Part shown: piece after piece, positions 1-64,000 of the stretch
Layout: each line of letters opens with the position of its first letter
How positions within the stretch are numbered: the first letter of the stretch is position 1
Assembly: GCA_025963715.1 (NCBI GenBank)
Contig: JAOQAG010000050.1
Location: 1 to 64,000, forward strand
DNA: 64,000 bases
Direction of reading: 5' to 3'
Source of the DNA: Bacteroidota bacterium
Lineage (GTDB): Bacteria; Bacteroidota; Bacteroidia; 2-12-FULL-35-15
The notes under the pieces: generated by a model
Seen by the model: only the letters and a program-made list of their open reading frames with translations
Database searches by the model: none
What the model was told of the DNA's origin: nothing
Translations under genes and position numbers: made by a program

Positions 1-85
1 CCGGGATGACAGTATTATTTGTGAATATCGTAAAAAAAACATGTTACTACAACATAACCTTTTGTATTGCTAATTTTAATTTGCA

Positions 86-178
86 CGTCATTGCGAGGGC
101 TTTTCGCCCGAAGCAATCTCACACCAGCGTATAAAACCAGAATGAGATTGCTTCGGGCGAAAAGCCCTCGCAATGACG
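86..178. repeat. Long palindrome, copy 1 of 3 of a ~200-bp MITE-like element
   Basis: A ~36-nt arm containing gcgagggcttttcgcccg is followed by a ~20-nt loop and its exact reverse complement. The same arm pair, with a different loop, recurs at 20822-20915 and 51992-52084. Right-flank similarity (ttcttaaagtaaattcttttat, then a ccggatactcaatt-type end) continues to about 226, so the repeat unit is larger than the hairpin. No ORF is needed to explain it; the short reading frame over it is an artefact of the palindrome. Confidence 0.9.
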
Positions 179-298
179 TTCTTAAAGTAAATTCTTTTAT
201 GGTACAAAGTTCCGGATACTCAATTAAAGTTTATTCGATAGGAAACAATTTTAGAATGTTCAATTGTGTACTGTTACAATCATAGGATTTATTAATAA

Positions 299-327
299 AA
301 AAGCCGCTGGAAATCAGCGGCTTTTAT
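299..327. terminator. Hairpin with flanking A/T tracts
   Basis: The stem agccgctg/cagcggct with a short loop is flanked by A and T runs, giving an intrinsic terminator shape that works in both directions. No gene clearly reads into it from the left. On the minus strand it could close transcripts coming from the tRNA side, or it may be the leftover terminator of a lost tRNA gene. Confidence 0.55.
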
Positions 328-330
328 CAT

Positions 331-685
331 TCTGTACCCCCGGCGGGAACGAAATTGAACTATTTTTGAAGATTATTGAACGGATTTTAGAAAAGTAATT
401 CAGATACCCGATCGATTTGTAATTCTAGTGTTAAAAGCTACACCAAACACTAATTTGTTAATTATTTAGTGTTTGACCGTTTGTAGATATTTAAGGCGCA
501 TGGTGAAATTGGGAGGTAATAAAAATGTAGAAAAGATTGTTTCCGATTTCAGGAAACAGTATTCACAATGCAGGGCATTAATGGAAGAATTAGAAAGGAT
601 ATAGGACAAGTGCCTCATCATTTTTTTGCACAACGGTTGATAAAATAAAAAAGCCTCTCATTTCTGAAAGGCTTTCTTATTTCTG
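331..685. other. Gene-poor stretch with a tRNA-3'-end-like fragment
   Basis: No convincing gene lies here. Bases 331-360 read on the minus strand as TTCAATTT...CCGGGGGTACA, resembling a tRNA T-loop and acceptor tail but lacking a foldable T-stem and the rest of a tRNA. The arrangement (hairpin terminator, then this tail) parallels the intact tRNA-Leu 330 bp away. A 34-codon ATG frame at 500-604 has no recognisable family. A second hairpin at 650-674 ends the tRNA-Leu transcript. Confidence 0.4.
650..674 (-). terminator. Terminator of tRNA-Leu
   Basis: On the minus strand a stem of aaagcct/aggcttt type is followed by a T run just beyond the tRNA-Leu 3' end, the layout of an intrinsic terminator. 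Confidence 0.6.
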
Positions 686-770
686 TACCCGGGATCGGAC
701 TTGAACCGATACGACCGCAATGGTCACAGGATTTTAAGTCCTGCGTGTCTACCAATTCCACCACCTGGGC
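686..770 (-). tRNA. tRNA-Leu(UAA)
   Basis: The reverse complement folds as a class II tRNA: 5' acceptor GCCCAGG, D-arm with TGGTAGAC, anticodon loop with TAA between GGACT and AATCC, a variable arm (about CATTGCG), T-arm ATCGG-TTCAAGT-CCGAT, and 3' acceptor CCCGGGT with discriminator A. The 85-nt length fits leucine tRNAs. CCA is not encoded, so it must be added after transcription. One A-C mismatch is seen in the acceptor stem. Confidence 0.93.
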
Positions 771-815
771 AATTCATCATCCGGTTATGGTAGTAAGCCG
801 GAAGCTTAAAAAAAT

Positions 816-835
816 ACCCCTCAAAAATGAGAGGT
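816..835 (-). terminator. Terminator between the tRNAs
   Basis: The stem accctc/gagggt on the minus strand is followed by a run of T, placed just downstream of tRNA-Gly. It suggests the two tRNAs can be transcribed separately. Confidence 0.5.
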
Positions 836-842
836 CTTCTCT

Positions 843-918
843 TGGAGCGAAAGACGGGGTTCGAACCCGCGACCTCGACCTTGGCAAGGTCGCGCTCTAC
901 CAACTGAGCTACTTTCGC
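843..918 (-). tRNA. tRNA-Gly(GCC)
   Basis: The reverse complement starts GCGAAAG, has a D-arm AGCTCAGTTGGTAGAGC, an anticodon loop TGCCAAG (anticodon GCC), a T-arm GCGGG-TTCGAAC-CCCGT and 3' acceptor CTTTCGC, then discriminator T and an encoded CCA at 845-843. All stems pair. Unlike the neighbouring tRNA-Leu, CCA is genomically encoded. Confidence 0.95.
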
Positions 919-1102
919 ATTAAATTAATATTCCTCAAATCATGTCTCGCTCTACCATCCCGATAGCTATCAGGAGAGCTAATTCGCATAATTTAGGAAT
1001 GCAAAAGTAAGTAAATTTTTAAAACGACAAAATTTTTTACCTAAAATCATTTGTATTTTTTTTTCCTCATAAATCTCACGTATACTCCTAGTATGTATAT
1101 TT

Positions 1103-1492
1103 ATGAAGTATAAGAATATAATCATGCTAACAATGAAAATGAATAAAGTAATGGCCGGTTACCACATGCTGATGATCCTATCGCAGGTGGACGGAGAGTT
1201 TGACAAGTCCGAAGGGAAAGTAATTGTGACCTATTTAAAGGCTGCTTTTCCATTCCACGTCAACCTCGACCGCGAAATGGAGATCCTGAGTGCCATGCCT
1301 TCAGAAGACTATTTCCTGCATTTTAATAACTCTATGAACGACTTTTACGAGGATTCCACCGCCCAGGAACGTGTTGATTTCCTCAAATTTGCAGTTAAAA
1401 TGGTAAAAGCCGATAAAAAGATCACTCCCGAAGAGAATAAATTCCTGAAAGAGCTGTTTTTTGCCTGGGATTCCGAGCATGAAGGCTGGTAA
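1103..1492 (+). CDS. TerB-like small acidic helical protein
   Basis: This 129-residue cytosolic protein resembles the TerB/tellurite-resistance-type helical fold. It shows two related segments: an N-terminal helix ending ILSQVDGEFDKSEG and a C-terminal one with VKADKKITPEENKFL, the acidic loops thought in this family to bind metal or partners. There is no signal peptide or membrane segment. Several in-frame Met codons (1103, 1124, 1133, 1139) make the start uncertain; 1133 or 1139, just before NKVMAGYHML, is as likely as 1103. It stands alone, so no pathway can be inferred from neighbours. The family assignment rests on motif appearance only. Confidence 0.65.
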   Translation: MKYKNIIMLTMKMNKVMAGYHMLMILSQVDGEFDKSEGKVIVTYLKAAFPFHVNLDREMEILSAMPSEDYFLHFNNSMNDFYEDSTAQERVDFLKFAVKMVKADKKITPEENKFLKELFFAWDSEHEGW

Positions 1493-1857
1493 ATAAGTTC
1501 AAAGTTCAGGAGTTTAAAGTTCAATTTTGCTGTGTGGCTCCTTCGGAGCGATTTTACCACAAAGACACCAAGACGCAAAGAAAAATAAAAGACTAGATCT
1601 TTCTCTGACATTGGTCACACTGATTTATGGGGAATACATGTAAGTATGTCAATGAAGAAAAATTTTTGTTGTATAACTTGATGCTTCCCTGGGGATTCGC
1701 TTGAGCGAAATATAACTTTTGCGCCTCTTACACACAGCAAAAACATCCAACCTCTGCGAACTCTGCGTCTCTGCGAGAAATAAGCACACCGTTTTTAAGC
1801 AATAATCACAATCAACACATGGCACGGGTAACACAACTTTAAACTTTTGAACTCCTT
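1493..1857. other. Intergenic, repeat-like spacer
   Basis: No gene is seen. The stretch contains low-complexity phrases that recur elsewhere in the window: aagttcaaagttcaggagtttaaagttc-type text at 1494-1527, accacaaagacacc, and ctgcgaactctgcgtctctgcg. They look like dispersed non-coding repeat remnants. Confidence 0.6.
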
Positions 1858-4566
1858 TTACCCCCCAATCATTTTCTTGATCTCATTCAGCTTCATCAGC
1901 GCTTCCACAGGCGTCAGCATATTGATGTCCGTTTTTTCCAGCTCATCTTTGATATTTTCCAAAACCGGGTCATTCAGCTGAAAAAAGCTCAATTGCATAT
2001 TATCACTTGGCGTGATTGTCGGTGTAAACTCTTTTTGTGGATTTGCTTTCTTTTCTTGCTTCTTGTTTCTTGTTTCTTTGTTCTCATTCCCGCCATCCCG
2101 TTCACTTTCCAGCTGCATCAAAATCTCATTCGCCCTGTCCAGCACCTTTTTCGGCATTCCCGCCATTTTTGCCACATGGATCCCAAAGCTGTGCTCGCTG
2201 CCACCCGGTACCAGCTTGCGCATGAACAATATTTTATTCGCTACCTCTTTTACCGACACATTAAAATTCTTGATGCGGTGCATCGTCGTCGCCATGTCAT
2301 TCAGCTCGTGATAATGCGTGGCAAATAAGGTTTTCGCTTTCGCGGAAGGATGTTCGTGAATAAATTCGGCAATAGCCCAGGCAATGGAAATCCCATCGTA
2401 TGTGCTTGTTCCGCGCCCGATCTCATCCAGCAGGATCAAACTCCGGTTCGAAAGATTGTTCAAAATACTCGCCGTTTCATTCATCTCCACCATAAACGTA
2501 GATTCGCCCGACGAAATATTATCCGAAGCGCCCACGCGTGTGAAGATTTTGTCTACCAAACCAATGTTCGCATGTTTAGCAGGTACAAAACTTCCCATTT
2601 GCGCCATCAGCACAATTAGCGCCGTTTGCCGCAGCAATGCCGATTTACCGCTCATGTTGGGCCCTGTAATGATAATGATCTGCTGTTTTTCATTATCCAG
2701 GTACACATCGTTTGCAATGTATTCATCGCCCACCGCCAGTTGCTTTTCAATCACCGGGTGGCGCCCGTCTTTGATGTCCAGCGTATCATTTTCCAGGATG
2801 TGCGGACGAACATAATTATTTTTGAACGCAATGGTGGCGAAGGAAAGCAGGCAATCCAAACGGCCAATCAATGAAGAATTCAGCTGGATCACCGGAATAA
2901 AATCGCCCAGTGCAATTACCAGATCGGTAAATATTTTTAATTCAAGCGCCTGGATCTTTTCTTCCGCACCCAATATTTTTTCTTCGTATTCTTTTAATTC
3001 CGGCGTGATGTAACGCTCCGCATTCGTCAGTGTTTGCTTGCGCATCCAGTCGGCCGGAACTTTATCCTTGTGCGAGTTGGTCACTTCCAGGTAATAGCCA
3101 AACACATTGTTAAAGGCTACTTTCAGCGACGAAATTCCCGTGCGTTCACTTTCGCGCTGTTGGATCTGCAGTAAAAAATCTTTTCCCCTTCCGGAGATAT
3201 TACGAAGCTCATCCAGCTCCGCATTCACGCCTTCTGCAATCGCATTTCCTTTATTGATCAGGTAAGGCGGGTCCGGCGTCATTTCTTTTTCAATGCGCTC
3301 AATCACACTTTTACACGGATTTAATTGTTCCGCTATTTTTTGCAGCGCTTTATTTTTCGATTGTGCGCATAATAATTGGATCGGCTCTATCGCGCTCAGC
3401 GCACGTTTTAATTGCACCGTTTCTTTCGGCGAAATGCGCGCCGTTGCTACTTTTGAGATGATGCGTTCCAAATCGCCGATCAACTCCAGCTGCTCAATGA
3501 TCGAAGCGCTTACTTCCGCATTCGATAAAAAATAATCCACAATTTCCAGGCGTTCCTCGATCGGTGCTTTGTCTTTTAAAGGCAATGCCAGCCAGCGTTT
3601 CAGCATCCGCGATCCCATCGGCGAAACCGTTTGATCAATAATGTCGATCAGCGTTTTTGCATTGTCGTTTTGAGACCTGAACAATTCTAAATTCCGGATC
3701 GTAAACCTGTCCAGCCACACGTATTTTTCTTCCTCAATACGCGACACTGTTGCAATGTGTTTTACCTTATCATGCTGCGTGTCCGCAAGATAATGCAAAG
3801 CCGCACCGGCTGCTATAATTGCATGGTCCAGTTGTTCGATCCCGAATCCTTTTAAGGATTTTGTACCAAAATGTTTTAACAGCGATTCCGTTCCAAACTC
3901 AACAGTAAAAGCCCAATCGTCCAACCCGTAAGTGTAAAATTTATCTCCGAATGTTTCTAAAAATAATTTCTTTTTATTTTTCTGGAACAAAATTTCGCTC
4001 GGGCGGAAGCTCTGCAATAATTTATCAACGTACTCCAAACTGCCTTGTGCAACCATGAATTCGCCGGTGGAAACATCCAAAAAAGAAACACCCGCTTCAA
4101 TGCCGCGGTCTTTCGGAGTGCTGCCCTGGTTCATATAAACAGTTGCCAAAAAATTGTTTGATTTGTGATTCAGTACTTTATCATTGTAAGAAACGCCCGG
4201 GGTGACCAGCTCGGTAACGCCACGTTTTACAATGGTTTTGGTCATCTTCGGATCTTCCAGCTGATCGCAGATCGCTACACGTTGCCCTGCTCGCACCAGC
4301 TTTGGTAAGTACGTATCCAGCGAATGGTAGGGGAAACCGGCCAGCTCAATAAAAGAAGCATAACCGTTGGCACGTTTGGTAAGCACAATTCCCAATATAT
4401 TGGCAGCTTTAATGGCATCGCTGCCAAATGTTTCATAAAAATCGCCTACGCGAAACAACAGCAACGCATCAGGATATCGCGCCTTGATCGTGTTGTATTG
4501 TTTCATCAGCGGGGTTTCCGCCACATCTGCTTTCCCTTCTTTTACTATAGTTGCCTTCTTTGCCAT
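1858..4566 (-). CDS. mutS: DNA mismatch repair protein MutS
   Basis: MutS binds mispairs and small loops and starts mismatch repair as an ATP-driven clamp. The N-terminal mismatch-binding motif GDFYETFG (about residues 41-48) carries the Phe-x-Glu wedge. The connector, lever and clamp regions follow in the usual order. The C-terminal ABC ATPase has the Walker A motif GPNMSGKS near residue 635, a SSGESTF signature, Walker [13 protein letters not shown] and the ATHYHEL switch. At 902 residues it is slightly longer than the usual ~860, because of a Lys/Glu-rich linker near residue 820. No mutL lies next to it. A TrmH-family gene is divergently transcribed 87 bp upstream. Confidence 0.98.
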
Positions 4567-4637
4567 CTTGGTAAAAATACAAAACGGAATTACACTCCTT
4601 TTGCAAAGTTTTTAACAGTTTTTGAAAAATTTGTTAT

Positions 4638-4645
4638 TAGATTTG
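4638..4645 (+). promoter_or_regulatory. Candidate -7 element before the TrmH-family gene
   Basis: TAGATTTG matches the Bacteroidota -7 consensus TAnnTTTG and ends 8 nt before the ATG. I find no TTG at a good -33 spacing, so this is tentative. Confidence 0.4.
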
Positions 4646-4653
4646 CTCTGTAA

Positions 4654-5181
4654 ATGAGAAAATTAGCTAACGAAGAATTGAACCGTAAATCAGTGGACGA
4701 ATTTAAAGATTCTGCTAAAACGCCGATTGTGATTGTGCTCGACAATGTGCGCAGCCTCAACAACGTTGGATCGGTATTTCGTACCGGCGATGCTTTTCTC
4801 ATTGAAGCCGTTTACCTTTGCGGCATTACAGGGCAACCGCCTCACAAGGAAATCCAAAAAACCGCCCTCGGTGCAACCGAAAGTGTAGCCTGGAAATATT
4901 TTGAAAATACCATCGATGCCGTACATGCATTAATTGCCGATGGTTATTTGGTATACGCCATTGAGCAGGCCGAATCCGCCATCATGCTCAATAATTTTAT
5001 GCCTGCCAAACGTCAGAAGATCGCCATTATTTTCGGGAACGAAGTAAAAGGAGTGCAGCAGGAAGTAATCGACGCAAGTACTGATGTGATCGAGATCCCG
5101 CAGGTAGGCACCAAACATTCCCTGAACATTGCAGTGAGTGTGGGTATTGTGATGTGGGATCTGTACCTGAAAATCAAATAA
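4654..5181 (+). CDS. TrmH/SpoU-family RNA 2'-O-methyltransferase
   Basis: This 175-residue protein is a compact SPOUT-class enzyme that should use S-adenosylmethionine to methylate a ribose 2'-OH in tRNA or rRNA. Motif 1 is the region VLDNVRSLNNVGSVFRTGDA (about residues 28-47), with the Asn and Arg typical of SpoU catalysis. Motif 2 is IFGNEVKGV near residue 125. Motif 3 is IPQVGTKHSLNIAVS near residue 150, forming the SAM-binding knot. No RNA-binding N-terminal extension is present, so substrate choice (tRNA versus rRNA) cannot be read off. It is monocistronic and divergent from mutS. Confidence 0.9.
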   Translation: MRKLANEELNRKSVDEFKDSAKTPIVIVLDNVRSLNNVGSVFRTGDAFLIEAVYLCGITGQPPHKEIQKTALGATESVAWKYFENTIDAVHALIADGYLVYAIEQAESAIMLNNFMPAKRQKIAIIFGNEVKGVQQEVIDASTDVIEIPQVGTKHSLNIAVSVGIVMWDLYLKIK

Positions 5182-5206
5182 AGATTTAGGGATCATTCGT
5201 GGGAAA

Positions 5207-5573
5207 GCCACAGCCCCGATAGCTATCGGGACACAGATTTATTTCCCCGAAATTATTTCACAGATTATTTTTTGCCAGCCGTAGCGTTCTGCCCCGTCTG
5301 CTGTGGATTTTTCCACCACATAAGGCACAAAGGAACACATAAGTCTCTGCGTGTGAAATACCAACGTGTAATTTTCCACCACAAAAGGAACAAAAGAAAA
5401 CAGAAGGCAAGGTCTGTTAAATACCTTGGCATGTCACATAATACCTTATGTTTTCTTTTGTTCCTTTTGTGGTGAATTTTTGTTGGCAGGAATCAATCGC
5501 GCAAGCGATAAAAATCTGCTTTGATTTTTTTATACAAAAAAATCTGTGTCCCGATAGCTATCGGGGCTGTGGC
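5207..5573. repeat. 367-bp element with 34-bp terminal inverted repeats and an inner inverted repeat
   Basis: Bases 5207-5240 and 5540-5573 are near-perfect reverse complements (gccacagccccgatagctat...). Inside, accacaaaaggaacaaaaga near 5380 pairs with its complement near 5450-5475, giving a nested palindrome. No credible protein is encoded. The layout is that of a non-autonomous miniature element or a stacked hairpin. Confidence 0.8.
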
Positions 5574-5592
5574 AGATAAATACAGTGACATT

Positions 5593-6300
5593 TTATTTAA
5601 TATCCGGTGGAATCTTCGGGACAAGCTCTGTCGAATCTCTGTATGCCGTATCAATGGCCATTTTTTGAAGCTTGTAATAATCCTTGTACATCTTTTTCAG
5701 GTCGGAGTTGATCCGGTTGGTATAATTTACATCGTATGCAAATCCTTCCAGCGGAATGTTATAGGAAACTTTAGCGATCGGATTTTTTAGCACCGAAACA
5801 TCCAAACCCCGTAACTCCTGGAAAATATCCACATCAAAGTTAAAGCTGAATACATCTTTTTTTGATTCGGGAATTTTGGTTGATACAAAAATATACTTGG
5901 TCACAAAACCTTCTTTCGAGATCTGGATCTTGAAATTTTTATCCAGTGGCAGCTTAAAGGAACATTTTCCTTTTTTATTGGTCCAGAATTCGGAATAAGG
6001 AACATCACCCGAATAAATTGTTACGAGGGCGCTGTCAAGCGGTTTTACATTTTCTTCCTTCGCATTTTCGCTTTCATTTCCTTTTAGCTGGCGCACGGTG
6101 CCTTTTAATTCAAGGTAATAATCTTTGGATTTGAGTGTATCTGCTTTTGTAGCAATTTCGTTGCTTGCAGGTGTTTTTGAGGCAGGCGTTTTTCCGTACA
6201 CCGTTTTTTTTACCGGGTGCGGACTGGTTTGCGATACGCTTATTTGTGCTGAAATAAACAGTAACAGCAATAGGAGAGTGGTACCGGATTTCATTTTCAT
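5593..6300 (-). CDS. Secreted protein with a carboxypeptidase-regulatory-like beta domain
   Basis: I do not recognise a specific family. From the chosen start the protein is 235 residues with a clear signal peptide (Leu-rich core, cleavage near SVSQ). A Ser/Thr/Lys-rich linker follows, then about residues 75-160 with the pattern of a CarboxypepD_reg/SpaA-like beta-sandwich (LKGTVRQL... DSALVTIYSG... GKCSFKLPLDKNFKIQISKEGF). The C-terminal half is charged and ends in a possible helix. A longer frame begins at 6339, but the signal peptide only sits at the terminus when translation starts at 6300 or 6294. The regulatory-like domain is usually extracellular and structural. No neighbour suggests a role. 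Confidence 0.7.
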   Translation of the reverse strand: MKMKSGTTLLLLLLFISAQISVSQTSPHPVKKTVYGKTPASKTPASNEIATKADTLKSKDYYLELKGTVRQLKGNESENAKEENVKPLDSALVTIYSGDVPYSEFWTNKKGKCSFKLPLDKNFKIQISKEGFVTKYIFVSTKIPESKKDVFSFNFDVDIFQELRGLDVSVLKNPIAKVSYNIPLEGFAYDVNYTNRINSDLKKMYKDYYKLQKMAIDTAYRDSTELVPKIPPDIK

Positions 6301-6438
6301 TAATAAGTAGTGTAAGGCAAATTTATAATAAATATACACAGCTTTAACATGGATAGAGTTTAAAGTTCAATTTGAAAAGTTCAAAGTTTGCTGTGTGTCA
6401 GCTGGATGTTTATTATACTAATCTTCTTCTTCCGGAGA

Positions 6439-6467
6439 TGTCATCCCGCAACGAGTGCGGGATGACA
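6439..6467. repeat. cgggatgaca-family hairpin
   Basis: tgtcatcccgca and tgcgggatgaca pair almost perfectly around a short loop. It belongs to a family with over a dozen copies in this window. Confidence 0.85.
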
Positions 6468-6560
6468 GTCAAATAAGAGAATGTACTCCGGAAAGATTAT
6501 GACGCAGCTCACACCCAGTCCAATATCCAATATCCAGCATCCGCTTATGTCCATAAAAAA

Positions 6561-6587
6561 ACGCCCTGCAAAAATTTTGCAGGGCGT
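6561..6587 (-). terminator. Terminator of the TPR lipoprotein gene
   Basis: The perfect stem acgccctgcaaaa/ttttgcagggcgt is followed on the minus strand by a T run, 21 bp beyond the stop codon of the lipoprotein gene. Confidence 0.85.
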
Positions 6588-6607
6588 TTCTTTTATAGAT
6601 AGATCAA

Positions 6608-8347
6608 CTAGTTGTTCACCAATGCTTTGAAATCTGCGTTATCACGGAATTTGATAAACTCAGCATCGTCTTTCGCCATTTGTTTGAAAGAAGCATCTTT
6701 TTGGATCGCTGCTTTTAAGTTGTTGGTCAACACATCTGCTTTGCCTTGACGGGCACCAGCAATTGCTTTTAAGTAAAACGATAAAGCTGCATCTTTTTCA
6801 GTAGAGTTGTCGATTGTAGACATTGCTCCGTCTGTATTGCCATTTAACAATTTAGCCAATGCAGAGTTGAAAGAGTTGTTAGCACCGAAATCAGATACGG
6901 CAGCAGGGTAGTTACCATTTTGGATTTCGATGATTCCCATGTTGTAAGATACTTCAGGACCAGCGCTCGCTGCAGATTTGTAAAGATCCATTGCTGCTTT
7001 TCTGTCGCCTTTCCAACGTGCTACAATTCCCATGTTGTTTTTAACGATCGCATTGTTTGCTGATAAAGCATCTGCTTTTTTGAATTCAGCATCAGCATCG
7101 TTTAATTTATTTTGCATTAAGTAGATGTAACCAACGTTGTTGGAAGTTCTCCAGTCAGAAGGATATTTTGTTTCTGCTTTTTTGTAGATATCCAATTTTG
7201 TGTTGATGTCCTGCGTTAATGTTGCAGCGTAAAGGATCTCTTCAACTGATAAGCTATCAGGAGTAGAAGCGGCCAATGCGGTGATTTGCTCATCTGTACG
7301 GCTTTTTACATCCACATTTAATGTCATAACAGAACGACGTAATTTCGGTAAGATTTTCTCAGCAACTTCCTGGTATGTTTTAGAAAGGTTTTTGATTTCT
7401 TTTTCACGTGTTTCTCCGTCAGGATACATCGTCAAAACGCGTAAGATCAAATCTTTATCAGCGATAGAAGAAGCTTCCATTGCTTTTTTGAAACCATCCC
7501 AATCCTCAGCAGTTGTAACAATGTTGTAGAAACCGTCTTTCGTAGCAGTATCCACTTTCATTTTTTTGTCTTTGAACATTGCTTCGAATGCTTTTTTAGA
7601 TTCTTTAGCGCGGTTCTCAGCTAAGTTTGCGTTCAGAGTTAATTCTCCGTCCGGTGAAGCGTAAGCAGAGATGTTCATGTTTTTGTACATCATGTTCGGG
7701 TTAGCAAACGTGCTTGCAACATACGCTTTGAAAGTTTTCATTTCAGCGCTGGTCATTTCCGTACCGCGTACCTGTGACTGGTTGATCACAAAGAAGATCT
7801 CCGTAGTTTCAGCATGAGGAATGATTTTTTTGAAATCGTCTTTTCCGATGATTCCTTTGTCATCCGCTTTTACCAATAACGGAGTGATGATCGTTCCGTC
7901 AGCTACTTTTTTAGCAGGTAAATCTTTTGATTTTTTCTTTACAACACCTTGTGCTCTTAATTCAAGAGTCGCCACTTTCATTTCAGGCTGGTAAGCCACT
8001 TTATCAGTATATGAAAAATTACCGCCTTTGCTGTTGCTGATTTTAGTACCTGCATTTCCTTCAACTTTCTCACCTATCAAAACAACCGGTTTCAGCGCTT
8101 TTTCGCCACCGTTATATTTGATAACCGGAGTAGTTGTTACAGTTGCTTTTTTAGGGAAAACTTTTGCAGGATAGGTACCTGTGATGGTAACAACTACACT
8201 GTCTCCATGCATTTCCAATGGATCAGGAGTAACTTTGTAGGTAATTTTATCGGCGTTTTTAACCAATTTACCTAATCCGCTACAAGAGGTCAAAGCTACT
8301 GCAGTAAATACAGCTAAACTTAGTGTTTGTAAAGATTGATTTTTCAT
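6608..8347 (-). CDS. TPR-containing lipoprotein with an OmpA-like middle region
   Basis: This 579-residue protein is probably an outer-membrane or periplasmic lipoprotein. The N-terminus has a signal sequence ending in a lipobox-like stretch ALTSC with the Cys near residue 22. Residues ~35-190 are beta-rich. Residues ~180-260 (IFFVINQSQVRG... ISAYASPDGELTLNANLAENRAKE) resemble the peptidoglycan-binding OmpA-like fold. From ~375 on come TPR helices (SNNVGYIYLMQNKLNDADAEF, VKNNMGIVARWKGDRKAAMDLY). Proteins of this build are widespread in Bacteroidota and some work with type IX secretion, but I cannot assign a specific component. The gene is monocistronic with its own terminator. Confidence 0.8.
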   Translation of the reverse strand: MKNQSLQTLSLAVFTAVALTSCSGLGKLVKNADKITYKVTPDPLEMHGDSVVVTITGTYPAKVFPKKATVTTTPVIKYNGGEKALKPVVLIGEKVEGNAGTKISNSKGGNFSYTDKVAYQPEMKVATLELRAQGVVKKKSKDLPAKKVADGTIITPLLVKADDKGIIGKDDFKKIIPHAETTEIFFVINQSQVRGTEMTSAEMKTFKAYVASTFANPNMMYKNMNISAYASPDGELTLNANLAENRAKESKKAFEAMFKDKKMKVDTATKDGFYNIVTTAEDWDGFKKAMEASSIADKDLILRVLTMYPDGETREKEIKNLSKTYQEVAEKILPKLRRSVMTLNVDVKSRTDEQITALAASTPDSLSVEEILYAATLTQDINTKLDIYKKAETKYPSDWRTSNNVGYIYLMQNKLNDADAEFKKADALSANNAIVKNNMGIVARWKGDRKAAMDLYKSAASAGPEVSYNMGIIEIQNGNYPAAVSDFGANNSFNSALAKLLNGNTDGAMSTIDNSTEKDAALSFYLKAIAGARQGKADVLTNNLKAAIQKDASFKQMAKDDAEFIKFRDNADFKALVNN

Positions 8348-8402
8348 TTGTTAATTTTAGTTAGTTCGTATGAGTTTATACTTGATACATCTCAATATGT
8401 TG

Positions 8403-8410
8403 CAAAAATA
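8403..8410 (-). promoter_or_regulatory. Candidate -7 element for the TPR lipoprotein gene
   Basis: The minus strand reads TATTTTTG, matching TAnnTTTG, about 56 nt upstream of the ATG. A properly spaced -33 TTG is not obvious. Confidence 0.35.
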
Positions 8411-8592
8411 ATTAAATTTTCAAATAATGAAAGCTTTTATGTAATTATCGTCTTATAAAATCACGAATATTAGCAATTAAATAACCTTATACCCTTGTCA
8501 ATTCCTTTATTTTAAATGCATTCATGGCGGGATGATCTTAATCGGGAATTATTATAAATTATTATGCCAGCATACAAAGCCTTCTTTTATTT

Positions 8593-9288
8593 TTACAATG
8601 CAATGCGTGTAATTCCTGTCGGATACGGTTGGTTCATCAATGCGGCAATCTGCCGGTAATGTTCCTCATTGTCCACAAAGTTGAGGTGATTTACATCAAT
8701 GATCAGGATCCGCATGTCCGTAAGTTGTTTAATATATTCAAAATACGACGTTTGAATTTTCAGCAGGTATTCAGCAGAAATATTTTGTTCGTATTCCCTG
8801 CCGCGCTTTTTTATATTGGCCAGCAGTTGTTCAATATCATGATACAAAAATACAAACAGGTCAGGTTTCGGCAGCGAATCATTAATAATATAAAACAGCT
8901 TTGTATACAGCTCGTATTCAGCTTCTCCCAGGTTGGCTTTTGCGAAGATCAGCGATTTTAGAAAAAAATAATCCGAGATGATCGCAGGCTTAAAAAGATC
9001 CTGTTTGGTCAGCTCGTCTTTTAATTGGTGGTAGCGCTCAGCCAAAAACGACAATTCCAGCGGAAACGAATATTTATCCGGTTTTTCGTAAAACAAAGGT
9101 AAAAAAGGATTATCGGCAAACTGTTCCAGGATCAGGCGCGTTTGTTTATCTTCTGCCATGCGCGTGGCCAGCGTGGTTTTACCCGCGCCAATGTTTCCCT
9201 CTATTACAATGAAATTATATAATGTTGCTGTGTCCAGATGTGTGCGTATTAAAATGTTAAACGTTTTATTTCCGATGCATCGCTGCAT
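8593..9288 (-). CDS. Deoxynucleoside kinase family protein (folK-linked paralog)
   Basis: This 231-residue protein is a dNK/thymidylate-kinase-like P-loop kinase, expected to phosphorylate deoxynucleosides in the salvage pathway. Walker A is GNIGAGKTT (residues 31-39) and the lid has KRGREYEQNIS. It aligns end to end with the second kinase at 20075-20701. Where that paralog has QDRTIYED, this one has ISDYFFLK, so the DR[ST] Arg common in active dNKs is absent. The only in-frame ATG overlaps the end of folK by 40 bp, so the two genes are probably translationally coupled. Activity and substrate are uncertain. Confidence 0.85.
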   Translation of the reverse strand: MQRCIGNKTFNILIRTHLDTATLYNFIVIEGNIGAGKTTLATRMAEDKQTRLILEQFADNPFLPLFYEKPDKYSFPLELSFLAERYHQLKDELTKQDLFKPAIISDYFFLKSLIFAKANLGEAEYELYTKLFYIINDSLPKPDLFVFLYHDIEQLLANIKKRGREYEQNISAEYLLKIQTSYFEYIKQLTDMRILIIDVNHLNFVDNEEHYRQIAALMNQPYPTGITRIAL

Positions 9289-9737
9289 TCCGACAGCAAT
9301 TGCCCGATAGTTTTGTGAAGCGCCGGGTGTACATAGCTTTCCGCGATCTCGGCCAGCGGTGCCAGCACAAATTTACGCTCCTGTATGTACGGATGCGGCA
9401 CTTTTAAATGCGGCTCGCTGATGATCGCATCGTTGTAAAACAAAATATCAAGATCCATGGTGCGCTCCGTCCATTTTTCGGCTGTACGCACTCTACCCAT
9501 TTGTGTTTCAATGGCTAGTAACTCCTCCAGCAATTGCACCGCGCTTAACCCGGTTTCAATACGGATTACTTTGTTGTAAAAATCGGGTTGCTGCGTATTG
9601 CCCCAGGCAGCCGTTGCATAAATGCCCGATTCGCTTGTTATCAAACCCGCGCGGAGGTTGATCAGCTCCTGCGTTTTGTTCATGTTCTCCAGCTTATTCC
9701 CTATGTTTCCGCCCAATGCGAGGTATGCATAATTCAT
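9249..9737 (-). CDS. folK: 2-amino-4-hydroxy-6-hydroxymethyldihydropteridine diphosphokinase
   Basis: FolK transfers pyrophosphate from ATP to 6-hydroxymethyl-7,8-dihydropterin in folate synthesis. The 162-residue length is normal. The N-terminal ALGGNIGNK (residues 7-15) and the HPPK signature around residues 84-100 (VRTAEKWTERTMDLDIL, with the metal-binding D-x-D) are both present. IPHPxxxxRxFVLxPL appears as VPHPYIQERKFVLAPL. It is the first gene of a two-gene unit with the kinase downstream. Confidence 0.96.
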   Translation of the reverse strand: MNYAYLALGGNIGNKLENMNKTQELINLRAGLITSESGIYATAAWGNTQQPDFYNKVIRIETGLSAVQLLEELLAIETQMGRVRTAEKWTERTMDLDILFYNDAIISEPHLKVPHPYIQERKFVLAPLAEIAESYVHPALHKTIGQLLSECSDASEIKRLTF

Positions 9738-9770
9738 TGCTCAAATATAGAAACATATTGATGGAATTAC

Positions 9771-9800
9771 TTGGCTCGTCCACCGATTTTATTACATTTG
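9771..9800 (+). promoter_or_regulatory. Bacteroidota-type promoter of the sugar dehydrogenase gene
   Basis: TTG at 9771-9773, a 19-bp spacer and TACATTTG at 9793-9800 fit the -33 TTG / -7 TAnnTTTG promoter pattern of this phylum. The ATG follows 23 nt later. This is the best-formed promoter I found in the window. Confidence 0.65.
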
Positions 9801-9823
9801 TTAAAAAATAAAAGCTCTCACAA

Positions 9824-11344
9824 ATGAAAAAACAATTACTATTTATTATCGCTTTGGTACTTTGTCTGAATGTTACCCGTACAGCCGCACAAACATTACC
9901 AGCTACCTATACACAAACCAATGTGGTTACCGGTTTGCAATATCCTGTGGATTTTGACTGGGCGCCCGACGGACGTTATTTTGTAACACAAAAAGGCGGC
10001 ACCACCAGCGGTTCCTGCGCCAATGCAAAAATATTGGTATACAGTACTACCGGTACTTTGTTATCCACGTTCTGCGATTTAACCGATTCGGTTAACTGCG
10101 ATGGAGAACGCGGCGTGTTAGGAATTGCGATCGATCCCAATTTTGCAACCAACCATTATGTATATGTATATTATGTACATAAATTCGGAACAGCAAATGA
10201 GATCCGCGTATTGCGCTGGGTTGAAAGCGCGAATGTGGGGATCAGCTCCACCATCATTTTAAAAATAAACCTGAACACATTGGGCTTTACGCCACAACCG
10301 TATCACTACAGTGGAATTATCCGTTTCCGCCATTCGCAATCGGATAAACTGTATGTAATGGTTGGCGAGATGTATCACAATCAAACGGATACGGTTGCCG
10401 GACATAATTTCGGACAAATGAAAACGGTTCCTTACGGAAAAATTTTACGGATCAATACCGATGGAACTATTCCTACGGACAATCCTTTTTATGATGACGG
10501 AAATCCGGCAACGGGTAACGATGACAGGATCTGGTCATACGGACACCGCAACATGATCGGGCTTTGCTCCAGCCCGGTTACCGATAGCATGTACCAATCG
10601 GAAAACGGGTTGAATACCTGGGATGAGTTCAACATCATCCACAAAGGCGGCGATTATGGCTGGAATACCTGCGAAGGAACGCATTATAATTCTTCCACAA
10701 CTGTGCCTTGCCCGATGGCAAGCTCCATATTGCCACTGACTACATTTGGTACTCCATTGCCTGCTATTGCAGGATGTACGTATTACAGCGGAACGGCAAT
10801 GCCGGAATTTGACAATCACATTTTAGTAGGTGATAATGATTACGGCCGCATTTACGATTTAACCTTGGGTAATGCGCCTGCGTATGATATTGTAACATCC
10901 AATGTTACGTTTGCGGATGTCGTAACGGGTACTTCAGGCTTAACAACTTTGCGTGAAGGAACAGATGGCTGTATCTATGCGATGAAAGGCGGTTACACTA
11001 CATCAGGAACAGTATTTAAAATCTGTCACACTTCCGCTACAGGTATTGCAACTAACGCAACACCGGCTAACCAGATGGGACAAAATTATCCGAACCCTGC
11101 TAACGGAAAAACGCAGATCGATTATACCATTGCGGCTACCAGCAGCGTAACCATTGATGTGTATGATGTAACCGGCCGTAAAGTAAAAAGTGTGCTGAAT
11201 GCAACTGTGGAAGCAGGAACGCATACGGTAGCTGTAGATGATCTGGAGAAATTCACAGACGGCAGTTATTTTTATAAAATGGATGTGAAACAAAATGGTA
11301 AATTAATTTATTCGGAAACAAAACGAATGTTGATTGTGAAGTAA
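9824..11344 (+). CDS. Secreted PQQ-dependent sugar dehydrogenase-like protein, T9SS sorted
   Basis: The 506-residue exported protein has a signal peptide (cleavage near TAAQ, residue 23). A six-bladed glucose/sorbosone dehydrogenase beta-propeller spans about residues 30-400: VVTGLQYPVDFDWAPDGR, ERGVLGIAIDPNF, YVMVGEM, GKILRINTDG and IWSYGHRN are family landmarks. The family oxidises sugars using a quinone cofactor. A type A T9SS sorting domain occupies the last ~80 residues (QNYPNPANGKTQIDY... VYDVTGRKV...), so it is expected on the cell surface or outside. It has its own promoter and terminator. The actual sugar is unknown. Confidence 0.9.
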   Translation: MKKQLLFIIALVLCLNVTRTAAQTLPATYTQTNVVTGLQYPVDFDWAPDGRYFVTQKGGTTSGSCANAKILVYSTTGTLLSTFCDLTDSVNCDGERGVLGIAIDPNFATNHYVYVYYVHKFGTANEIRVLRWVESANVGISSTIILKINLNTLGFTPQPYHYSGIIRFRHSQSDKLYVMVGEMYHNQTDTVAGHNFGQMKTVPYGKILRINTDGTIPTDNPFYDDGNPATGNDDRIWSYGHRNMIGLCSSPVTDSMYQSENGLNTWDEFNIIHKGGDYGWNTCEGTHYNSSTTVPCPMASSILPLTTFGTPLPAIAGCTYYSGTAMPEFDNHILVGDNDYGRIYDLTLGNAPAYDIVTSNVTFADVVTGTSGLTTLREGTDGCIYAMKGGYTTSGTVFKICHTSATGIATNATPANQMGQNYPNPANGKTQIDYTIAATSSVTIDVYDVTGRKVKSVLNATVEAGTHTVAVDDLEKFTDGSYFYKMDVKQNGKLIYSETKRMLIVK

Positions 11345-11365
11345 TTTCCTCAAAGAGTACTTAAA

Positions 11366-11402
11366 ATTGCCCCGCTTTTTAATTTTTTTAAAACGGGGCA
11401 AT
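11366..11402. terminator. Terminator after the sugar dehydrogenase
   Basis: The stem attgccccg/cggggcaat, with an A/T-rich loop and a following T run, lies 22 bp beyond the stop codon. Confidence 0.8.
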
Positions 11403-11404
11403 TT

Positions 11405-11434
11405 TTGTTATTAGGCAAAAAAAGTGTTCCTTTG
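11405..11434 (+). promoter_or_regulatory. Candidate promoter of the sigma/anti-sigma operon
   Basis: TTG at 11405-11407, a 19-bp spacer and TTCCTTTG at 11427-11434 match the phylum's promoter with one mismatch in the -7 box. It overlaps the 3' side of the preceding terminator. Confidence 0.4.
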
Positions 11435-11447
11435 AAAACCCTAAATC

Positions 11448-12002
11448 ATGATCTTGACCGCGAAAAAAAAATATACTGAAGACGACCTGGTTGAAATGCT
11501 TAAAAAGAGTGACCAAACACTCTTCTCGATTCTGTATGACAATTATTCACGGGCGTTGTTGGGTGTTATCAAAAAGGTAATTATTGATGATGAAATTGCG
11601 GAAGATGTGCTGCAGGATTCCTTTGTAAAGATCTGGAATAATAAAGCGATGTACGATTCCTCAAAAGGACGTTTGTACACCTGGATGCTCAATATTGTGC
11701 GTAATACCAGCATTGATTACATGCGCTCCAAACAAAACAAATTTGATGAAAAAATCCAGCGGGGAGAAAATGTCGTACATGAAGTGAACCGCACGAATAA
11801 TGTGGAAATGAACACTGACCGGATCGGGATAAAAACCATTGTTGACAGTTTGAAGGAAGATCAGCGGAAGCTCATTGATCTGGCTTATTTTGAAGGTTAC
11901 ACACAGGAAGAGATCGCTGAAAGACTGGAGATTCCATTGGGAACGGTAAAAACAAGAGTAAGAGCAGCATTGATTGTATTACGAAAATTAATAAAGGAAT
12001 AA
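11448..12002 (+). CDS. ECF-type RNA polymerase sigma factor
   Basis: This 184-residue sigma-70 family protein contains only regions 2 and 4. Region 2 (about 22-90) includes the AEDVLQDSFVKIWNN core-binding helix and the TWMLNIVRNTSIDYMR -10 recognition helix. Region 4 (about 125-180) has the helix-turn-helix YTQEEIAERLEIPLGTVKTRVR. It should direct polymerase to a stress or envelope regulon. The next gene starts 2 bp after its stop and encodes the probable anti-sigma partner, so the pair is co-transcribed. Confidence 0.95.
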   Translation: MILTAKKKYTEDDLVEMLKKSDQTLFSILYDNYSRALLGVIKKVIIDDEIAEDVLQDSFVKIWNNKAMYDSSKGRLYTWMLNIVRNTSIDYMRSKQNKFDEKIQRGENVVHEVNRTNNVEMNTDRIGIKTIVDSLKEDQRKLIDLAYFEGYTQEEIAERLEIPLGTVKTRVRAALIVLRKLIKE

Positions 12003-12004
12003 AT

Positions 12005-12829
12005 TTGAGCTTAGAAGAATTCATATCGTCGGGTGTACTTGAAAGCTATGTATTGGGCACAGCTTCCGCAGATGAAATTAAAAAGATCTGGGAAATGCAG
12101 CGCAAATACCCGGAAATTTCGCGCGAAATTGAAGCGATTGAAGCGTCACTGATGAATTATGCCGAAGAGAATACAAAGCTTCCTTCCGAACACTTAAAAA
12201 ATAAAATTCAACAACAGCTTTTTACGTCACAACCTGCTGCTTCTGTTAAACCGGAAGCAAAAGTGGTTCAAATGTCTGTTTCAGAAAATAAAGCCGCTGC
12301 AGTATTACGTTTTGCAGTAGCAGCTTCTTTTGCATTGCTGATTGCGAGCGCTGCTTTTAATTTTGTATTGTATCATAAGCTCCACAGTGCAAACCAGGAG
12401 CTTGCTGAATTACATTCCGAAAAAGAAGTAATGGCGGGTCAATATAAAATTCAGCAAACTGCTTTATCTGAAAAAAGTGATGAACTGGCGATGATCATCA
12501 AACCGGGGAATAAAATGGTGATGCTGAAAGGCATAGATGTAGCGCCGCAAGCTTCCGCAATGATCGTTTGGAATACTATAAATAAATCGGTTTACATTGA
12601 TGCTGCCACACTGCCAATGCCGCCGGAAGGCAAGCAATACCAATTGTGGGCGCTGGTGAATGGCAAGCCTGTGGATGCAGGTGTTTTTACGATGCAGGAC
12701 GGTAAATTTGTAATGCAGAAAATGAAAGATATGCCGGATAATGCACAGGCGTATGCGGTAACGCTGGAAAAAATGGGAGGTAGCGCGGTTCCAACGATGG
12801 ATGCCATGTACTTAATTGGCAACGTGTAG
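12005..12829 (+). CDS. Membrane anti-sigma factor, RskA-like C-terminal domain
   Basis: The 274-residue protein starts at a TTG codon right behind the sigma gene. An N-terminal helical sigma-binding part (LEEFISSGVLESYVLGTASADE) lacks the HxxxCxxC zinc motif. One transmembrane helix (about 98-120) follows, then a short coiled coil. A C-terminal extracytoplasmic domain has the RskA/anti-sigma-K pattern (MIVWNTINKSVYIDA, GKQYQLWALVNGKPVDAG). It should hold the sigma factor at the inner membrane until a periplasmic signal releases it. What the signal is cannot be seen. Confidence 0.92.
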   Translation: MSLEEFISSGVLESYVLGTASADEIKKIWEMQRKYPEISREIEAIEASLMNYAEENTKLPSEHLKNKIQQQLFTSQPAASVKPEAKVVQMSVSENKAAAVLRFAVAASFALLIASAAFNFVLYHKLHSANQELAELHSEKEVMAGQYKIQQTALSEKSDELAMIIKPGNKMVMLKGIDVAPQASAMIVWNTINKSVYIDAATLPMPPEGKQYQLWALVNGKPVDAGVFTMQDGKFVMQKMKDMPDNAQAYAVTLEKMGGSAVPTMDAMYLIGNV

Positions 12830-12945
12830 GTACGGATAAATTTAGGTACGGATAACGAACAGGAACGTCCTTCGACAAGCTCAGGATGACAACGAATCTA
12901 AGCGCAAGCTGTGTGTTTGTATAAACGATAAATAAATTATAAAAA

Positions 12946-12973
12946 AATCCCGCTGCATTTTGTAGCGGGATTT
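12946..12973 (+). terminator. Terminator of the sigma/anti-sigma operon
   Basis: The stem aaatcccgctgca/tgtagcgggattt is followed by T-rich sequence about 115 bp after the anti-sigma stop codon. Confidence 0.7.
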
Positions 12974-13042
12974 TTATTTAAAAGCTTCAGATGTTTATTA
13001 TTGCGATGCTCTCCTTTCGAACTAATACTCTCCCTTCCGGAG

Positions 13043-13226
13043 CTGTCATCCCGCAATGTTGCGGGATCCCGTAAATGCTTGCAGAATGTTCAATCTGTGT
13101 AAAATGGGAACGCAGATCTGTTAGGATTTGTTATGATCAAAAAGGATAGCTGTGTTTGTTAAGTTTGGATATGATTTTGTTTGTCGTTTTTAATTAACCG
13201 ATCCCGCAACAGGTGCGGGATGACAG
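13043..13226. repeat. Two inverted cgggatgaca-family hairpins
   Basis: ctgtcatcccgcaatgttgc... at 13043 and gatcccgcaacaggtgcggg... at 13200 are members of the dispersed hairpin family, pointing towards each other and separated by ~130 bp. Confidence 0.75.
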
Positions 13227-13359
13227 AAAATAAGAAAATTGTGCTCCAAAATTAACCCAGCATCCACACAGATTGGTATATTAGTATCTATTAGTATTTA
13301 TATTAGTATTTAGTAGATACATAGATTTGTATATTTGTAGTTATTCGTAATTTGTAAAA

Positions 13360-14958
13360 TTATTTACCTACCACAAGCTTTATAACTTTCTCTCCGCTCT
13401 TGCTCTCCATTTTACAAATGTAAATTCCGGCAGCAAGCTCCGATGTATTCACTGTTATTTTCTGATTTCCTTTCTGGAATTGTTCCTCTGCGATCAGCAT
13501 CAGTTCCTTGCCGGTAATATCTGTTAAGGTAACGCGTACTTTCTCCGCATCTTTCATGGTGAATAAAAGCGTGGTGCTTTGGGATGCAGGGTTTGGATAT
13601 AAAGTTACATTTCCGATGCTCGTGAGCTCATCAATTCCGCTTGTATGATCGTATGTGAAATAGATCCTGTAAATGCTGTCGTTGGCAGTACTGGAACCAA
13701 AATTACCGGTTTGTGCGCGGATGCCGCCAAGCATATAGCCTACCAATACTCTTGTAGCAGGCAGCTGGCGCAAATTGATCACGCCATTCACATAATGCGC
13801 AACGTTCTCATTCAATACAAATTTTGCATTGGCACCCAGTAATCCCGTAAGCTGCAAAGGCAAAACAGTTTCTTCGGTAGTACCGGCAGCATGCATCGTC
13901 ATGGTAGTAATATCGCTGATGAAGGGAACATTGGTATCGGCCACCACGGCATTGGTTCCCGGGTTGTAATCATACAGACTGATGCCGCCTAAAAAAGTAC
14001 TGTACATGTTGGCGTTTACCGAATCAAATGCAGGAATGTTGGCGCAGGTATACTGGCTCATGAACTGCTGGTAACTGTTATTAACGGTAGTACCGCTTGC
14101 CTGGATCAGGATCGGTTCGCGGTAGGGAAGATTTTGTGTTTTTTGAAACACACCTCCGTATGCCTGCAGCGCAAAACTGCCGTCGGGGCGGATCACCGGG
14201 CCTACATTTAAATCTCTGCGGTGATAATTGGTAGTGTCCGAGTCATACGTCATGCCCGAGAGCGTGATCGTGGTGCCATCATCATTGATGTTGAATTTTT
14301 TAATGCGGTTGCTGTATTGCTGTGTGAAGATCGGCACCGGAGGATCGGCATAACGGCCTTCAAAATCATGCCCGAAGCACAGATAAAAGTTATTTCCGAT
14401 CTTTCCAAGATCACCGCCGCAGGTTCTCATATTGGTATCCACCACCTGGCGGATGCTGGAAGCAATGGGTTGTGCATTGATCACCGCGTTGATCATGTTG
14501 TTTATATGAATGGCGGTAAGTGTAGGGAAAGTAACGTAATGATCGCCAACGGTATCATATCCGAAACCACCTGCCATGTATAAATAATTTCCGTCCTGGA
14601 TATACTGCATGTTGGTGGAACGCATCGGATCGGCAATGGAGTAAGGTAATTGATTAAGATCAGCCGAATAATAGGTCCAGGTAGTGGTATCGATCACAAT
14701 CACTTTATCGTTTTTATATTCAGCCGGAAAACCGTCGTTACTGTTGAGGCCGTGTAAACCGTTGGTACGGCCGCCGATGATGAGCCATTTATCACCCGAT
14801 TGTGCAAATGCAAATGAGTGAAATCCCGGGATATTGGTTCCTGAAATGGCTTCGATGCTTAGTGTAAACGGCGGCATTTGTCCGAATTGTGCTGCTGCAC
14901 GCAGCGTTAACAAAACAATAAAAAAGAGGGTAGTGATTTTTTTAAAATTATTCTTCAT
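13360..14958 (-). CDS. Secreted kelch-like beta-propeller protein, T9SS type A sorted
   Basis: The 532-residue protein begins with a signal peptide (cleavage near RAAAQ). The body has repeated motifs typical of kelch/galactose-oxidase-like propellers, such as GDKWLIIGGRTNG, GNYLYMAGGFGYD and NNFYLCFGHDF, in each case a hydrophobic strand ending in Gly-Gly or similar. No catalytic residues can be assigned. The last ~85 residues (TLYPNPASQSTTLLF... ITGKELM... GIYICKMES...KVIKLVVGK) form a T9SS type A sorting domain, so the protein is exported across the outer membrane. It is divergent from the PolX-like gene, and its ligand is unknown. Confidence 0.82.
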   Translation of the reverse strand: MKNNFKKITTLFFIVLLTLRAAAQFGQMPPFTLSIEAISGTNIPGFHSFAFAQSGDKWLIIGGRTNGLHGLNSNDGFPAEYKNDKVIVIDTTTWTYYSADLNQLPYSIADPMRSTNMQYIQDGNYLYMAGGFGYDTVGDHYVTFPTLTAIHINNMINAVINAQPIASSIRQVVDTNMRTCGGDLGKIGNNFYLCFGHDFEGRYADPPVPIFTQQYSNRIKKFNINDDGTTITLSGMTYDSDTTNYHRRDLNVGPVIRPDGSFALQAYGGVFQKTQNLPYREPILIQASGTTVNNSYQQFMSQYTCANIPAFDSVNANMYSTFLGGISLYDYNPGTNAVVADTNVPFISDITTMTMHAAGTTEETVLPLQLTGLLGANAKFVLNENVAHYVNGVINLRQLPATRVLVGYMLGGIRAQTGNFGSSTANDSIYRIYFTYDHTSGIDELTSIGNVTLYPNPASQSTTLLFTMKDAEKVRVTLTDITGKELMLIAEEQFQKGNQKITVNTSELAAGIYICKMESKSGEKVIKLVVGK

Positions 14959-14995
14959 CTTTGTAGGTATAGGAACGTATCAAAGATAATAATAA

Positions 14996-16603
14996 ATGAC
15001 TACTGAAGAAATTGCACATGCGCTAAAATTGACTGCGCAATTAATGGAATTGCATGAGGAAAATCCATTCAAGATCAAGTCGATCGCCAATGCGGCGTAC
15101 AAGCTGGATAAAACCAATCTTGACCTGCAGGGAAAATCATTGCAGGAGCTGGAAAAAATAGAAGGAATAGGCAAAGGGATCGCAGCAAAAATAAATGAGC
15201 TGCAAACCACCGGTAACCTGAAAGAGCTTGCTGAGATGGTGGCAAAAACACCGCTGGGCGTGATCGAATTATTGAAGATAAAAGGGATCGGGCCGAAAAA
15301 AGTAGGGCAGTTGTGGCGCGAGCTGGAAATAGAAAGTGTGGGTGAATTGTTGTACGCCTGTAACGAGAACAGGCTGATCACGCTGAAAGGTTTTGGTGCA
15401 AAAACGCAGGAGCAGGTAAAAAAGCAAATTGAATTTTTTCAATCGAATGCAGGTAAATTCCATTACGCTTCGGTGGAAAAATTTGCGCTGGAAATTGTGG
15501 AAGCGCTAAAGAAAAAATACAGTATTTCATTGATCTCGCTTACCGGACAGATGCGCAGAAAATGCGAGATCATCGAGCGCATCGAGATCCTGATGGCGTA
15601 TTCCGGCGATGTAAACATCGGCGAACTGCAAAATAATTTTGGTATTGAAATTAAGATCCTGCAATGCAGTGAAAACGAATTTATAGCGGAATTGTTTGAA
15701 TCAACAGCTACACCGGAACACCTGGGAAAAATCCCGGGATATAAATTTGCAATTGCTGCATCGGAAGAGGAGATCTACAAATCGTACAACCTGCAATACA
15801 TTGAACCGGAATTGCGCGAAGGATTGAATGAAGTGGAGCTGGCAAAAGAAAACAAGATTCCGCGTTTGGTGGAGGTGACCGATCTGAAAGGGATCTTGCA
15901 CAATCACAGTACGTATAGCGACGGGATGAACACGCTGAAAGAAATGGCCGTGTATTGCAAAGAATTGGGTTACGAATATTTAGGAATGTGTGATCATTCG
16001 CAATCTGCTTTTTATGCGGAAGGCTTAAAGCCGGAGCGGGTATTGGAGCAGCACAAAGAAATTGATGAGCTGAATAAACAGTTAGCTCCGTTCAAAATTT
16101 TCAAAGGAATTGAAAGCGATATTTTAAATGACGGTTCATTGGATTATACAGAGGAGGTGCTCCAATCATTTGATTTTATTGTGGCTTCGGTGCATTCCAA
16201 TTTAAAAATGACGGAAGAAAAAGCAACGGCGCGGTTGTTAAAAGCAATTGAAAATCCGCATACTACTATATTGGGGCATCCTACAGGACGTTTGTTATTG
16301 TCGCGCCCCGGTTACCCGATCGACCACAAAGCAATCATAGATGCCTGCGCAGCCAACAATGTGATCATTGAGCTGAACGCGCATCCGTACCGTTTGGATA
16401 TTGACTGGCGCTGGCTTCAATATTGTATGTCGAAGGGAGTGAAAATTTCCATTAACCCCGATGCGCATGAAAAAAGCGGGTATCACGATATGTATTTCGG
16501 TACCTGTGCCGCGCGCAAAGGAATGCTGACAAAAGAAATGTGCTTTAATGCGTTAACATTAAGTGAGATTGAAGCTTACTTTAAGGATAAAAAAAATAAA
16601 TAA
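14996..16603 (+). CDS. PolX-like protein: HhH domain, degenerate polymerase palm, PHP phosphoesterase
   Basis: The 535-residue protein has the domain order of bacterial family X polymerase/3'-5' exonucleases. Residues ~1-145 contain two helix-hairpin-helix DNA-binding motifs (IEGIGKGIA, IKGIGPKKV). Residues ~150-290 are the palm, and ~300-535 a PHP metal-dependent phosphoesterase with HNHSTYSDG, CDHS, GIESDIL, VASVHS, GHPTGR, ELNAHP and NPDAH. In active PolX the palm has RRG...GDIDI; here the matching stretch is RRKCEIIERIEIL (about 186-198), so the catalytic Asp pair is gone. Polymerase activity is therefore unlikely, while the nuclease metal ligands look intact. A repair nuclease role is inferred. 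Confidence 0.88.
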   Translation: MTTEEIAHALKLTAQLMELHEENPFKIKSIANAAYKLDKTNLDLQGKSLQELEKIEGIGKGIAAKINELQTTGNLKELAEMVAKTPLGVIELLKIKGIGPKKVGQLWRELEIESVGELLYACNENRLITLKGFGAKTQEQVKKQIEFFQSNAGKFHYASVEKFALEIVEALKKKYSISLISLTGQMRRKCEIIERIEILMAYSGDVNIGELQNNFGIEIKILQCSENEFIAELFESTATPEHLGKIPGYKFAIAASEEEIYKSYNLQYIEPELREGLNEVELAKENKIPRLVEVTDLKGILHNHSTYSDGMNTLKEMAVYCKELGYEYLGMCDHSQSAFYAEGLKPERVLEQHKEIDELNKQLAPFKIFKGIESDILNDGSLDYTEEVLQSFDFIVASVHSNLKMTEEKATARLLKAIENPHTTILGHPTGRLLLSRPGYPIDHKAIIDACAANNVIIELNAHPYRLDIDWRWLQYCMSKGVKISINPDAHEKSGYHDMYFGTCAARKGMLTKEMCFNALTLSEIEAYFKDKKNK

Positions 16604-16608
16604 AATTT

Positions 16609-16725
16609 CACCACAAAAGGAACAAAAGAAAACATAAGACTGTGTGTGCTACAGTTATTTCAAACATAGTATTTCACGCTTCGCCCTTTGTGTTCTTTTG
16701 TTCCTTTTGTGATGAAATTGAATCT
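16609..16725. repeat. Inverted repeat of the 'ccacaaaaggaacaaaag' family
   Basis: tttcaccacaaaaggaacaa near 16609 pairs with ttgttccttttgtgatgaaa near 16697-16720 across ~60 bp. The same arms occur inside the 367-bp element at 5207-5573 and, in degenerate form, at 28951-29470. Confidence 0.8.
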
Positions 16726-16815
16726 CTTGCGGGATTCGCATACACAGAAATTAATAAAGCTGTAAGCGCACAGAACTTTAAACTTTTGAACTTTAAACTT
16801 TGAACTGATTTTTAT

Positions 16816-18330
16816 ATGCCAATATTAAATTCGATAGCGAGCTGGTGGATGAAAAAGCGGATGCATCAGATAGAGCTTTTTATGAAGTATCCGTATGATG
16901 TGCAAAATGAGTGGCTGAAAAAATTAGTGGAATCTGCTGAACATACGGAGTGGGGGAAAGCGCATCATTTTGATGAGATCGGGAATTACCAGCAATTTAA
17001 AAAAATGATCCCGTTGCAGGATTATGATTCATTGAAGCCATACATCGACAGGATGCGGGAAGGCGAACAAAATGTGTTGTGGCATTCGGAGATTAAATGG
17101 TTTGCAAAATCATCGGGTACCACCAACGATAAAAGTAAATTCATTCCCGTTAGCGCCGAAAGTCTTGATAACTGCCATTATAACGGCGGCCGTGACATGA
17201 TCGCGATCCATTGTAATTTAAATCCCGAGACACAATTATTTACCGGAAAAAATTTAGCACTGGCCGGTAGCTTAGTTACCGATCATCACAACGGGTACGA
17301 ATCGCAGAACGGTGATCTGTCTGCGATCGTGATCAATAATTTACCGATCTGGGCGGAGTTTTTCCGTGCGCCGGATATGTCGATCGCGTTGATGGACAAA
17401 TGGGATGAAAAGCTGCAGAAGATCGCGGAAGCCACCGTTAACGAAAATATGGTAAGCCTTGCAGGCGTGCCTTCCTGGATGCTGCTGATCATGCAAAAAG
17501 TATTGGAAGCAAGCGGGAAAAAATCCATCGGCGAAGTGTGGCCCAACCTGGAAGTGTATTTTCACGGCGGTGTGAATTTTACGCCATACCGCGAGCAATT
17601 CAAAAAGATCTTTGATAAAAGCGATATGACGTATTTGGAGTTATACAACGCTACGGAAGGTTTTTTCGGGATCCAGGATCAGCGTGATTCGGGCGAATTG
17701 CTGCTGATGCTGGATTACGGGATTTTTTATGAATTTATCCCGGTAACGGAAATTGAAAAAGAGAATCCGAATGTGATCTCGCTGGAAGATGTGAAGGCGG
17801 ATGTAAATTACGCGATGGTAATTACCACCAATGCCGGATTGTGGCGCTACAAGCTGGGAGATACGATCAAATTTACATCGCTGCATCCTTTCCGTTTTAA
17901 AATTACGGGACGGACCAAACATTTTATGAATGCCTTTGGCGAAGAGGTGATCGTGGACAATGCGGATAAAGCGCTGGCGATTGCCTGCGAAAAAACGGGC
18001 GCACAATTGCGCGAATACACAGCTGCTCCGGTATACATGAAAGATAATGAAAGCGGGATGCACGAGTGGTTGATCGAGTTTGAAGTGCAGCCGGGTGATA
18101 TTACGTATTTTACGGAAATGCTGGATAATGCCCTGAAATCAATCAATTCGGATTATGAAGCAAAGCGGTATCAGAATTTGGCGCTGAAATTGCCATCGGT
18201 AAAAGTGGTGCCGACGGGAACATTTTATAAATGGCTGGAATCAAAAAATAAACTGGGCGGGCAGCACAAAGTACCGCGTTTGTCGAATGACAGGAAATAT
18301 TTAGAAGAGATTTTGCTGTTGATAAAATAA
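16816..18330 (+). CDS. GH3 auxin-responsive-promoter family acyl-adenylating protein
   Basis: The 504-residue protein matches the bacterial branch of the GH3 family, relatives of plant acyl-acid amido synthetases in the ANL adenylate-forming superfamily. Landmarks are the phosphate-binding loop FAKSSGTTNDKSKFIP (about 96-111), YFHGGVNFTPYREQF, LELYNATEGFFG, the hinge-region Asp in YKLGDTIKF and the C-terminal KITGRTKHFMNAFGEE. The family activates a carboxylic acid with ATP and passes it to an amine or thiol, but bacterial substrates are not established. It stands alone; neighbours give no hint. Confidence 0.88.
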   Translation: MPILNSIASWWMKKRMHQIELFMKYPYDVQNEWLKKLVESAEHTEWGKAHHFDEIGNYQQFKKMIPLQDYDSLKPYIDRMREGEQNVLWHSEIKWFAKSSGTTNDKSKFIPVSAESLDNCHYNGGRDMIAIHCNLNPETQLFTGKNLALAGSLVTDHHNGYESQNGDLSAIVINNLPIWAEFFRAPDMSIALMDKWDEKLQKIAEATVNENMVSLAGVPSWMLLIMQKVLEASGKKSIGEVWPNLEVYFHGGVNFTPYREQFKKIFDKSDMTYLELYNATEGFFGIQDQRDSGELLLMLDYGIFYEFIPVTEIEKENPNVISLEDVKADVNYAMVITTNAGLWRYKLGDTIKFTSLHPFRFKITGRTKHFMNAFGEEVIVDNADKALAIACEKTGAQLREYTAAPVYMKDNESGMHEWLIEFEVQPGDITYFTEMLDNALKSINSDYEAKRYQNLALKLPSVKVVPTGTFYKWLESKNKLGGQHKVPRLSNDRKYLEEILLLIK

Positions 18331-18383
18331 ATAGAAGGGATTGTGGTTTTCTGTGTGTGATTGGAACGCTGATCATTCTCTGA

Positions 18384-19039
18384 CTGTCATCCCGTGCTTG
18401 ACACGGGATCTGTTAGAAAAGAACTACAACAAGCTGTGTGTAATTGGAACGCTGATCTTTTAGGATTATATAAGATAAAAAAAAGATAGCTGTGTTCGTT
18501 ATGCTTGAATAAGATAAACTAAGATTGCTGTGTTGTATTAAATGGGATGTTAGTTATTTGTCAGGTTCATTTTTTTTGCTGTCATCCCGCACTCGTTGCG
18601 GGATCTGTTAGAAAAGAACTACAACAAGCTGTGTGTAATTGGAACGCTGATCTTTTAGGATTATATAAGATAAAAAAAAGATAGCTGTGTTTGTTATGCT
18701 TGAATAAGATAAACTAAGATTGCTGTGTTGTATTAAATGGGATGTTAGTTATTTGTCAGGTTCGTTTTTTTGGCTGTCATCCCGTGCTTGACACGGGATC
18801 TGCTAGAAAAGAACTACAGCTGTGTGTAATTGGAACGCTGATCTTTTAGGATTATTAAGATAAAAAAAGATTGCTGTGTTTGTTAGGTTTTAATAAGATA
18901 GATTAAGATTGCTGTGTGTGATAGATGTTAATTATTTGTCAATCTTATTTTCTTGACTGTCATCCCGCATTTATTGCGGGATCCCGTAAATGTTAGCAGA
19001 ATCTAATTGACCGATCCCGCAATAAATGCGGGATGACAG
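18384..19039. repeat. Tandem array of ~195-bp units carrying hairpins
   Basis: Units start with ctgtcatcccg at 18384, 18579, 18774 and 18957 (periods 195, 195 and 183). Units 1 and 2 are nearly identical, including gtgtgtaattggaacgctga and ataagataaactaagattgc. Each unit opens with a hairpin whose arms alternate: cccgtg...cacggg, cccgca...tgcggg, cccgtg...cacggg, cccgca...tgcggg. The last unit ends with an extra inverted copy finishing at 19039. No gene is present in the 746-bp gap 18331-19076. Confidence 0.9.
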
Positions 19040-19076
19040 TTTTAAATTATAATTAATTAGTAGTTATATTAACTCA

Positions 19077-19871
19077 ATGAAAAAAATACTCATCCTCTTA
19101 TTCTTCATTACCACCACTGTTTTTGCGCAGGGTAATTACAAGCTCGTGACCAACATTGAGGTGGAAGGCGCCGGTTTTTTTACTACTGATAATCAAAGCA
19201 ACGTATACATTGTAAAAGGCGATGAGCTGATCAAATTTGATAAAACAGGAAAACAATTATACAAATACAGCAATAAAAATTTGGGCGACATCAGTTTTAT
19301 AGACGCTTCCAATATGCTGAAAATACTGGTTTTTTACAAAGAGTTTTCACAGATCGTTTTTTTGGATAATACATTAAGCTTAAGCGGAGAGCCGGTAGCG
19401 TTTGATAAGCTGGGCTTTCAGCAGGCATTGCTGGCCTGTTCGTCCAATAACAGTAATATCTGGATCTACGATCAGCAAAACTTTTCGCTGGTACAATTGA
19501 GCCAGTCGTATGAAAAATTGCAGCAAACGGCAAATTTAAATACGGTGTTGAACATGGATCTGCAACCGGATTACCTGCTCGAATATGATAATAAAGTATA
19601 CCTGAATAATCCCGGTTCCGGTATTTTGGTATTTGATGTGTATGGTACGTATTATAAAACCATTCCGGTAAAAAACACAAAACGTTTTCAGCCCATCGGT
19701 GATTGGGTGTATTACATGGATGGAAAAACGGCGCGGGCTTACAATTTAAAAACCACGGAAGAGCACCAGTTTGACATGCCTGTATCCGATTTTATAAATT
19801 TCAGGCTGGAAATGGGGCTGCTCATGATCCAAACGGATAAAGGCGTGTCTATTTATGCCGCGGAGCATTAA
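19077..19871 (+). CDS. Secreted beta-propeller-like protein of unknown function
   Basis: This 264-residue protein starts with a signal peptide (MKKILILLFFITTTVFAQ). The mature part shows repeating beta-strand units such as FFTTDNQSNVYIVKGDELIKFDKTGKQLYKYS (quoted in part), LLACSSNNSNIWIYDQQ and YNNKVYLNNP-like segments, suggesting an NHL/SMP-30-like propeller. There is no sorting domain, so it may stay in the periplasm. It precedes a deoxynucleoside kinase but has no visible link to it. I do not recognise a named family. Confidence 0.72.
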   Translation: MKKILILLFFITTTVFAQGNYKLVTNIEVEGAGFFTTDNQSNVYIVKGDELIKFDKTGKQLYKYSNKNLGDISFIDASNMLKILVFYKEFSQIVFLDNTLSLSGEPVAFDKLGFQQALLACSSNNSNIWIYDQQNFSLVQLSQSYEKLQQTANLNTVLNMDLQPDYLLEYDNKVYLNNPGSGILVFDVYGTYYKTIPVKNTKRFQPIGDWVYYMDGKTARAYNLKTTEEHQFDMPVSDFINFRLEMGLLMIQTDKGVSIYAAEH

Positions 19872-20074
19872 TTTGTAAAATCATGATATTTTACATGCCT
19901 CCGGATCATCAATAAATATGGGGATTGTAGAATAAACACCCAACAGGCTGCAACAAAGCAGCATACGCCAAAAACTTATCCACAATTTGCAATTTTTCAT
20001 TGGATGGCCCGTTAGATTTTGTATTTTCGTTTTCGGTTTTTGAAAATTATTTAAATTATTTATTCTACTCAAAT

Positions 20075-20701
20075 ATGCACATAGCAATCGCAGGAAATAT
20101 CGGCTCCGGCAAAACAACGCTCACGACCCTTTTAGCAAAACACTATAAATGGCAGCCACATTTTGAAGATGTGGATGACAATCCATATTTGAATGATTTT
20201 TATGAAGATATGCAACGCTGGTCGTTTAACCTGCAGGTGTATTTTTTGAACAGTCGTTTTGGACAAGTGCAGCAAATCCGTAACAGCGGAAAAACGGTGA
20301 TCCAGGATCGTACGATCTATGAAGATGCTTATATTTTTGCTCCCAATTTGCATGCGATGGGTTTGATGACCACCCGCGATTTTGAAAATTATTTTGCATT
20401 GTTCAAATTGATGGAATCATTCATCACGCCTCCGGATCTATTGATCTACCTGCGTGCTTCGGTGCCAACACTGGTAAATCAAATTCAGAAACGTGGCCGT
20501 GATTATGAAAATGCGATCCGTTTGGATTATTTAAAACGTTTGAACGAGCGTTACGAAGCATTTATTACTTCTTACGAGCAGGAACACAAAGATGCAAAGC
20601 TGCTGATCGTGGATGTGGACAATAATAATTTTTCAGAAAAATCAGAAGACCTGGGTGCGATCATTCATAAGATCGATGCAGAGATTAACGGATTGTTTTA
20701 A
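20075..20701 (+). CDS. Deoxynucleoside kinase
   Basis: From the ATG at 20075 this is a 208-residue deoxynucleoside kinase of the dNK family, phosphorylating salvaged deoxynucleosides. The P-loop GNIGSGKTT lies at residues 7-15, the substrate-binding motif is QDRTIYEDAYIF with the conserved DR pair, and the lid is KRGRDYENAI. The reading frame is open upstream to 20000, but that extension is hydrophobic and unlike the family, so the P-loop-proximal ATG is preferred. Together with the folK-linked copy it makes a paralogous pair; this one keeps the canonical motifs. Confidence 0.92.
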   Translation: MHIAIAGNIGSGKTTLTTLLAKHYKWQPHFEDVDDNPYLNDFYEDMQRWSFNLQVYFLNSRFGQVQQIRNSGKTVIQDRTIYEDAYIFAPNLHAMGLMTTRDFENYFALFKLMESFITPPDLLIYLRASVPTLVNQIQKRGRDYENAIRLDYLKRLNERYEAFITSYEQEHKDAKLLIVDVDNNNFSEKSEDLGAIIHKIDAEINGLF

Positions 20702-20720
20702 AGATAAATTCTATAAAGAA

Positions 20721-20749
20721 AACGCCCCATACAATTTGTGTGAGGCGTT
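20721..20749 (+). terminator. Terminator of the deoxynucleoside kinase gene
   Basis: The stem aacgcc/ggcgtt, with an inner atacaa/ttgtgt extension and a following T run, lies 20 bp after the stop codon. Confidence 0.8.
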
Positions 20750-20760
20750 TTTTTATTATT

Positions 20761-20960
20761 AATTGAAATCGGAAATTTTATACGAAACTATAGTTGTTTT
20801 ATTGAAAAAGTTTTAATCGACGCGTCATTGCGAGGGCTTTTCGCCCGAAGCAATCTCATTCGAGTTCATAATCTGGTATGAGATTGCTTCGGGCGAAAAG
20901 CCCTCGCAATGACGTTCTTAAAGTAAATTTTTTATAGTAGAAAGTTCCTGATAATCATTT
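20761..20960. repeat. ~200-bp MITE-like palindromic element, copy 2 of 3
   Basis: The central arms containing gcgagggcttttcgcccg pair perfectly around a ~25-nt loop (20822-20915). Outer arms, aattgaaatcggaaatttta on the left and gaaagttcctgataatcatt on the right, are imperfect inverted complements, so the whole 200 bp is one long palindrome. The flanks match copy 3. Confidence 0.88.
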
Positions 20961-21008
20961 GTTTTTTTCCTGTGCAACTCCTTTTTCTCTCTGTTACTCC
21001 GTGTTAAG

Positions 21009-22181
21009 CTACTCTGAATAGATTGCTTTTACCCGATCGCGCAAATTATACGCTGAGCTCATCACTTCGCCATAAGCGCCTGCAGTGCGCAGTGCGATCA
21101 GATCACCGCGAAACGTTTCCGGTAAATTCACAGCTTTGCCAAAACAATCGGAGCTTTCGCAGATCGGCCCCACTACATCATATTTATGAAACTCATCTTG
21201 ATTTTTGCTACCTGCATCCTGATACTTTTTTAAATTTTCGATCTTATGATACGCCTGGTAAAGTGCAGGGCGCATTAATTCCGTCATGCCTGCATCAAGG
21301 ATCGCAAAATTAGTATTCAAGCCTTTTTTAATATACAACACGCGCGAGATCAATGTGCCACATTGCGCCACAATGGCCCTTCCCAATTCAAAATGTACTT
21401 TTTGTCCGGGACGCACTTCTAAAAAATCATGGAACAATTTAAAATAAGCCTCAAAATTTGCAATGCGGTTGGTGTCCGGTTCGTGATAATCTACGCCCAA
21501 TCCGCCGCCTACGTTGATGTTCTCAATTGTTATTTTTTTGCTGATGAACCAGCTTTGAATTTCGTTGACACGGATGCACAAACTTTTAAAGGAAGTAAGA
21601 TCGGTAATTTGCGAACCGATGTGAAAATGCAGGCCGATCAGCTTTAAATTTGAAAGCTCCTGCAAGCGTGCTACCACACTTTCCAGCTCCCATAAATTGA
21701 TCCCGAATTTATTTTCTTCCAACCCGGTAGTAATGTATTTATGCGTGTTAGCATTCACATTCGGGTTGATACGCAAGGCAATAGAAGCCGTTTTGTTTTT
21801 TGCTTTTGCCAGCTCGTCGATCACTTCCAGCTCCTGCAAACTTTCGCAGTTAAAACAAAAAATATCGTGATCGAGCGCATAATTTATTTCTGCATCGCTT
21901 TTGCCAACGCCTGCAAATACAATGTGTCCGGGTGCAAAATTGCATTCCACTGCTTTTTTTACTTCGTTGCCGCTCACACAATCCGCACCGAGGTGATAGG
22001 CTTTAATGATGTTGAGGATCTCATTGTTTGCATTCGCTTTTAAAGCATAATGCACAATAAAATTATACTTATCACTTTCCTTTTTTACTGCATCCAGTGT
22101 TTGTTTTAAAACGTCCAGATCGTAGTAATAGAAAGGCGTAGGGATGGAGTTGAATTTGTTTATGGTAGTTGTATCGAACAT
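21009..22181 (-). CDS. lysA: Diaminopimelate decarboxylase
   Basis: LysA removes CO2 from meso-diaminopimelate to give L-lysine, using pyridoxal phosphate. The 390-residue protein is a fold type III decarboxylase. The PLP lysine is in HYALKANAN near residue 48, the phosphate-binding Gly-rich stretch is NVGGGLGVDYH near residue 228, HFHIGSQI and ELGR are present, and the C-terminal CESSDCFG (about 340) supplies the cross-subunit catalytic Cys. It lies downstream of the aspartokinase gene on the same strand, both in the lysine/DAP route, though 184 bp with a hairpin repeat separate them. Confidence 0.95.
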   Translation of the reverse strand: MFDTTTINKFNSIPTPFYYYDLDVLKQTLDAVKKESDKYNFIVHYALKANANNEILNIIKAYHLGADCVSGNEVKKAVECNFAPGHIVFAGVGKSDAEINYALDHDIFCFNCESLQELEVIDELAKAKNKTASIALRINPNVNANTHKYITTGLEENKFGINLWELESVVARLQELSNLKLIGLHFHIGSQITDLTSFKSLCIRVNEIQSWFISKKITIENINVGGGLGVDYHEPDTNRIANFEAYFKLFHDFLEVRPGQKVHFELGRAIVAQCGTLISRVLYIKKGLNTNFAILDAGMTELMRPALYQAYHKIENLKKYQDAGSKNQDEFHKYDVVGPICESSDCFGKAVNLPETFRGDLIALRTAGAYGEVMSSAYNLRDRVKAIYSE

Positions 22182-22261
22182 CTTTTTGTAAAATTCTAGA
22201 TCTTAATTTTTAAATCGCTTCGTAAGAGCACTCTCTTTTTTGACGCTGCAAACATTTAACA

Positions 22262-22289
22262 GATCCCGGGTCGGAGCCCGGGATGACAG
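22262..22289. repeat. cgggatgaca-family hairpin
   Basis: gatcccgggtcggagcccggg folds on itself and continues into atgacag. The arm sequence (cccggg type) differs from other members, with both sides changed together. Confidence 0.8.
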
Positions 22290-22365
22290 TATGGATAATG
22301 ATTTTTACATTATCTATAATTTTCTGCGTATTGGTTTCTAACATCCAATATCTAATATCCAACAT

Positions 22366-23676
22366 CTAAAACAATCCTGAATTCAACGCGATCAGCGCAT
22401 CCCTTTTTAACTTGCTCTCCACCAGCACGGACACATTGTTTTTACTGCCGCCGTATGAGATCATCCGGATCGGGATGTGTTTCAGCGCTTCAAAAATCTG
22501 CAATGCGTATCCTTCTTTCTCTGCGCTAAAGCTGCCTACAATGCACACGATCGTCAGATCCGTATCCACATCTACGGTACAAAATTCCTTTAATTCTTTT
22601 ACGATCGCATCCAGATTTTTAGTATTGTCGATCGTTAATGAAACCGCTACCTCCGAAGTGGTAATCATATCGATCGGTGTTTTGTAGCGTTCAAAAATTT
22701 CGAACACAGCGCGTAAAAAACCATAAGCCAGCAGCATGCGCCCCGATTTAATATTGATCGCTGTAATGCCGTCTTTTGCCGCCACCGCTTTAATACTGTC
22801 GCCTGTGGCTTTGGATGTGATCACCGTTCCTTTTGCATCCGGTTGCATCGTATTTAAAAGCCGTACCGGGATGTTCTGCATTTGTGCGGGAAGAATACAG
22901 GTCGGATGTAAAATTTTTGCTCCGAAATAAGCAAGCTCGGCTGCTTCGTCAAATGATAATTCCGCTATCGGATGTGTTTTATCCACGATCCGCGGATCAT
23001 TGTTGTGCATGCCGTCAATGTCGGTCCAGATCTGGATCTCTTCCGAACGGATCGCGGCACCGATAATGGTAGCTGTATAATCACTGCCGCCGCGTTTTAA
23101 GTTATCGATCTCGCCAAATGCATTCCTGCAAATGTATCCCTGCGTAATGAATAGTTTTTTGCCCGGATGTTTCGCCAGTTCCGCTACTGCATTGGTTTCT
23201 ATATATTTCATGTCCGGCTCTTCATTTTCATCCGTACGCATAAAATTAAGTGCAGGCAGCAATACCGAATCGATGCTGATCTCTTCTAAATAATAATGGA
23301 ACAACGCCGTAGAAAGCAATTCGCCCTGAGCGAGAATAGCGCGCTCTTCATTGACCGTAAACAGATCCAGCGTAAAAGCACGCAAATAATTAAAGTGCGA
23401 ACTGATCAGTTCTTTCCCTTTTTTTAATGCCGTTTCTGTTTTGTACAATTCGGGCAATACCGCATTGTATTTATCTTCCAGCACCTTTATCAACTGATTG
23501 GCTTTATCATGTTCCTTCACATACAACGCGTTTGCGATCTCCACCAGGCTGTTGGTGGTGCCGCTCATGGCGGATAATACCACAATTTTTGGAGCGCCGT
23601 CGCTGATAAGTTCCACCAGCGCATGCATACGCGCTGCCGAACCAACCGATGTTCCTCCGAATTTTAAAACTTTCAT
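22366..23676 (-). CDS. lysC: Aspartate kinase
   Basis: Aspartokinase phosphorylates L-aspartate, the first step to lysine, threonine, methionine and DAP. The 436-residue protein is monofunctional: no homoserine dehydrogenase domain follows. The kinase part has KFGGTSVG (residues 4-11), the GGSDYTATIIGA nucleotide/substrate loop near 210 and a WTDIDGM motif. Two ACT-like regulatory domains fill residues ~300-436, consistent with feedback control by an amino acid. No lysine riboswitch is recognisable in the upstream 320 bp. Confidence 0.95.
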   Translation of the reverse strand: MKVLKFGGTSVGSAARMHALVELISDGAPKIVVLSAMSGTTNSLVEIANALYVKEHDKANQLIKVLEDKYNAVLPELYKTETALKKGKELISSHFNYLRAFTLDLFTVNEERAILAQGELLSTALFHYYLEEISIDSVLLPALNFMRTDENEEPDMKYIETNAVAELAKHPGKKLFITQGYICRNAFGEIDNLKRGGSDYTATIIGAAIRSEEIQIWTDIDGMHNNDPRIVDKTHPIAELSFDEAAELAYFGAKILHPTCILPAQMQNIPVRLLNTMQPDAKGTVITSKATGDSIKAVAAKDGITAINIKSGRMLLAYGFLRAVFEIFERYKTPIDMITTSEVAVSLTIDNTKNLDAIVKELKEFCTVDVDTDLTIVCIVGSFSAEKEGYALQIFEALKHIPIRMISYGGSKNNVSVLVESKLKRDALIALNSGLF

Positions 23677-23999
23677 AATAGTTGTTAGTCTTTAGTCCTT
23701 AGTAATTAGAAAAGCTACGTGATGTTTCATTTTCAAATTATCCAGTATTTCAAATCCAGTACTTAACACCCGGAATTTTCATTTTCAAATTGGCACATCT
23801 TCAAATTTTCAAATTCTGAAACACACAGCACATCATTTTCAAATTTTCAAATTGCCACATTTTCAAATTGGCAAAAATTAACAATTAAGAAAAGCAAATT
23901 TATAATAATTGCAACAGTTTCAGCGAAAAAATTGTATTTTCGCAATTGTAAAAAACATCCCCATCCTACGATTTTAAATAGTATTTTTGTAGACTGTTT
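23677..23999. other. Intergenic, low-complexity spacer between lysC and gldF
   Basis: The sequence is dominated by repeats of attttcaaattttcaaattg and similar phrases, with no gene. It contains a minus-strand TAAATTTG (23895-23902) that could be a -7 element for lysC, and a plus-strand TATTTTTG (23982-23989) just before gldF. Confidence 0.6.
23982..23989 (+). promoter_or_regulatory. Candidate -7 element of the gldF operon
   Basis: TATTTTTG fits TAnnTTTG and lies 10 nt before the gldF ATG. No -33 TTG is found at the expected spacing. Confidence 0.4.
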
Positions 24000-24731
24000 A
24001 TGTACACACTACTAAAAAAAGAGATCCGCAGTTTTTTAAGTTCACTGATTGGTTACATTACCATTGGTGTATTCTTATTGATCATAGGTTTGTTCATGTG
24101 GGTATTGCAAACGGATTCCAATGTATTGGAAAACGGCTACGCCAACATCGATCCGCTATTTGTGATCGCACCCTGGGTATTCCTCTTCCTGATCCCGGCC
24201 ATTACCATGCGTTCGTTCGCAGATGAAAAAAAAGCCGGTACCATCGAGCTATTATTGACCCGTCCGCTTACCGATCTTCAGATCATCCTCTCGAAATATT
24301 TTGCCGGATTTATTCTTGTTTTATTTTCCTTATTGCCAACGCTCATTTATTATTATTCGATATACAAGCTGGGTAGCCCGGTTGGAAATATTGATACCGG
24401 CGGCATGTGGGGCTCGTACATTGGGTTGTTGTTTTTAGGAGCGGCTTTTGTGTCCATCGGGATTTTCGCTTCCGCGATCACCGACAACCAGGTAGTATCT
24501 TTTATCCTGGCACTTTTCCTTTGCTTTTTTGTGTACACCGGTTTTGATTACCTCGGCTCCTTTGCATTTCTTGGAAAAATAGATAACATCATCATCGGAT
24601 TGGGAATTAACCAGCATTATGCTTCCATGAGCCGTGGTGTGATCGATACACGGGATATGGTTTATTTTATCAGCCTTATTGCTGTATTTATTTTGAGCAC
24701 ACGCACAGTACTGGAAAGCAGAAAATGGTAA
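24000..24731 (+). CDS. gldF: Gliding motility-associated ABC transporter permease GldF
   Basis: This 243-residue inner-membrane protein with six predicted transmembrane helices is an ABC-2 type permease. The stretch FADEKKAGTIELLLTRPLTD (about 73-92) is the family's cytosolic coupling region. In Bacteroidota GldF, GldG and the ATPase GldA form a transporter needed for gliding in some species but not all. It is followed 16 bp later by gldG. No gldA is in the window. Confidence 0.93.
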   Translation: MYTLLKKEIRSFLSSLIGYITIGVFLLIIGLFMWVLQTDSNVLENGYANIDPLFVIAPWVFLFLIPAITMRSFADEKKAGTIELLLTRPLTDLQIILSKYFAGFILVLFSLLPTLIYYYSIYKLGSPVGNIDTGGMWGSYIGLLFLGAAFVSIGIFASAITDNQVVSFILALFLCFFVYTGFDYLGSFAFLGKIDNIIIGLGINQHYASMSRGVIDTRDMVYFISLIAVFILSTRTVLESRKW

Positions 24732-24747
24732 TTGAGTTTTTATCAGC

Positions 24748-26436
24748 ATGAACAAAAAAAATAAAAAACGGGATTTAGCAGCATTGGTTTTGGCGATCAC
24801 AGTAGTGATCCTGCTGAACTTTGTCAACTCGTTTGTATTTCACCGTTTCGACCTTACATCCGAAAAGCGCTACACGCTTGCTCCGGCTACCAAAGCATTG
24901 CTGGCGAAGCTGGATGAAGTGGTGTATGTAAAAGTATATCTGGATGGTGATTTTCCTGCCGGATTTAAACGTCTGCGTAACGAAACGCGGGAGATGCTGG
25001 ATGAGTTCCGTACCTATTCCCATGATAATATTGAATATGAATTTATCAATCCTTCTGAAAATCCGGATAAAAAACAACAGAACGAGCTGTTCAAGCAATT
25101 GTACGACAAAGGCCTGCAGCCGTTCAATGTGGAGGATAAAACCGATGAAGGAAGCACACAGCAGGTAATCTGGCCGGGAGCAATTGTTTCCTACCACGGA
25201 CGTGAAGCTGCATGGAAATTATTAAAAACGTCAATGGGGTATTCGGCCGAAGGACAATTGAATAATTCCGTACAATCGCTCGAATACGAATTTGCAAGCT
25301 GCATTCATAATTTAACAACCGACACACACAACGAAGTTGGCTTTATTGAAGGCCAGGGCGAACTGGATACACTTGCCGTAGATGATATTAAAAATGCGCT
25401 CGGCGAATTTTATACGTTAAAAAGAGTGAAAATTGGCGGGCAGTTGGGTGCTTTAAAAGATCTGACGACCATTGTAATTGCAAAACCGGATACGGCTTTT
25501 TCCGAGCAGGATAAATTTGTGATCGATCAGTTTGTAATGAGAGGCGGAAAGATCCTGTGGTGCGTGGATCCGTTGGAAACCCGTGTGGATAGCCTTGCTA
25601 CCGGCCGCACATACGGCGTGGCGTACGATCTGAAACTGGATGACATGTTGTTTAAATACGGCGTGCGCCTGAACCAAAACCTGATCCTTGACCTGCAGTC
25701 GTCGGCATTACCTGTAAACACAGCCTTTCACGGACAACAGCCGAGAGTTGAGCTGCGCCCCTGGGTGTATGTTCCTGTGATCCTGCCAACCATCAATCAT
25801 CCGATCGTTAAAAACCTGGATGTGATCAAATTTGATTATGTTTCGAGCATCGATATGGTGGATTCCGGGCCCGGTATAAATAAAACGGTGCTGCTCACGA
25901 CCTCAAAAAATTCTAAATTACTGAATGCGCCTGTGCGTGTGGATATGAGCAGGATGCGCATGCAGGAAGACGAATCGAAATTCCGTGCAGGCCCGCAACC
26001 GGTGGCTGTATTGCTGGAAGGACAGTTTGAATCGTTGTACAAGAACCGGCTGCCGCCATCCATCGCCGACAGCAAGGACATTGGTTTTACCGATCACAGT
26101 GTGAATACAAAAATGATCGTGATCTCCGACGGTGATATTATACGTAATGATATTCAGGGCTCATCCGGGAAACCTTATCCGCTCGGTTATGATAAATATA
26201 CCAAGCAGCAATTCGGGAATAAAAATTTTATCCTGAACTGTATTAATTACCTCTGCGACGATTCCGGTTTGATCAGCGTGCGTTCACGCGAATTAACGCT
26301 GCGCCTGCTGGATAAGAAAAAGATCAAAGACGATAAATTAAAATGGCAGCTCATCAATACATTGATCCCGCTTGGATTGGTGCTGTTGTATGCGATCATT
26401 CATTTTATCAGGCGTAAGCGCAAATACGCCAACTAA
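24748..26436 (+). CDS. gldG: Gliding motility-associated substrate-binding protein GldG
   Basis: The 562-residue GldG protein has an N-terminal transmembrane helix (about 10-30), a large periplasmic region with the ABC_transp_aux fold (DEVVYVKVYLDGDFPAGFKRL, then VGFIEGQGELDT, ILWCVDPLETRVDS) and a C-terminal transmembrane helix (about 538-555) followed by a short basic tail. It works with GldF as the auxiliary component of the GldAFG transporter. The next gene begins 52 bp downstream and is its usual neighbour. Confidence 0.93.
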   Translation: MNKKNKKRDLAALVLAITVVILLNFVNSFVFHRFDLTSEKRYTLAPATKALLAKLDEVVYVKVYLDGDFPAGFKRLRNETREMLDEFRTYSHDNIEYEFINPSENPDKKQQNELFKQLYDKGLQPFNVEDKTDEGSTQQVIWPGAIVSYHGREAAWKLLKTSMGYSAEGQLNNSVQSLEYEFASCIHNLTTDTHNEVGFIEGQGELDTLAVDDIKNALGEFYTLKRVKIGGQLGALKDLTTIVIAKPDTAFSEQDKFVIDQFVMRGGKILWCVDPLETRVDSLATGRTYGVAYDLKLDDMLFKYGVRLNQNLILDLQSSALPVNTAFHGQQPRVELRPWVYVPVILPTINHPIVKNLDVIKFDYVSSIDMVDSGPGINKTVLLTTSKNSKLLNAPVRVDMSRMRMQEDESKFRAGPQPVAVLLEGQFESLYKNRLPPSIADSKDIGFTDHSVNTKMIVISDGDIIRNDIQGSSGKPYPLGYDKYTKQQFGNKNFILNCINYLCDDSGLISVRSRELTLRLLDKKKIKDDKLKWQLINTLIPLGLVLLYAIIHFIRRKRKYAN

Positions 26437-26488
26437 GCAAAATCATCCCTCAATACACCGGCCTGTCCGGATAAAACAGAATACAATT

Positions 26489-27574
26489 ATGAATAAACGT
26501 AACAGAATAGCTATCATCCTTGTTGTACTTCTGGGAAGTGCTTCTTTCTGGCTGGTGATCAATCACAAAAAAGGAACAATCAAAGAAACGTTGCGGGATT
26601 TTGCAGTGGAGGATACAGCTTCGGTAGATAAGATCTTTTTAGCTGATAAAAAAGGCGGCCAGGTTACGTTGCAGCGCGATCCAAATGGAAAAGGCTGGAT
26701 CGTGAATGGAAAATACGGTGCGCGCATGGATGCGATCAGCACGCTGTTGCTGACGATCAAAAAAGTGGACATCAAGGAACCGGTTGGAAAAAAAGCGCAG
26801 GACAATGTGGTAAAACAATTGGCTGCAGATGCTGTTCGTTGTGAGATCTATCAGAAAGGGGTATTGACGAAAGCATATTATGTGGGCTCGCAAACGCAGG
26901 ATATGACCGGTACATTCATGATCCTGATGGATCCGGAAACGATGAAGCCATCTGCAAAACCTTTCGTAACGTACATTCCCGGCTTTGAAGGGTTTTTATC
27001 CACCCGCTATTTTACCGATCCGAAAATGTGGAGGGACCGTACGGTGTTTAATTATGTGCCTACGGACATTCAAACCGTAAAGCTCGAAATTCCAGCAAAT
27101 CCGGAGTACAGCTATCAGCTGGATGTAAAAGGTAACAACGATTATAAAGTAACAATGCTGAAAGATAACAAAGAATTGAAAGGCGTTGATCCGATGGCTG
27201 TAAAACAATACCTGTCGTACTTTCAGCAGGTTTATTTTGAAAGCATGGACCTGGCGATGAACCAGAAAGAAGTTGATTCGACATTAAAATCGGTGCCGGT
27301 GGATGTGCTGACGATCACGGATACAAAAGGAAAAGTAAATAAAGTTACTTTTTATGCACGCAAGCTAAAACATGAGGATGCCGTGGATGAAAAAGGAAAA
27401 AAAATACCTTTTGACCTTGACCGGATGAATGCGTTGCTGGGTAGTACCAACGACCTGGTAATGGTTCAGTATTATGTATTTGGAAAAATGCTGCCGAAAG
27501 CGGATTATTTCCAGGGAAAAGGACCTGAAACCAATGCTGCAAAACCTAAACCTGCAGCGAAAGCAAAATCCTGA
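26489..27574 (+). CDS. DUF4340 family protein
   Basis: Starting at the ATG at 26489 the protein has 361 residues. One N-terminal membrane helix (IAIILVVLLGSASFWLVI) is followed by a periplasmic domain of repeated beta-strand units (VDKIFLADKKGGQVTLQRD, DIQTVKLEIPANPEYSYQL) characteristic of DUF4340, which commonly sits behind gldG-type auxiliary proteins. The role is unknown; the conserved gldF-gldG-DUF4340 order suggests it belongs to the same transporter. An open frame extends upstream to 26372, overlapping gldG, but lacks the membrane anchor at its terminus. The tail is Lys/Ala/Pro-rich. Confidence 0.85.
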   Translation: MNKRNRIAIILVVLLGSASFWLVINHKKGTIKETLRDFAVEDTASVDKIFLADKKGGQVTLQRDPNGKGWIVNGKYGARMDAISTLLLTIKKVDIKEPVGKKAQDNVVKQLAADAVRCEIYQKGVLTKAYYVGSQTQDMTGTFMILMDPETMKPSAKPFVTYIPGFEGFLSTRYFTDPKMWRDRTVFNYVPTDIQTVKLEIPANPEYSYQLDVKGNNDYKVTMLKDNKELKGVDPMAVKQYLSYFQQVYFESMDLAMNQKEVDSTLKSVPVDVLTITDTKGKVNKVTFYARKLKHEDAVDEKGKKIPFDLDRMNALLGSTNDLVMVQYYVFGKMLPKADYFQGKGPETNAAKPKPAAKAKS

Positions 27575-27609
27575 TAAAACAGTCCGATGTTTTCAACCAA
27601 ATAACAGAA

Positions 27610-27633
27610 AATCCCCTGAAAATGGGGATTTTT
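27610..27633 (+). terminator. Terminator of the gldFG-DUF4340 operon
   Basis: The stem aatcccc/ggggatt around a tgaaaat loop is followed by eight T, 35 bp beyond the stop codon. Confidence 0.85.
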
Positions 27634-27683
27634 TTTGTTAAAAAAATAACATTGGATGGAATCGGGTCTTTATGTAAATCAAT

Positions 27684-27691
27684 TATATTTG
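27684..27691 (+). promoter_or_regulatory. Candidate -7 element of dnaN
   Basis: TATATTTG matches TAnnTTTG and lies 49 nt before the ATG, downstream of the preceding terminator. The nearest upstream TTG (27652) is farther than the usual spacing. Confidence 0.45.
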
Positions 27692-27740
27692 CTCTTGCAG
27701 GGATCGACCTGTAAACCTATACTTTTTAAAATATACAGAT

Positions 27741-28862
27741 ATGAAATTCATTGTTTCCAGTACTTCTTTATTAAAACAATTACAGGCAGTAAGCGGGGTG
27801 TTAAATTCCAACAATGCATTGCCTATTTTAGATAACTTTTTATTCGAGATCGATAAAAATCAGTTAAAGATCTCGGCTTCCGATCTGGAAACAACAATGA
27901 CCACGGTTATTGCTGTGGAATCAAAAGATACCGGTAATATTGCCGTTCCTGCAAAATTATTGCTGGATACCTTAAAAACATTTGCGGAACAGCCTTTAAC
28001 ATTCAGCATCGACGATAAAAAATACGGGATCGAGATCATTTCCGATTACGGTAAATACAAATTAACCGGGCACAACGGTGATGAATTCCCGAAATTACCG
28101 AACATTGAATCGGCTTCTTCACTGGACATTGATGCAAGTGTTTTGGCATCTGCGATCAACAAAACTATTTTTGCAACCGGTAACGATGAGCTTCGCCCTG
28201 TAATGTCGGGTGTGTATTGCCAGCTGTCGCCGGAGAATATTATTTTTGTGGCTACCGATGCGCATAAGTTGGTGCGTTACCGCAGAAACGATGCAAAAGC
28301 ACAAAGTGCATCCGCTTTTATTTTGCCTAAAAAACCATTGAACCTTTTAAAAAATATTTTATCCAGTGTAAGCGGAGTTGTAAAAATAGAATACAACAAC
28401 ACCAATGCATTTTTCTCTTTCGAGAATACCAATTTAGTATGCCGTCTGATCGATGGAAAATACCCGAACTACGAAGCGGTAATTCCAAAAACAAACCCGA
28501 ATAAATTAACTGTTGACCGTGTTTCATTTTTAAGCTCGATCAAACGTGTTTCTATTTTCTCGAACAAAACAACACACCAGGTTCGCTTGAAAATTGCTGG
28601 CAGCGAGTTGAGCATTTCTGCGGAAGATCTTGATTTTGCAAACGAAGCAAGCGAGCGCCTGACTTGTCAGTATGAAGGAGATGACATGGAGATTGGTTTC
28701 AACTCTAAGTTTTTAGCAGAGATGCTGAGCAATCTGAACTGCGAAAATGTAAACCTGGAAATGAGCGCTCCAAACCGCGCAGGTATTTTATTACCAACAG
28801 AAAAAGAAAACGAAGCAGAAGATATTTTGATGCTGGTAATGCCGGTAATGCTGAACAGTTAA
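27741..28862 (+). CDS. dnaN: DNA polymerase III subunit beta (sliding clamp)
   Basis: The 373-residue clamp encircles DNA and tethers polymerase III. The three-domain repeat fold can be followed: N-terminal MKFIVSSTSLLKQLQAVSGV, the domain I loop FEIDKNQLKISASDLETTM, domain II with ELRPVMSGVYCQL and VATDAHKLVRYR, and domain III ending ILMLVMPVMLNS, where the protein-binding cleft normally carries a Met-Pro-Met-type terminus. Length matches the family (~370). It has its own terminator at 28902-28924. Confidence 0.97.
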   Translation: MKFIVSSTSLLKQLQAVSGVLNSNNALPILDNFLFEIDKNQLKISASDLETTMTTVIAVESKDTGNIAVPAKLLLDTLKTFAEQPLTFSIDDKKYGIEIISDYGKYKLTGHNGDEFPKLPNIESASSLDIDASVLASAINKTIFATGNDELRPVMSGVYCQLSPENIIFVATDAHKLVRYRRNDAKAQSASAFILPKKPLNLLKNILSSVSGVVKIEYNNTNAFFSFENTNLVCRLIDGKYPNYEAVIPKTNPNKLTVDRVSFLSSIKRVSIFSNKTTHQVRLKIAGSELSISAEDLDFANEASERLTCQYEGDDMEIGFNSKFLAEMLSNLNCENVNLEMSAPNRAGILLPTEKENEAEDILMLVMPVMLNS

Positions 28863-28901
28863 TCTTTTAAATTATAGATTATAAATTTTGAATTATAAAT
28901 A

Positions 28902-28928
28902 AGCCGCTTCTATCTGGAGCGGCTTTTT
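28902..28928 (+). terminator. Terminator of dnaN
   Basis: The stem agccgct/agcggct, with a following run of T, lies 40 bp after the dnaN stop. Confidence 0.85.
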
Positions 28929-28950
28929 TATTACCATCTGGCATTTTTTG

Positions 28951-29470
28951 CTGTGTGCGTTTTCCACCACATAAGGCACAAAAGAAAACATAAGGCGAAG
29001 CTTGTTGCTGTGTTTGATATTTAACTGTTTTTCGGGTAAAACCTTATGTGCTGTGTGCGTTTTCTACCACATAAGGCACAAAAGAAAACATAAGGCTAAG
29101 CCTGTTTCTGTGTTTAATATTGAACTGTTTTTCGGGTAAAACTCTTTTGTTTCTTTTGTTTTCTTTTGTGGTTCAAAAAAAATGCAGTGCATCCGGGTAA
29201 CACCTTATGTGCTCCTTTGTGCCTTATGTGGTAGAAATTTTGATGGCAAAATGCCATCCAATAATCGGGCACGAGCGGGACGCTCGCGCCAACGCTATCA
29301 ATCTTTGGGTAAAACTCTTATGATTCTTTTGTTTTCTTTTGTGGTTCAAAAAAAATGCAGTGCATCCGGGTAACACCTTATGTGTTCCTTTGTGCCTTAT
29401 GTGGTAGAAATTTTGATGGCAAAATGTCATCCAATAATCGGCACGAGCGGGACGCTCGCGCCAGCTATGG
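28951..29470. repeat. Two adjacent direct-repeat pairs (100-bp and ~172-bp periods)
   Basis: ctgtgtgcgttttccaccac at 28951 recurs exactly 100 bp later, and the units are nearly identical. Then ggttcaaaaaaaatgcagtg at 29170 recurs at 29342, each copy ending with a gcacgagcgggacgctcgcg palindrome and an aataatcg phrase. The arms read as inverted versions of the cataaggcacaaaag text seen at 5300-5470. No gene lies in 28929-29482. Confidence 0.85.
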
Positions 29471-29501
29471 AGTGGTAAAACCATGGTAAACAAAAAATAC
29501 T

Positions 29502-29509
29502 TAAATTTG
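29502..29509 (+). promoter_or_regulatory. Candidate -7 element immediately before the glycosyltransferase ATG
   Basis: TAAATTTG matches TAnnTTTG and ends 6 nt before the ATG at 29516. If it is a real promoter, transcription would begin at or just before the start codon, giving an almost leaderless message; otherwise the gene starts at 29483 and this is coding sequence. Confidence 0.3.
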
Positions 29510-29515
29510 GTTTCC

Positions 29516-30454
29516 ATGTATTCGATCACACACATCATTAATCCTGTTGCTGCTCCTGCAAATTCCGAATTCGGTATTTGTCAGCCCATTGTATTTGAAT
29601 CCATCAGGCAGGCAAAAAACAATGCTGCCGGGTATGTGCATGTAGAGCTGTGTACGGTGCAGTATGCTGAAGACAGATCCGTGATCCCCGATTATTTTAT
29701 GATGTATCCCGATCTGCAGCGCTCTACAAATGAGCTGAAGCTTGCCAACAGCAGGAAACTGCCTTTTGTAAAAGAGATCCTGGAAAGCGCGTATCGTAAT
29801 TCCGCCTCCGAATACATCATCTATTCCAATACCGACATTGCGCTGATGCCTTATTTTTACACTGCCGTGAACGGGATCATTGAACAGGGATATGATAGCT
29901 TCATCATTAACCGCCGCTGTATTTCCGGGAAATATACGTCCGTTACTGAACTGGAATTAATGTACAGCGACATCGGGACACCGCACATCGGTTACGATTG
30001 TTTTGTATTTAAAAGAGAATTGGTTGAGAAATTTATACTGGCAGATGTATGCACCGGAATCCCGCATGCATGGACGGATCTGGCAAATAACCTGTTTTGT
30101 TTTTCTTCAAAATTCAAATTATTTACGCAAAAACACCTTACCTTTCACATTGGTATGGAGCTGTATAAAAACTGGGGCGGAAACGAATTGTGCGCACACA
30201 ATAAAGTAGAATACCTGAAAGTGCTGAAAGGATTGAAGCCGCATTTGAAGATAGAGAACATGCCGGGTTCCAACCTGAATATTTTCAAACGCCATTTCAA
30301 ATGGCTGATGAATCCTACCTTTCATTATCCCACTATGTTTTGGCTGGACCTGTCGCAGTTAGGCAGAAAACGATTGCCGCGCGAAAAAAGCGAGCTGAAA
30401 ACAACAAAAAATAAATACCTGCAATGGCTGGTAAAGCACATCAATTTTGAATAG
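29516..30454 (+). CDS. GT-A-like glycosyltransferase of unknown specificity
   Basis: The 312-residue cytosolic protein resembles nucleotide-diphospho-sugar transferases. It has a mixed alpha/beta N-terminal half with a D-x-D-like metal motif context in YIIYSNTDIALMPYFY (about 100-115), where the single Asp follows a Thr, so the motif is weak. HIGYDCFVFKREL and HAWTDLANNLF are polar segments likely to line the acceptor site. A longer start at 29483 is possible. It opens the sulfotransferase-rich locus but points away from the minus-strand operon that follows. I cannot name a family beyond the fold-level resemblance. Confidence 0.6.
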   Translation: MYSITHIINPVAAPANSEFGICQPIVFESIRQAKNNAAGYVHVELCTVQYAEDRSVIPDYFMMYPDLQRSTNELKLANSRKLPFVKEILESAYRNSASEYIIYSNTDIALMPYFYTAVNGIIEQGYDSFIINRRCISGKYTSVTELELMYSDIGTPHIGYDCFVFKRELVEKFILADVCTGIPHAWTDLANNLFCFSSKFKLFTQKHLTFHIGMELYKNWGGNELCAHNKVEYLKVLKGLKPHLKIENMPGSNLNIFKRHFKWLMNPTFHYPTMFWLDLSQLGRKRLPREKSELKTTKNKYLQWLVKHINFE

Positions 30455-30458
30455 CGCT

Positions 30459-31394
30459 TTACAATACGTTCGGTGATTTATAAAAAAGTCCCACAATTTT
30501 TCTGAAGATTCTGCGAAAAGGAGCATGCCTCTTGTTCAGCTTTTGAAACCGTTGTACTTCTTTCTGAAAGTCTGCCGGATACGACCGGATGACCGCATCA
30601 AATTTTTTGCAGGCATATTCGTACAGCAGTATATCGTAATGATTGTATTGCAAAAGCAATTGGTTGGTTTCTTCATCAAATTCCAGCACCGATTGCTTTT
30701 TATTGGTCACGTTTGTTTTCAGGTACAACGGAAAATTCCAGCCCAGACTGCGTTTGAAATGGATCAGCGATTCATCAAAACGCTCACAGATCCCAAACAG
30801 CTCGAAATGAGTATCAAATTTTTTTAATGCCCGCTGATATATTTCTTCATTCACTCCTCCAAATTCCAGCTCATGGGCACTGGCCAGCATGCGTACATGG
30901 CAGTTGTCGAATTGCCTTACAGGGCCTTCTTTCAGCAGGTCTTTCAGTGTGTATTTTCCTTCTTCCAGGCGTTTGTGAAAAAAATGTACTTTATCCTGCC
31001 GGATAAAATTAAAATCGGAGATGCATCTTTTTATCGGATCCCGCAGGAATGTAAAACAGGTAATTTCACCCGGATAATTTTCGAGGTAAGCATTAAAATT
31101 TATGTGTCCTTTAATGACTTTTATCTTTTGCCTTTCGGCTACACTAAGCTTCGTAAAAACACCGGGATCGCGGTAAAGATTATTGGTGTGGATCTTTAAA
31201 AAACGCCAGCGGTAATTTTCATTGATGATGTTTTGCATCGTAGAACCTGCCGTTTTCGGGATATGCAGAAACAAAACAGGGAATACAAGAGAGCGTGCCT
31301 GCCTGGGTGGAACAATTCCTGCAAAAGGGGGTAGCACATCAGGCTTCGTTTTTGTGGTTGAAAACGATGTTTGATAGGAGAGAGTAGCGGGCAT
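30459..31394 (-). CDS. Sulfotransferase family protein (Sulfotransfer_2 type)
   Basis: This 311-residue protein should move sulfate from PAPS to a hydroxyl or amino group, probably on a sugar. The 5'-phosphosulfate loop is FLHIPKTAGSTM (residues 42-53), the form seen in carbohydrate sulfotransferases of the Sulfotransfer_2 group. The 3'-phosphate motif is TFLRDPIKRCIS (about 115-126). The region after residue 130 has the helical pattern typical of the family. It is the last gene of the seven-gene minus-strand operon starting at 36145. The ~38-residue leader before the core is Pro/Thr-rich and not a signal peptide. Confidence 0.88.
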   Translation of the reverse strand: MPATLSYQTSFSTTKTKPDVLPPFAGIVPPRQARSLVFPVLFLHIPKTAGSTMQNIINENYRWRFLKIHTNNLYRDPGVFTKLSVAERQKIKVIKGHINFNAYLENYPGEITCFTFLRDPIKRCISDFNFIRQDKVHFFHKRLEEGKYTLKDLLKEGPVRQFDNCHVRMLASAHELEFGGVNEEIYQRALKKFDTHFELFGICERFDESLIHFKRSLGWNFPLYLKTNVTNKKQSVLEFDEETNQLLLQYNHYDILLYEYACKKFDAVIRSYPADFQKEVQRFQKLNKRHAPFRRIFRKIVGLFYKSPNVL

Positions 31395-31453
31395 GTGAGA
31401 GATTGAGAGTTTAATGTTGCTAGTGATTTTTTAATACATGGTTAGTTGTATTT

Positions 31454-32110
31454 TTATCGGTTAATAATTTTTAATTCGACTTTACTTTTATTTTCCTCCG
31501 TGGTGTTCCGGATCCGCTCTGCAAAAAACTCCGTTACTTCATTTCCCGGATCATCAATAATAAACATTATTTTTTCATTTGCACCTTTCGTTAACAATCT
31601 TTTTAATTTCTTAACTTTTGCCGTGTAGCTTTGCTCCGTAATTACGTATTGCTGGTTGTACTGGTTTTCCTGTCCGGGCAATAATTCATACCCCAGGCTT
31701 TTGTTATAAGAAATGGCCACAGGGTTATCTTTCAGCACTTTTATGAACGTGCGCTCTATTCCTACTATAAACGACAGATCGGTTAGTAATAAGGAGGCGC
31801 GCAATGGAATCAGCGTTTTTAAATATTCTTCTTTGACAATAAAAATGCCACCGCTCCTGGTTTCTTTTGCATGCCAGTCGGTTTGCGAACCGTTGATCAG
31901 TCCAATTTTTTCCCCATTGTAAGAAATCAAAAAATAATTATTGTCCACATTATCGATGGAAGCAAACCATTTTTCCTGCATTTCTGGTGTAATGTATTCG
32001 CGGTATTCCATAAAACGGTGGATCTGTGCGGAATTACGCCAGTTCCTGACCATCTCAATGTCGTTATGTGTTAACCGGATCAGTTGGATTCCGTAGCCGC
32101 TGATGATCAT
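31454..32110 (-). CDS. GNAT family N-acetyltransferase
   Basis: This 218-residue protein has the start of the sugar-modifying GNAT group (IQLIRLTHNDIEMVRNWRNS, IHRFMEYREYITPEMQEKWF), like PseH/FdtC-type enzymes that acylate amino sugars. The acetyl-CoA region is around residues 75-140, with GIERTFIKVLKDNPVAISYNKSLGYEL as the typical motif B end. Residues after ~165 are an extra charged tail. It sits 9 bp behind the glycosyltransferase gene, so it probably modifies a sugar nucleotide used by that locus. Whether it transfers acetyl or a longer acyl group from the neighbouring ACP is open. Confidence 0.82.
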   Translation of the reverse strand: MIISGYGIQLIRLTHNDIEMVRNWRNSAQIHRFMEYREYITPEMQEKWFASIDNVDNNYFLISYNGEKIGLINGSQTDWHAKETRSGGIFIVKEEYLKTLIPLRASLLLTDLSFIVGIERTFIKVLKDNPVAISYNKSLGYELLPGQENQYNQQYVITEQSYTAKVKKLKRLLTKGANEKIMFIIDDPGNEVTEFFAERIRNTTEENKSKVELKIINR

Positions 32111-32119
32111 CTGAAAAAA

Positions 32120-33037
32120 TTAGAGTACCGTTTGAATGGAATACGGTGGCTTGTGATGCTGGAACTGGTATAGCTTATAGATGTATTGCCCGATGATGCC
32201 AAGGCAGAGCAAAATAATGCTGGCAGTAAATAAAATACTCACGATCGTGGAAGTATACCCAAGCGGAACATTGTGTACGATTTTTTTATAGATAAAACGC
32301 AAACCGACAAAAAACGTAATGATCGAAAATAAAAGTCCGCTGTACGTCATTAATTTCAATGGCAAAGCCGAATAATTGACCAGGATATTGAAATAAAGAT
32401 TGGTAAGCTTAAAGAATGAGTAAGAGGATTTGCCGTATTTACGGGGATTGTGGTTCACATACGTAAATGTGATGTTACCCGTATACCACTGGATCACTTC
32501 ATCAATAAATAAAAAATTGTGCTGGTGATTCTCTTTTATTTTTTGCGCGATCTCTTTTTTTATTAAACGGAACGAAGAACCTTCGCCCATTTTATTCTCA
32601 AAATATTTGGATGTTTTTTTTACAAAATAGCTTCCCGCATTTTGCACGATCCCGTGTTGTTTGCTATTGTAAGTGCCGTACACCACATCTGCGCGTGTTT
32701 CCTCATATTTCGCCAGCAGCTTGGCAATTTCCTCGGGTGGATGCTGCAGGTCATCATCCATGGTAACGATCAGCTCGCCTTTACAAAAACCAAAGCCGCA
32801 TAAAATAGCATTGTGCTGCCCGAAATTGCGTGCAAATTTGATTGCTATAATTTTTTGCGGATGCTTGCTTTTCAATTCCATCAGCTTTTTCCAGCTGTTG
32901 TCCTTGCTGCCATCGTCAATAAAAATAACTTCGTAGGCAGTGGTTCCCATGGCGGCATCAATTCCCGCAAACAATTCATCCAGTCCGTTTTCCGAATTAT
33001 ATACAGGTATTACAATGGATAAGTAAGGTGTCGTCAT
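32120..33037 (-). CDS. Family 2 glycosyltransferase, polyprenyl-phosphate sugar transferase type
   Basis: The 305-residue enzyme has a GT-A domain followed by two C-terminal membrane helices (about 230-255 and 265-290), the build of ArnC/GtrB/dolichol-phosphate-mannose-synthase relatives that load a sugar onto undecaprenyl phosphate at the inner membrane. Motifs are IVIPVYNSENGL, FIDDGSKDNSW and the metal-binding MDDDLQHPPEEI (about 92-103). The product would be a lipid-linked sugar flipped for modification of a surface glycan. It lies 2 bp after the SDR gene in the operon. Confidence 0.9.
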   Translation of the reverse strand: MTTPYLSIVIPVYNSENGLDELFAGIDAAMGTTAYEVIFIDDGSKDNSWKKLMELKSKHPQKIIAIKFARNFGQHNAILCGFGFCKGELIVTMDDDLQHPPEEIAKLLAKYEETRADVVYGTYNSKQHGIVQNAGSYFVKKTSKYFENKMGEGSSFRLIKKEIAQKIKENHQHNFLFIDEVIQWYTGNITFTYVNHNPRKYGKSSYSFFKLTNLYFNILVNYSALPLKLMTYSGLLFSIITFFVGLRFIYKKIVHNVPLGYTSTIVSILFTASIILLCLGIIGQYIYKLYQFQHHKPPYSIQTVL

Positions 33038-33039
33038 TT

Positions 33040-33783
33040 TTATTTTTCAAGGAGATAACCTCCGTCTAAAGTAATATTTATTCCTGTGATCCAGCGCGAT
33101 GCTTCCGAAAGTAAAAAAATGGCGGTATTCGCCACGTCTTCGGGATAACCCACACCCAGCGGATATTGTTTGATGTGTGCTTCCATGGTTTCTTTGCTCA
33201 CTTTTTGTTCGCTCATTTCATACATCGGCGTTTTTACCATGGCCGGTGAAATGCAGTTGGAGCGAATGCCATTTGATGATTCCAGCGAAATGGATTTGCT
33301 GAATGCTTCAATCGCAGCTTTTGCACCGGCATATACCGCGCCGCCGCGATAGGGATGCTGGCTGGCGATGGAAGAAATAAAAACCACAGAGGCTTTTGCA
33401 TTTAATTTTTTCCGGCGCATAATACCCGCCATCAGCAACACCGGAATTTCGTAATTGATGTTCAGCGTTTCGTCTATTTTTTCGGGATCTAAAAATTTTA
33501 TAGGTAATGTTTTTACAATTCCTGCCGAATGTACAATGCCATCCAGCTGCGGTAATTTTTCAAGCAGATCCGTTCGTTGTTGTTCAATCAGCAGATCGGC
33601 AGCAAACAATTGGTGGCCGCTGCCTTTTAAAAGCGCTAATGTTTCTTTTAGTTTTTTTTCATCACGGCCGGTAAGTACTAAAATGCCGCCCATTTCGCTG
33701 ATGCTGATAGCAGTTTGACGGCCAATCCCGGAAGAGGCGCCGGTCACTAAAATTGTTTTATGATGGAGATGAAAAGGCGTCAT
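33040..33783 (-). CDS. Short-chain dehydrogenase/reductase, FabG-like
   Basis: From the ATG at 33783 this is a 247-residue classical SDR, likely reducing a 3-oxoacyl thioester with NAD(P)H. The cofactor motif is TGASSGIG near residue 14, the catalytic Ser is in VFISSIAS and the Tyr/Lys pair in YAGAKAA. The C-terminus WITGINITLDGGYLL is standard. A longer frame from 33810 would overlap the KAS gene by 25 bp; the shorter start gives a clean 2-bp gap. Its place after two KAS III genes and an ACP suggests it reduces their product. Confidence 0.9.
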   Translation of the reverse strand: MTPFHLHHKTILVTGASSGIGRQTAISISEMGGILVLTGRDEKKLKETLALLKGSGHQLFAADLLIEQQRTDLLEKLPQLDGIVHSAGIVKTLPIKFLDPEKIDETLNINYEIPVLLMAGIMRRKKLNAKASVVFISSIASQHPYRGGAVYAGAKAAIEAFSKSISLESSNGIRSNCISPAMVKTPMYEMSEQKVSKETMEAHIKQYPLGVGYPEDVANTAIFLLSEASRWITGINITLDGGYLLEK

Positions 33784-33785
33784 AT

Positions 33786-34841
33786 TTAGATTTCGATAAC
33801 GGGCGGACAAATTAAATGTTCGGTGCTGAGTGCAACGCTGCCCCAGGATAACCCTACGCCAAAGCCCGAAAAGATCATTTTATTTTTTTTACTTTTTACC
33901 TGTTCCGATAATTGCGAAACGATGGTAACGGGGATAGAAGCAGAGCTGGTATTCCCATATTCCTTTAATGAATATGGCACTTTTGCAGGATCCAGCTTTA
34001 GTTTTTTCCGGATGCTTTCGTTCATTAATTTATTTCCCTGGTGAAAAACAAAATGGTCGTAATCATCAATTGTTGTAGAATTATATTGCAACAGCGCATT
34101 AATATTTGGCGCCACTTCACGCAACGAAAAATTAAACACTTCCAGTCCGTCCAGCTTTAAATTAGCGCGGCTGCGGATAATTCCCTTCTCCACTTCTTCT
34201 TCTTTGTAGGATGCATCTTCCAGCTTTTGGCGCGATCCTCCGTCAGGAATAATAATGGCATTATAACCCGAGCCATCGCTTTGCAGGTTAAAATCCATCC
34301 TGGCAGCCTGTTCATCGTATTCCAATGCCGTTGCTGTTCCGGCATCGCCAAACAAAGGATAGGTGCTTTTATCGCGCTTGTTCAGCGAAATGGAGGAAAC
34401 ATCGCCCACGAGCAATAATCCTTTTTTTATTTTGGTATTCGACATCATGCTCGCGATCATCGACAATCCGTATACATAACCCGAGCAGCCCAGGTTGATA
34501 TCAAAAGCAAGCGTAGTTTTTGGCAAACCCAGCTTATCCTGCAGGATCACGGCAGAAGCGGGTAAAAAATAATCGGGTGATTGCGATACAAAAACAAGGA
34601 TCTCCACATCGGCAGCATTCCAGTTCAGCTCTTTCAATAAATTTTGCGCAGCGGCAAAACAAAAATCAGCGCTGGTTGTACCGCGTTCAGCGATCCTGCG
34701 GTTTTCAATTCCGGTCGTCTTGATCAATAGCTGCCGCTCCGGTTCGGAGATCCAGTCATAATCGAGGTTCGACTCATTTTTTTTAGGAACACAAGCCGCA
34801 ATTCCTGATAACTTTACATGAGAGAGAGAGAAAGTTGCCAT
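33786..34841 (-). CDS. 3-oxoacyl-ACP synthase III (KAS III) family protein
   Basis: The 351-residue protein is a FabH-type condensing enzyme. All three catalytic residues are present: Cys119 in NLGCSGY, His267 in FVFHQGN and Asn297 in YGNTSS. KAS III enzymes condense an acyl-CoA starter with malonyl-ACP, although relatives act as acyltransferases. A second family member (35138-36145) and an ACP flank it. The pair is clearly diverged, so they may do successive or different condensations. It is distinct from a housekeeping fabH by context. Confidence 0.9.
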   Translation of the reverse strand: MATFSLSHVKLSGIAACVPKKNESNLDYDWISEPERQLLIKTTGIENRRIAERGTTSADFCFAAAQNLLKELNWNAADVEILVFVSQSPDYFLPASAVILQDKLGLPKTTLAFDINLGCSGYVYGLSMIASMMSNTKIKKGLLLVGDVSSISLNKRDKSTYPLFGDAGTATALEYDEQAARMDFNLQSDGSGYNAIIIPDGGSRQKLEDASYKEEEVEKGIIRSRANLKLDGLEVFNFSLREVAPNINALLQYNSTTIDDYDHFVFHQGNKLMNESIRKKLKLDPAKVPYSLKEYGNTSSASIPVTIVSQLSEQVKSKKNKMIFSGFGVGLSWGSVALSTEHLICPPVIEI

Positions 34842-34871
34842 TGTTTAGTTTTATGTGCGATTATATTAGCG

Positions 34872-35105
34872 TTAAGAGACCCTGCTCTTCACAATATTGA
34901 ATAAATCATTCATTGTTTTACTGTTTCGAAGGTCTTCGCCGGTAATGGTTACATTATAATCTGCATCGATCAGTGCAATAAGGATCAGCGCATGCATGGA
35001 GCTCCATTCGGCAATGTCCCTGAAATTGGTATCCGGTTTTAAAACGCCCGGTGTAATTTCATCAATTTCGTTTTCTACTTTTTTAATAAAATCATCTATG
35101 TTCAT
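34872..35105 (-). CDS. Acyl carrier protein
   Basis: From the ATG at 35105 the protein has 77 residues and the four-helix acidic ACP pattern. The 4'-phosphopantetheine site is unusual: in place of the common Asp-Ser-Leu it reads Trp-Ser-Ser-Met, with Ser36 as the modified residue. The helix II that follows (ALILIALIDADYNVTI) fits. The context between two KAS III genes argues that it carries the growing acyl chain of this locus. An upstream extension to 35141 overlaps the neighbouring gene and is not needed. Confidence 0.88.
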   Translation of the reverse strand: MNIDDFIKKVENEIDEITPGVLKPDTNFRDIAEWSSMHALILIALIDADYNVTITGEDLRNSKTMNDLFNIVKSRVS

Positions 35106-35137
35106 GTGCAATACGATTGTGGTTTCAATAAGGATGA

Positions 35138-36145
35138 TCAAAGTTTAATAATGGTTGCAGACCATGATAAACCGGTGCCAAAGCCCGCAAGTAAAATGTA
35201 TTGTCCTTTTTGCGCTTTCCCCGATCTGATGCTTTCACACAAGGCAATAGGAATTGTTGAAGATACGGTATTTCCACAACTCTCTAAATAATTAACGAAT
35301 TTTTCTTCGGGGATCCCAATTTTTTTCCGGATCACATCGTTCATGAATCTATTGGTTTGGTGAAACACAAAAAGATCGATCTCTTCCATTTTCATGTTGG
35401 ATTTTTCGAGCAGTTCCGAGATCATTAACGGCACTTTTCTCAATGCGAAATTAAAAATAGCGGTTCCGTTCATATAAAAATTCGCATCGCTGGTAATGTT
35501 GCCGTAATCATCGCGGTTTTCCTGTGTGGATTTTGCTGTTACCGGGTTCCTGGCGCCACCATCCCTGATAATGATCTTATCCGCACCTTTGCCATCCGTT
35601 CCAAAAACAAAAGAACCAATGCCGCTTTCATCGCCTGCCGAAATAAGCGTTGCTGCTGCACCATCGCCAAAAAGGTAACGGGAGCTTTTGTCTTTCGGAT
35701 GAAATGTTTTGGTGAGTGTGGACGAAGTAAGGAACAATACATTCTTTCGTTCACAGGCTTCCACCAATCCCTTGGCGAGGCTTAATCCGTAAGCATATCC
35801 GCTGCATCCCTGGTTAATATCGATAGCGCCTGCCTGCTGTGGAATTCCCAATTTTTCCTGTATGATACAGGCTGTTGCAGGCGTGTAATAATCAAATTCC
35901 TGCGAACAGAAAATGATAAAATCAATGTCGTTTTTATCAATATTGTGTTCCTCAAAAAGTTTGATCGCACTCTGCACCGCAAGATCCGATGCAGTAGTGT
36001 GCGGTGCTACAATGTGGCGTTCGCTGATGCCAAGGCGGGCAATGTTGGTGTTATTAACTAGTTCCGGAAAATCATTAAAATAATCGACATTCGTGTATGT
36101 ATCCGGTGGAAGGTAATAACTGATTGCTTTGATAGAAGCTTTCAT
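35138..36145 (-). CDS. 3-oxoacyl-ACP synthase III (KAS III) family protein
   Basis: This 335-residue FabH-like protein has an intact Cys-His-Asn triad: Cys114 in NQGCSGY, His262 in FVFHQTN and Asn292 in CGNTVSS. It is the first gene of the operon running to 30459. A TAAATTTG -7-like element on the minus strand (36172-36179) lies 26 nt upstream. With the ACP, the second KAS III and the SDR it forms a minimal acyl-building set, plausibly for a short hydroxyacyl group to decorate a sugar. Confidence 0.9.
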   Translation of the reverse strand: MKASIKAISYYLPPDTYTNVDYFNDFPELVNNTNIARLGISERHIVAPHTTASDLAVQSAIKLFEEHNIDKNDIDFIIFCSQEFDYYTPATACIIQEKLGIPQQAGAIDINQGCSGYAYGLSLAKGLVEACERKNVLFLTSSTLTKTFHPKDKSSRYLFGDGAAATLISAGDESGIGSFVFGTDGKGADKIIIRDGGARNPVTAKSTQENRDDYGNITSDANFYMNGTAIFNFALRKVPLMISELLEKSNMKMEEIDLFVFHQTNRFMNDVIRKKIGIPEEKFVNYLESCGNTVSSTIPIALCESIRSGKAQKGQYILLAGFGTGLSWSATIIKL

Positions 36146-36171
36146 AATTACGTTTCATGTTGTGGTGAAAA

Positions 36172-36179
36172 CAAATTTA
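36172..36179 (-). promoter_or_regulatory. Candidate -7 element of the KAS-ACP-GT operon
   Basis: The minus strand reads TAAATTTG, matching TAnnTTTG, 26 nt before the first gene of the operon. No spaced -33 TTG is obvious. Confidence 0.4.
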
Positions 36180-36251
36180 TATAAAAAAATTAAATAAACC
36201 AGTCATTTAACACTTTTAACATTTTCGTGAAAATCAGATGGGGATTGCTTT

Positions 36252-37106
36252 TTAAAGCGATGTGTATCCTAATGTGCTGAGAATGGCAGCGAATTTTTTA
36301 TTGAGTTCCGCAATGGTTTTTTCCTGCAGTTTTTCCTTATGATCGCCCGGGAGCATTTTGCGCTTGTGCCGCTGAATGTCCTCTGTTTGTGGGATAAATG
36401 GGTTGTTCGCTTCCCAGTATTTTAATGTTTCTTCTTTTTTTGAATAATCAATAAAGTGCAGCATTTTTAAAAGCGATTCCTGGAAATTACTGATCAGGTC
36501 TTCATACAGGATCAGCAATACATTCGGTTGCCCGATGTATTTTTGGAGGTAGCCGGTATAGGTTTTTAAAAAGCGGTCCGACATATCCATTACGTGCTGA
36601 TCAATGCCAGCTTCCAGTGCATGCGCCCGTTTTTGCATAAATTTATCCGTGTAAACGGGATGACTGTATGCGATCGAAAAAAATTGCGAAGTAAGAATGT
36701 CGCGCGGATCACGCAATACCAGAATTATTTTTTGCTCCGGCCGTACCGCTAATTTTTCGAACGGATACCGGAACACACCAAAATAAAATCCTTTCCTGTT
36801 CAATAATTCCGTTGTAAATTTTTCATCCAAATATAAGCTGTCGCGTACTTCCGGGCGGGTAGTCAAATAACCTTCCATGTCGATGTGTGTTTTTTGTTCG
36901 CGTTGCGAAAGATCTTTGATCAGTACATTTAAAAATGTGCTGGCACATTTGTGAGTGGAAAAAATGTAGACGGAATGGCCTGTTCCTTCATCCGGCAATT
37001 TCCCTTTTTTACGTAACAATTTTGCTTCCTTGCTGAACAGCCATCTGAGCCGGTGAACCGGAACAGTGATCGTGTGAAGCTTTATCCGCTCAATTAGTGC
37101 ATTCAT
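36252..37106 (-). CDS. Sulfotransferase domain protein
   Basis: The 284-residue protein has the P-loop-like PAPS motif FSTHKCASTFLN (residues 49-60) and the 3'-phosphate motif LVLRDPRDILTSQF (about 129-142), as in Sulfotransfer_1 enzymes. The substrate is not predictable. It is transcribed away from the next three genes, with only 61 bp between start codons; a minus-strand TAATTTTG (37133-37140) may serve as its -7 box. Confidence 0.85.
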   Translation of the reverse strand: MNALIERIKLHTITVPVHRLRWLFSKEAKLLRKKGKLPDEGTGHSVYIFSTHKCASTFLNVLIKDLSQREQKTHIDMEGYLTTRPEVRDSLYLDEKFTTELLNRKGFYFGVFRYPFEKLAVRPEQKIILVLRDPRDILTSQFFSIAYSHPVYTDKFMQKRAHALEAGIDQHVMDMSDRFLKTYTGYLQKYIGQPNVLLILYEDLISNFQESLLKMLHFIDYSKKEETLKYWEANNPFIPQTEDIQRHKRKMLPGDHKEKLQEKTIAELNKKFAAILSTLGYTSL

Positions 37107-37167
37107 TGTATCGTAAAGGTATTAATTAAACGCAAAATTAATATATTAGCAGTTAAATTTACAAGCA

Positions 37168-38016
37168 ATGCCGGAATCAACAGTGCCTTATGAATTAATT
37201 TACAGTCAGCATGGATTACCGGCCGCATCCGCTTTCAGAAAAATCACTTCGGGTTTACGGATGCGTCCCTCGCTTTTTATTGCCGGTGCTCAAAAAGCAG
37301 GCACCACATCACTTGCCGGTTATCTTTCAAACATTCCCGGCGTTATTCCACCACACGAAAAGGAAATCTCCTATTTCAATAACGATCAGCGTTTCCGCTT
37401 AGGCGACAATTGGTACCGCTCGTTTTTTGCCACCAATTTTGTAAAAAATAAACTGGAAAAAAAAACAGGGATTTTACACATTACTTACGATGCTACCGCT
37501 AATTATTTTGAAGAAATAAAAGCAGCAGAACGGATCAAAAAATTTAATCCCGACGCCAAAGTAATAGTGGTGCTGCGCAATCCGGTCGACCGCGCCTGGT
37601 CGCATTACAAAATGGCTGTTAAATACGGGTTTGAAAAAAATACGTTTCGCGATGCACTCGATGAAGAAGCGGAACGCATTTTGTCAAATACTGCCGAACA
37701 TAATTTTGCTTTTCAGCGATTGGGATACCGCAGCAAAGGCGAGTATCTCCGGTTTCTTCCGGCCTGGATGAATGCATTTGGGAACAATGTACTGGTTGTT
37801 TTTTTTGAAGAATTATTCAGTGATTCGATTGCTCCGCTGCAACAGATCCATGATTTTTTAAAATTAAAAACCGCGCCCGATCTGGATAAATTAAAACAGC
37901 TCAACAAAGGAAGCGAAGATCAATTGAATGCTGCCGATCGTGATCTGCTGAATGCGCATTACAAGCAATTCAACAACGAGCTGGCGCTTTACTTAAAACG
38001 CGATCTGCCATGGTAA
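37168..38016 (+). CDS. Sulfotransferase domain protein
   Basis: This 282-residue protein resembles heparan/carbohydrate sulfotransferases of the Sulfotransfer_1 family. The PAPS 5' loop is FIAGAQKAGTTSLA (residues 37-50), and the 3' motif VVLRNPVDRAWSHY (134-147) is the common bacterial form. A KEISYF segment (65-70) follows the loop as usual. It starts a tightly packed three-gene unit: the next gene overlaps by 7 bp and the third by 4 bp, so translation is coupled. Confidence 0.9.
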   Translation: MPESTVPYELIYSQHGLPAASAFRKITSGLRMRPSLFIAGAQKAGTTSLAGYLSNIPGVIPPHEKEISYFNNDQRFRLGDNWYRSFFATNFVKNKLEKKTGILHITYDATANYFEEIKAAERIKKFNPDAKVIVVLRNPVDRAWSHYKMAVKYGFEKNTFRDALDEEAERILSNTAEHNFAFQRLGYRSKGEYLRFLPAWMNAFGNNVLVVFFEELFSDSIAPLQQIHDFLKLKTAPDLDKLKQLNKGSEDQLNAADRDLLNAHYKQFNNELALYLKRDLPW

Positions 38017-38894
38017 ATCCATTCATCAACCGGATTTTTTACAGGCTGTGGCAATTAAAACATCGCCCGGTAAAAAATGCAGATCCTGCAGTTGCAGCAA
38101 CGGCGCCACTTTTTATCGGCGGCATGTTCCGTTCGGGAACGTCATTGGTTACCAAATTATTGATGGATAACGGTTTTGATGCCGGACCCGAAAATCATTT
38201 GTTGCAGCCGATCGGTTTTCGTAAAACATTAAATCCAACCGGTTTTTTTGAGAATTACCTGTTCATGGAATGGTCGATGCTGTACATGAAATTGCACGGT
38301 ATGAGTGGTGCTTCTATGAATGAACCGGAGCGTTGGAAAACGATCATGGAAATGAATATTCGGGAGGAAGAGTTCGCGCGTTTTTGCATCCTGGAAAACA
38401 GTGACGACCGGATCTCCAATAAAAATAAAGTGGATGTTTTAAAAAATTACAGCAGCAGTAATTTGGATCAATACATTCAGCAGAATTTTGGTGCAAATCC
38501 AATTATTAAAAATCCGCATTTCACACTTTTTTTTAACACAATGTTTCAGCACTGGCCGCATTCAAAATTGCTGCTGGTGTTTCAACATCCGCAACAGGTT
38601 TTAAATTCCGTTAATTCAAAAATGCTGCCGGTAGATCCATTGCTGTACAAGCGTTATTACGAAAAGGCTTTGAATGCAAACGATCCGCGCATCGCATTTT
38701 TTTCGCTGGAACAATTATTTGCCGATCCGGAAGGTTCGCTGCAGGCATTATCGGCCTGGACCGGGAAAAAAATGAACACAAAAGCAACATTGGCTGTGCG
38801 GGAAACAAAATTACAAACACAGCAACAATTACCAGCGGAAGTGCTGGATATTTACGAGCGATTGAAACAAAATTGTATAAATAAAAACCGATGA
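38010..38894 (+). CDS. Sulfotransferase-like protein (weak 3' motif)
   Basis: The 294-residue protein carries the 5' loop FIGGMFRSGTSLVT (residues 35-48) of the Sulfotransfer_3 group. The 3'-phosphate region reads LLVFQHPQQVLNSV rather than the expected R-x-P, so PAPS binding may be altered. It overlaps the preceding sulfotransferase gene by 7 bp and is followed by a glycosyltransferase with a 4-bp overlap. It could be an active sulfotransferase with a diverged cofactor site or an inactive partner. Confidence 0.8.
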   Translation: MVNPFINRIFYRLWQLKHRPVKNADPAVAATAPLFIGGMFRSGTSLVTKLLMDNGFDAGPENHLLQPIGFRKTLNPTGFFENYLFMEWSMLYMKLHGMSGASMNEPERWKTIMEMNIREEEFARFCILENSDDRISNKNKVDVLKNYSSSNLDQYIQQNFGANPIIKNPHFTLFFNTMFQHWPHSKLLLVFQHPQQVLNSVNSKMLPVDPLLYKRYYEKALNANDPRIAFFSLEQLFADPEGSLQALSAWTGKKMNTKATLAVRETKLQTQQQLPAEVLDIYERLKQNCINKNR

Positions 38895-40072
38895 AAGTTG
38901 TTCATTTTTGTACGTATAGTTCGGGCGGTGCCGCCATTGCTGCGATCCGACTGCACACCCTGTTGTGCGAAAGCGGAATTGATTCCAGCATCGTGTTTTT
39001 GTACAAAAATAATTTGTCGGTAAAAAACAGTATTGATTTTCGCGATGCATTGTCTTTCACGAAAAAGATCAGTGCAAAAATCCAGAATAAATTACTGAAC
39101 CGTTTGCAGCAAAATAAAATAAAGAGCAGGGGAGAAGCGCCCGAATTATTTTCGTTTCCGCAATCGGCCTGGGATATTTCCAGTCATCCGTTAGTGAAAA
39201 CCGCGGATGTGATTCATTTTCACTGGATGGCAAATTTCCTGGATTACCGTTCATTTTCTTTAAAAGGATTTGCCAATAAAAAGATCTGCTGGACGCTGCA
39301 CGACCTCAATCCGTTTTCAGGCGGTTTCCACTACGAAGATTGGTTTAATAACGAACCATGGACGGCGCTTTCAAAATCCAATCAAAAATACAAATACGAT
39401 TATGTCACTGCTGCAAATATAACGCTGATCGCACCATCGGAGTGGATCATGCGCGCATCGCAAAACAGTTTTGTGTTCAAATCAAAACCGCATGTACACA
39501 TTCCCAATCCTTCATCTGATTCTTTTTTTTACACAGAAAAGGAAGCAGCGCGGAAACAACTGGGAATAAAAGCAAGCGGAAAAATTTGTTTCCTTCCCGG
39601 AGATAACATTAATTATTTACGCAAAGGAATGATAGAGCTGGAAGCCTTATTGATGAATCAAAAAACGGACATCACTTTTTTAACAACGGGTCAACGCCCA
39701 ATGAATTTAGGCGCAAACGAACAGCATTTTACAGGAATTGTTTCCAACGAGCAAAAAATGGCATTGTGTTACAGCGCTTCCGATCTCATGGTATTTCCTT
39801 CGCTGGATGAAAATTATTCCAACACGCTTGTGGAATCCCTGTTGTGCGGCTGCCCGGCTGTATGCTTTGATATTGGCGGAAATAAAGAGATCGTGAAAGA
39901 TCACAGTTTCGGTAAGATCATCTCGTATAAAAATTGGGAAGCAATCATTTCTGTAATAAATGAAGATGCTTTTACTGAAGAGCAACGCAGAAATTTAGCT
40001 CAAAAAGCAGCAAGTGAATTTGCATCCGCACCGCTGATGGATAAGATGATTGCGTTGTACAGAGATTTGTGA
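38891..40072 (+). CDS. Family 4 glycosyltransferase (WcaL-like)
   Basis: The 393-residue protein has a two-domain GT-B fold. The N-terminal half contains FCTYSSGGAAIAAIRLH and ICWTLHDLNPFSGGFHYEDWF, typical of the exopolysaccharide GT4 enzymes that bear H-D-x-N-P-x-x-G-G. The donor-binding half has the E-x7-E motif in SLDENYSNTLVESLLCGCPAV (quoted in part). It should add a sugar from a nucleotide donor to a lipid-linked glycan on the cytosolic face. It ends the coupled unit with two sulfotransferases, suggesting sulfated sugar repeats. Confidence 0.9.
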   Translation: MKVVHFCTYSSGGAAIAAIRLHTLLCESGIDSSIVFLYKNNLSVKNSIDFRDALSFTKKISAKIQNKLLNRLQQNKIKSRGEAPELFSFPQSAWDISSHPLVKTADVIHFHWMANFLDYRSFSLKGFANKKICWTLHDLNPFSGGFHYEDWFNNEPWTALSKSNQKYKYDYVTAANITLIAPSEWIMRASQNSFVFKSKPHVHIPNPSSDSFFYTEKEAARKQLGIKASGKICFLPGDNINYLRKGMIELEALLMNQKTDITFLTTGQRPMNLGANEQHFTGIVSNEQKMALCYSASDLMVFPSLDENYSNTLVESLLCGCPAVCFDIGGNKEIVKDHSFGKIISYKNWEAIISVINEDAFTEEQRRNLAQKAASEFASAPLMDKMIALYRDL

Positions 40073-40614
40073 TCCGGCGGCTAAACTTTAGCCACAGATT
40101 CACAGATTAAAAAATTAGGTTGTGTTGTAGAACAATGTTGATATGAAAACATAAATATCCTCCAGAACTGTCATCCCGCACTCGTTGCGGGATCGGCTAA
40201 TTAAATACTGCAAACATTTACGGGATCCCGCAACGAGTGCGGGATGACAGTATTATTTATGAATATTGTAGAAAACAACATTTTCCTACAACAACACCAA
40301 AAATTATAAACGAATTATACTGATCAAATCGCAAAGCGATTAATTAGTGTAATTTTTTATTTACTAATAAAATCTGTGAATCTGTGGCTCCATTTAAGTA
40401 TAGCATCTGCGGTTAGCAAACTGAAAATCGCTTTTAATTAACAGATCCCGGGTCAGGCCCGGGATGACAGTACAAAGGGAAAATTATTCTCTGAATTAAC
40501 ATACACAGTATTAATACAGCAAAATCTTCTTAGTGTTCTTCGTGCCTTAGTGGTAAAAATAAACGAAGCATCTGCGTCCAGCAAACTTTAAACTTTCCAA
40601 CTTTAAACTTTGAA
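40073..40614. other. Intergenic rich in hairpin repeats
   Basis: No gene is seen. Contents are two perfectly inverted 27-nt copies of the cgggatgaca family at 40168-40250, another copy at 40444-40470 with different arm sequence, cacagattcacagatt text near 40095 with its partner near 40375, a cgtgccttagtggtaaaaat phrase near 40540, and an aactttaaactttccaactt run near 40585. Confidence 0.75.
40168..40250. repeat. Perfect inverted pair of cgggatgaca-family hairpins
   Basis: Each 27-nt copy is itself a hairpin, and the two face each other over 29 bp. The sequence just right of it (tattatttatgaatattgta) resembles bases 11-32 of the window, so a larger repeat of this type also straddles the left window edge. 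Confidence 0.85.
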
Positions 40615-41442
40615 CTAACTTCTAATCCAGCTCAGCACCCGTTTCCCCAACCAGGGTTCCATTTCCTTTATTTTCGGATAATACAGCGCTTCCAGTTTTT
40701 TCTTTTCTACTTCCGGGATCTTATGGGAAGGCCCGCGGTTAATTACTTTATTGAAGGGATAATCCGCAAAACTTTCCGGTGTTTTCACACCTAAAAAATC
40801 AAAAACAGAACCCAACAATTGTTCCGGTGTGCTTTTCAGATCTTCATAAAAACACAAATGAAATTGTTCCTTTGGAAACACGCTCGTCCAGTTTTTTACC
40901 GTATACCCATAATCGCTGCGGATCAATGAAGGATACGAATTAAAATGCCATTCAAAATCTTCGTGTGTGAGTTTTTCAAACGGAATGTTCATCCCCGTGC
41001 AATAATTGTTGAGTGCATGCGACCATGCCCGCTCCACCGGATCACGTACAATAAAAATCACTTTCAGGTTTGGATTGTGGCGTTTGATGTATTTCACACG
41101 TTTCCATTCCATCGTCGCGTAAGCGGGCGTAATTTCGCCTTTGAGCTTATTGCCGGCGTTTTTAAAATGTTTTAAATACCAGCGCATCGAACGGTGAAAA
41201 TACCAGTCGTAATAATGAATTTCTTTTTTCTCTGATAAAAATAATTCCGGCTGCACTTTCATGTTTGCATACAACCAGGTGGTGCCGGATTTTTGGGCGC
41301 CGATCACTAAAAAGTCGGGAAAATCCTTGCGCTTTTTTTTGCGGTTCAGCGGAAAAAATCGTTGTTTGATCAAGGTGATGGGAAGCGTGAGCCAGATCAC
41401 CGCGATTATAAACAAATATTTTCTCTTATAACGGATTATCAT
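40615..41442 (-). CDS. Membrane-anchored sulfotransferase
   Basis: This 275-residue protein has an N-terminal hydrophobic helix (about 8-24), then the PAPS loop FLVIGAQKSGTTWL (residues 44-57) and the 3' motif IFIVRDPVERAWSH (about 123-136). KKEIHYYDW (about 70) matches the bacterial heparan-sulfotransferase-like group. It is the fifth sulfotransferase-type gene within 11 kb. The membrane helix suggests action at the inner membrane on lipid-linked glycans or lipids. It is divergent from the MBOAT-SGNH gene. Confidence 0.9.
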   Translation of the reverse strand: MIIRYKRKYLFIIAVIWLTLPITLIKQRFFPLNRKKKRKDFPDFLVIGAQKSGTTWLYANMKVQPELFLSEKKEIHYYDWYFHRSMRWYLKHFKNAGNKLKGEITPAYATMEWKRVKYIKRHNPNLKVIFIVRDPVERAWSHALNNYCTGMNIPFEKLTHEDFEWHFNSYPSLIRSDYGYTVKNWTSVFPKEQFHLCFYEDLKSTPEQLLGSVFDFLGVKTPESFADYPFNKVINRGPSHKIPEVEKKKLEALYYPKIKEMEPWLGKRVLSWIRS

Positions 41443-41488
41443 TTTTATTTAATTATTTTTGCCAATATACTAATTTTAATTTTTAGAC

Positions 41489-43984
41489 TTGATCAGGATC
41501 TTAAATTTTTTAAATTTACCGCTTGACTATCTAAAGCTGACTTTCTCAGATGTTTCTGCTGAAAAAAAAGCACGCGATCAACAGCTTATTCCGCAATTTT
41601 TACTGCTCTTTTTAATAACCGCTTTTTCTCACTTTTTTAAAGTATTTACCGAATACGGCTTCAATCGTTTACTGATCGCTTTTTCATTATTGCTTCCGTT
41701 TTATTATTCCGTAAAAATTAAATACCGTCTGCCTTTTCTCATTGCTTTTTTTACAGGCTTTTTGGTGTATGCGCTCGGAATTGTAAGTGCTGCATTTTAC
41801 ATTTTGTCCGCTTTATTTTTACTGGCTGTGATCCGCAGCAAAAAAAGTTTTTGGATGTACCTCCTGCTTTTTGCATTTATAACCGGTTTGATCGTACTGC
41901 GGCTTGAAATTGTTTATGCACCCAAATTAATTTACGCCGTTCCGTACATCGCCACAGCATTCATGTTTCGGGGCATCCGCGTGTATTATGAGTCGAAGCA
42001 CGGCTTTTTAAAATCAGGTTTCTGGATGGATCTCGCTTTCTTTTTTATTCCCGCCAATTTATGTTTCCTGTTGTTTGGCGTGGTCGATCCCGTTAAATTT
42101 TCGAACTCATTCGTAGGTTTTCCTGCTTTTAAAACAGGCATAAAGCGCATTTCACTCGGAATGGGTTTGGTGCTGTTGTACCGTTTTATCCTCAATGTTT
42201 TTCCCATCTCTTTCGAGGAAGTCATCAATTTCAGCAGCCTGTTTCATTACGCTGTTTTAAAATATTTAATTGTGATCAACCTTGCCGGAATCCTGATCTC
42301 CGGCTTGGGAACGCTTGGTTTATGGGGTTTTGAGCTGCCTCCGCTGTTTGGTAATTTATTGCTTGCTACTTCCTTTACAGAGATGTGGCGCAAAGTAAAC
42401 GCCTATTGGCGCGAGTTCATGATCCGTATTTTTTATTATCCGCTGTTTTTAAAATTGCGGAAACTATCCATGTTCCTGCGCATTTTTATTGCCATCAATG
42501 CCGCATTTATTATCTCCTGGATCCTGCACGATTACCAGCTGTTCTGGATCTCCGGCGAGTGGCATCCGAAATTAACCGGACTGCTGTACTGGCTTTTGTT
42601 CGGAAATTTTGTTGCCGTAAATGTGTACCAGGAATTTTTTATCGGGAAACCGCCCGTACGGAATTTTATTACCCGCGTGTTGTTTGCCGCCGGTGTTTTT
42701 TTTACCTGCGCTTTTTTATGGCTGCTCTGGAACTCCGAAACCATCAGCGAATTTGGCTATCTCATCTATTCTTCTTTTCATTCCACGCAATTTTCCTGGA
42801 GCGATCTTGCGTATACTTTGCTTGGTTTGCTGGCGGTGTACGTTGCCGTGATGTTCATTGCCGATCAACTGAAAGTGCAACAGAAAAAAATAGAAGAGAT
42901 CTTATTACTGTTTGTATTGCCTTTATTTTTTGCATTCCTCACGCTTTCTTCCTTTTCATTTTTCGAAAAAAACTTTCCGGCGCTTAAAAATAAATTAGCC
43001 GTATTTGATAAAATAGAATTGAGCGAAGACGAGAATTTTTCGCGCGATGAAGGCTATTACGAGCATGTGGTAGCGGGAAGCAAAAGTACCGATTGGCCGT
43101 GGGAAGTGCATTTGAAAGGAAATGAAAAATGGGGTAATTCCAAAGGCGCCACCCGCCGTACCGGTGATATGATCCTGCGCGAGTTTGTTCCTTTGTCAAA
43201 TACCAACATGGGTTATTTTTGGTTTCACATCAATTCCGATGGTTTGCGTGATAAAGAATATACATTGGAAAAACCTCCGGGAACATTCCGTATGGCCATG
43301 CTTGGTGGTTCCAACGAATGCGGTTACGGTGTAGAAAAAGAAAATATCTTTGAAACCATCGTCGAAAATAAACTCGATTCCATTTATTTACCTCAGCAAA
43401 AAAATGTGGAGATCATCAATTTCGCCGGGCTGGGAAATATGCTGCTGCAAGGGGAAGAGATCACCAAGCAAAAGGTGCTGCGTTACAAACCCGATGTGAT
43501 CATTTATTTTGCGCATCCCGAAGAAGTAAAACACATTGCACGTAATTTTTCAAAATTGATCCTGAACGGAACAGATCTTAAATACGATTCACTAAAAAAC
43601 ATCAAAACAGAAGCGCGTGTTTCACAAAAAATGTCGCGGCAGGAAATGATCACGCGATTGATGCCTTATTCCGAACGCATTATCAATTGGGGATATAACG
43701 AGATCGCAACTGATTGCCGTAAAAACGGAATTGTGCCCTTGTGGGTATATTTGCCAACTCCCAAAGATGAAAATCCGTATCCGAATTTCAAACACCTTTC
43801 AGAGATCGCGGCAGCGCATGGTTTTGTGATCATTGATCTGAGCGATGCTTACAAAGGATCTCCGTTCGATCAAATGCGTGTAAGCGAAGAAGATTTTCAT
43901 CCGAGCGTACTCGGCAATAAGCTTATCGCAAAATTATTATTGCAAAAAATTCTGGAAAAGAAAAAAGAATTGGGATTGAACTAG
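41489..43984 (+). CDS. MBOAT-like membrane O-acyltransferase fused to an SGNH domain
   Basis: Translation appears to start at TTG 41489, since no in-frame ATG occurs for ~120 codons. Of 831 residues, ~30-490 form about a dozen membrane helices with MBOAT features: SFTEMWRKVNAYWREF (295-310), YYPLF, and a His at 347 in WILHDY placed like the family's catalytic His. Residues ~500-831 are an extracytoplasmic SGNH domain: GGSNECGYGV with Ser608 and DFHPSVLGN with Asp802/His804. The usual pairs (AlgI/AlgJ, DltB/DltD, PatA/PatB) are separate genes. The expected role is moving an acyl group across the membrane onto a glycan. The MBOAT match is inferred from motif layout only. Confidence 0.75.
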   Translation: MIRILNFLNLPLDYLKLTFSDVSAEKKARDQQLIPQFLLLFLITAFSHFFKVFTEYGFNRLLIAFSLLLPFYYSVKIKYRLPFLIAFFTGFLVYALGIVSAAFYILSALFLLAVIRSKKSFWMYLLLFAFITGLIVLRLEIVYAPKLIYAVPYIATAFMFRGIRVYYESKHGFLKSGFWMDLAFFFIPANLCFLLFGVVDPVKFSNSFVGFPAFKTGIKRISLGMGLVLLYRFILNVFPISFEEVINFSSLFHYAVLKYLIVINLAGILISGLGTLGLWGFELPPLFGNLLLATSFTEMWRKVNAYWREFMIRIFYYPLFLKLRKLSMFLRIFIAINAAFIISWILHDYQLFWISGEWHPKLTGLLYWLLFGNFVAVNVYQEFFIGKPPVRNFITRVLFAAGVFFTCAFLWLLWNSETISEFGYLIYSSFHSTQFSWSDLAYTLLGLLAVYVAVMFIADQLKVQQKKIEEILLLFVLPLFFAFLTLSSFSFFEKNFPALKNKLAVFDKIELSEDENFSRDEGYYEHVVAGSKSTDWPWEVHLKGNEKWGNSKGATRRTGDMILREFVPLSNTNMGYFWFHINSDGLRDKEYTLEKPPGTFRMAMLGGSNECGYGVEKENIFETIVENKLDSIYLPQQKNVEIINFAGLGNMLLQGEEITKQKVLRYKPDVIIYFAHPEEVKHIARNFSKLILNGTDLKYDSLKNIKTEARVSQKMSRQEMITRLMPYSERIINWGYNEIATDCRKNGIVPLWVYLPTPKDENPYPNFKHLSEIAAAHGFVIIDLSDAYKGSPFDQMRVSEEDFHPSVLGNKLIAKLLLQKILEKKKELGLN

Positions 43985-44115
43985 TCTCAAGTAATTAGTC
44001 TCAAGTATTTAGTACTTGATGCAAGTGCTGTAATCCATAAACACAGTCTGTAACACACAGATTCGCTTTTCGTTCCTGTTCGCTATCTGCACAGCAAACT
44101 TTAAACTAAGTACAT

Positions 44116-44178
44116 GTAGGCGCTAGGCTCTGCCTAGTGACAAATATTGGATGTCACTAGGCAGAGCCTAGCGCCTAC
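44116..44178. repeat. Long perfect hairpin with tagg/ccta arms
   Basis: gtaggcgctaggctctgcct... and its reverse complement form 27-nt arms around a ~9-nt loop. A related degenerate copy (ggtagcgcctggcgcctacg) occurs near 55851-55870. It sits in a 223-bp non-coding gap with more aactttaaactt text. Confidence 0.85.
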
Positions 44179-44207
44179 GTACACAGCAAACTTTAAACTT
44201 TTGAACT

Positions 44208-44771
44208 TTAAACTTTGAACTCTTTAGTCAGCTCATCGCTCATCGGGCTTACCGCCGACGAATAAAATTTCAGCAATTCGCCATTCTCACTGATCAGGTA
44301 TTTGCAGAAATTCCAGTTCGGTTGTTCTGTATTCCAGCCGTTTTGATCTTTATCCGTCAGCCATTTGTACAACTCGTTTTGATGTTCGCCAATCACATCT
44401 GATTTTTGGAACAATTGAAACGTTACACCAAAATTCTTACGGCAAAATGCACCGATCTCCGCATCGCTGCCCGGTTCCTGTCCGCCAAAATTATTTGCCG
44501 GAAAATCCAGCACCGTCACTTTACTGCCATGTGTTTCGTGCAGCTGCTGCAGATCATCGTATTGTGGCGTATAACCGCATTCCGATGCAGTATTTACGAT
44601 CAGTATTTTTTTTCCTTTATAGTTTTTAAAATCGATCTCTTTTCCATCGATACCGTTTAATTTGTGATCGTAAAATGATTTTGCGTTCATAGGAGTGATT
44701 GTATTTTTAGGCCTTGTCTTTATGTCTTTATTTCTAAAGAACAATAACAATTTATAAATTAATTTTTTCAT
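44208..44771 (-). CDS. Glutathione peroxidase family thiol peroxidase
   Basis: The 187-residue protein is a Cys-type GPx/thioredoxin-dependent peroxidase that reduces hydroperoxides. The peroxidatic Cys is in NTASECGYTPQY (about 57-68), with Gln in NNFGGQEPGS and Trp in NWNFCKYL completing the catalytic set. Selenocysteine is not used. A second start at 44690 (MNAKSFYDHKL) fits the family terminus better; the extra 27 residues are basic and hydrophobic and may be a weak membrane or export segment. It stands alone. Confidence 0.92.
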   Translation of the reverse strand: MKKLIYKLLLFFRNKDIKTRPKNTITPMNAKSFYDHKLNGIDGKEIDFKNYKGKKILIVNTASECGYTPQYDDLQQLHETHGSKVTVLDFPANNFGGQEPGSDAEIGAFCRKNFGVTFQLFQKSDVIGEHQNELYKWLTDKDQNGWNTEQPNWNFCKYLISENGELLKFYSSAVSPMSDELTKEFKV

Positions 44772-44818
44772 AATTAAATAATTCTAAAACGCCGTTCAAC
44801 ATAAACGTGTTTACATCT

Positions 44819-45283
44819 TCATAAAAAATACGGGGTCATGGTTGTAATCCAGGCGCCGTTTTTTTTCAGCTTTCTATTCAACTTAGTATCATAATCAATA
44901 AGTACGGGAAAAATGTTGTCTTCAAAATATACGTAATCGCTTACTTTTTCGAATTTTCTCCATGTATATGAAAAATAGTGTCCGCCGCTGCCAAGGTATT
45001 TCCAATTGCCGGTTTTATATCCATCTTTAAATTTTCCAATCGCAAGCACACGGCCGTCCGGCAATACATACATCCATTTTCCCGTTTTTACAGAATCCTT
45101 TAACGTTCCGTATGCGGTAATAAATGAAGTTTCAGGTTCTCCTTTGTAATCAAAATGGTGATACTTGACCACCGTGTTGTAATGTTTTCTGTCAATTATC
45201 GTATCCGCATTCTGCGCAATGCAGGCTGTTTGCACGATCAGTAGCAATAATAAAGTAACAATGAATGGAACTTTCTTTTTCAT
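44819..45283 (-). CDS. Small secreted MORN-like protein
   Basis: The 154-residue protein has a signal peptide (cleavage near CIAQ). The mature part contains short repeats with the pattern G-x-W-x-Y/F (KTGKWMYVLPDG, KTGNWKYLGSGG), like the MORN-variant repeats common in secreted Bacteroidota proteins. No catalytic motif is seen. The function is unknown. Confidence 0.7.
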   Translation of the reverse strand: MKKKVPFIVTLLLLLIVQTACIAQNADTIIDRKHYNTVVKYHHFDYKGEPETSFITAYGTLKDSVKTGKWMYVLPDGRVLAIGKFKDGYKTGNWKYLGSGGHYFSYTWRKFEKVSDYVYFEDNIFPVLIDYDTKLNRKLKKNGAWITTMTPYFL

Positions 45284-45320
45284 GATTTCAAAATTAATTC
45301 TAAAACATTATTATGAAAAC

Positions 45321-45347
45321 GTCATCCCGTGCTCCGACACGGGATCT
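45321..45347. repeat. cgggatgaca-family hairpin
   Basis: gtcatcccgtgctccgacacgggatc: arms cccgtg and cacggg pair. One of the variants in which both arms changed together. Confidence 0.75.
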
Positions 45348-45397
45348 CATAAATGTTTGCGGAATAATAACTGTACATCCATCTAAAAAGATACACA

Positions 45398-47869
45398 CTA
45401 GTTCACAATTCTCAGCTTCGCAAATTTGATCAGCAATTGTTTTTGTCCCACACCTTCAAAAAATACCGTCGCTTTGTTGTTCGGAAAATCGCCGTCCATC
45501 GTCAATACTTTCCCGTTCCCGAAACGCTCGTGTTCCACCTGCATTCCTACCTGGAGGTTGCGCAGACTTTCCGTATCAAAATCACTCGTATTTTTTGCCG
45601 CACTGTTTATTTTTACCAGTTTTTTACCCATTACCGGGCGCTGCACAAATGTTTCTTTTGGTTTGCTGCTGCTGATATTGATCTTCGGTTTGCTGCTGTA
45701 TTCCTCATCGCCAAACATTCGTCCATGATTTTCTGCCGGAATGTCCAGGTATTTCGGATCCAGCTCTTCAATAAAGCGGCTTGGTTCACTATAAATTAAA
45801 TTTCCCCATTTGTAGCGCGTGGTAGAGTAGGAGAGCGTTACGCGTTTTTCGGCACGGGTAATCGCTACATAAAATAAACGGCGCTCTTCTTCTAAATCGA
45901 CACGGGAGGTAAGCGACATTTGCGATGGGAATAAATTTTCTTCCAGTCCCACAATGTACACATACTTAAATTCCAGTCCTTTTGCCGCATGGATCGTCAT
46001 CAGCACCACACGGTTCTTATCTTCTTCTTTTTCTGTTTTTTTATCGGCATCCGTCATTAGCGCAATGTCCTGCATAAAAATATTCAGCGTTGGCTCCAGT
46101 GTATTCGGTGCCGTTTCCGGATTTTCTGAGGCAGGTTCCTCTGCCGGAAATAACATGCCGTCCCCAAATACTTCCCCGCGTTCCTGTTCCGGCGGTACCT
46201 GCTGTATTTCAGCGGCTGCCAGCGATTCATCCACATCGATCACTGTAGGCGGTTCCAGCTCCTGGATCTCCAGTTCACTTTCCGTGAATTCTTTTAATCC
46301 GTTCAACAACTCCTGGATATTTTCATGGCGGCTCACACCTTCCGGCGATTTATCCGCATACAGGTCGCGTAAAATGCCCGAATGAGTGGCAATGTATTGC
46401 CCTAAGTCAAATGCGTTGTGGCTGCTCAGCATCGCCGAAAAACTTTTGATCATCGCAGCAAATTCATCCACTTTTGCTTTTGCACCGGCATTCAGCCCGA
46501 TCTCCGTAAAATCATTGATGTTCCCGATCACCGTCCATAAGCTCACATCCTGATCATTCGCGGCTACAATGATCTTATCCATCGTGGTATCGCCAATTCC
46601 GCGTGCCGGGTAATTGATCACCCGTTTCAACGATTCCTCATCGTGGTTGTTGATCGTTAAACGGTAATACGATAACAGATCTTTGACTTCCTTGCGTTGG
46701 TAAAACGATAATCCGCCGTAGATCCGGTAGGGAATATTCTGGCGGCGCAGCGCTTCCTCCATTGCACGGGATTGTGCATTGGTACGGTACAGGATCGCAA
46801 AATCCTTGTTGTGCGCCTGTTCGTTCATCTTCGTTTCAAAAATGGCGCTCGCAACAAAATTTCCTTCCGCATTGTCACTGTCCGTTTTAACTACTTTGAT
46901 CAGCTCACCCTCCACATTATCCGTAAAAACGTTCTTCTTCAGCTGTTCCTTATTTTTTGCGATCACGTCGTTGGCCGCGTTCACAATGTTTTTGGTGGAG
47001 CGGTAATTCTGCTCCAGCTTAAACGTATGCAGCTCCGGGTAATCTTTTTCAAAATTTAAAATGTTCTGGATGTTCGCACCGCGGAACGCATAAATACTCT
47101 GTGCATCATCACCCACCACACACACATTGCGGTAAGCCGCCGCCAGCTGTTTCACGATCACGTATTGCGAAAAGTTGGTATCCTGGTACTCATCCACTAA
47201 AATATATTTGAATTTGTGCTGGTATTTGTGCAGCACCGCCGGAAAATCGCGTAATAAAACGTTGGTATTGAACAACAGGTCGTCAAAATCCATTGCACCG
47301 GCCTTGAAGCAGCGTTTGGAATACTGCTGGTAAATAATGCCCATTTTCGGCTTTACCGCCATGCGGTCTTCCTCCTGGATCTGCGCATTGTTCAGGTACG
47401 CCTGCGCAGATAGTAAATTGTTTTTTGCCGACGAGATCCGCGACAATACTGCGCCTGGTTTGTATACTTTATCATCCAGCCCCTGTTCCTTCAAAATGGT
47501 TTTGATCAGGCCTTTGGAATCGTCTGTATCATAAATGGTAAAATTCTGGGGATATCCCAGCTTTTCGGCTTCACTTCTGAGAATCCGGGCAAAAACAGAG
47601 TGAAATGTTCCCATCCACAGGTTTTTTGCTTCGCCCGCACCTACGATCTTCCCGATCCGCTCTTTCATTTCCTTTGCCGCTTTATTGGTAAATGTCAGCG
47701 CCAGAATATTGAACGGGTCCGCCCCCTTTTCCATCAAATGAGCGATCCGGTATGTAAGCACGCGTGTTTTACCCGATCCTGCACCGGCAATGATCATTAC
47801 AGGCCCTTCTGTACACTCCACCGCACTCCGTTGTACGGGATTCAATTCATCTAAATAATTCTTCGACAT
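45398..47869 (-). CDS. pcrA: ATP-dependent 3'-5' DNA helicase PcrA/UvrD type
   Basis: The 823-residue superfamily 1A helicase acts in nucleotide excision and mismatch repair and in clearing replication blocks. Motif I AGAGSGKTRVL (about 29-39), motif Ia LTFTNKAAKEM, motif II VDEYQDTN (about 226), motif III VGDDAQSIYAFRGA, motif IV EQNYRS, motif V TIHAAKGLEF and motif VI YVAITRAEKRV are all intact. An acidic, Pro/Glu-rich insertion at about 535-610 is longer than in typical PcrA. The C-terminal Tudor-like tail (VQVEHERFGNGKV-type) is present. Confidence 0.96.
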   Translation of the reverse strand: MSKNYLDELNPVQRSAVECTEGPVMIIAGAGSGKTRVLTYRIAHLMEKGADPFNILALTFTNKAAKEMKERIGKIVGAGEAKNLWMGTFHSVFARILRSEAEKLGYPQNFTIYDTDDSKGLIKTILKEQGLDDKVYKPGAVLSRISSAKNNLLSAQAYLNNAQIQEEDRMAVKPKMGIIYQQYSKRCFKAGAMDFDDLLFNTNVLLRDFPAVLHKYQHKFKYILVDEYQDTNFSQYVIVKQLAAAYRNVCVVGDDAQSIYAFRGANIQNILNFEKDYPELHTFKLEQNYRSTKNIVNAANDVIAKNKEQLKKNVFTDNVEGELIKVVKTDSDNAEGNFVASAIFETKMNEQAHNKDFAILYRTNAQSRAMEEALRRQNIPYRIYGGLSFYQRKEVKDLLSYYRLTINNHDEESLKRVINYPARGIGDTTMDKIIVAANDQDVSLWTVIGNINDFTEIGLNAGAKAKVDEFAAMIKSFSAMLSSHNAFDLGQYIATHSGILRDLYADKSPEGVSRHENIQELLNGLKEFTESELEIQELEPPTVIDVDESLAAAEIQQVPPEQERGEVFGDGMLFPAEEPASENPETAPNTLEPTLNIFMQDIALMTDADKKTEKEEDKNRVVLMTIHAAKGLEFKYVYIVGLEENLFPSQMSLTSRVDLEEERRLFYVAITRAEKRVTLSYSTTRYKWGNLIYSEPSRFIEELDPKYLDIPAENHGRMFGDEEYSSKPKINISSSKPKETFVQRPVMGKKLVKINSAAKNTSDFDTESLRNLQVGMQVEHERFGNGKVLTMDGDFPNNKATVFFEGVGQKQLLIKFAKLRIVN

Positions 47870-48076
47870 ACGTTTAATACAAGCTTTTTATAACCTTCAA
47901 AGTTAAAATTTTGATTTTGAAGAATCGGGATTGTTGAAAACAATTATGAAATTAACCATCAAAAAACTGAACGATGGAATTATCTAATTAATCGAAAATA
48001 ATCAGAAGTTTTTTTTTGACTTTAATAGATTAAAATTGTAATCGATAAAACTTTATAACGCAAAACACACAATCCC

Positions 48077-51000
48077 ATGATTAGAAAAATTTACGCTGTT
48101 ACAATCGGAATTTTTATTTTTTCAGCTTCGATGGCACAAACCGCTGTGTCTGACGATGACCCGGCTATGACGGCATACCAGGCAACAGCCAGGTCATACG
48201 TTGAAGCACATCATTTGAAAGGTTTTTTCAAAGATCTGATCACTTCCGCGGTGACTGATAAATCAAAATTAGTGGATTTTAAAAAATATATTGCGGTAAA
48301 AAAAGAGCACGATTCACGTGATTTTATCATAAAAGTGGGGGAAAATAAATTAGCCACCACCGCTGAACTCGATAATTACATAAAGCTCAAAAAAGCAGAA
48401 TACGTGGCTAGTTACGCTGATTTTATCAGTAGAAGCAAAAGCCTGGCAACAAATCCTACGCCTTTTGCCGCAGGCCAGCCATGCCAGAACATGGATTTTG
48501 AATCCCAGACATTTACAGGTTGGGTTGCATCTTACGGAAGCTGTTCCGATCCTACGCTTATTGCCGGTTTTAATACACTGGGAATAAATGCATCTACCGG
48601 CCAGCATACCATTATGACATCCGGCACGGATCCTAACGTTCCAGCCATTCCCTGCGTAATGCCGGGCGGAAGCGCATCTATGCGTTTGGGAGATAACAAC
48701 AACGGTGGCCGCGAGGGCGCACGGATCAGCCAGACCTTCCTTGTATCGGGAGCAAATCCTTATTTTTCATATAATTATGCCGTTGTGTTGGAAGATGCAG
48801 GTCACCCTGTAGCGCAGCAGCCTTATTTCAGAATCAGGATGTACGATGGCAGCAATAACCTCATCGATTGTGCAACATTAAATATAGATGCTACAAATGC
48901 GCCGGGTTTAAATTCTACGGCCACTCTCAAATATAAAAACTGGACCTCGGTACTTATTCCTTTAGCTCCTTATGTAGGACAAAATGTAACGATCGAATTT
49001 ACCACCGGTGATTGTGATGCCCTTGGTGGTACACATGACGGGTATGCTTATATTGATGGATCCTGTACGTATACACCGGCAATTATTCCGTCGGCACCAT
49101 TGCTTTGTTTAGGACAAACAATGACCCTTACAGGCCCTCCGGGATTAGGTTCTTATACATGGTCCGGCCCTGGAATTGTTTCCGGTGGCTCATCACAGGT
49201 AGTAACTGTAAATGCAGGCGGAACATATACCGTAAGTTTAACAACGCAAACAACACCGCCAAATATACCGTGTAATTTTTCATTAAGCTATACCGTTCCT
49301 ACTGCAAGCAGCGCAGCACAATTTACATCCAACACCGTTTGTGCAGGTTCACCAACACAATTAACGGATGGCTCAGCCCCTGCGGGAAGTGTAGGCAACT
49401 GGCAATGGGATTTTGATAATAACGGCAGCATTGATGCCACCTCACAAAATCCGACATACACATTCCCGGCAGCCGGAACATTCCCTGTTACGTTAACAAT
49501 TACTGCCGGAAGCTGTACATCCACTATTACCAATAACGTTACTGTCACATCTTCCGGAAGCCCTAATATTACAAGTGTGGCACCGGTATGTTCAAATGCC
49601 TCGCCGTTTGCCCTTTCTGCAAGCTTAGGCGGTGGAACATGGTCGGGAACTGGTATTACAGATGCAGCAGCCGGAACATTTGATCCTGCAGGCGCTTCCA
49701 CATCCGGTGCTAATGTGATCACCTATACCGTTACAGGTGCATGCGCCGGTTCCGATACTGTTCAGATCAACGTTATCCCTAGCTCTACAGCCAACTGGAC
49801 GCCCACAACTTTATGTGCAATGGATGCTCCTGTTAACTTAAATACATTCGTGAGTGGTACTGCAGGCGGAACATGGTCGGGTACCGGTGTAACCGGCAGT
49901 ACATTTGATCCGGCAGGCTTATCAGGCCCGATCTCTGTAACATATACCGTTGGTAGCAGCCCATGCGTGGCTACCTCCACACAATCAATGACTGTAACCC
50001 CGGTTACACCGCCATCCGTTACATCGGTTGCGCCGGTTTGCTCTAATGCAGCTGCATTTGGCTTAACGGCCGATCAGTCGGGTGGAACATGGTCTGGTAC
50101 CGGTATCACAGATACGACAGCGGGAACATTCAACCCTGCTTCTGCAACTGCCGGAACCAACGTGATCACGTATACTGTACCGGGCACTTGTGCCGGATCG
50201 GATACGATCCATATCAGTGTGATTCCAAGCTCAACGGCAAACTGGACAACCACTGCCATGTGTGCACTGGATGCGCCAATCAACTTAAATACACTGGTAA
50301 CAGGTACTGCAGGCGGAACATGGTCGGGTACAGGCGTTACTGGAAATACCTTTGATCCTGCAGGTTTATCAGGAGCTATCTCAGTTACCTACACGGTGGG
50401 TACAAGCCCTTGTGTTGCAACATCCACACAATCCATTACTGTAAATCCAAATATGGCGCCATCCGTTACATCGGTTGCACCGGTTTGCTCCAATGCTTCA
50501 GCATTTACATTGTCGGCAAGCTTAACCGGCGGAACATGGACAGGTACTGGTGTTACGGATGCAACACTGGGAACATTCACTCCTGGAAGTGCAACCATCG
50601 GTAATAACGTAATTACATATACTATTTCCGGTGCCTGCGGAAGCTCTGATACCATCCAAATCACTGTGGTACCAAGCTCTAATCCGGCATGGACCAGCAC
50701 AGCGCTTTGCTCTGCGGCAGCTCCTGTGAATTTGAATACACTGGTAACAGGTACTAACGGCGGAACATGGTCAGGTACAGGTGTAACGGGCAGCACATTT
50801 AATCCTGCCGGTTTATCCGGACCAATCTCCGTTACCTACACAGTGGGTGCAAGCCCATGCGTGGGAACACAAACACATACCATTAGTGTAACGCCAAATG
50901 CAAATGCAACTGTTACGGCTGTGTCGCCTTTATGTGCAGATGCGCCTTCTATCAGCTTAACAACTGCCGGTACAGGTGGTGTGTGGAGTGGTGCAGGTGT

Positions 51001-51862
51001 TTCTTCAACGGGTGTATTCAACCCGGCTGCGGCAGGCAGTGGTACGCATCCAGTTACATACTCCATCGCAGGTGCCTGTGGCGATACCAGCACCATCAAC
51101 ATTACTGTGATCCCTACAGGAACTGCAACCTGGACATTGCCAGCGGCTATTTGTGCCGGTGATGCGCCGGTTAACCTGAATTCACTTATAACCGGTACAC
51201 CAGGCGGTACTTTTACCGGAACTGGTGTAACAGGTGGTATTTTTGATCCTTCCGGCTTATCAGGAACGGTAAATATTACGTATACTGTTGGCACAAGCCC
51301 TTGTCAGCATAGCATGACCCTGCCGATCAATGTAGATGCTATCGATGCTGCGTTTACAGCAACACCAACTACCGGCCAGGCGCCATTAACGGTTGACTTT
51401 ACCAACGGAAGCACCAACGCGGTTTCTTACAACTGGACATTCGGGAACGGCAGCAGCTCTGCAGCAACTGATCCAAATACGGTTTATCCTAATTATGGTA
51501 ACTATACCGCAACACTTGTTGCAACCAACGCTACCGGTTGTTCGGATACAACACGTATTGTGATCCATGTAGATGGTATTTCCATCTTAACGGTTCCAAA
51601 CGTATTTACTCCGAACGGTGACGGACACAACGATACATTCGAAGCGATCATGGCAGAAGGTCTTTCATCCTTTGAAGCAGTAGTGTATGACCGTTGGGGA
51701 TTAAAAATGTACGACTGGACCAACTCCAACACCGGTTGGAACGGAAAAGCCAAAAACGGCTCGGATGCTCCGGATGGAACGTATTATTACATCATCAAAG
51801 GAAAAGGTATAGATGGAAAAGACTACAACTTCACAGGTTTTGTAAGTTTGATCAGAAATTAA
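48077..51862 (+). CDS. Giant secreted repeat protein with PKD and CHU_C sorting domain
   Basis: The 1261-residue protein starts with a signal peptide (cleavage near SMAQ). Residues ~135-335 form a Cys-bearing jelly-roll/MAM-like domain (GWVASYGSCSDPTL, RLGDNNNGGREGARISQTF). A PKD domain follows (about 425-490). Four tandem ~150-residue units then begin with SVAPVCSN or a variant at about 500, 650, 800 and 950, each with GGTWSGTGVT and ITYTV motifs. A second PKD (about 1090-1165) leads to the C-terminal gliding-motility/CHU_C (T9SS type B) sorting domain with VPNVFTPNGDGHNDTF and YDRWGLKMY. It is probably a surface adhesin or matrix protein. The next large gene is of the same type. Confidence 0.9.
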   Translation: MIRKIYAVTIGIFIFSASMAQTAVSDDDPAMTAYQATARSYVEAHHLKGFFKDLITSAVTDKSKLVDFKKYIAVKKEHDSRDFIIKVGENKLATTAELDNYIKLKKAEYVASYADFISRSKSLATNPTPFAAGQPCQNMDFESQTFTGWVASYGSCSDPTLIAGFNTLGINASTGQHTIMTSGTDPNVPAIPCVMPGGSASMRLGDNNNGGREGARISQTFLVSGANPYFSYNYAVVLEDAGHPVAQQPYFRIRMYDGSNNLIDCATLNIDATNAPGLNSTATLKYKNWTSVLIPLAPYVGQNVTIEFTTGDCDALGGTHDGYAYIDGSCTYTPAIIPSAPLLCLGQTMTLTGPPGLGSYTWSGPGIVSGGSSQVVTVNAGGTYTVSLTTQTTPPNIPCNFSLSYTVPTASSAAQFTSNTVCAGSPTQLTDGSAPAGSVGNWQWDFDNNGSIDATSQNPTYTFPAAGTFPVTLTITAGSCTSTITNNVTVTSSGSPNITSVAPVCSNASPFALSASLGGGTWSGTGITDAAAGTFDPAGASTSGANVITYTVTGACAGSDTVQINVIPSSTANWTPTTLCAMDAPVNLNTFVSGTAGGTWSGTGVTGSTFDPAGLSGPISVTYTVGSSPCVATSTQSMTVTPVTPPSVTSVAPVCSNAAAFGLTADQSGGTWSGTGITDTTAGTFNPASATAGTNVITYTVPGTCAGSDTIHISVIPSSTANWTTTAMCALDAPINLNTLVTGTAGGTWSGTGVTGNTFDPAGLSGAISVTYTVGTSPCVATSTQSITVNPNMAPSVTSVAPVCSNASAFTLSASLTGGTWTGTGVTDATLGTFTPGSATIGNNVITYTISGACGSSDTIQITVVPSSNPAWTSTALCSAAAPVNLNTLVTGTNGGTWSGTGVTGSTFNPAGLSGPISVTYTVGASPCVGTQTHTISVTPNANATVTAVSPLCADAPSISLTTAGTGGVWSGAGVSSTGVFNPAAAGSGTHPVTYSIAGACGDTSTINITVIPTGTATWTLPAAICAGDAPVNLNSLITGTPGGTFTGTGVTGGIFDPSGLSGTVNITYTVGTSPCQHSMTLPINVDAIDAAFTATPTTGQAPLTVDFTNGSTNAVSYNWTFGNGSSSAATDPNTVYPNYGNYTATLVATNATGCSDTTRIVIHVDGISILTVPNVFTPNGDGHNDTFEAIMAEGLSSFEAVVYDRWGLKMYDWTNSNTGWNGKAKNGSDAPDGTYYYIIKGKGIDGKDYNFTGFVSLIRN

Positions 51863-51895
51863 CAGTACATAATTTCACAAAATAAATTCAAAAAG

Positions 51896-51918
51896 ATCCG
51901 GCTCATTGCCGGATTTTT
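51896..51918 (+). terminator. Terminator after the first CHU_C gene
   Basis: The stem atccggc/gccggat with a tcatt loop, followed by six T, lies ~35 bp past the stop codon. Confidence 0.8.
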
Positions 51919-51933
51919 TGGCTTTATAAATCT

Positions 51934-52132
51934 AAATGATTATCGGAAAATTTATACCAGGCTATTTTATTGAAGAAAGTTTTAATCAACGCGTCATTGC
52001 GAGGGCTTTTCGCCCGAAGCAATCTCATTCTGGTCTTATACTCTGGTGTGAGATTGCTTCGGGCGAAAAGCCCTCGCAATGACGTTCTTAAAATAAATTG
52101 TTTTTATGGTACAAAGATCCGGATACTCATTT
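51934..52132. repeat. ~200-bp MITE-like palindromic element, copy 3 of 3
   Basis: Central arms (gcgagggcttttcgcccg...) are identical to those of copies 1 and 2. Outer arms aaatgattatcggaaaattt and acaaagatccggatactcat are imperfect inverted complements. It fills most of the 394-bp gap between the two giant CHU_C genes. Confidence 0.9.
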
Positions 52133-52256
52133 AAAATTTATATTTTCCAGATATCATTCATGCAACCATTTGCCTGGTTTGGTCGTCAGTATAACACTGT
52201 TCGCATAACCACGAATTCCTAATATTAGTTTACATAAATATCTAAATCCGTTTATC

Positions 52257-55200
52257 ATGATAAAACGAGTAGAGCCTTTCACTGTTTATTTCAAAAAAAC
52301 AGTAGCGATCCTATTATTTACAGCGTTAAATTTCGCGGGATTCAATTCATTCGGACAAGGAACTAACTGCGCTTCTGCAGATCCTTTTTGTACCGGAACC
52401 ACCTACACATTTAATAACAACTCTACAGGTACAGGTCCGGGTATGGGACCGCAGGCGCAAAACGGGCCTAATTACGGTTGTTTGATGACGCAGCCTAATC
52501 CTGCCTGGTATTACATGGAGATCCTGAATCCGGGAAACCTGGACATTACCATCAACCAAACAAACGGTAGCGGTTCGGGTACCGATGTGGATTTTATCTG
52601 CTGGGGCCCGTTTTCCAGCCAAAGCGGAAATTGCGGATCGCTTACTTCCGGCAATACCGTGGATTGCAGTTATTCTACAGCAGCAACCGAAGTGTGTAAC
52701 ATCAGTGGTGCTGCAACCGGACAGTTCTATTTATTATTACTCACAAATTACGCGAACACACCGGGTGTGATCACGTTTAACCAAACAGGCGGAGCTGGTA
52801 CAACCAACTGCGGTGTGCTGTGTACATCGCCAAGCATTGCTACGGCAGGCACGCAAACGTTAACCTGTACAACTGTATCAGTAACATTAACAGGTTCATC
52901 GTCCACACCGGGCGTTACCTACCACTGGACCGGGCCGGGAGGTTTCTCCTCCAACGCGGCTAATCCTTCGGTAAGCGTAGCCGGAACCTATACCCTCACC
53001 GTTACAGATCCGGCAAATCCTGCTTGTCCTTCTACTACAACACAAGCGGTAACAACTAATACCACGCTGCCAAATGCCAGTACAGGTGCAACGCAAAATC
53101 TTACCTGTACAACTACTTCTGTGAATCTTAGCGGAAACTCCAGCACAGGAGGCGCCGGTTATAGCTGGTCGGGTCCATCCGGATTTTCATCATCTTCGCA
53201 AAATCCTGCTGTTAGTACTGTCGGAACTTATACATTAACTGTAACCAATCCGTCCAACGGTTGTACTGCAACAGCTCAGCAAACGGTAGGTACAAATACA
53301 ACACCTCCGAATGCAAGTGCAGGCGCGGCGCAGAATTTAACCTGTGCAATTACATCCGTAAGCCTTAGCGGAAACTCCACTACAGGCGGCGCAACGTATA
53401 GCTGGACAGGGCCGGGCGGATTTTCATCGGCCTCGCAAAACCCTGCTGCCGGTGCTGCCGGAACGTATACTGTTACCGTTACCGATCCTGCCAATGGTTG
53501 TACCGCAACGGCACAGCAAACAATCGGCTCCAATACAACTCCTCCGGATGCAAGCACGGCTGCCACTCAAAATTTAACATGTACAATCACTACTGTAAAC
53601 CTTGGAGGTAATTCTGCAACTGGTGGCGCAACGTATAGTTGGTCGGGCCCGGGCGGATTTACAGATGGCACGCAAAACCCTGCTGTAACTACTGCAGGAA
53701 CATATACATTAACGGTTACCGATCCGGCAAACGGCTGTACGGCAACCGCACAGCAGATCATCGGAACAAATACAACACCTCCGGATGCAACTGCCGGTGC
53801 TGCGCAAAATTTAAGCTGTATGACCACTTCTGTGAACCTTAGCGGGAACTCAGCAACTACCGGCGCAACCTATAGCTGGGCTGGCCCGGGTGGATTTACA
53901 GATGGTACACAAAACCCTGCTGTAAGCACTGCCGGAACCTACACATTAACGGTTACGGATCCGGCAAACAGTTGTACCGCAACGGCGCAACAAATAGTGA
54001 ATCCTGCTGCTGGCCAGCCGGATGCAACTACCGGTGCCGCTCAATCATTAACCTGTGCTGTATTATCGGTGAACCTGAACGGATCATCCACTTCAACTAA
54101 CGTAACTTACAGCTGGTCCGGCCCATCCGGATTTGCTTCCACTTCTCAAACACCTGCAGCTACTGCAACCGGAACGTATACACTTACTGTTACCGATACA
54201 ATTACGGGTTGTTCATCCACTGCAATGCAAACAGTGAACAGCAATACTACTCCGCCAAATGCAACTGCCGGAGCAGTACAGAGCTTAACATGTACTGTAT
54301 TATCATTAAACTTAAATGCGGGTTCAGGCACACCGTCTGTAAGTTACAACTGGTCAGGCCCGGGAGCATTCACTTCCTCCATTGCCAATCCACCGGTTAC
54401 AGCTGTTGGAACATACACTGTAACGGTTACCGATCCAGCAAACGGTTGTACTGCAACCGCCACGCAGGTAATAAACAGCAACACCGTTCCACCGGATGCC
54501 GGAGCTGGCGCTGCGCAAACGTTAACCTGCCTGGCACCGGCAGCAAATTTAAACGGAACATCTGCCACAAGCGGCGCAACCTATAGCTGGGCTGGCCCGG
54601 GTGGATTTACTTCTTCCGTTCAAAATCCTACGGTAAGCAGTGTTGGAACATATACGGTAACGGTTACCGATCCTGTGAATGGTTGTACTGCAACGGCACA
54701 ACAAATTGTAAATCCCAGTGCAGGCGCACCTAATGCAACCGCAGGTACAGCTCAATCGATCACTTGTATCACTTCTTCTGTAAGCCTTAGCGGATCTTCA
54801 ACTACAGGCGGTGTAAATTATAGCTGGTCGGGCCCGGGCGGATTTACCTCTTCGGTTCAAAATCCTTCTGTGAGTACAGCCGGAACATACACGCTTACTG
54901 TTACCGATCCTGCAAACGGATGTACCAGTGTGGTATCACAAGTAGTAAACACCAATACCACACCGCCGGTTGCTGCAGCCGGAATTGATCAGACGCTTGG
55001 CTGCGGAATCGCTTCTATTGCATTGAATGGAGCCGGAACAAGTACCGGTGCAACCTATTCTTATAACTGGACCAGCTCCACCGGTACAATTACTTCCGGA
55101 GGAACAACACTGGCGCCTGTTGTAGGACAAGGAACATACACACTTACTGTTACAAATTCAGCAAACGGCTGTACATCCTCGGATGTGGCAATTGTATCGG

Positions 55201-55733
55201 GTGTGGTTACACCGGATGCAGCATTTACTGCATCTCCAACTTCCGGATTGGCGCCATTGCCTGTGGGGTTTGTAAACGGGAGCACCGGGGCAGTTGGTTA
55301 TGCATGGACTTTTGGTCAGGGAACAACCTCTGCTTTGTCGGACCCGACAATGGTTTACAACACACCTGGTAATTATACCGTAACATTATACGCGGTAAGT
55401 ATTGACGGATGTATTGATTCCACAAAAGCAATCATTCATGTAGATGAATTATCCGTATTGGTTGTGCCAAATATTTTTACACCAAACGGCGATGGAAACA
55501 ATGAAGTGTTTATGCCTGTTGTTGCAGAAGGATTAACAAATTTTGACGCACAGGTATACGATCGCTGGGGGTTAAAAATGTTTGAATGGAATGATGAACA
55601 TTCCGGATGGAACGGTAAAGCCAAAAATGGTGCACCTGCTCCGGATGGTACATATTACTACATCATCACGGCAACCGGACAGGATGGAAAAAAATACGAT
55701 TACAAAGGATATATTTCCCTGATGAGAAATTAA
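52257..55733 (+). CDS. Giant secreted Ig-like repeat protein with CHU_C sorting domain
   Basis: The 1158-residue protein has a signal peptide (cleavage near FGQG). An N-terminal ~165-residue domain has CASADPFC, GPNYGCLMTQPNP and DVDFICWGPF and is shared with the truncated gene at 63268. Ten tandem ~79-residue units follow, each with a LTC near the start, a YSWSGPGGF-type core and TYTLTVTDPANGCTA near the end. A PKD domain (about 985-1065) precedes the CHU_C/T9SS type B sorting domain (VPNIFTPNGDGNNEVF, YDRWGLKMF). The repeats resemble Ig-like adhesin modules rich in Thr/Ser. The role is probably surface adhesion; the ligand is unknown. Confidence 0.9.
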   Translation: MIKRVEPFTVYFKKTVAILLFTALNFAGFNSFGQGTNCASADPFCTGTTYTFNNNSTGTGPGMGPQAQNGPNYGCLMTQPNPAWYYMEILNPGNLDITINQTNGSGSGTDVDFICWGPFSSQSGNCGSLTSGNTVDCSYSTAATEVCNISGAATGQFYLLLLTNYANTPGVITFNQTGGAGTTNCGVLCTSPSIATAGTQTLTCTTVSVTLTGSSSTPGVTYHWTGPGGFSSNAANPSVSVAGTYTLTVTDPANPACPSTTTQAVTTNTTLPNASTGATQNLTCTTTSVNLSGNSSTGGAGYSWSGPSGFSSSSQNPAVSTVGTYTLTVTNPSNGCTATAQQTVGTNTTPPNASAGAAQNLTCAITSVSLSGNSTTGGATYSWTGPGGFSSASQNPAAGAAGTYTVTVTDPANGCTATAQQTIGSNTTPPDASTAATQNLTCTITTVNLGGNSATGGATYSWSGPGGFTDGTQNPAVTTAGTYTLTVTDPANGCTATAQQIIGTNTTPPDATAGAAQNLSCMTTSVNLSGNSATTGATYSWAGPGGFTDGTQNPAVSTAGTYTLTVTDPANSCTATAQQIVNPAAGQPDATTGAAQSLTCAVLSVNLNGSSTSTNVTYSWSGPSGFASTSQTPAATATGTYTLTVTDTITGCSSTAMQTVNSNTTPPNATAGAVQSLTCTVLSLNLNAGSGTPSVSYNWSGPGAFTSSIANPPVTAVGTYTVTVTDPANGCTATATQVINSNTVPPDAGAGAAQTLTCLAPAANLNGTSATSGATYSWAGPGGFTSSVQNPTVSSVGTYTVTVTDPVNGCTATAQQIVNPSAGAPNATAGTAQSITCITSSVSLSGSSTTGGVNYSWSGPGGFTSSVQNPSVSTAGTYTLTVTDPANGCTSVVSQVVNTNTTPPVAAAGIDQTLGCGIASIALNGAGTSTGATYSYNWTSSTGTITSGGTTLAPVVGQGTYTLTVTNSANGCTSSDVAIVSGVVTPDAAFTASPTSGLAPLPVGFVNGSTGAVGYAWTFGQGTTSALSDPTMVYNTPGNYTVTLYAVSIDGCIDSTKAIIHVDELSVLVVPNIFTPNGDGNNEVFMPVVAEGLTNFDAQVYDRWGLKMFEWNDEHSGWNGKAKNGAPAPDGTYYYIITATGQDGKKYDYKGYISLMRN

Positions 55734-55752
55734 TCAGCAACATAACAACACA

Positions 55753-55790
55753 AAAAATCGCTTTTATTCCCAGGAATAAAAGCGATTTTT
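55753..55790 (+). terminator. Terminator after the second CHU_C gene
   Basis: The long perfect stem aaaaatcgcttttattcc/ggaataaaagcgattttt lies 20 bp beyond the stop codon. Confidence 0.88.
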
Positions 55791-56087
55791 TATTTCTAAA
55801 AACTTTAAAAAGTGATCGCAGGCGAGTGATATTCTATTCTGTCACCAGGTAGCGCCTGGCGCCTACGTCTGCATGGCAAACACACAGATTCGTTTTTAGT
55901 TTCTGTTCCTGCCCGAATCGTTCAGGCGGGCGTTATCTATACAGCAAATGTTTAAACTACATTTGATAAACCGATCCCGCAACGAGTGCGGGATGACGGT
56001 CCGGAATAAAGAATTGATTATTTTTAAGCACATAGCATCTCCGCACAGCAAACTTTGAACTTTGAACTTGCAACTTTGAACTTTATT
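55791..56087. other. Intergenic with hairpin repeats
   Basis: The spacer carries a ggtagcgcctggcgcctacg palindrome near 55851, one cgggatgac-family copy at 55973-55998, and an aactttgaactttgaacttg run near 56050. No gene is seen. The region downstream of the halogenase gene lacks an obvious strong terminator. Confidence 0.65.
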
Positions 56088-57497
56088 TTACATGAACTGT
56101 TCGTTATTGAATTCGACCTTATGCGTCATTTCTCCGTACATTTCCTCAAATGACTCGTCACAAGTGCTGTCCTCGGCAATGTCTTTCTTATGATTGATCA
56201 GGTTCTGGAATTTCCCCAACGTTTTTTGATCACGTACCATGTCAATAAACTCACTGTACTTCTCATAATTTTTAAAGAAATCGCCTGCTAATAAATAATG
56301 GAAAATAGTATAAGCACTTTCAAATTTGTCGTATTGGGCCAGGTCTTCCGGTCTTCCTGCTGTTGCAAAATTGAATGCTTCGGGAGTGTAAAACAAACGA
56401 ATAAATTTTTCCAGTAATTTTAATGCACCTGTGATCTGTGCAAAAACCGCTTTAAATTCTTCGTCGGCATTTCCCTTCGTGATCTTTTGATAGATGGCTT
56501 CCGAAGCCAGCTCCGCACTGTGCATGCCAACGTAGATCCCGCTCGAAAAGATCGGATCAAGGAACGCACCGGCATCACCCAGCAGTGCATAATTACTACC
56601 GTATTTTTCATCACAGTAATACGAGTAATCACCGATCATCTGTGCTTTATGCGACAATACCGCATCTTTCAGGATGGACTCACGTACATACGAATCCGCT
56701 ATTTCCTGTAAATAAAATTTTTCTTTCCAGTCATCCGGGTGCGCATCATCCGTTTTCTGCAGCTTTTGTTTTTGTTCCTTCACATAACTGTTGTTGATCA
56801 CTACGCCAATGCTCAAATGATCCTTGCTTATCGGGATGATCCACATCCAGCCTTTTTTATCGCCACCCAGGTACACAATTTTAATTACACCTTCTCTCAG
56901 TGGTTTGTCAAAAGTTGTATTGGTCCAATGCGACCATGTAGCAACGCGATCCAATCCTTCGTATGATTTTTTTACACCCAGTTTTCTTGCTAAAAAAGTA
57001 CTTTGCCCGCTTGCATCGATAATAAATTTTGAATGAAATTTCAACGCTTTTCCGTTCGCATCCACAGCATCCACTTCAACAATGCCATCCGGTTTGTCCA
57101 GGATCACATTTTTTACCGTGGTTTGTTCCATTACTTCAGCGCCTCTTTTACGGCTGTTGTCCAGCAAAAGCTTATCAAATGCCGAACGCACCACGTGAAA
57201 GGTCAGATACGATTTATCCTTGATCACGTTTTTAAAACACCACAGCGATTGATATTTTCCGTCGCGGTCCACAAAATTTACTCCCGGTTTGCGCGTGGAT
57301 ATTTTTTTCAGATCGTCGATCAGTCCTTGTTTTTCAAGCGATTTGTATGAAAGCGGGATCAGTGATTCGCCCACATGCTCGCGTGGAAACGATTCTTTTT
57401 CAAGCACCAGCACCTTTAAGCCTTTTTGTACAAGGTTGGTTGCAGATGTAGAGCCGGTAGGGCCTCCGCCGATAATGATCACATCATATAATTCCAT
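56088..57497 (-). CDS. Flavin-dependent halogenase, carrier-protein-substrate type
   Basis: The 469-residue enzyme has the FAD-binding GGGPTGS motif (10-16) and FPREHVGESLIP (37-48), as in PltA/CndH-like halogenases acting on carrier-bound substrates. The halogenase signature G-W-x-W-x-I-P is exact (GWMWIIP, 216-222). The F-x-x-P-x-x-S-x-G motif is also exact (FLDPIFSSG, 312-320), and Lys70 sits where the catalytic lysine is expected. From reduced flavin, O2 and chloride (or bromide) it would make hypohalous acid and halogenate an aromatic ring. It is the last gene of the operon with a dehydrogenase, an adenylation enzyme and a carrier protein, which predicts a pyrrolyl substrate. A non-halogenating flavin reductase remains possible. 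Confidence 0.85.
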   Translation of the reverse strand: MELYDVIIIGGGPTGSTSATNLVQKGLKVLVLEKESFPREHVGESLIPLSYKSLEKQGLIDDLKKISTRKPGVNFVDRDGKYQSLWCFKNVIKDKSYLTFHVVRSAFDKLLLDNSRKRGAEVMEQTTVKNVILDKPDGIVEVDAVDANGKALKFHSKFIIDASGQSTFLARKLGVKKSYEGLDRVATWSHWTNTTFDKPLREGVIKIVYLGGDKKGWMWIIPISKDHLSIGVVINNSYVKEQKQKLQKTDDAHPDDWKEKFYLQEIADSYVRESILKDAVLSHKAQMIGDYSYYCDEKYGSNYALLGDAGAFLDPIFSSGIYVGMHSAELASEAIYQKITKGNADEEFKAVFAQITGALKLLEKFIRLFYTPEAFNFATAGRPEDLAQYDKFESAYTIFHYLLAGDFFKNYEKYSEFIDMVRDQKTLGKFQNLINHKKDIAEDSTCDESFEEMYGEMTHKVEFNNEQFM

Positions 57498-57552
57498 AGT
57501 TCAGTATATATTTAGTTCAGTACAGTGTTTTGTAAAAATAACATTATAAGTT

Positions 57553-58701
57553 TTATAAGCCAAGCCATCCGGCAATGATATTCTTTTGAATTTCAGATGT
57601 GCCCGAATAAATGGTACTGCCGATCGCATCACGCAAAGTGCGTTCAATTTCGTAACTCGTCATGTAGCCGTTTCCGCCGTGTATCTGCATCGTTTCCATG
57701 GCAATGGCCCGGAACGCTTCACTCACAAAAAGTTTCGCTACCGAAGCATTGATCGCATTCTCCCTGCTCTTGTCAATTCCTGCAGCAGCTTTGTATGTGA
57801 GCATCCGCGCAGCTTCCAGCTGTGTTTTCATTCCCGCGATGGTATGCGCAACCGCTTGTTTTTTTCCGATAGGCTCATTCCCCATCGTGCGTGTTTGTGC
57901 ATAATTTACGGATAGTTCGAGCAATCGCTCCATCGTGCCAACGTGACAAGCCGCAATACCAATGCGTTCCCATTCCATCGAATAATTAAAAATTCCGGCA
58001 CCCGCACCAATCGCGCCTAAAACAGCGCTTTCCGGAACGGTTACATTTTCAAAGATCAGCTCACACATGTTGCAGCTGCGCAATCCCATTTTTTCAAACG
58101 TTTCGCCGACGGTAATACCGGGCGTATTTTTATCAATGATAAAAGCACTGATGCCTCCATAGTATCCTTTGGTTGCATCTGTTACAGCGTAAACTAAAAT
58201 AAGATCCGCTACCGGCCCGTTCGACGTAAATGTTTTAATACCATTCAGCACATATCCCTTCGCCGTTTTTTCTGCTTTTGTTTTAATTGAAAAGGCATCT
58301 GATCCCGATCCGCTTTCTGTCATAGCGTTTGCCGCGATCATAGTTCCCTTGCACATCCCCGGCAAATACTGCTTTTTTTGTGCTTCCGTTCCGTATTTCC
58401 AGATTGGGATCACGCAGGCAAGCAAATGCGCGCACACCGCAAAATTTAATCCGCCGTCGGTACACCCGTAACCCAGCGCTTCCAGTGCAATAATAGTGGA
58501 AACAGGATCAAGTCCGGCACCGCCAAATTCGTTCTCAACCGGTAATCCCTGCAATTGCTGATCGGCACATTTCAGCCACAACGCTTTCGAAAATTCCTGG
58601 TCACGGTCACGCGAAACCGCATCTTTGTTTAGCTCTTTGCGGGCAAACGTACTGATGTTATCTTTTATAAGCTGCTGTTCCTTACTGAGTGAAAAATCCA
58701 T
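57553..58701 (-). CDS. Acyl-CoA dehydrogenase-like prolyl-carrier-protein oxidase (PltE-like)
   Basis: The 382-residue protein has the full acyl-CoA dehydrogenase fold: AMTESGSGSDAFS (126-138) for flavin and substrate, GIKTFTSNG, the QIHGGNGY region and IYSGTSEIQ near the end. The MCAD-type catalytic Glu in Y-E-G-T is replaced by Ser. Instead Glu245 in EWERIG matches the isovaleryl-CoA-dehydrogenase position, also used (from memory) by the prolyl-PCP oxidase PigA. In the pyrrole pathways this enzyme oxidises prolyl-S-PCP by four electrons to pyrrolyl-2-carboxyl-S-PCP. It overlaps the adenylation gene by one base. A plain acyl-CoA dehydrogenase is the alternative, less likely in this context. 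Confidence 0.85.
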   Translation of the reverse strand: MDFSLSKEQQLIKDNISTFARKELNKDAVSRDRDQEFSKALWLKCADQQLQGLPVENEFGGAGLDPVSTIIALEALGYGCTDGGLNFAVCAHLLACVIPIWKYGTEAQKKQYLPGMCKGTMIAANAMTESGSGSDAFSIKTKAEKTAKGYVLNGIKTFTSNGPVADLILVYAVTDATKGYYGGISAFIIDKNTPGITVGETFEKMGLRSCNMCELIFENVTVPESAVLGAIGAGAGIFNYSMEWERIGIAACHVGTMERLLELSVNYAQTRTMGNEPIGKKQAVAHTIAGMKTQLEAARMLTYKAAAGIDKSRENAINASVAKLFVSEAFRAIAMETMQIHGGNGYMTSYEIERTLRDAIGSTIYSGTSEIQKNIIAGWLGL

Positions 58702-60191
58702 TATAAACGTTTTTTTAACTGTTGAAGATCGGTTTTATTACTTGCTGTTTGTGGCAATTCCTTTAAAAAAATAAAGGTATCAGGAATCATGTATACCGGC
58801 AAATGTTTCATGCAATATTCTTTCATCCCGATCACCGATTCTCCTGCTTCCGAAATGCAACAAACAAAAGCTGTAATTGTTGTTGCTGCATTGTTTTTGT
58901 CAAAAGATGAAAGCACCGCACACGAAATTATTTCCGGGTTCTGATGCAGCAGCGTTTCTATTTCCGCCAGCTCTATCCGGTAGCCGTTGCGCTTTACCAT
59001 GCGGTCGGCACGGCCTTTAAAAATAAGATCATCCTGTTCATCTTTTTCTACCAGATCGCCCGTTTTATAAAAAAGAATATTTCCTTCTTTAAAAAAAACG
59101 GCATTGTTTTTTTCTTCCGCCTGCCAGTAACCCAGCATAATCCCGCTTCCGCCGATGCACAATTCGCCTGTAACATCGTTTGTATCATTCAAAATTTTAC
59201 CGCTGTAATGCTCGCAGCATTTACCGATCGGGAAAGCAGTGGAGGTGTAAACGCTTAGATCATCCGCAACTTTGTGATACGTGCAAACGTTTGTTTCTGT
59301 TGGGCCGTAGAGATTATAATAATCCGGAGCAGGCCAGTATTGTTTCAGAATTTTAAAGGGATGAATGTAAAAAACTTCTCCTGCAAAAAGTATCAGCCGT
59401 AATTTTTCATAACTGTATTTTTGCATTTTTCCGAAAGCGGCCAGCATGTTTAAAATAGTAGGAGTGGAGTACCAGATCGTTATTTTTTGTTCGCTGATAA
59501 GTTGTGCCAGCAACATCGGCTGACGTGCCATTTCTTCATTGATTAATATCAATTTTGCTCCGTGTTTGATACAAACAAAAAGATCAAAAACAGAGAGGTC
59601 AAAATGAAAAGGAGCATGCGATGAAAAACAATCATTTGGTGTTGGCAAAAACGTGTCGGAGCTCCAGTTGATAAATTCCATCGCGGCAGCATGCGTATAC
59701 ATCACACCCTTGGGTTTGCCCGTGGAACCGGATGTGTAGAGGATGTATGCAAGATCATCCGGAGAAGGCAATAGCTGCGTTTTATTGTTTTTTAATAACA
59801 ATAATTCGCCCGGTAATTCCGAGATCAGCGTATACGAATCTATAAATAAATGTTGAAATTTTTTATGAACGATCAGCGCTTTTACATCGCAATTTTCAAT
59901 GATAAATAAATTGCGTTCGGCTGGCGCACTGTAGTCGATCGGCACATAAGCAGCTCCCGTTTTTAACGTTGCAAAAATGGCGCTCACAAATTCTGCCGAC
60001 TTATTCGTGTAAATGGCAATGCGGTCGGTTGTGCCTACAGATAGTGCTTTTAGCTGTTTGTACAGTTCGTCTGCAGCTGCATCCAACTCGCGGTACGAAA
60101 CCTTTCTTTCAGCATCCACTAGCGCTGTCGCATCCGGATAACTGCGCGCAGCAGACTCAAGCAGGTGATGTAAATGAATTTTTTTATACAC
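58701..60191 (-). CDS. Stand-alone amino-acid adenylation enzyme, predicted L-proline-AMP ligase (PltF-like)
   Basis: The 496-residue single-domain NRPS-type adenylation enzyme has core motifs YTSGSTGKPKG (152-162), FHFDLSVFD (195-203), NLYGPTE (293-299), YKTGD (375-379), GRADRMVKRNGYRIE (393-407) and the A10 Lys486. Residues at the GrsA code positions, by hand alignment, are D198, L199, F202, Y241, L268, A270, L294, V302, C303 and K486. DLFYLALVCK is what I recall for proline-activating enzymes of pyrrole pathways (PltF/RedM/CloN4 group). It should load proline onto the adjacent carrier protein. Its start overlaps the carrier gene by 8 bp. No condensation or thioesterase domain is attached. 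Confidence 0.88.
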   Translation of the reverse strand: MYKKIHLHHLLESAARSYPDATALVDAERKVSYRELDAAADELYKQLKALSVGTTDRIAIYTNKSAEFVSAIFATLKTGAAYVPIDYSAPAERNLFIIENCDVKALIVHKKFQHLFIDSYTLISELPGELLLLKNNKTQLLPSPDDLAYILYTSGSTGKPKGVMYTHAAAMEFINWSSDTFLPTPNDCFSSHAPFHFDLSVFDLFVCIKHGAKLILINEEMARQPMLLAQLISEQKITIWYSTPTILNMLAAFGKMQKYSYEKLRLILFAGEVFYIHPFKILKQYWPAPDYYNLYGPTETNVCTYHKVADDLSVYTSTAFPIGKCCEHYSGKILNDTNDVTGELCIGGSGIMLGYWQAEEKNNAVFFKEGNILFYKTGDLVEKDEQDDLIFKGRADRMVKRNGYRIELAEIETLLHQNPEIISCAVLSSFDKNNAATTITAFVCCISEAGESVIGMKEYCMKHLPVYMIPDTFIFLKELPQTASNKTDLQQLKKRL

Positions 60192-60447
60192 TTGTTTTCG
60201 TTACAACAAAATTGGCAATCCGCTCGATCGTATCTAAATTATCCCTGTCCACTTCATGTGCTGCAAATTCAAAATTGTAATTTTTTTCCAGCCAGTTCAC
60301 CAGCTTCATCGTTGCAATCGAATCAATGATACCGCCGCTGATCAATGGAGTTGAATCATTCAATTCTCCGGCCTTTATAGTTTGTAAATAATTTTGGCTG
60401 ATGAACCCACGTACATTATTTTTTATTTCAGAGATCTTCTGTTCCAT
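60184..60447 (-). CDS. Stand-alone peptidyl carrier protein (PltL-like)
   Basis: The 87-residue four-helix carrier protein has its phosphopantetheine site at Ser43 in GGIIDSIATMKL, the type II form. Size and context match PltL-type proteins that hold proline while it becomes pyrrole. It is the first gene of a four-gene operon (carrier, adenylation, dehydrogenase, halogenase) and is divergent from the TMTC-like gene. It is clearly different from the ACP at 34872, which has a Trp-Ser-Ser-Met site. Confidence 0.9.
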   Translation of the reverse strand: MEQKISEIKNNVRGFISQNYLQTIKAGELNDSTPLISGGIIDSIATMKLVNWLEKNYNFEFAAHEVDRDNLDTIERIANFVVTKTSV

Positions 60448-60583
60448 TTTTAATCGTTTTTTAAAAGGGATTTGTAAACCGAATAAAATTAACGTTTTTT
60501 TTTAATTATTGCATCTCTTGTTAAAATCCTAATTCCCAAATCCTAATTCCCAAATCCCAATTCTTCAATCCTAAATAATATAG

Positions 60584-60591
60584 TATATTTG
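60584..60591 (+). promoter_or_regulatory. Candidate -7 element of the TMTC-like gene
   Basis: TATATTTG matches TAnnTTTG, 26 nt before the ATG. The -33 position reads TTC rather than TTG. Confidence 0.4.
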
Positions 60592-60617
60592 AAACACTAT
60601 AAAAACAGGAAACCGGT

Positions 60618-62558
60618 ATGAGTAATATTGATAAAAAAACATTTCGCAGGTGTATTCTTTTCTTCTTCATTCTTACATTCATTATCTACGGAAAAAGTAT
60701 TGGTAATGATTATGCGATGGACGATGAATTTGTGATCCATAACAACCAGCAGGTACACGGCGGAATAAAAGCCATTCCCAATATTTTCAGAACAACGTAT
60801 GCCATCGGCAACAAAGCCAGCTACGAATACCGCCCGCTTGTAAAAGCAACATACGCCATCGAATACCAGTTTTTTGGCGAAAATCCGCACATCAGCCATT
60901 TTATTAATATTTTGTTGTATGTGCTTTTGCTCAGCTTTTTATTTTACCTCCTGCTCAGGATCTTATACAATTATCATTACCTGTTTTCGTTCGGCATTGC
61001 TTTGCTTTTTTTAATCCATCCGCTGCATTCCGAAGTGATCATGAGCATCAAAAACAGGGATGTAATGCTCAGTTTCCTGGGATGTTTGCTCAGCTTGTTT
61101 TTTTACCTCCGGTACGCCGATAATAAAAAAATATACGACATCCTTTTCGGAAGTTTTTTCCTGCTGTTCGCGATCATGTCGAAAAAAGATTCCATCACCT
61201 TCATGGCCGTAATTCCTTTCTCACTCTGGTTTTTCAAAGAAGCAGGCTGGAAAAAAATGACAATTGTGATTTTCTCTTACCTGCCTGCATTGTTTACTTT
61301 CCGCATGGCTGCGAGCCATTTGACCAATAGTAAGATCCGCACATTACTGGAATGGGAAAATCCGCTTTTTCAACACACTACAATGCTGCACCGCATCCCG
61401 CAAGGCTTTTATTCGCTTTATTTCTATGTTAAAATGTTTATTCTTCCGTATCCGCTCGTTTCTTATTATGGCTTTAACCAGGTGCCGGTTGTGGGTTGGG
61501 ATAATCCGGTGGTCTGGATCGTTATACTATTGTTGATCGTGCTGGGATATTACGTGGTCAAAAATTTCAGATCAAAACCCATCTGGTTGTACGGTGTGCT
61601 GTATTTTATCATCACCATCTCCATGTTCCTCAACGTTGTAGAACCCGTTGTGGGGATTGTCGGCGAACGTTTTGCGTTCATTCCTTCATTGGGATTGTGT
61701 ATCGTTGCTGTTTATTTCATTTTAAAATATCTGAAAATTCCGATCGAAAATACCCAGTTCAGGGTCGGTTCATTCAGTAACAAGCTCTGGCCTGTAGCAG
61801 GTGTGATCGTTTTGTTGTACGGAGGCGAAATATTTGCACGCAATGCCGCGTGGAAAAATGCATACGTCCTTTATAAAACCGATAGCGAAAATGCACCCGA
61901 ATCGGCACATATCCATTCATTGCTTTCTGCTACCGCCATTCAAAAAGTACAAACGGAACCACGTTTGTCCCGGGAAGAAAAACACCGCCTCGTGCTCGAA
62001 GCCGAAGAACATTACAAGGAAGCATTGCGCATCATTCCCAATTATATTTCGGCCCATAATAATTTAGGAATGGTGTATTATACTTACATGGGTGCGCCCG
62101 ATAAAGCAATTCCCGAGCTTACACGCGCAGTGCAGCTGGATACAAATTACGTGGAAGCTTACTTTAATTTAGCATCCTGTTATGCGGCGCTCAAACAATA
62201 CGATCAGGCCGAAAAGCTTTATAAGAAAACCATTCGCCTCGATCCTAAATTTATGAACTCCTACTCGTCGCTCAGTAACATGTATGCCATGAACAGGGAA
62301 TTTGATAAGATCCTGCGCCTTAACCAGCGTGCGATCGATAGAGGCATAAAATCCGATGTAATGTATATAAACATCGGCAACGTATATTTTATGAATGGCG
62401 ACACATTAAAAGCATTGCCCTATCTTGAAAAGGCCATTGAGTTTAATGCAAATAATAAAAACCTGAACGGATTTCTTGCCAATTACTATCAAACAAAAGG
62501 AAATAATCAGAAAGCATCCTATTATTATGATCTGATGTCGCGTTCAACACCGCGATAA
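60618..62558 (+). CDS. TMTC-like multi-pass membrane protein with C-terminal TPRs
   Basis: The 646-residue protein has an N-terminal membrane region (about 12-405, roughly ten helices) and a C-terminal TPR array (about 430-640: AHNNLGMVYYTY, AYFNLASCYAALKQYDQAEKLYKK, PYLEKAIEF). The first loop has a DD motif in YAMDDEFVI, and IHPLHSEVIMSIKNRDVM matches the GT-C fold of TMTC-type O-mannosyltransferases. Such enzymes move a sugar from a polyprenyl-phosphate donor to proteins on the outer side of the membrane. It lies near Thr/Ser-rich secreted repeat proteins, which would be natural targets, but this is inference. Confidence 0.8.
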   Translation: MSNIDKKTFRRCILFFFILTFIIYGKSIGNDYAMDDEFVIHNNQQVHGGIKAIPNIFRTTYAIGNKASYEYRPLVKATYAIEYQFFGENPHISHFINILLYVLLLSFLFYLLLRILYNYHYLFSFGIALLFLIHPLHSEVIMSIKNRDVMLSFLGCLLSLFFYLRYADNKKIYDILFGSFFLLFAIMSKKDSITFMAVIPFSLWFFKEAGWKKMTIVIFSYLPALFTFRMAASHLTNSKIRTLLEWENPLFQHTTMLHRIPQGFYSLYFYVKMFILPYPLVSYYGFNQVPVVGWDNPVVWIVILLLIVLGYYVVKNFRSKPIWLYGVLYFIITISMFLNVVEPVVGIVGERFAFIPSLGLCIVAVYFILKYLKIPIENTQFRVGSFSNKLWPVAGVIVLLYGGEIFARNAAWKNAYVLYKTDSENAPESAHIHSLLSATAIQKVQTEPRLSREEKHRLVLEAEEHYKEALRIIPNYISAHNNLGMVYYTYMGAPDKAIPELTRAVQLDTNYVEAYFNLASCYAALKQYDQAEKLYKKTIRLDPKFMNSYSSLSNMYAMNREFDKILRLNQRAIDRGIKSDVMYINIGNVYFMNGDTLKALPYLEKAIEFNANNKNLNGFLANYYQTKGNNQKASYYYDLMSRSTPR

Positions 62559-62726
62559 TCTGCCCGTTTACCTCTTTTTCAAAAAAAATGAAAATTCTGT
62601 GCAACCATTTGGAGGGGTTTTGCATCAGCGTGCATGTATAGCATTTTATTGGATAATCTGTTTTTTTTAATACCTTTATCGGTAAAATCATTAGTTTAAT
62701 GCTAAAAAAATTAAATCTGGTCTAAT

Positions 62727-63194
62727 ATGAAACAACTTTTTACGCTCTCTTTCTTACTGTTTGGTCTAACTGTTTTTTCACAGCAAAAAACAGCAGCAAA
62801 ACAGCAACCGTCAAAAGCACAATCTACAGCCCCGGCTGCCAAGCCTGTTCCCGCAGCAAAATCTACTGCTGCTGTAACACCAACCGCTGAAATAAAACCG
62901 GCTGCAACCACCGAAACTCAACCTTCCACAAATACTCCTGATCCGCGTACAGCCGCATCATCATCTCAATCCCGCGCTGTTGCATTGCCTTACAATGTAG
63001 ACGATAAATACATGGGCAGAAAAGATGAATTTTTAAATGACATTACGCTTCCTGAATTGCCTGCAGACTTTCCTGTGTACGAAAAGGAATGGAGCCTGAA
63101 AGAATACAACCAGGTAGTAGACGCATACTTCATTAATCACAAAGAAATTTTGAAAGACCGTGTCAGAGAAAAAGTTGATCTTCTCCAGCACTAA
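62727..63194 (+). CDS. Small secreted Ala/Pro/Thr-rich protein
   Basis: The 155-residue protein has a signal peptide (cleavage near TVFSQ). Residues ~20-90 are low complexity (Ala, Pro, Lys, Thr). A conserved-looking C-terminal part (LPYNVDDKYMGRKDEFLNDI, then FPVYEKEWSLKEYNQVVDAYF) follows. I do not recognise the family. It precedes a large surface protein gene and may be cotranscribed or independent. Confidence 0.65.
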   Translation: MKQLFTLSFLLFGLTVFSQQKTAAKQQPSKAQSTAPAAKPVPAAKSTAAVTPTAEIKPAATTETQPSTNTPDPRTAASSSQSRAVALPYNVDDKYMGRKDEFLNDITLPELPADFPVYEKEWSLKEYNQVVDAYFINHKEILKDRVREKVDLLQH

Positions 63195-63267
63195 TGTCCT
63201 TTTATTGCCCTTTATTTTTTGTACCTCTACTCTTACTAAAATTAAAATTTAATTTAAAACAATTCAT

Positions 63268-64000
63268 ATGAAAAGAATCTTATTCTTTTTTGCAGCTCTT
63301 TTAATGTGTTACGGTAATGCTTACTCTCAGGGCGGTAACAACTGTTCAAGCGCCGTTCCTTTTTGCGGTAACGTGTCCTTTCCAAACAACGTAAGCACTA
63401 CAGCTCAAACAGGCCCTAGCTACGGATGTTTGACAACACGTCCCAACCCGGAGTGGTTTATCATTAAAACCACAGCTGCCGGTACTATGAACTTTACCAT
63501 CAGTCAGTCTACTGCAGGTGGTAGCGGTATCGATGTGGATTTTATAGCCTGGGGCCCATACAGTTCCACCAGCAATATTTGTAATAGCTTAACCGGTAGC
63601 TGTAGCGGCGACCACTCCTGCTCCGGAAACATTGAAGATTGTAGCTATAGCACTGCTGCGGTGGAAAACATGACACTTGTTTCTCCTGCTGCCGGACAAT
63701 ATTTTATGATCCTGATCACCAACTATGCCGATGTGAACGGTAACATCACATTTAACCAAACCAGTGGACCTCCAACAGATTGTTCCATTACATGCCCTTC
63801 AGTTACTGCTGGAAATGGCTTTTTACAGACGAATGGAACCAACATGCCTGCAACAATAGCTTGTAGCGCCACCCCGCTCTCGCTGATTGCCTCCAATAAT
63901 ACGCCTTACGGGAATCCAATTACGCCCGCCATCATCATTTCCTTTAACTCCAATGCAAACAGTACCCTCCAGATCAATTGGTACGAAAATGCCACTTTCA
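63268..64000 (+). CDS. Secreted protein, 5' part only, paralog of the second CHU_C protein N-terminus
   Basis: An ATG at 63268 opens a frame that stays open to the window edge (244 codons), so the gene is cut by the window. It begins with a signal peptide (MKRILFFFAALLMCYGNAYSQ). Residues ~25-175 (CSSAVPFC, GPSYGCLTTRPNPEWF, GIDVDFIAWGPYSS, AGQYFMILITNYADVNGNITFNQ) match the N-terminal domain of the protein at 52257 in order and spacing. The remainder begins a new domain. It likely ends in a T9SS sorting domain outside the window. Confidence 0.88.
   Translation, partial: MKRILFFFAALLMCYGNAYSQGGNNCSSAVPFCGNVSFPNNVSTTAQTGPSYGCLTTRPNPEWFIIKTTAAGTMNFTISQSTAGGSGIDVDFIAWGPYSSTSNICNSLTGSCSGDHSCSGNIEDCSYSTAAVENMTLVSPAAGQYFMILITNYADVNGNITFNQTSGPPTDCSITCPSVTAGNGFLQTNGTNMPATIACSATPLSLIASNNTPYGNPITPAIIISFNSNANSTLQINWYENATF

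Follow-up and report, generated by a model that had tools for sequence, protein, structure and literature searches.

Probable surface glycan locus of a Bacteroidota bacterium

A contig of a Bacteroidota bacterium carries five sulfotransferase genes interleaved with genes for glycosyltransferases and acyltransferases, which raises the question of what product this locus assembles and how far its functional unit extends. The stretch analyzed here (the window) comprises 64,000 nt, positions 1 to 64,000 of the forward strand of contig JAOQAG010000050.1 (assembly GCA_025963715.1; GTDB lineage Bacteria; Bacteroidota; Bacteroidia; 2-12-FULL-35-15). With a probability of roughly 0.6, the genes belong to a conserved Bacteroidota surface-glycan assembly system whose product would be sulfated, hydroxyacylated, and, through a branch resembling the Dlt pathway, acylated with pyrrole groups. 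The boundary given by the sequence-only reading (29516-43984) is too small, and the functional unit likely also takes in positions 56088-62558.

Sulfotransferases and PAPS supply

The five sulfotransferase genes of the sequence-only reading are packed into 11 kb as intact open reading frames at the coordinates it gave, and all of their products score above the Pfam cutoffs. ST_A30 (30459..31394, minus strand) is of the Gal-3-O-sulfotransferase/Sulfotransfer_2 type (Gal-3-O-sulfotr, 1.7e-14) with the loops HIPKTAGST and FLRDPIKRCIS. The Sulfotransfer_1 type is represented by ST_B36 (36252..37106, minus strand; 6.7e-12; loops THKCASTFL and LRDPRDILTS) and by ST_E40 (40615..41442, minus strand; 7.7e-20; loops AQKSGTTWL and VRDPVERAWS), the latter with an N-terminal transmembrane helix. 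ST_C37 (37168..38016, plus strand) is of the Sulfotransfer_3/1 type (Sulfotransfer_3, 1.4e-16; loops AQKAGTTSL and LRNPVDRAWS), and ST_D38 (38010..38894, plus strand) is of the Sulfotransfer_3 type (5.2e-9). The earlier assignment to at least three family subtypes is a fair one. Pairwise identities of 21-34% rule out a recent tandem duplication, which that reading had likewise dismissed. The rest of the 4.9-Mb genome yields only two further sulfotransferase matches in searches with PF13469 and PF03567.

Alignment with relatives shows the 5'-phosphosulfate-binding loop in all five enzymes and the 3'-phosphate-binding Arg...Ser in ST_A30, ST_B36, ST_C37, and ST_E40, so that the PAPS-binding loops are complete in four of the five. 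ST_D38 retains its 5' loop (FRSGTSL), with Gln in place of the 3' Arg found in its relatives from loci L188 and L074; this putative sulfotransferase may be altered, and its activity is uncertain. PAPS supply is encoded in the genome by CysD, CysN, CysC, and CysQ. Neither outcome that would have refuted the earlier reading turned up, since the PAPS loops are conserved and the layout recurs across related genomes; with the genes for PAPS synthesis also in place, the locus is best read as one for a sulfated and acylated glycan, as first suggested. The further suggestion of sulfation at several positions is unproven, with ST_D38 perhaps altered.

Putative hydroxyacyl cassette

The GNAT enzyme, the acyl-building genes, and two of the three glycosyltransferases recognized earlier (32120, minus strand; 38891, plus strand) are confirmed; the third (29483, plus strand) is without a Pfam match. 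On the minus strand, a PseH-like GNAT N-acyltransferase (31454..32110), putatively acylating an amino sugar, is followed by an ArnC/GtrB-like polyprenyl-phosphate glycosyltransferase of family GT2 with C-terminal transmembrane helices (32120..33037), a short-chain dehydrogenase (SDR) resembling 3-oxoacyl-ACP reductases (33040..33783), the KASIII enzyme KAS33 (33786..34841), whose Cys119, His267, and Asn297 do not vary among 21 homologues, an acyl carrier protein (34872..35105), and a second KASIII, KAS35 (35138..36145). This KASIII-ACP-KASIII-reductase-GT2-GNAT cassette recurs across Bacteroidota, in most loci without pyrrole genes. Strains of Mesonia, Aequorivita, and Haloflavibacter (L135, L111, and L096) are among its carriers. 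A sulfotransferase lies within 10 kb of it in 45 of 80 non-redundant loci, compared to about 0.9% expected from the sulfotransferase density in relatives, which rules out chance co-location. The rates are taken from these 80 loci because the 100-locus set contains duplicates (e.g., L039 and L063); the larger set underlies the counts of nine and 11/15 loci given below.

An adjacent KAS/ACP/KAS/reductase set, wfpC-wfpG, is assigned to the 3,5-dihydroxyhexanoyl group on Qui2NAc4N in the O-polysaccharide of Flavobacterium psychrophilum (PMC6519341). Compared by gene content, both loci combine two ketosynthases, an ACP, and a reductase with an acyltransferase. The present cassette differs in its GNAT enzyme, which stands in place of a PglD homologue, in the ArnC-like GT2, and in the lack of pglE/pglF alongside. 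Neither an amino-sugar aminotransferase nor a 4,6-dehydratase was recognized in the locus, and no DegT match was found in the window; DegT enzymes are encoded elsewhere in the genome.

Glycosyltransferases and the carrier of the glycan

Besides the GT2, the locus encodes the GT-A-like protein GTx29 (29483..30454, plus strand), with the DxD-like motif YSNTDIAL, and a GT4-type glycosyltransferase (38891..40072, plus strand). GTx29 is conserved and adjoins ST_A30 in three relatives (G024, G007, and G110). Positions 60618..62558 (plus strand) encode a putative membrane glycosyltransferase of the GT-C type that resembles TMTC/PMT enzymes and bears TPR repeats; its homologues pass the PMT_2 and TMTC_DUF1736 cutoffs, and the window protein has the DDE motif and the TPRs, with a membrane half lacking a Pfam match. 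As in the TMTC/PMT protein O-mannosyltransferases, a putative GT-C-like membrane domain with DDE precedes the TPRs, and a gene resembling polyprenyl-phosphate-sugar synthases lies in the same locus; unlike in those enzymes, the host is bacterial and Pfam does not detect the membrane half. Two type-B T9SS-secreted proteins, a PKD protein (48077..51862, plus strand) and an adhesin-like protein (52257..55733, plus strand), are speculative candidates for the glycan acceptor.

The same sulfated, acylated glycan could instead be lipid linked, as an LPS O-antigen, an exopolysaccharide, or a glycolipid, with the TMTC-like enzyme modifying a glycolipid in the manner of ArnT. Among NCBIfam models, ArnC comes closest to the GT2, whose nearest solved structures are GtrB and ArnC, and the known KAS/ACP/KAS/reductase set serves an O-polysaccharide. 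Against this stand the failure to recognize a Wzx, Wzy, Wzz, ligase, or ABC exporter in the window's locus and the recurrence of the TMTC/PMT-plus-TPR architecture with neighboring T9SS adhesins; lipid linkage is a fair possibility, though the less likely one. In the best reading, the glycan is probably protein linked, with N-hydroxyacylation and sulfation in the cytoplasm followed by O-acylation outside.

Putative pyrrole-2-carboxyl branch

The acyl-building part, previously taken as one, would consist of two chemically different branches. The second one lies at 56-60 kb on the minus strand and encodes a CmlS/PltA-like flavin-dependent halogenase-like protein (56088..57497; Lys of RKPG conserved), a PigA-like L-prolyl-PCP dehydrogenase (57553..58701), an adenylation enzyme assigned as L-prolyl-PCP ligase (58701..60191), and a peptidyl/acyl carrier protein with an IIDSI motif (60184..60447). 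The adenylation code, DLFYLALVCK in the window, takes the form DL[FLC]YLALVCK in 13 of 13 sequences, one of them with the final position incomplete, at identities as low as 33%. Eight of nine aligned positions agree with the solved L-Pro ligase 6o6e, the exception being Phe for Leu; the code is of the proline type and not D-alanine specific. A text search of the open-access literature found no paper on this code. The dehydrogenase best matches the PigA model and the prolyl-ACP dehydrogenase 4irn, with an NCBIfam score of 411.5 below the cutoff of 500. The halogenase-like protein contains the FAD box, the active-site Lys, and WxWxIP, a set of which much is common to related oxygenases; halogenation of the pyrrole group is putative.

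Sets of prolyl adenylation enzyme, PCP, dehydrogenase, and halogenase are typical of natural products, e.g., pyoluteorin and prodigiosin. The window matches the pyrrole-2-carboxyl-PCP pathways (PltF/PltE/PltL/PltA; PigI/PigA/PigG; CloN) in its prolyl ligase code, prolyl-PCP dehydrogenase, carrier, and halogenase-like protein. A specialized-metabolite cluster for a sulfated, halogenated pyrrole small molecule, in which the pyrrolyl-PCP perhaps primes the KASIII enzymes, could account for this content. This explanation is nevertheless unlikely: no PKS or NRPS module was seen, the pyrrole genes accompany the MBOAT gene and not the KASIII genes, most KASIII cassettes occur without them, and a membrane MBOAT-SGNH acyltransferase suggests an extracytoplasmic acceptor. 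Unlike in those pathways, the branch is linked to this acyltransferase and to sulfotransferases.

Predicted fused MBOAT-SGNH acyltransferase

The protein encoded at 41489..43984 (plus strand) had been called an MBOAT-SGNH fusion. All of its Pfam matches are below the cutoff (MBOAT-SGNH call, E 0.008), and its alignment, used as a profile against PDB sequences, had no significant match; the fold assignment therefore rests on an AF2 model (mean pLDDT of 72). In this model, residues 54-427 match DltB (Z 20.1; 4.0 Å over 345 residues) and residues 599-827 match SGNH enzymes (Z about 15), which predicts a DltB-like fold at about residues 52-430 in one chain with an SGNH fold at about 596-831. The catalytic His of the MBOAT fold (H347) and the SGNH catalytic residues S608 and H804 are invariant; the block V Asp is off the usual DxxH position. 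An invariant Tyr pair (Y523 and Y524) occurs at the expected place between the domains, in a GYYxxL-like stretch; the literal acyl-Tyr motif of DltX/PatA, FxYxxF, is absent from the protein.

The Dlt D-alanylation pathway (DltA, DltC, DltB, DltX, and DltD) is similar in its adenylation enzyme, carrier, MBOAT, and SGNH components, united in one operon in relatives, and in the DltB-like predicted fold, the conserved His, and the Tyr between membrane and SGNH domains. The present system differs from it in the proline-type code, the extra dehydrogenase and halogenase-like protein, the single MBOAT-SGNH chain, the Gram-negative host, and the presumed glycan acceptor. PatA/PatB-type acetylation systems share the MBOAT-plus-SGNH pairing and the Tyr relay predicted here and, as described in PMC12148441, use acyl-CoA, in contrast to the carrier protein gene attached here; both domains are also in one protein in the window.

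Linkage and conservation in relatives

The MBOAT gene had been grouped with the genes of 29516-43984 alone, which missed its pyrrole-2-carboxyl/carrier-protein operon partners at 56-60 kb. In nine loci outside the window, the MBOAT gene directly neighbors the PCP gene in the same orientation, at spacings from -8 to 32 bp; in the window itself, about 16 kb separate the end of the MBOAT gene (43984) from the carrier gene (60184). Among 59 genomes, including the window's own, 7 have the MBOAT, 6 a close prolyl dehydrogenase, and 6 both; the hypergeometric probability of this co-occurrence is 1.6e-7 without correction for kinship. In 11 of 15 loci outside the window, the MBOAT gene has a sulfotransferase gene no more than 115 bp away. 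The relatives G143 and G332 combine the MBOAT-SGNH gene and sulfotransferases without pyrrole genes, and G177 and G206 have no halogenase.

A hot spot that has gathered unrelated genes for surface modification, with no common product, would fit the shuffled gene order in relatives, the split unit of the window, and the modification genes that vary by genome. Such an accumulation is very improbable in view of the nearly identical gene set in distant families, the tight MBOAT-PCP pairs, and the gene run shared with L201, a distant relative that, like L188, holds nearly all parts within one stretch. A defense system was rejected with no PADLOC match, and Rfam gave no match to RNA elements in 24000-64000.

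Proposed pathway and meaning

Gene content, motifs, the predicted fold, conserved linkage, and co-occurrence are the observations behind the surface-glycan assembly system; the chemistry of each step below, the glycan acceptor, the relay through Tyr, and halogenation are inferred. Counting against the scheme are the distance between the MBOAT and carrier genes in the window, the missing FxYxxF motif and the atypical Asp, the relatives that lack pyrrole or halogenase genes, the failure to recognize an aminotransferase or dehydratase for the amino sugar, and the GNAT in place of a PglD-type enzyme. The two KASIII enzymes, the ACP, and the SDR would build a short 3-hydroxyacyl chain, with two condensations giving 3,5-dihydroxyhexanoyl, which the GNAT would place onto an amino sugar. 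The ArnC/GtrB-like GT2 would load the acylated sugar onto polyprenyl phosphate, and GTx29 and the GT4 enzyme would extend the glycan. Several cytoplasmic sulfotransferases would add sulfate at different positions, using PAPS from CysDNC, with CysQ removing PAP. Outside, the TMTC/PMT-like enzyme would transfer sugar, possibly to T9SS-exported surface proteins. In the separate Dlt-like branch, L-proline would be activated by the adenylation enzyme, loaded on the carrier protein, oxidized by the PigA-like enzyme to pyrrole-2-carboxyl, and perhaps halogenated. The DltB-like half (His347) would move the acyl group across the membrane to the invariant Tyr and on to the SGNH half (Ser608), which would esterify the sulfated glycan with (halo)pyrrole-2-carboxyl.

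It is tentatively proposed that this branch is a Gram-negative, carrier-protein-dependent counterpart of Dlt in which DltB, the acyl-Tyr relay, and DltD are fused and a (halogenated) pyrrole-2-carboxyl group is delivered to a multiply sulfated, protein-linked Bacteroidota surface glycan. No description of a pyrrolyl Dlt-like system, or of a surface glycan with sulfate, hydroxyacyl, and (halo)pyrrole groups as predicted here, was found in the open-access literature. Sulfated capsular polysaccharides with biosynthetic gene clusters are described for Vibrio sp. KMM 8419 (PMC11641403) and Cobetia marina KMM 1449 (PMC11766843); going by the overall descriptions of these systems, the window differs in its five diverged sulfotransferases, its hydroxyacyl and pyrrolyl branches, and its TMTC-like enzyme. 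The findings also suggest that surface-glycan loci rich in sulfotransferases are common in Bacteroidota. A single-chain MBOAT-SGNH enzyme fed by a carrier protein would lend itself to tests of the model of an acyl-Tyr relay, and the pathway, if true, would join the pyrrole chemistry of natural products to the acylation of envelope polymers.

Organization of the Locus

The best reading of the locus is that it would build a surface glycan that is sulfated as well as acylated, close to the glycan or glycolipid proposed in the sequence-only reading, which did not see a Dlt-like pyrrole branch. T9SS sorting domains place the window in a member of the Bacteroidota. The locus is real and conserved, but its extent had been drawn too small, missing a second half at 56088-60447. 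The genes noticed in the sequence-only reading are flanked by a DnaN-like sliding clamp gene (27741-28862) on one side and genes for a glutathione peroxidase and a UvrD-type helicase on the other.

The strongest evidence that the sulfotransferases, the acyl cassette, the pyrrole branch, and the TMTC-like enzyme may serve one product comes from two loci that hold these parts together. Within 20 kb, locus L201 of the distant relative G416 contains GT2, GNAT, an Asp/Asn hydroxylase-like protein, the GT-A-like protein GTx29 (29483, plus strand, in the window), the carrier, the ligase, and the dehydrogenase, along with the sulfotransferases ST_B36, ST_C/E, and ST_D38, the glycosyltransferase GT4 (38891, plus, in the window), and the MBOAT-SGNH fusion (41489..43984, plus, in the window). 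The same stretch also encodes a 60618-like enzyme together with an adhesin-like T9SS protein. In gene order and strands, its run ST_B36-ST_C/E-ST_D38-GT4-MBOAT agrees with the window, where one additional gene, ST_E40, lies between GT4 and MBOAT. L188 (G110) shows a complete set similar to that of L201.

Sulfotransferases and PAPS Supply

All five sulfotransferases claimed from the sequence are recovered in place by Pfam: ST_A30 (30459, minus), ST_B36 (36252, minus), ST_C37 (37168, plus), ST_D38 (38010, plus), and ST_E40 (40615, minus), with pairwise identities of 21 to 34%. Searching the whole genome (51 contigs, 4.9 Mb) with two sulfotransferase families yields just two further matches, at C4:122437-122745, inside an open reading frame of ∼850 residues, and at C16:37157-37780. 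Alignment with homologues shows the 5′-phosphosulfate loop kept in all five enzymes and the Arg...Ser of the 3′-phosphate loop in four; ST_D38 has Gln at a position occupied by Arg in its relatives. The genes cysN, cysD, and cysC are present on contig C12 with cysQ nearby, making PAPS synthesis and PAP removal possible.

The REP-like palindromic element GTCATCCCGCACTCGTTGCGGGATC occurs in 8 copies within the window, against 0 expected, some in inverted pairs (6442-6466, 13200-13224, 18581-18605, 18959-19037, 40170-40248, and 55973-55997). One pair lies between the GT4 gene and ST_E40.

The KASIII Cassette and the Possible Acceptor

The core KASIII cassette (31454-36145, minus), with the two KASIII genes in the order KAS35-ACP-KAS33-SDR-GT2-GNAT, is found complete or in part in ∼22 of 58 relatives. 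It recurs further afield, again complete or in part, in 80 loci retained from a search of GTDB genomes spanning many Bacteroidota lineages. Among these 80, SDR accompanies it in 75, GT2 in 72, GNAT in 62, ACP in 59, a sulfotransferase in 45, and a 60618-like enzyme in 36. Background matches to PF13469 number 98 in 212 Mb in the 58 relatives, from which a sulfotransferase would be expected in 0.9% of 20-kb stretches; the observed share of loci is about fiftyfold higher, in a comparison that mixes two detection methods. Other frequent neighbors (L063 to L142) are a B12-binding radical SAM protein (25/80), a DegT aminotransferase (19/80), and an Asp/Asn hydroxylase-like gene (16/80), which suggests further glycan modifications.

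The 3,5-dihydroxyhexanoyl group of the F. psychrophilum O-polysaccharide is assigned to two ketosynthases, an ACP, a reductase, and an acyltransferase (PMC6519341). The window cassette has a similar makeup, and because of this likeness we infer that its product would be an amino sugar bearing a short hydroxyacyl group in amide linkage. The cassette GNAT is PseH-like, and GT2 is similar to GtrB, ArnC, and dolichol-phosphate mannose synthase.

In the membrane glycosyltransferase 60618 (60618..62558, plus), the membrane half contains a DDE motif that is invariant, and the C-terminal part consists of TPRs. Its homologues exceed the Pfam cutoffs for PMT_2 (L201) and TMTC_DUF1736 (L152), families of protein O-mannosyltransferases supplied by polyprenyl-phosphate sugars. 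Because of these matches, a protein-linked glycan is preferred over the main rival, a lipid-linked acceptor, and neighboring T9SS proteins are possible acceptors of such a protein-linked glycan.

The Putative Pyrrole Branch and the MBOAT-SGNH Protein

The pyrrole branch (56088-60447, minus) consists of four genes, whose products are a halogenase-like flavoprotein, a dehydrogenase and a ligase of the L-prolyl-PCP type, and a carrier protein. The sequence of the window ligase gives the specificity code DLFYLALVCK, which equals that of the solved L-proline ligase 6o6e at nine aligned positions save for one Phe where 6o6e has Leu. DL[FLC]YLALVCK is found in 13 of 13 sequences, the final position being incomplete in one of them, with overall identity down to 33%. 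Two neighboring halogenase-like genes occur in one relative (L190, 3141-5955), and a luciferase-like flavoprotein gene is inserted next to the dehydrogenase in another (L187, 6029-7048).

In relatives, the carrier and MBOAT-SGNH genes are same-strand neighbors, separated by 31, 26, 32, 1, 19, 3, 9, -8, and -8 bp. Four of these relatives share the window's genus (G011, G029, G024, and G007), and five belong to two other families (G110, G174, G327, G177, and G206); the unit is divided in the window and in G003. Among 59 genomes, an MBOAT homologue, full or truncated, occurs in 7 and a close dehydrogenase homologue in 6, all 6 having both. No carrier or proline genes lie near MBOAT-SGNH and its several sulfotransferases in the distant relatives G143 (L185) and G332 (L186).

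Residues H347, Y523, Y524, S608, N644, and H804 are invariant in 14 MBOAT-SGNH sequences with 25 to 31% identity to the window protein. Y523 and Y524 sit in an otherwise variable stretch leading from the last predicted transmembrane helix to the SGNH domain. In an AF2 model (mean pLDDT of 72, below 50 at the Y523/Y524 linker), residues ∼52 to 430 match DltB (Z score of 20.1, 4.0 Å, 345 residues) as well as PORCN and HHAT, and residues ∼599 to 831 match SGNH hydrolases (Z score of about 15). In G258, the two halves occupy separate open reading frames (L193, ∼8849-11297), reflecting a frameshift or naturally separate proteins.

In the Dlt pathway, DltB transfers carrier-protein-bound D-Ala to a Tyr of DltX, and the D-Ala then reaches the SGNH protein DltD (PMC12148441). 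An acyl-Tyr relay within the MBOAT-SGNH protein remains a prediction, since a literal FxYxxF motif is not found in this protein and, in its SGNH part, the Asp of DxxH does not occupy its customary position. Other MBOAT-SGNH pathways reportedly have no carrier of this kind and rely on acyl-CoA as the donor (PMC12148441), whereas here a carrier gene accompanies MBOAT-SGNH, so that, as in the Dlt pathway, the MBOAT and SGNH parts would be carrier fed. The Dlt-like pyrrole branch is the unexpected element of the locus, and with it Gram-negative bacteria would have an MBOAT-SGNH system fed by a carrier.
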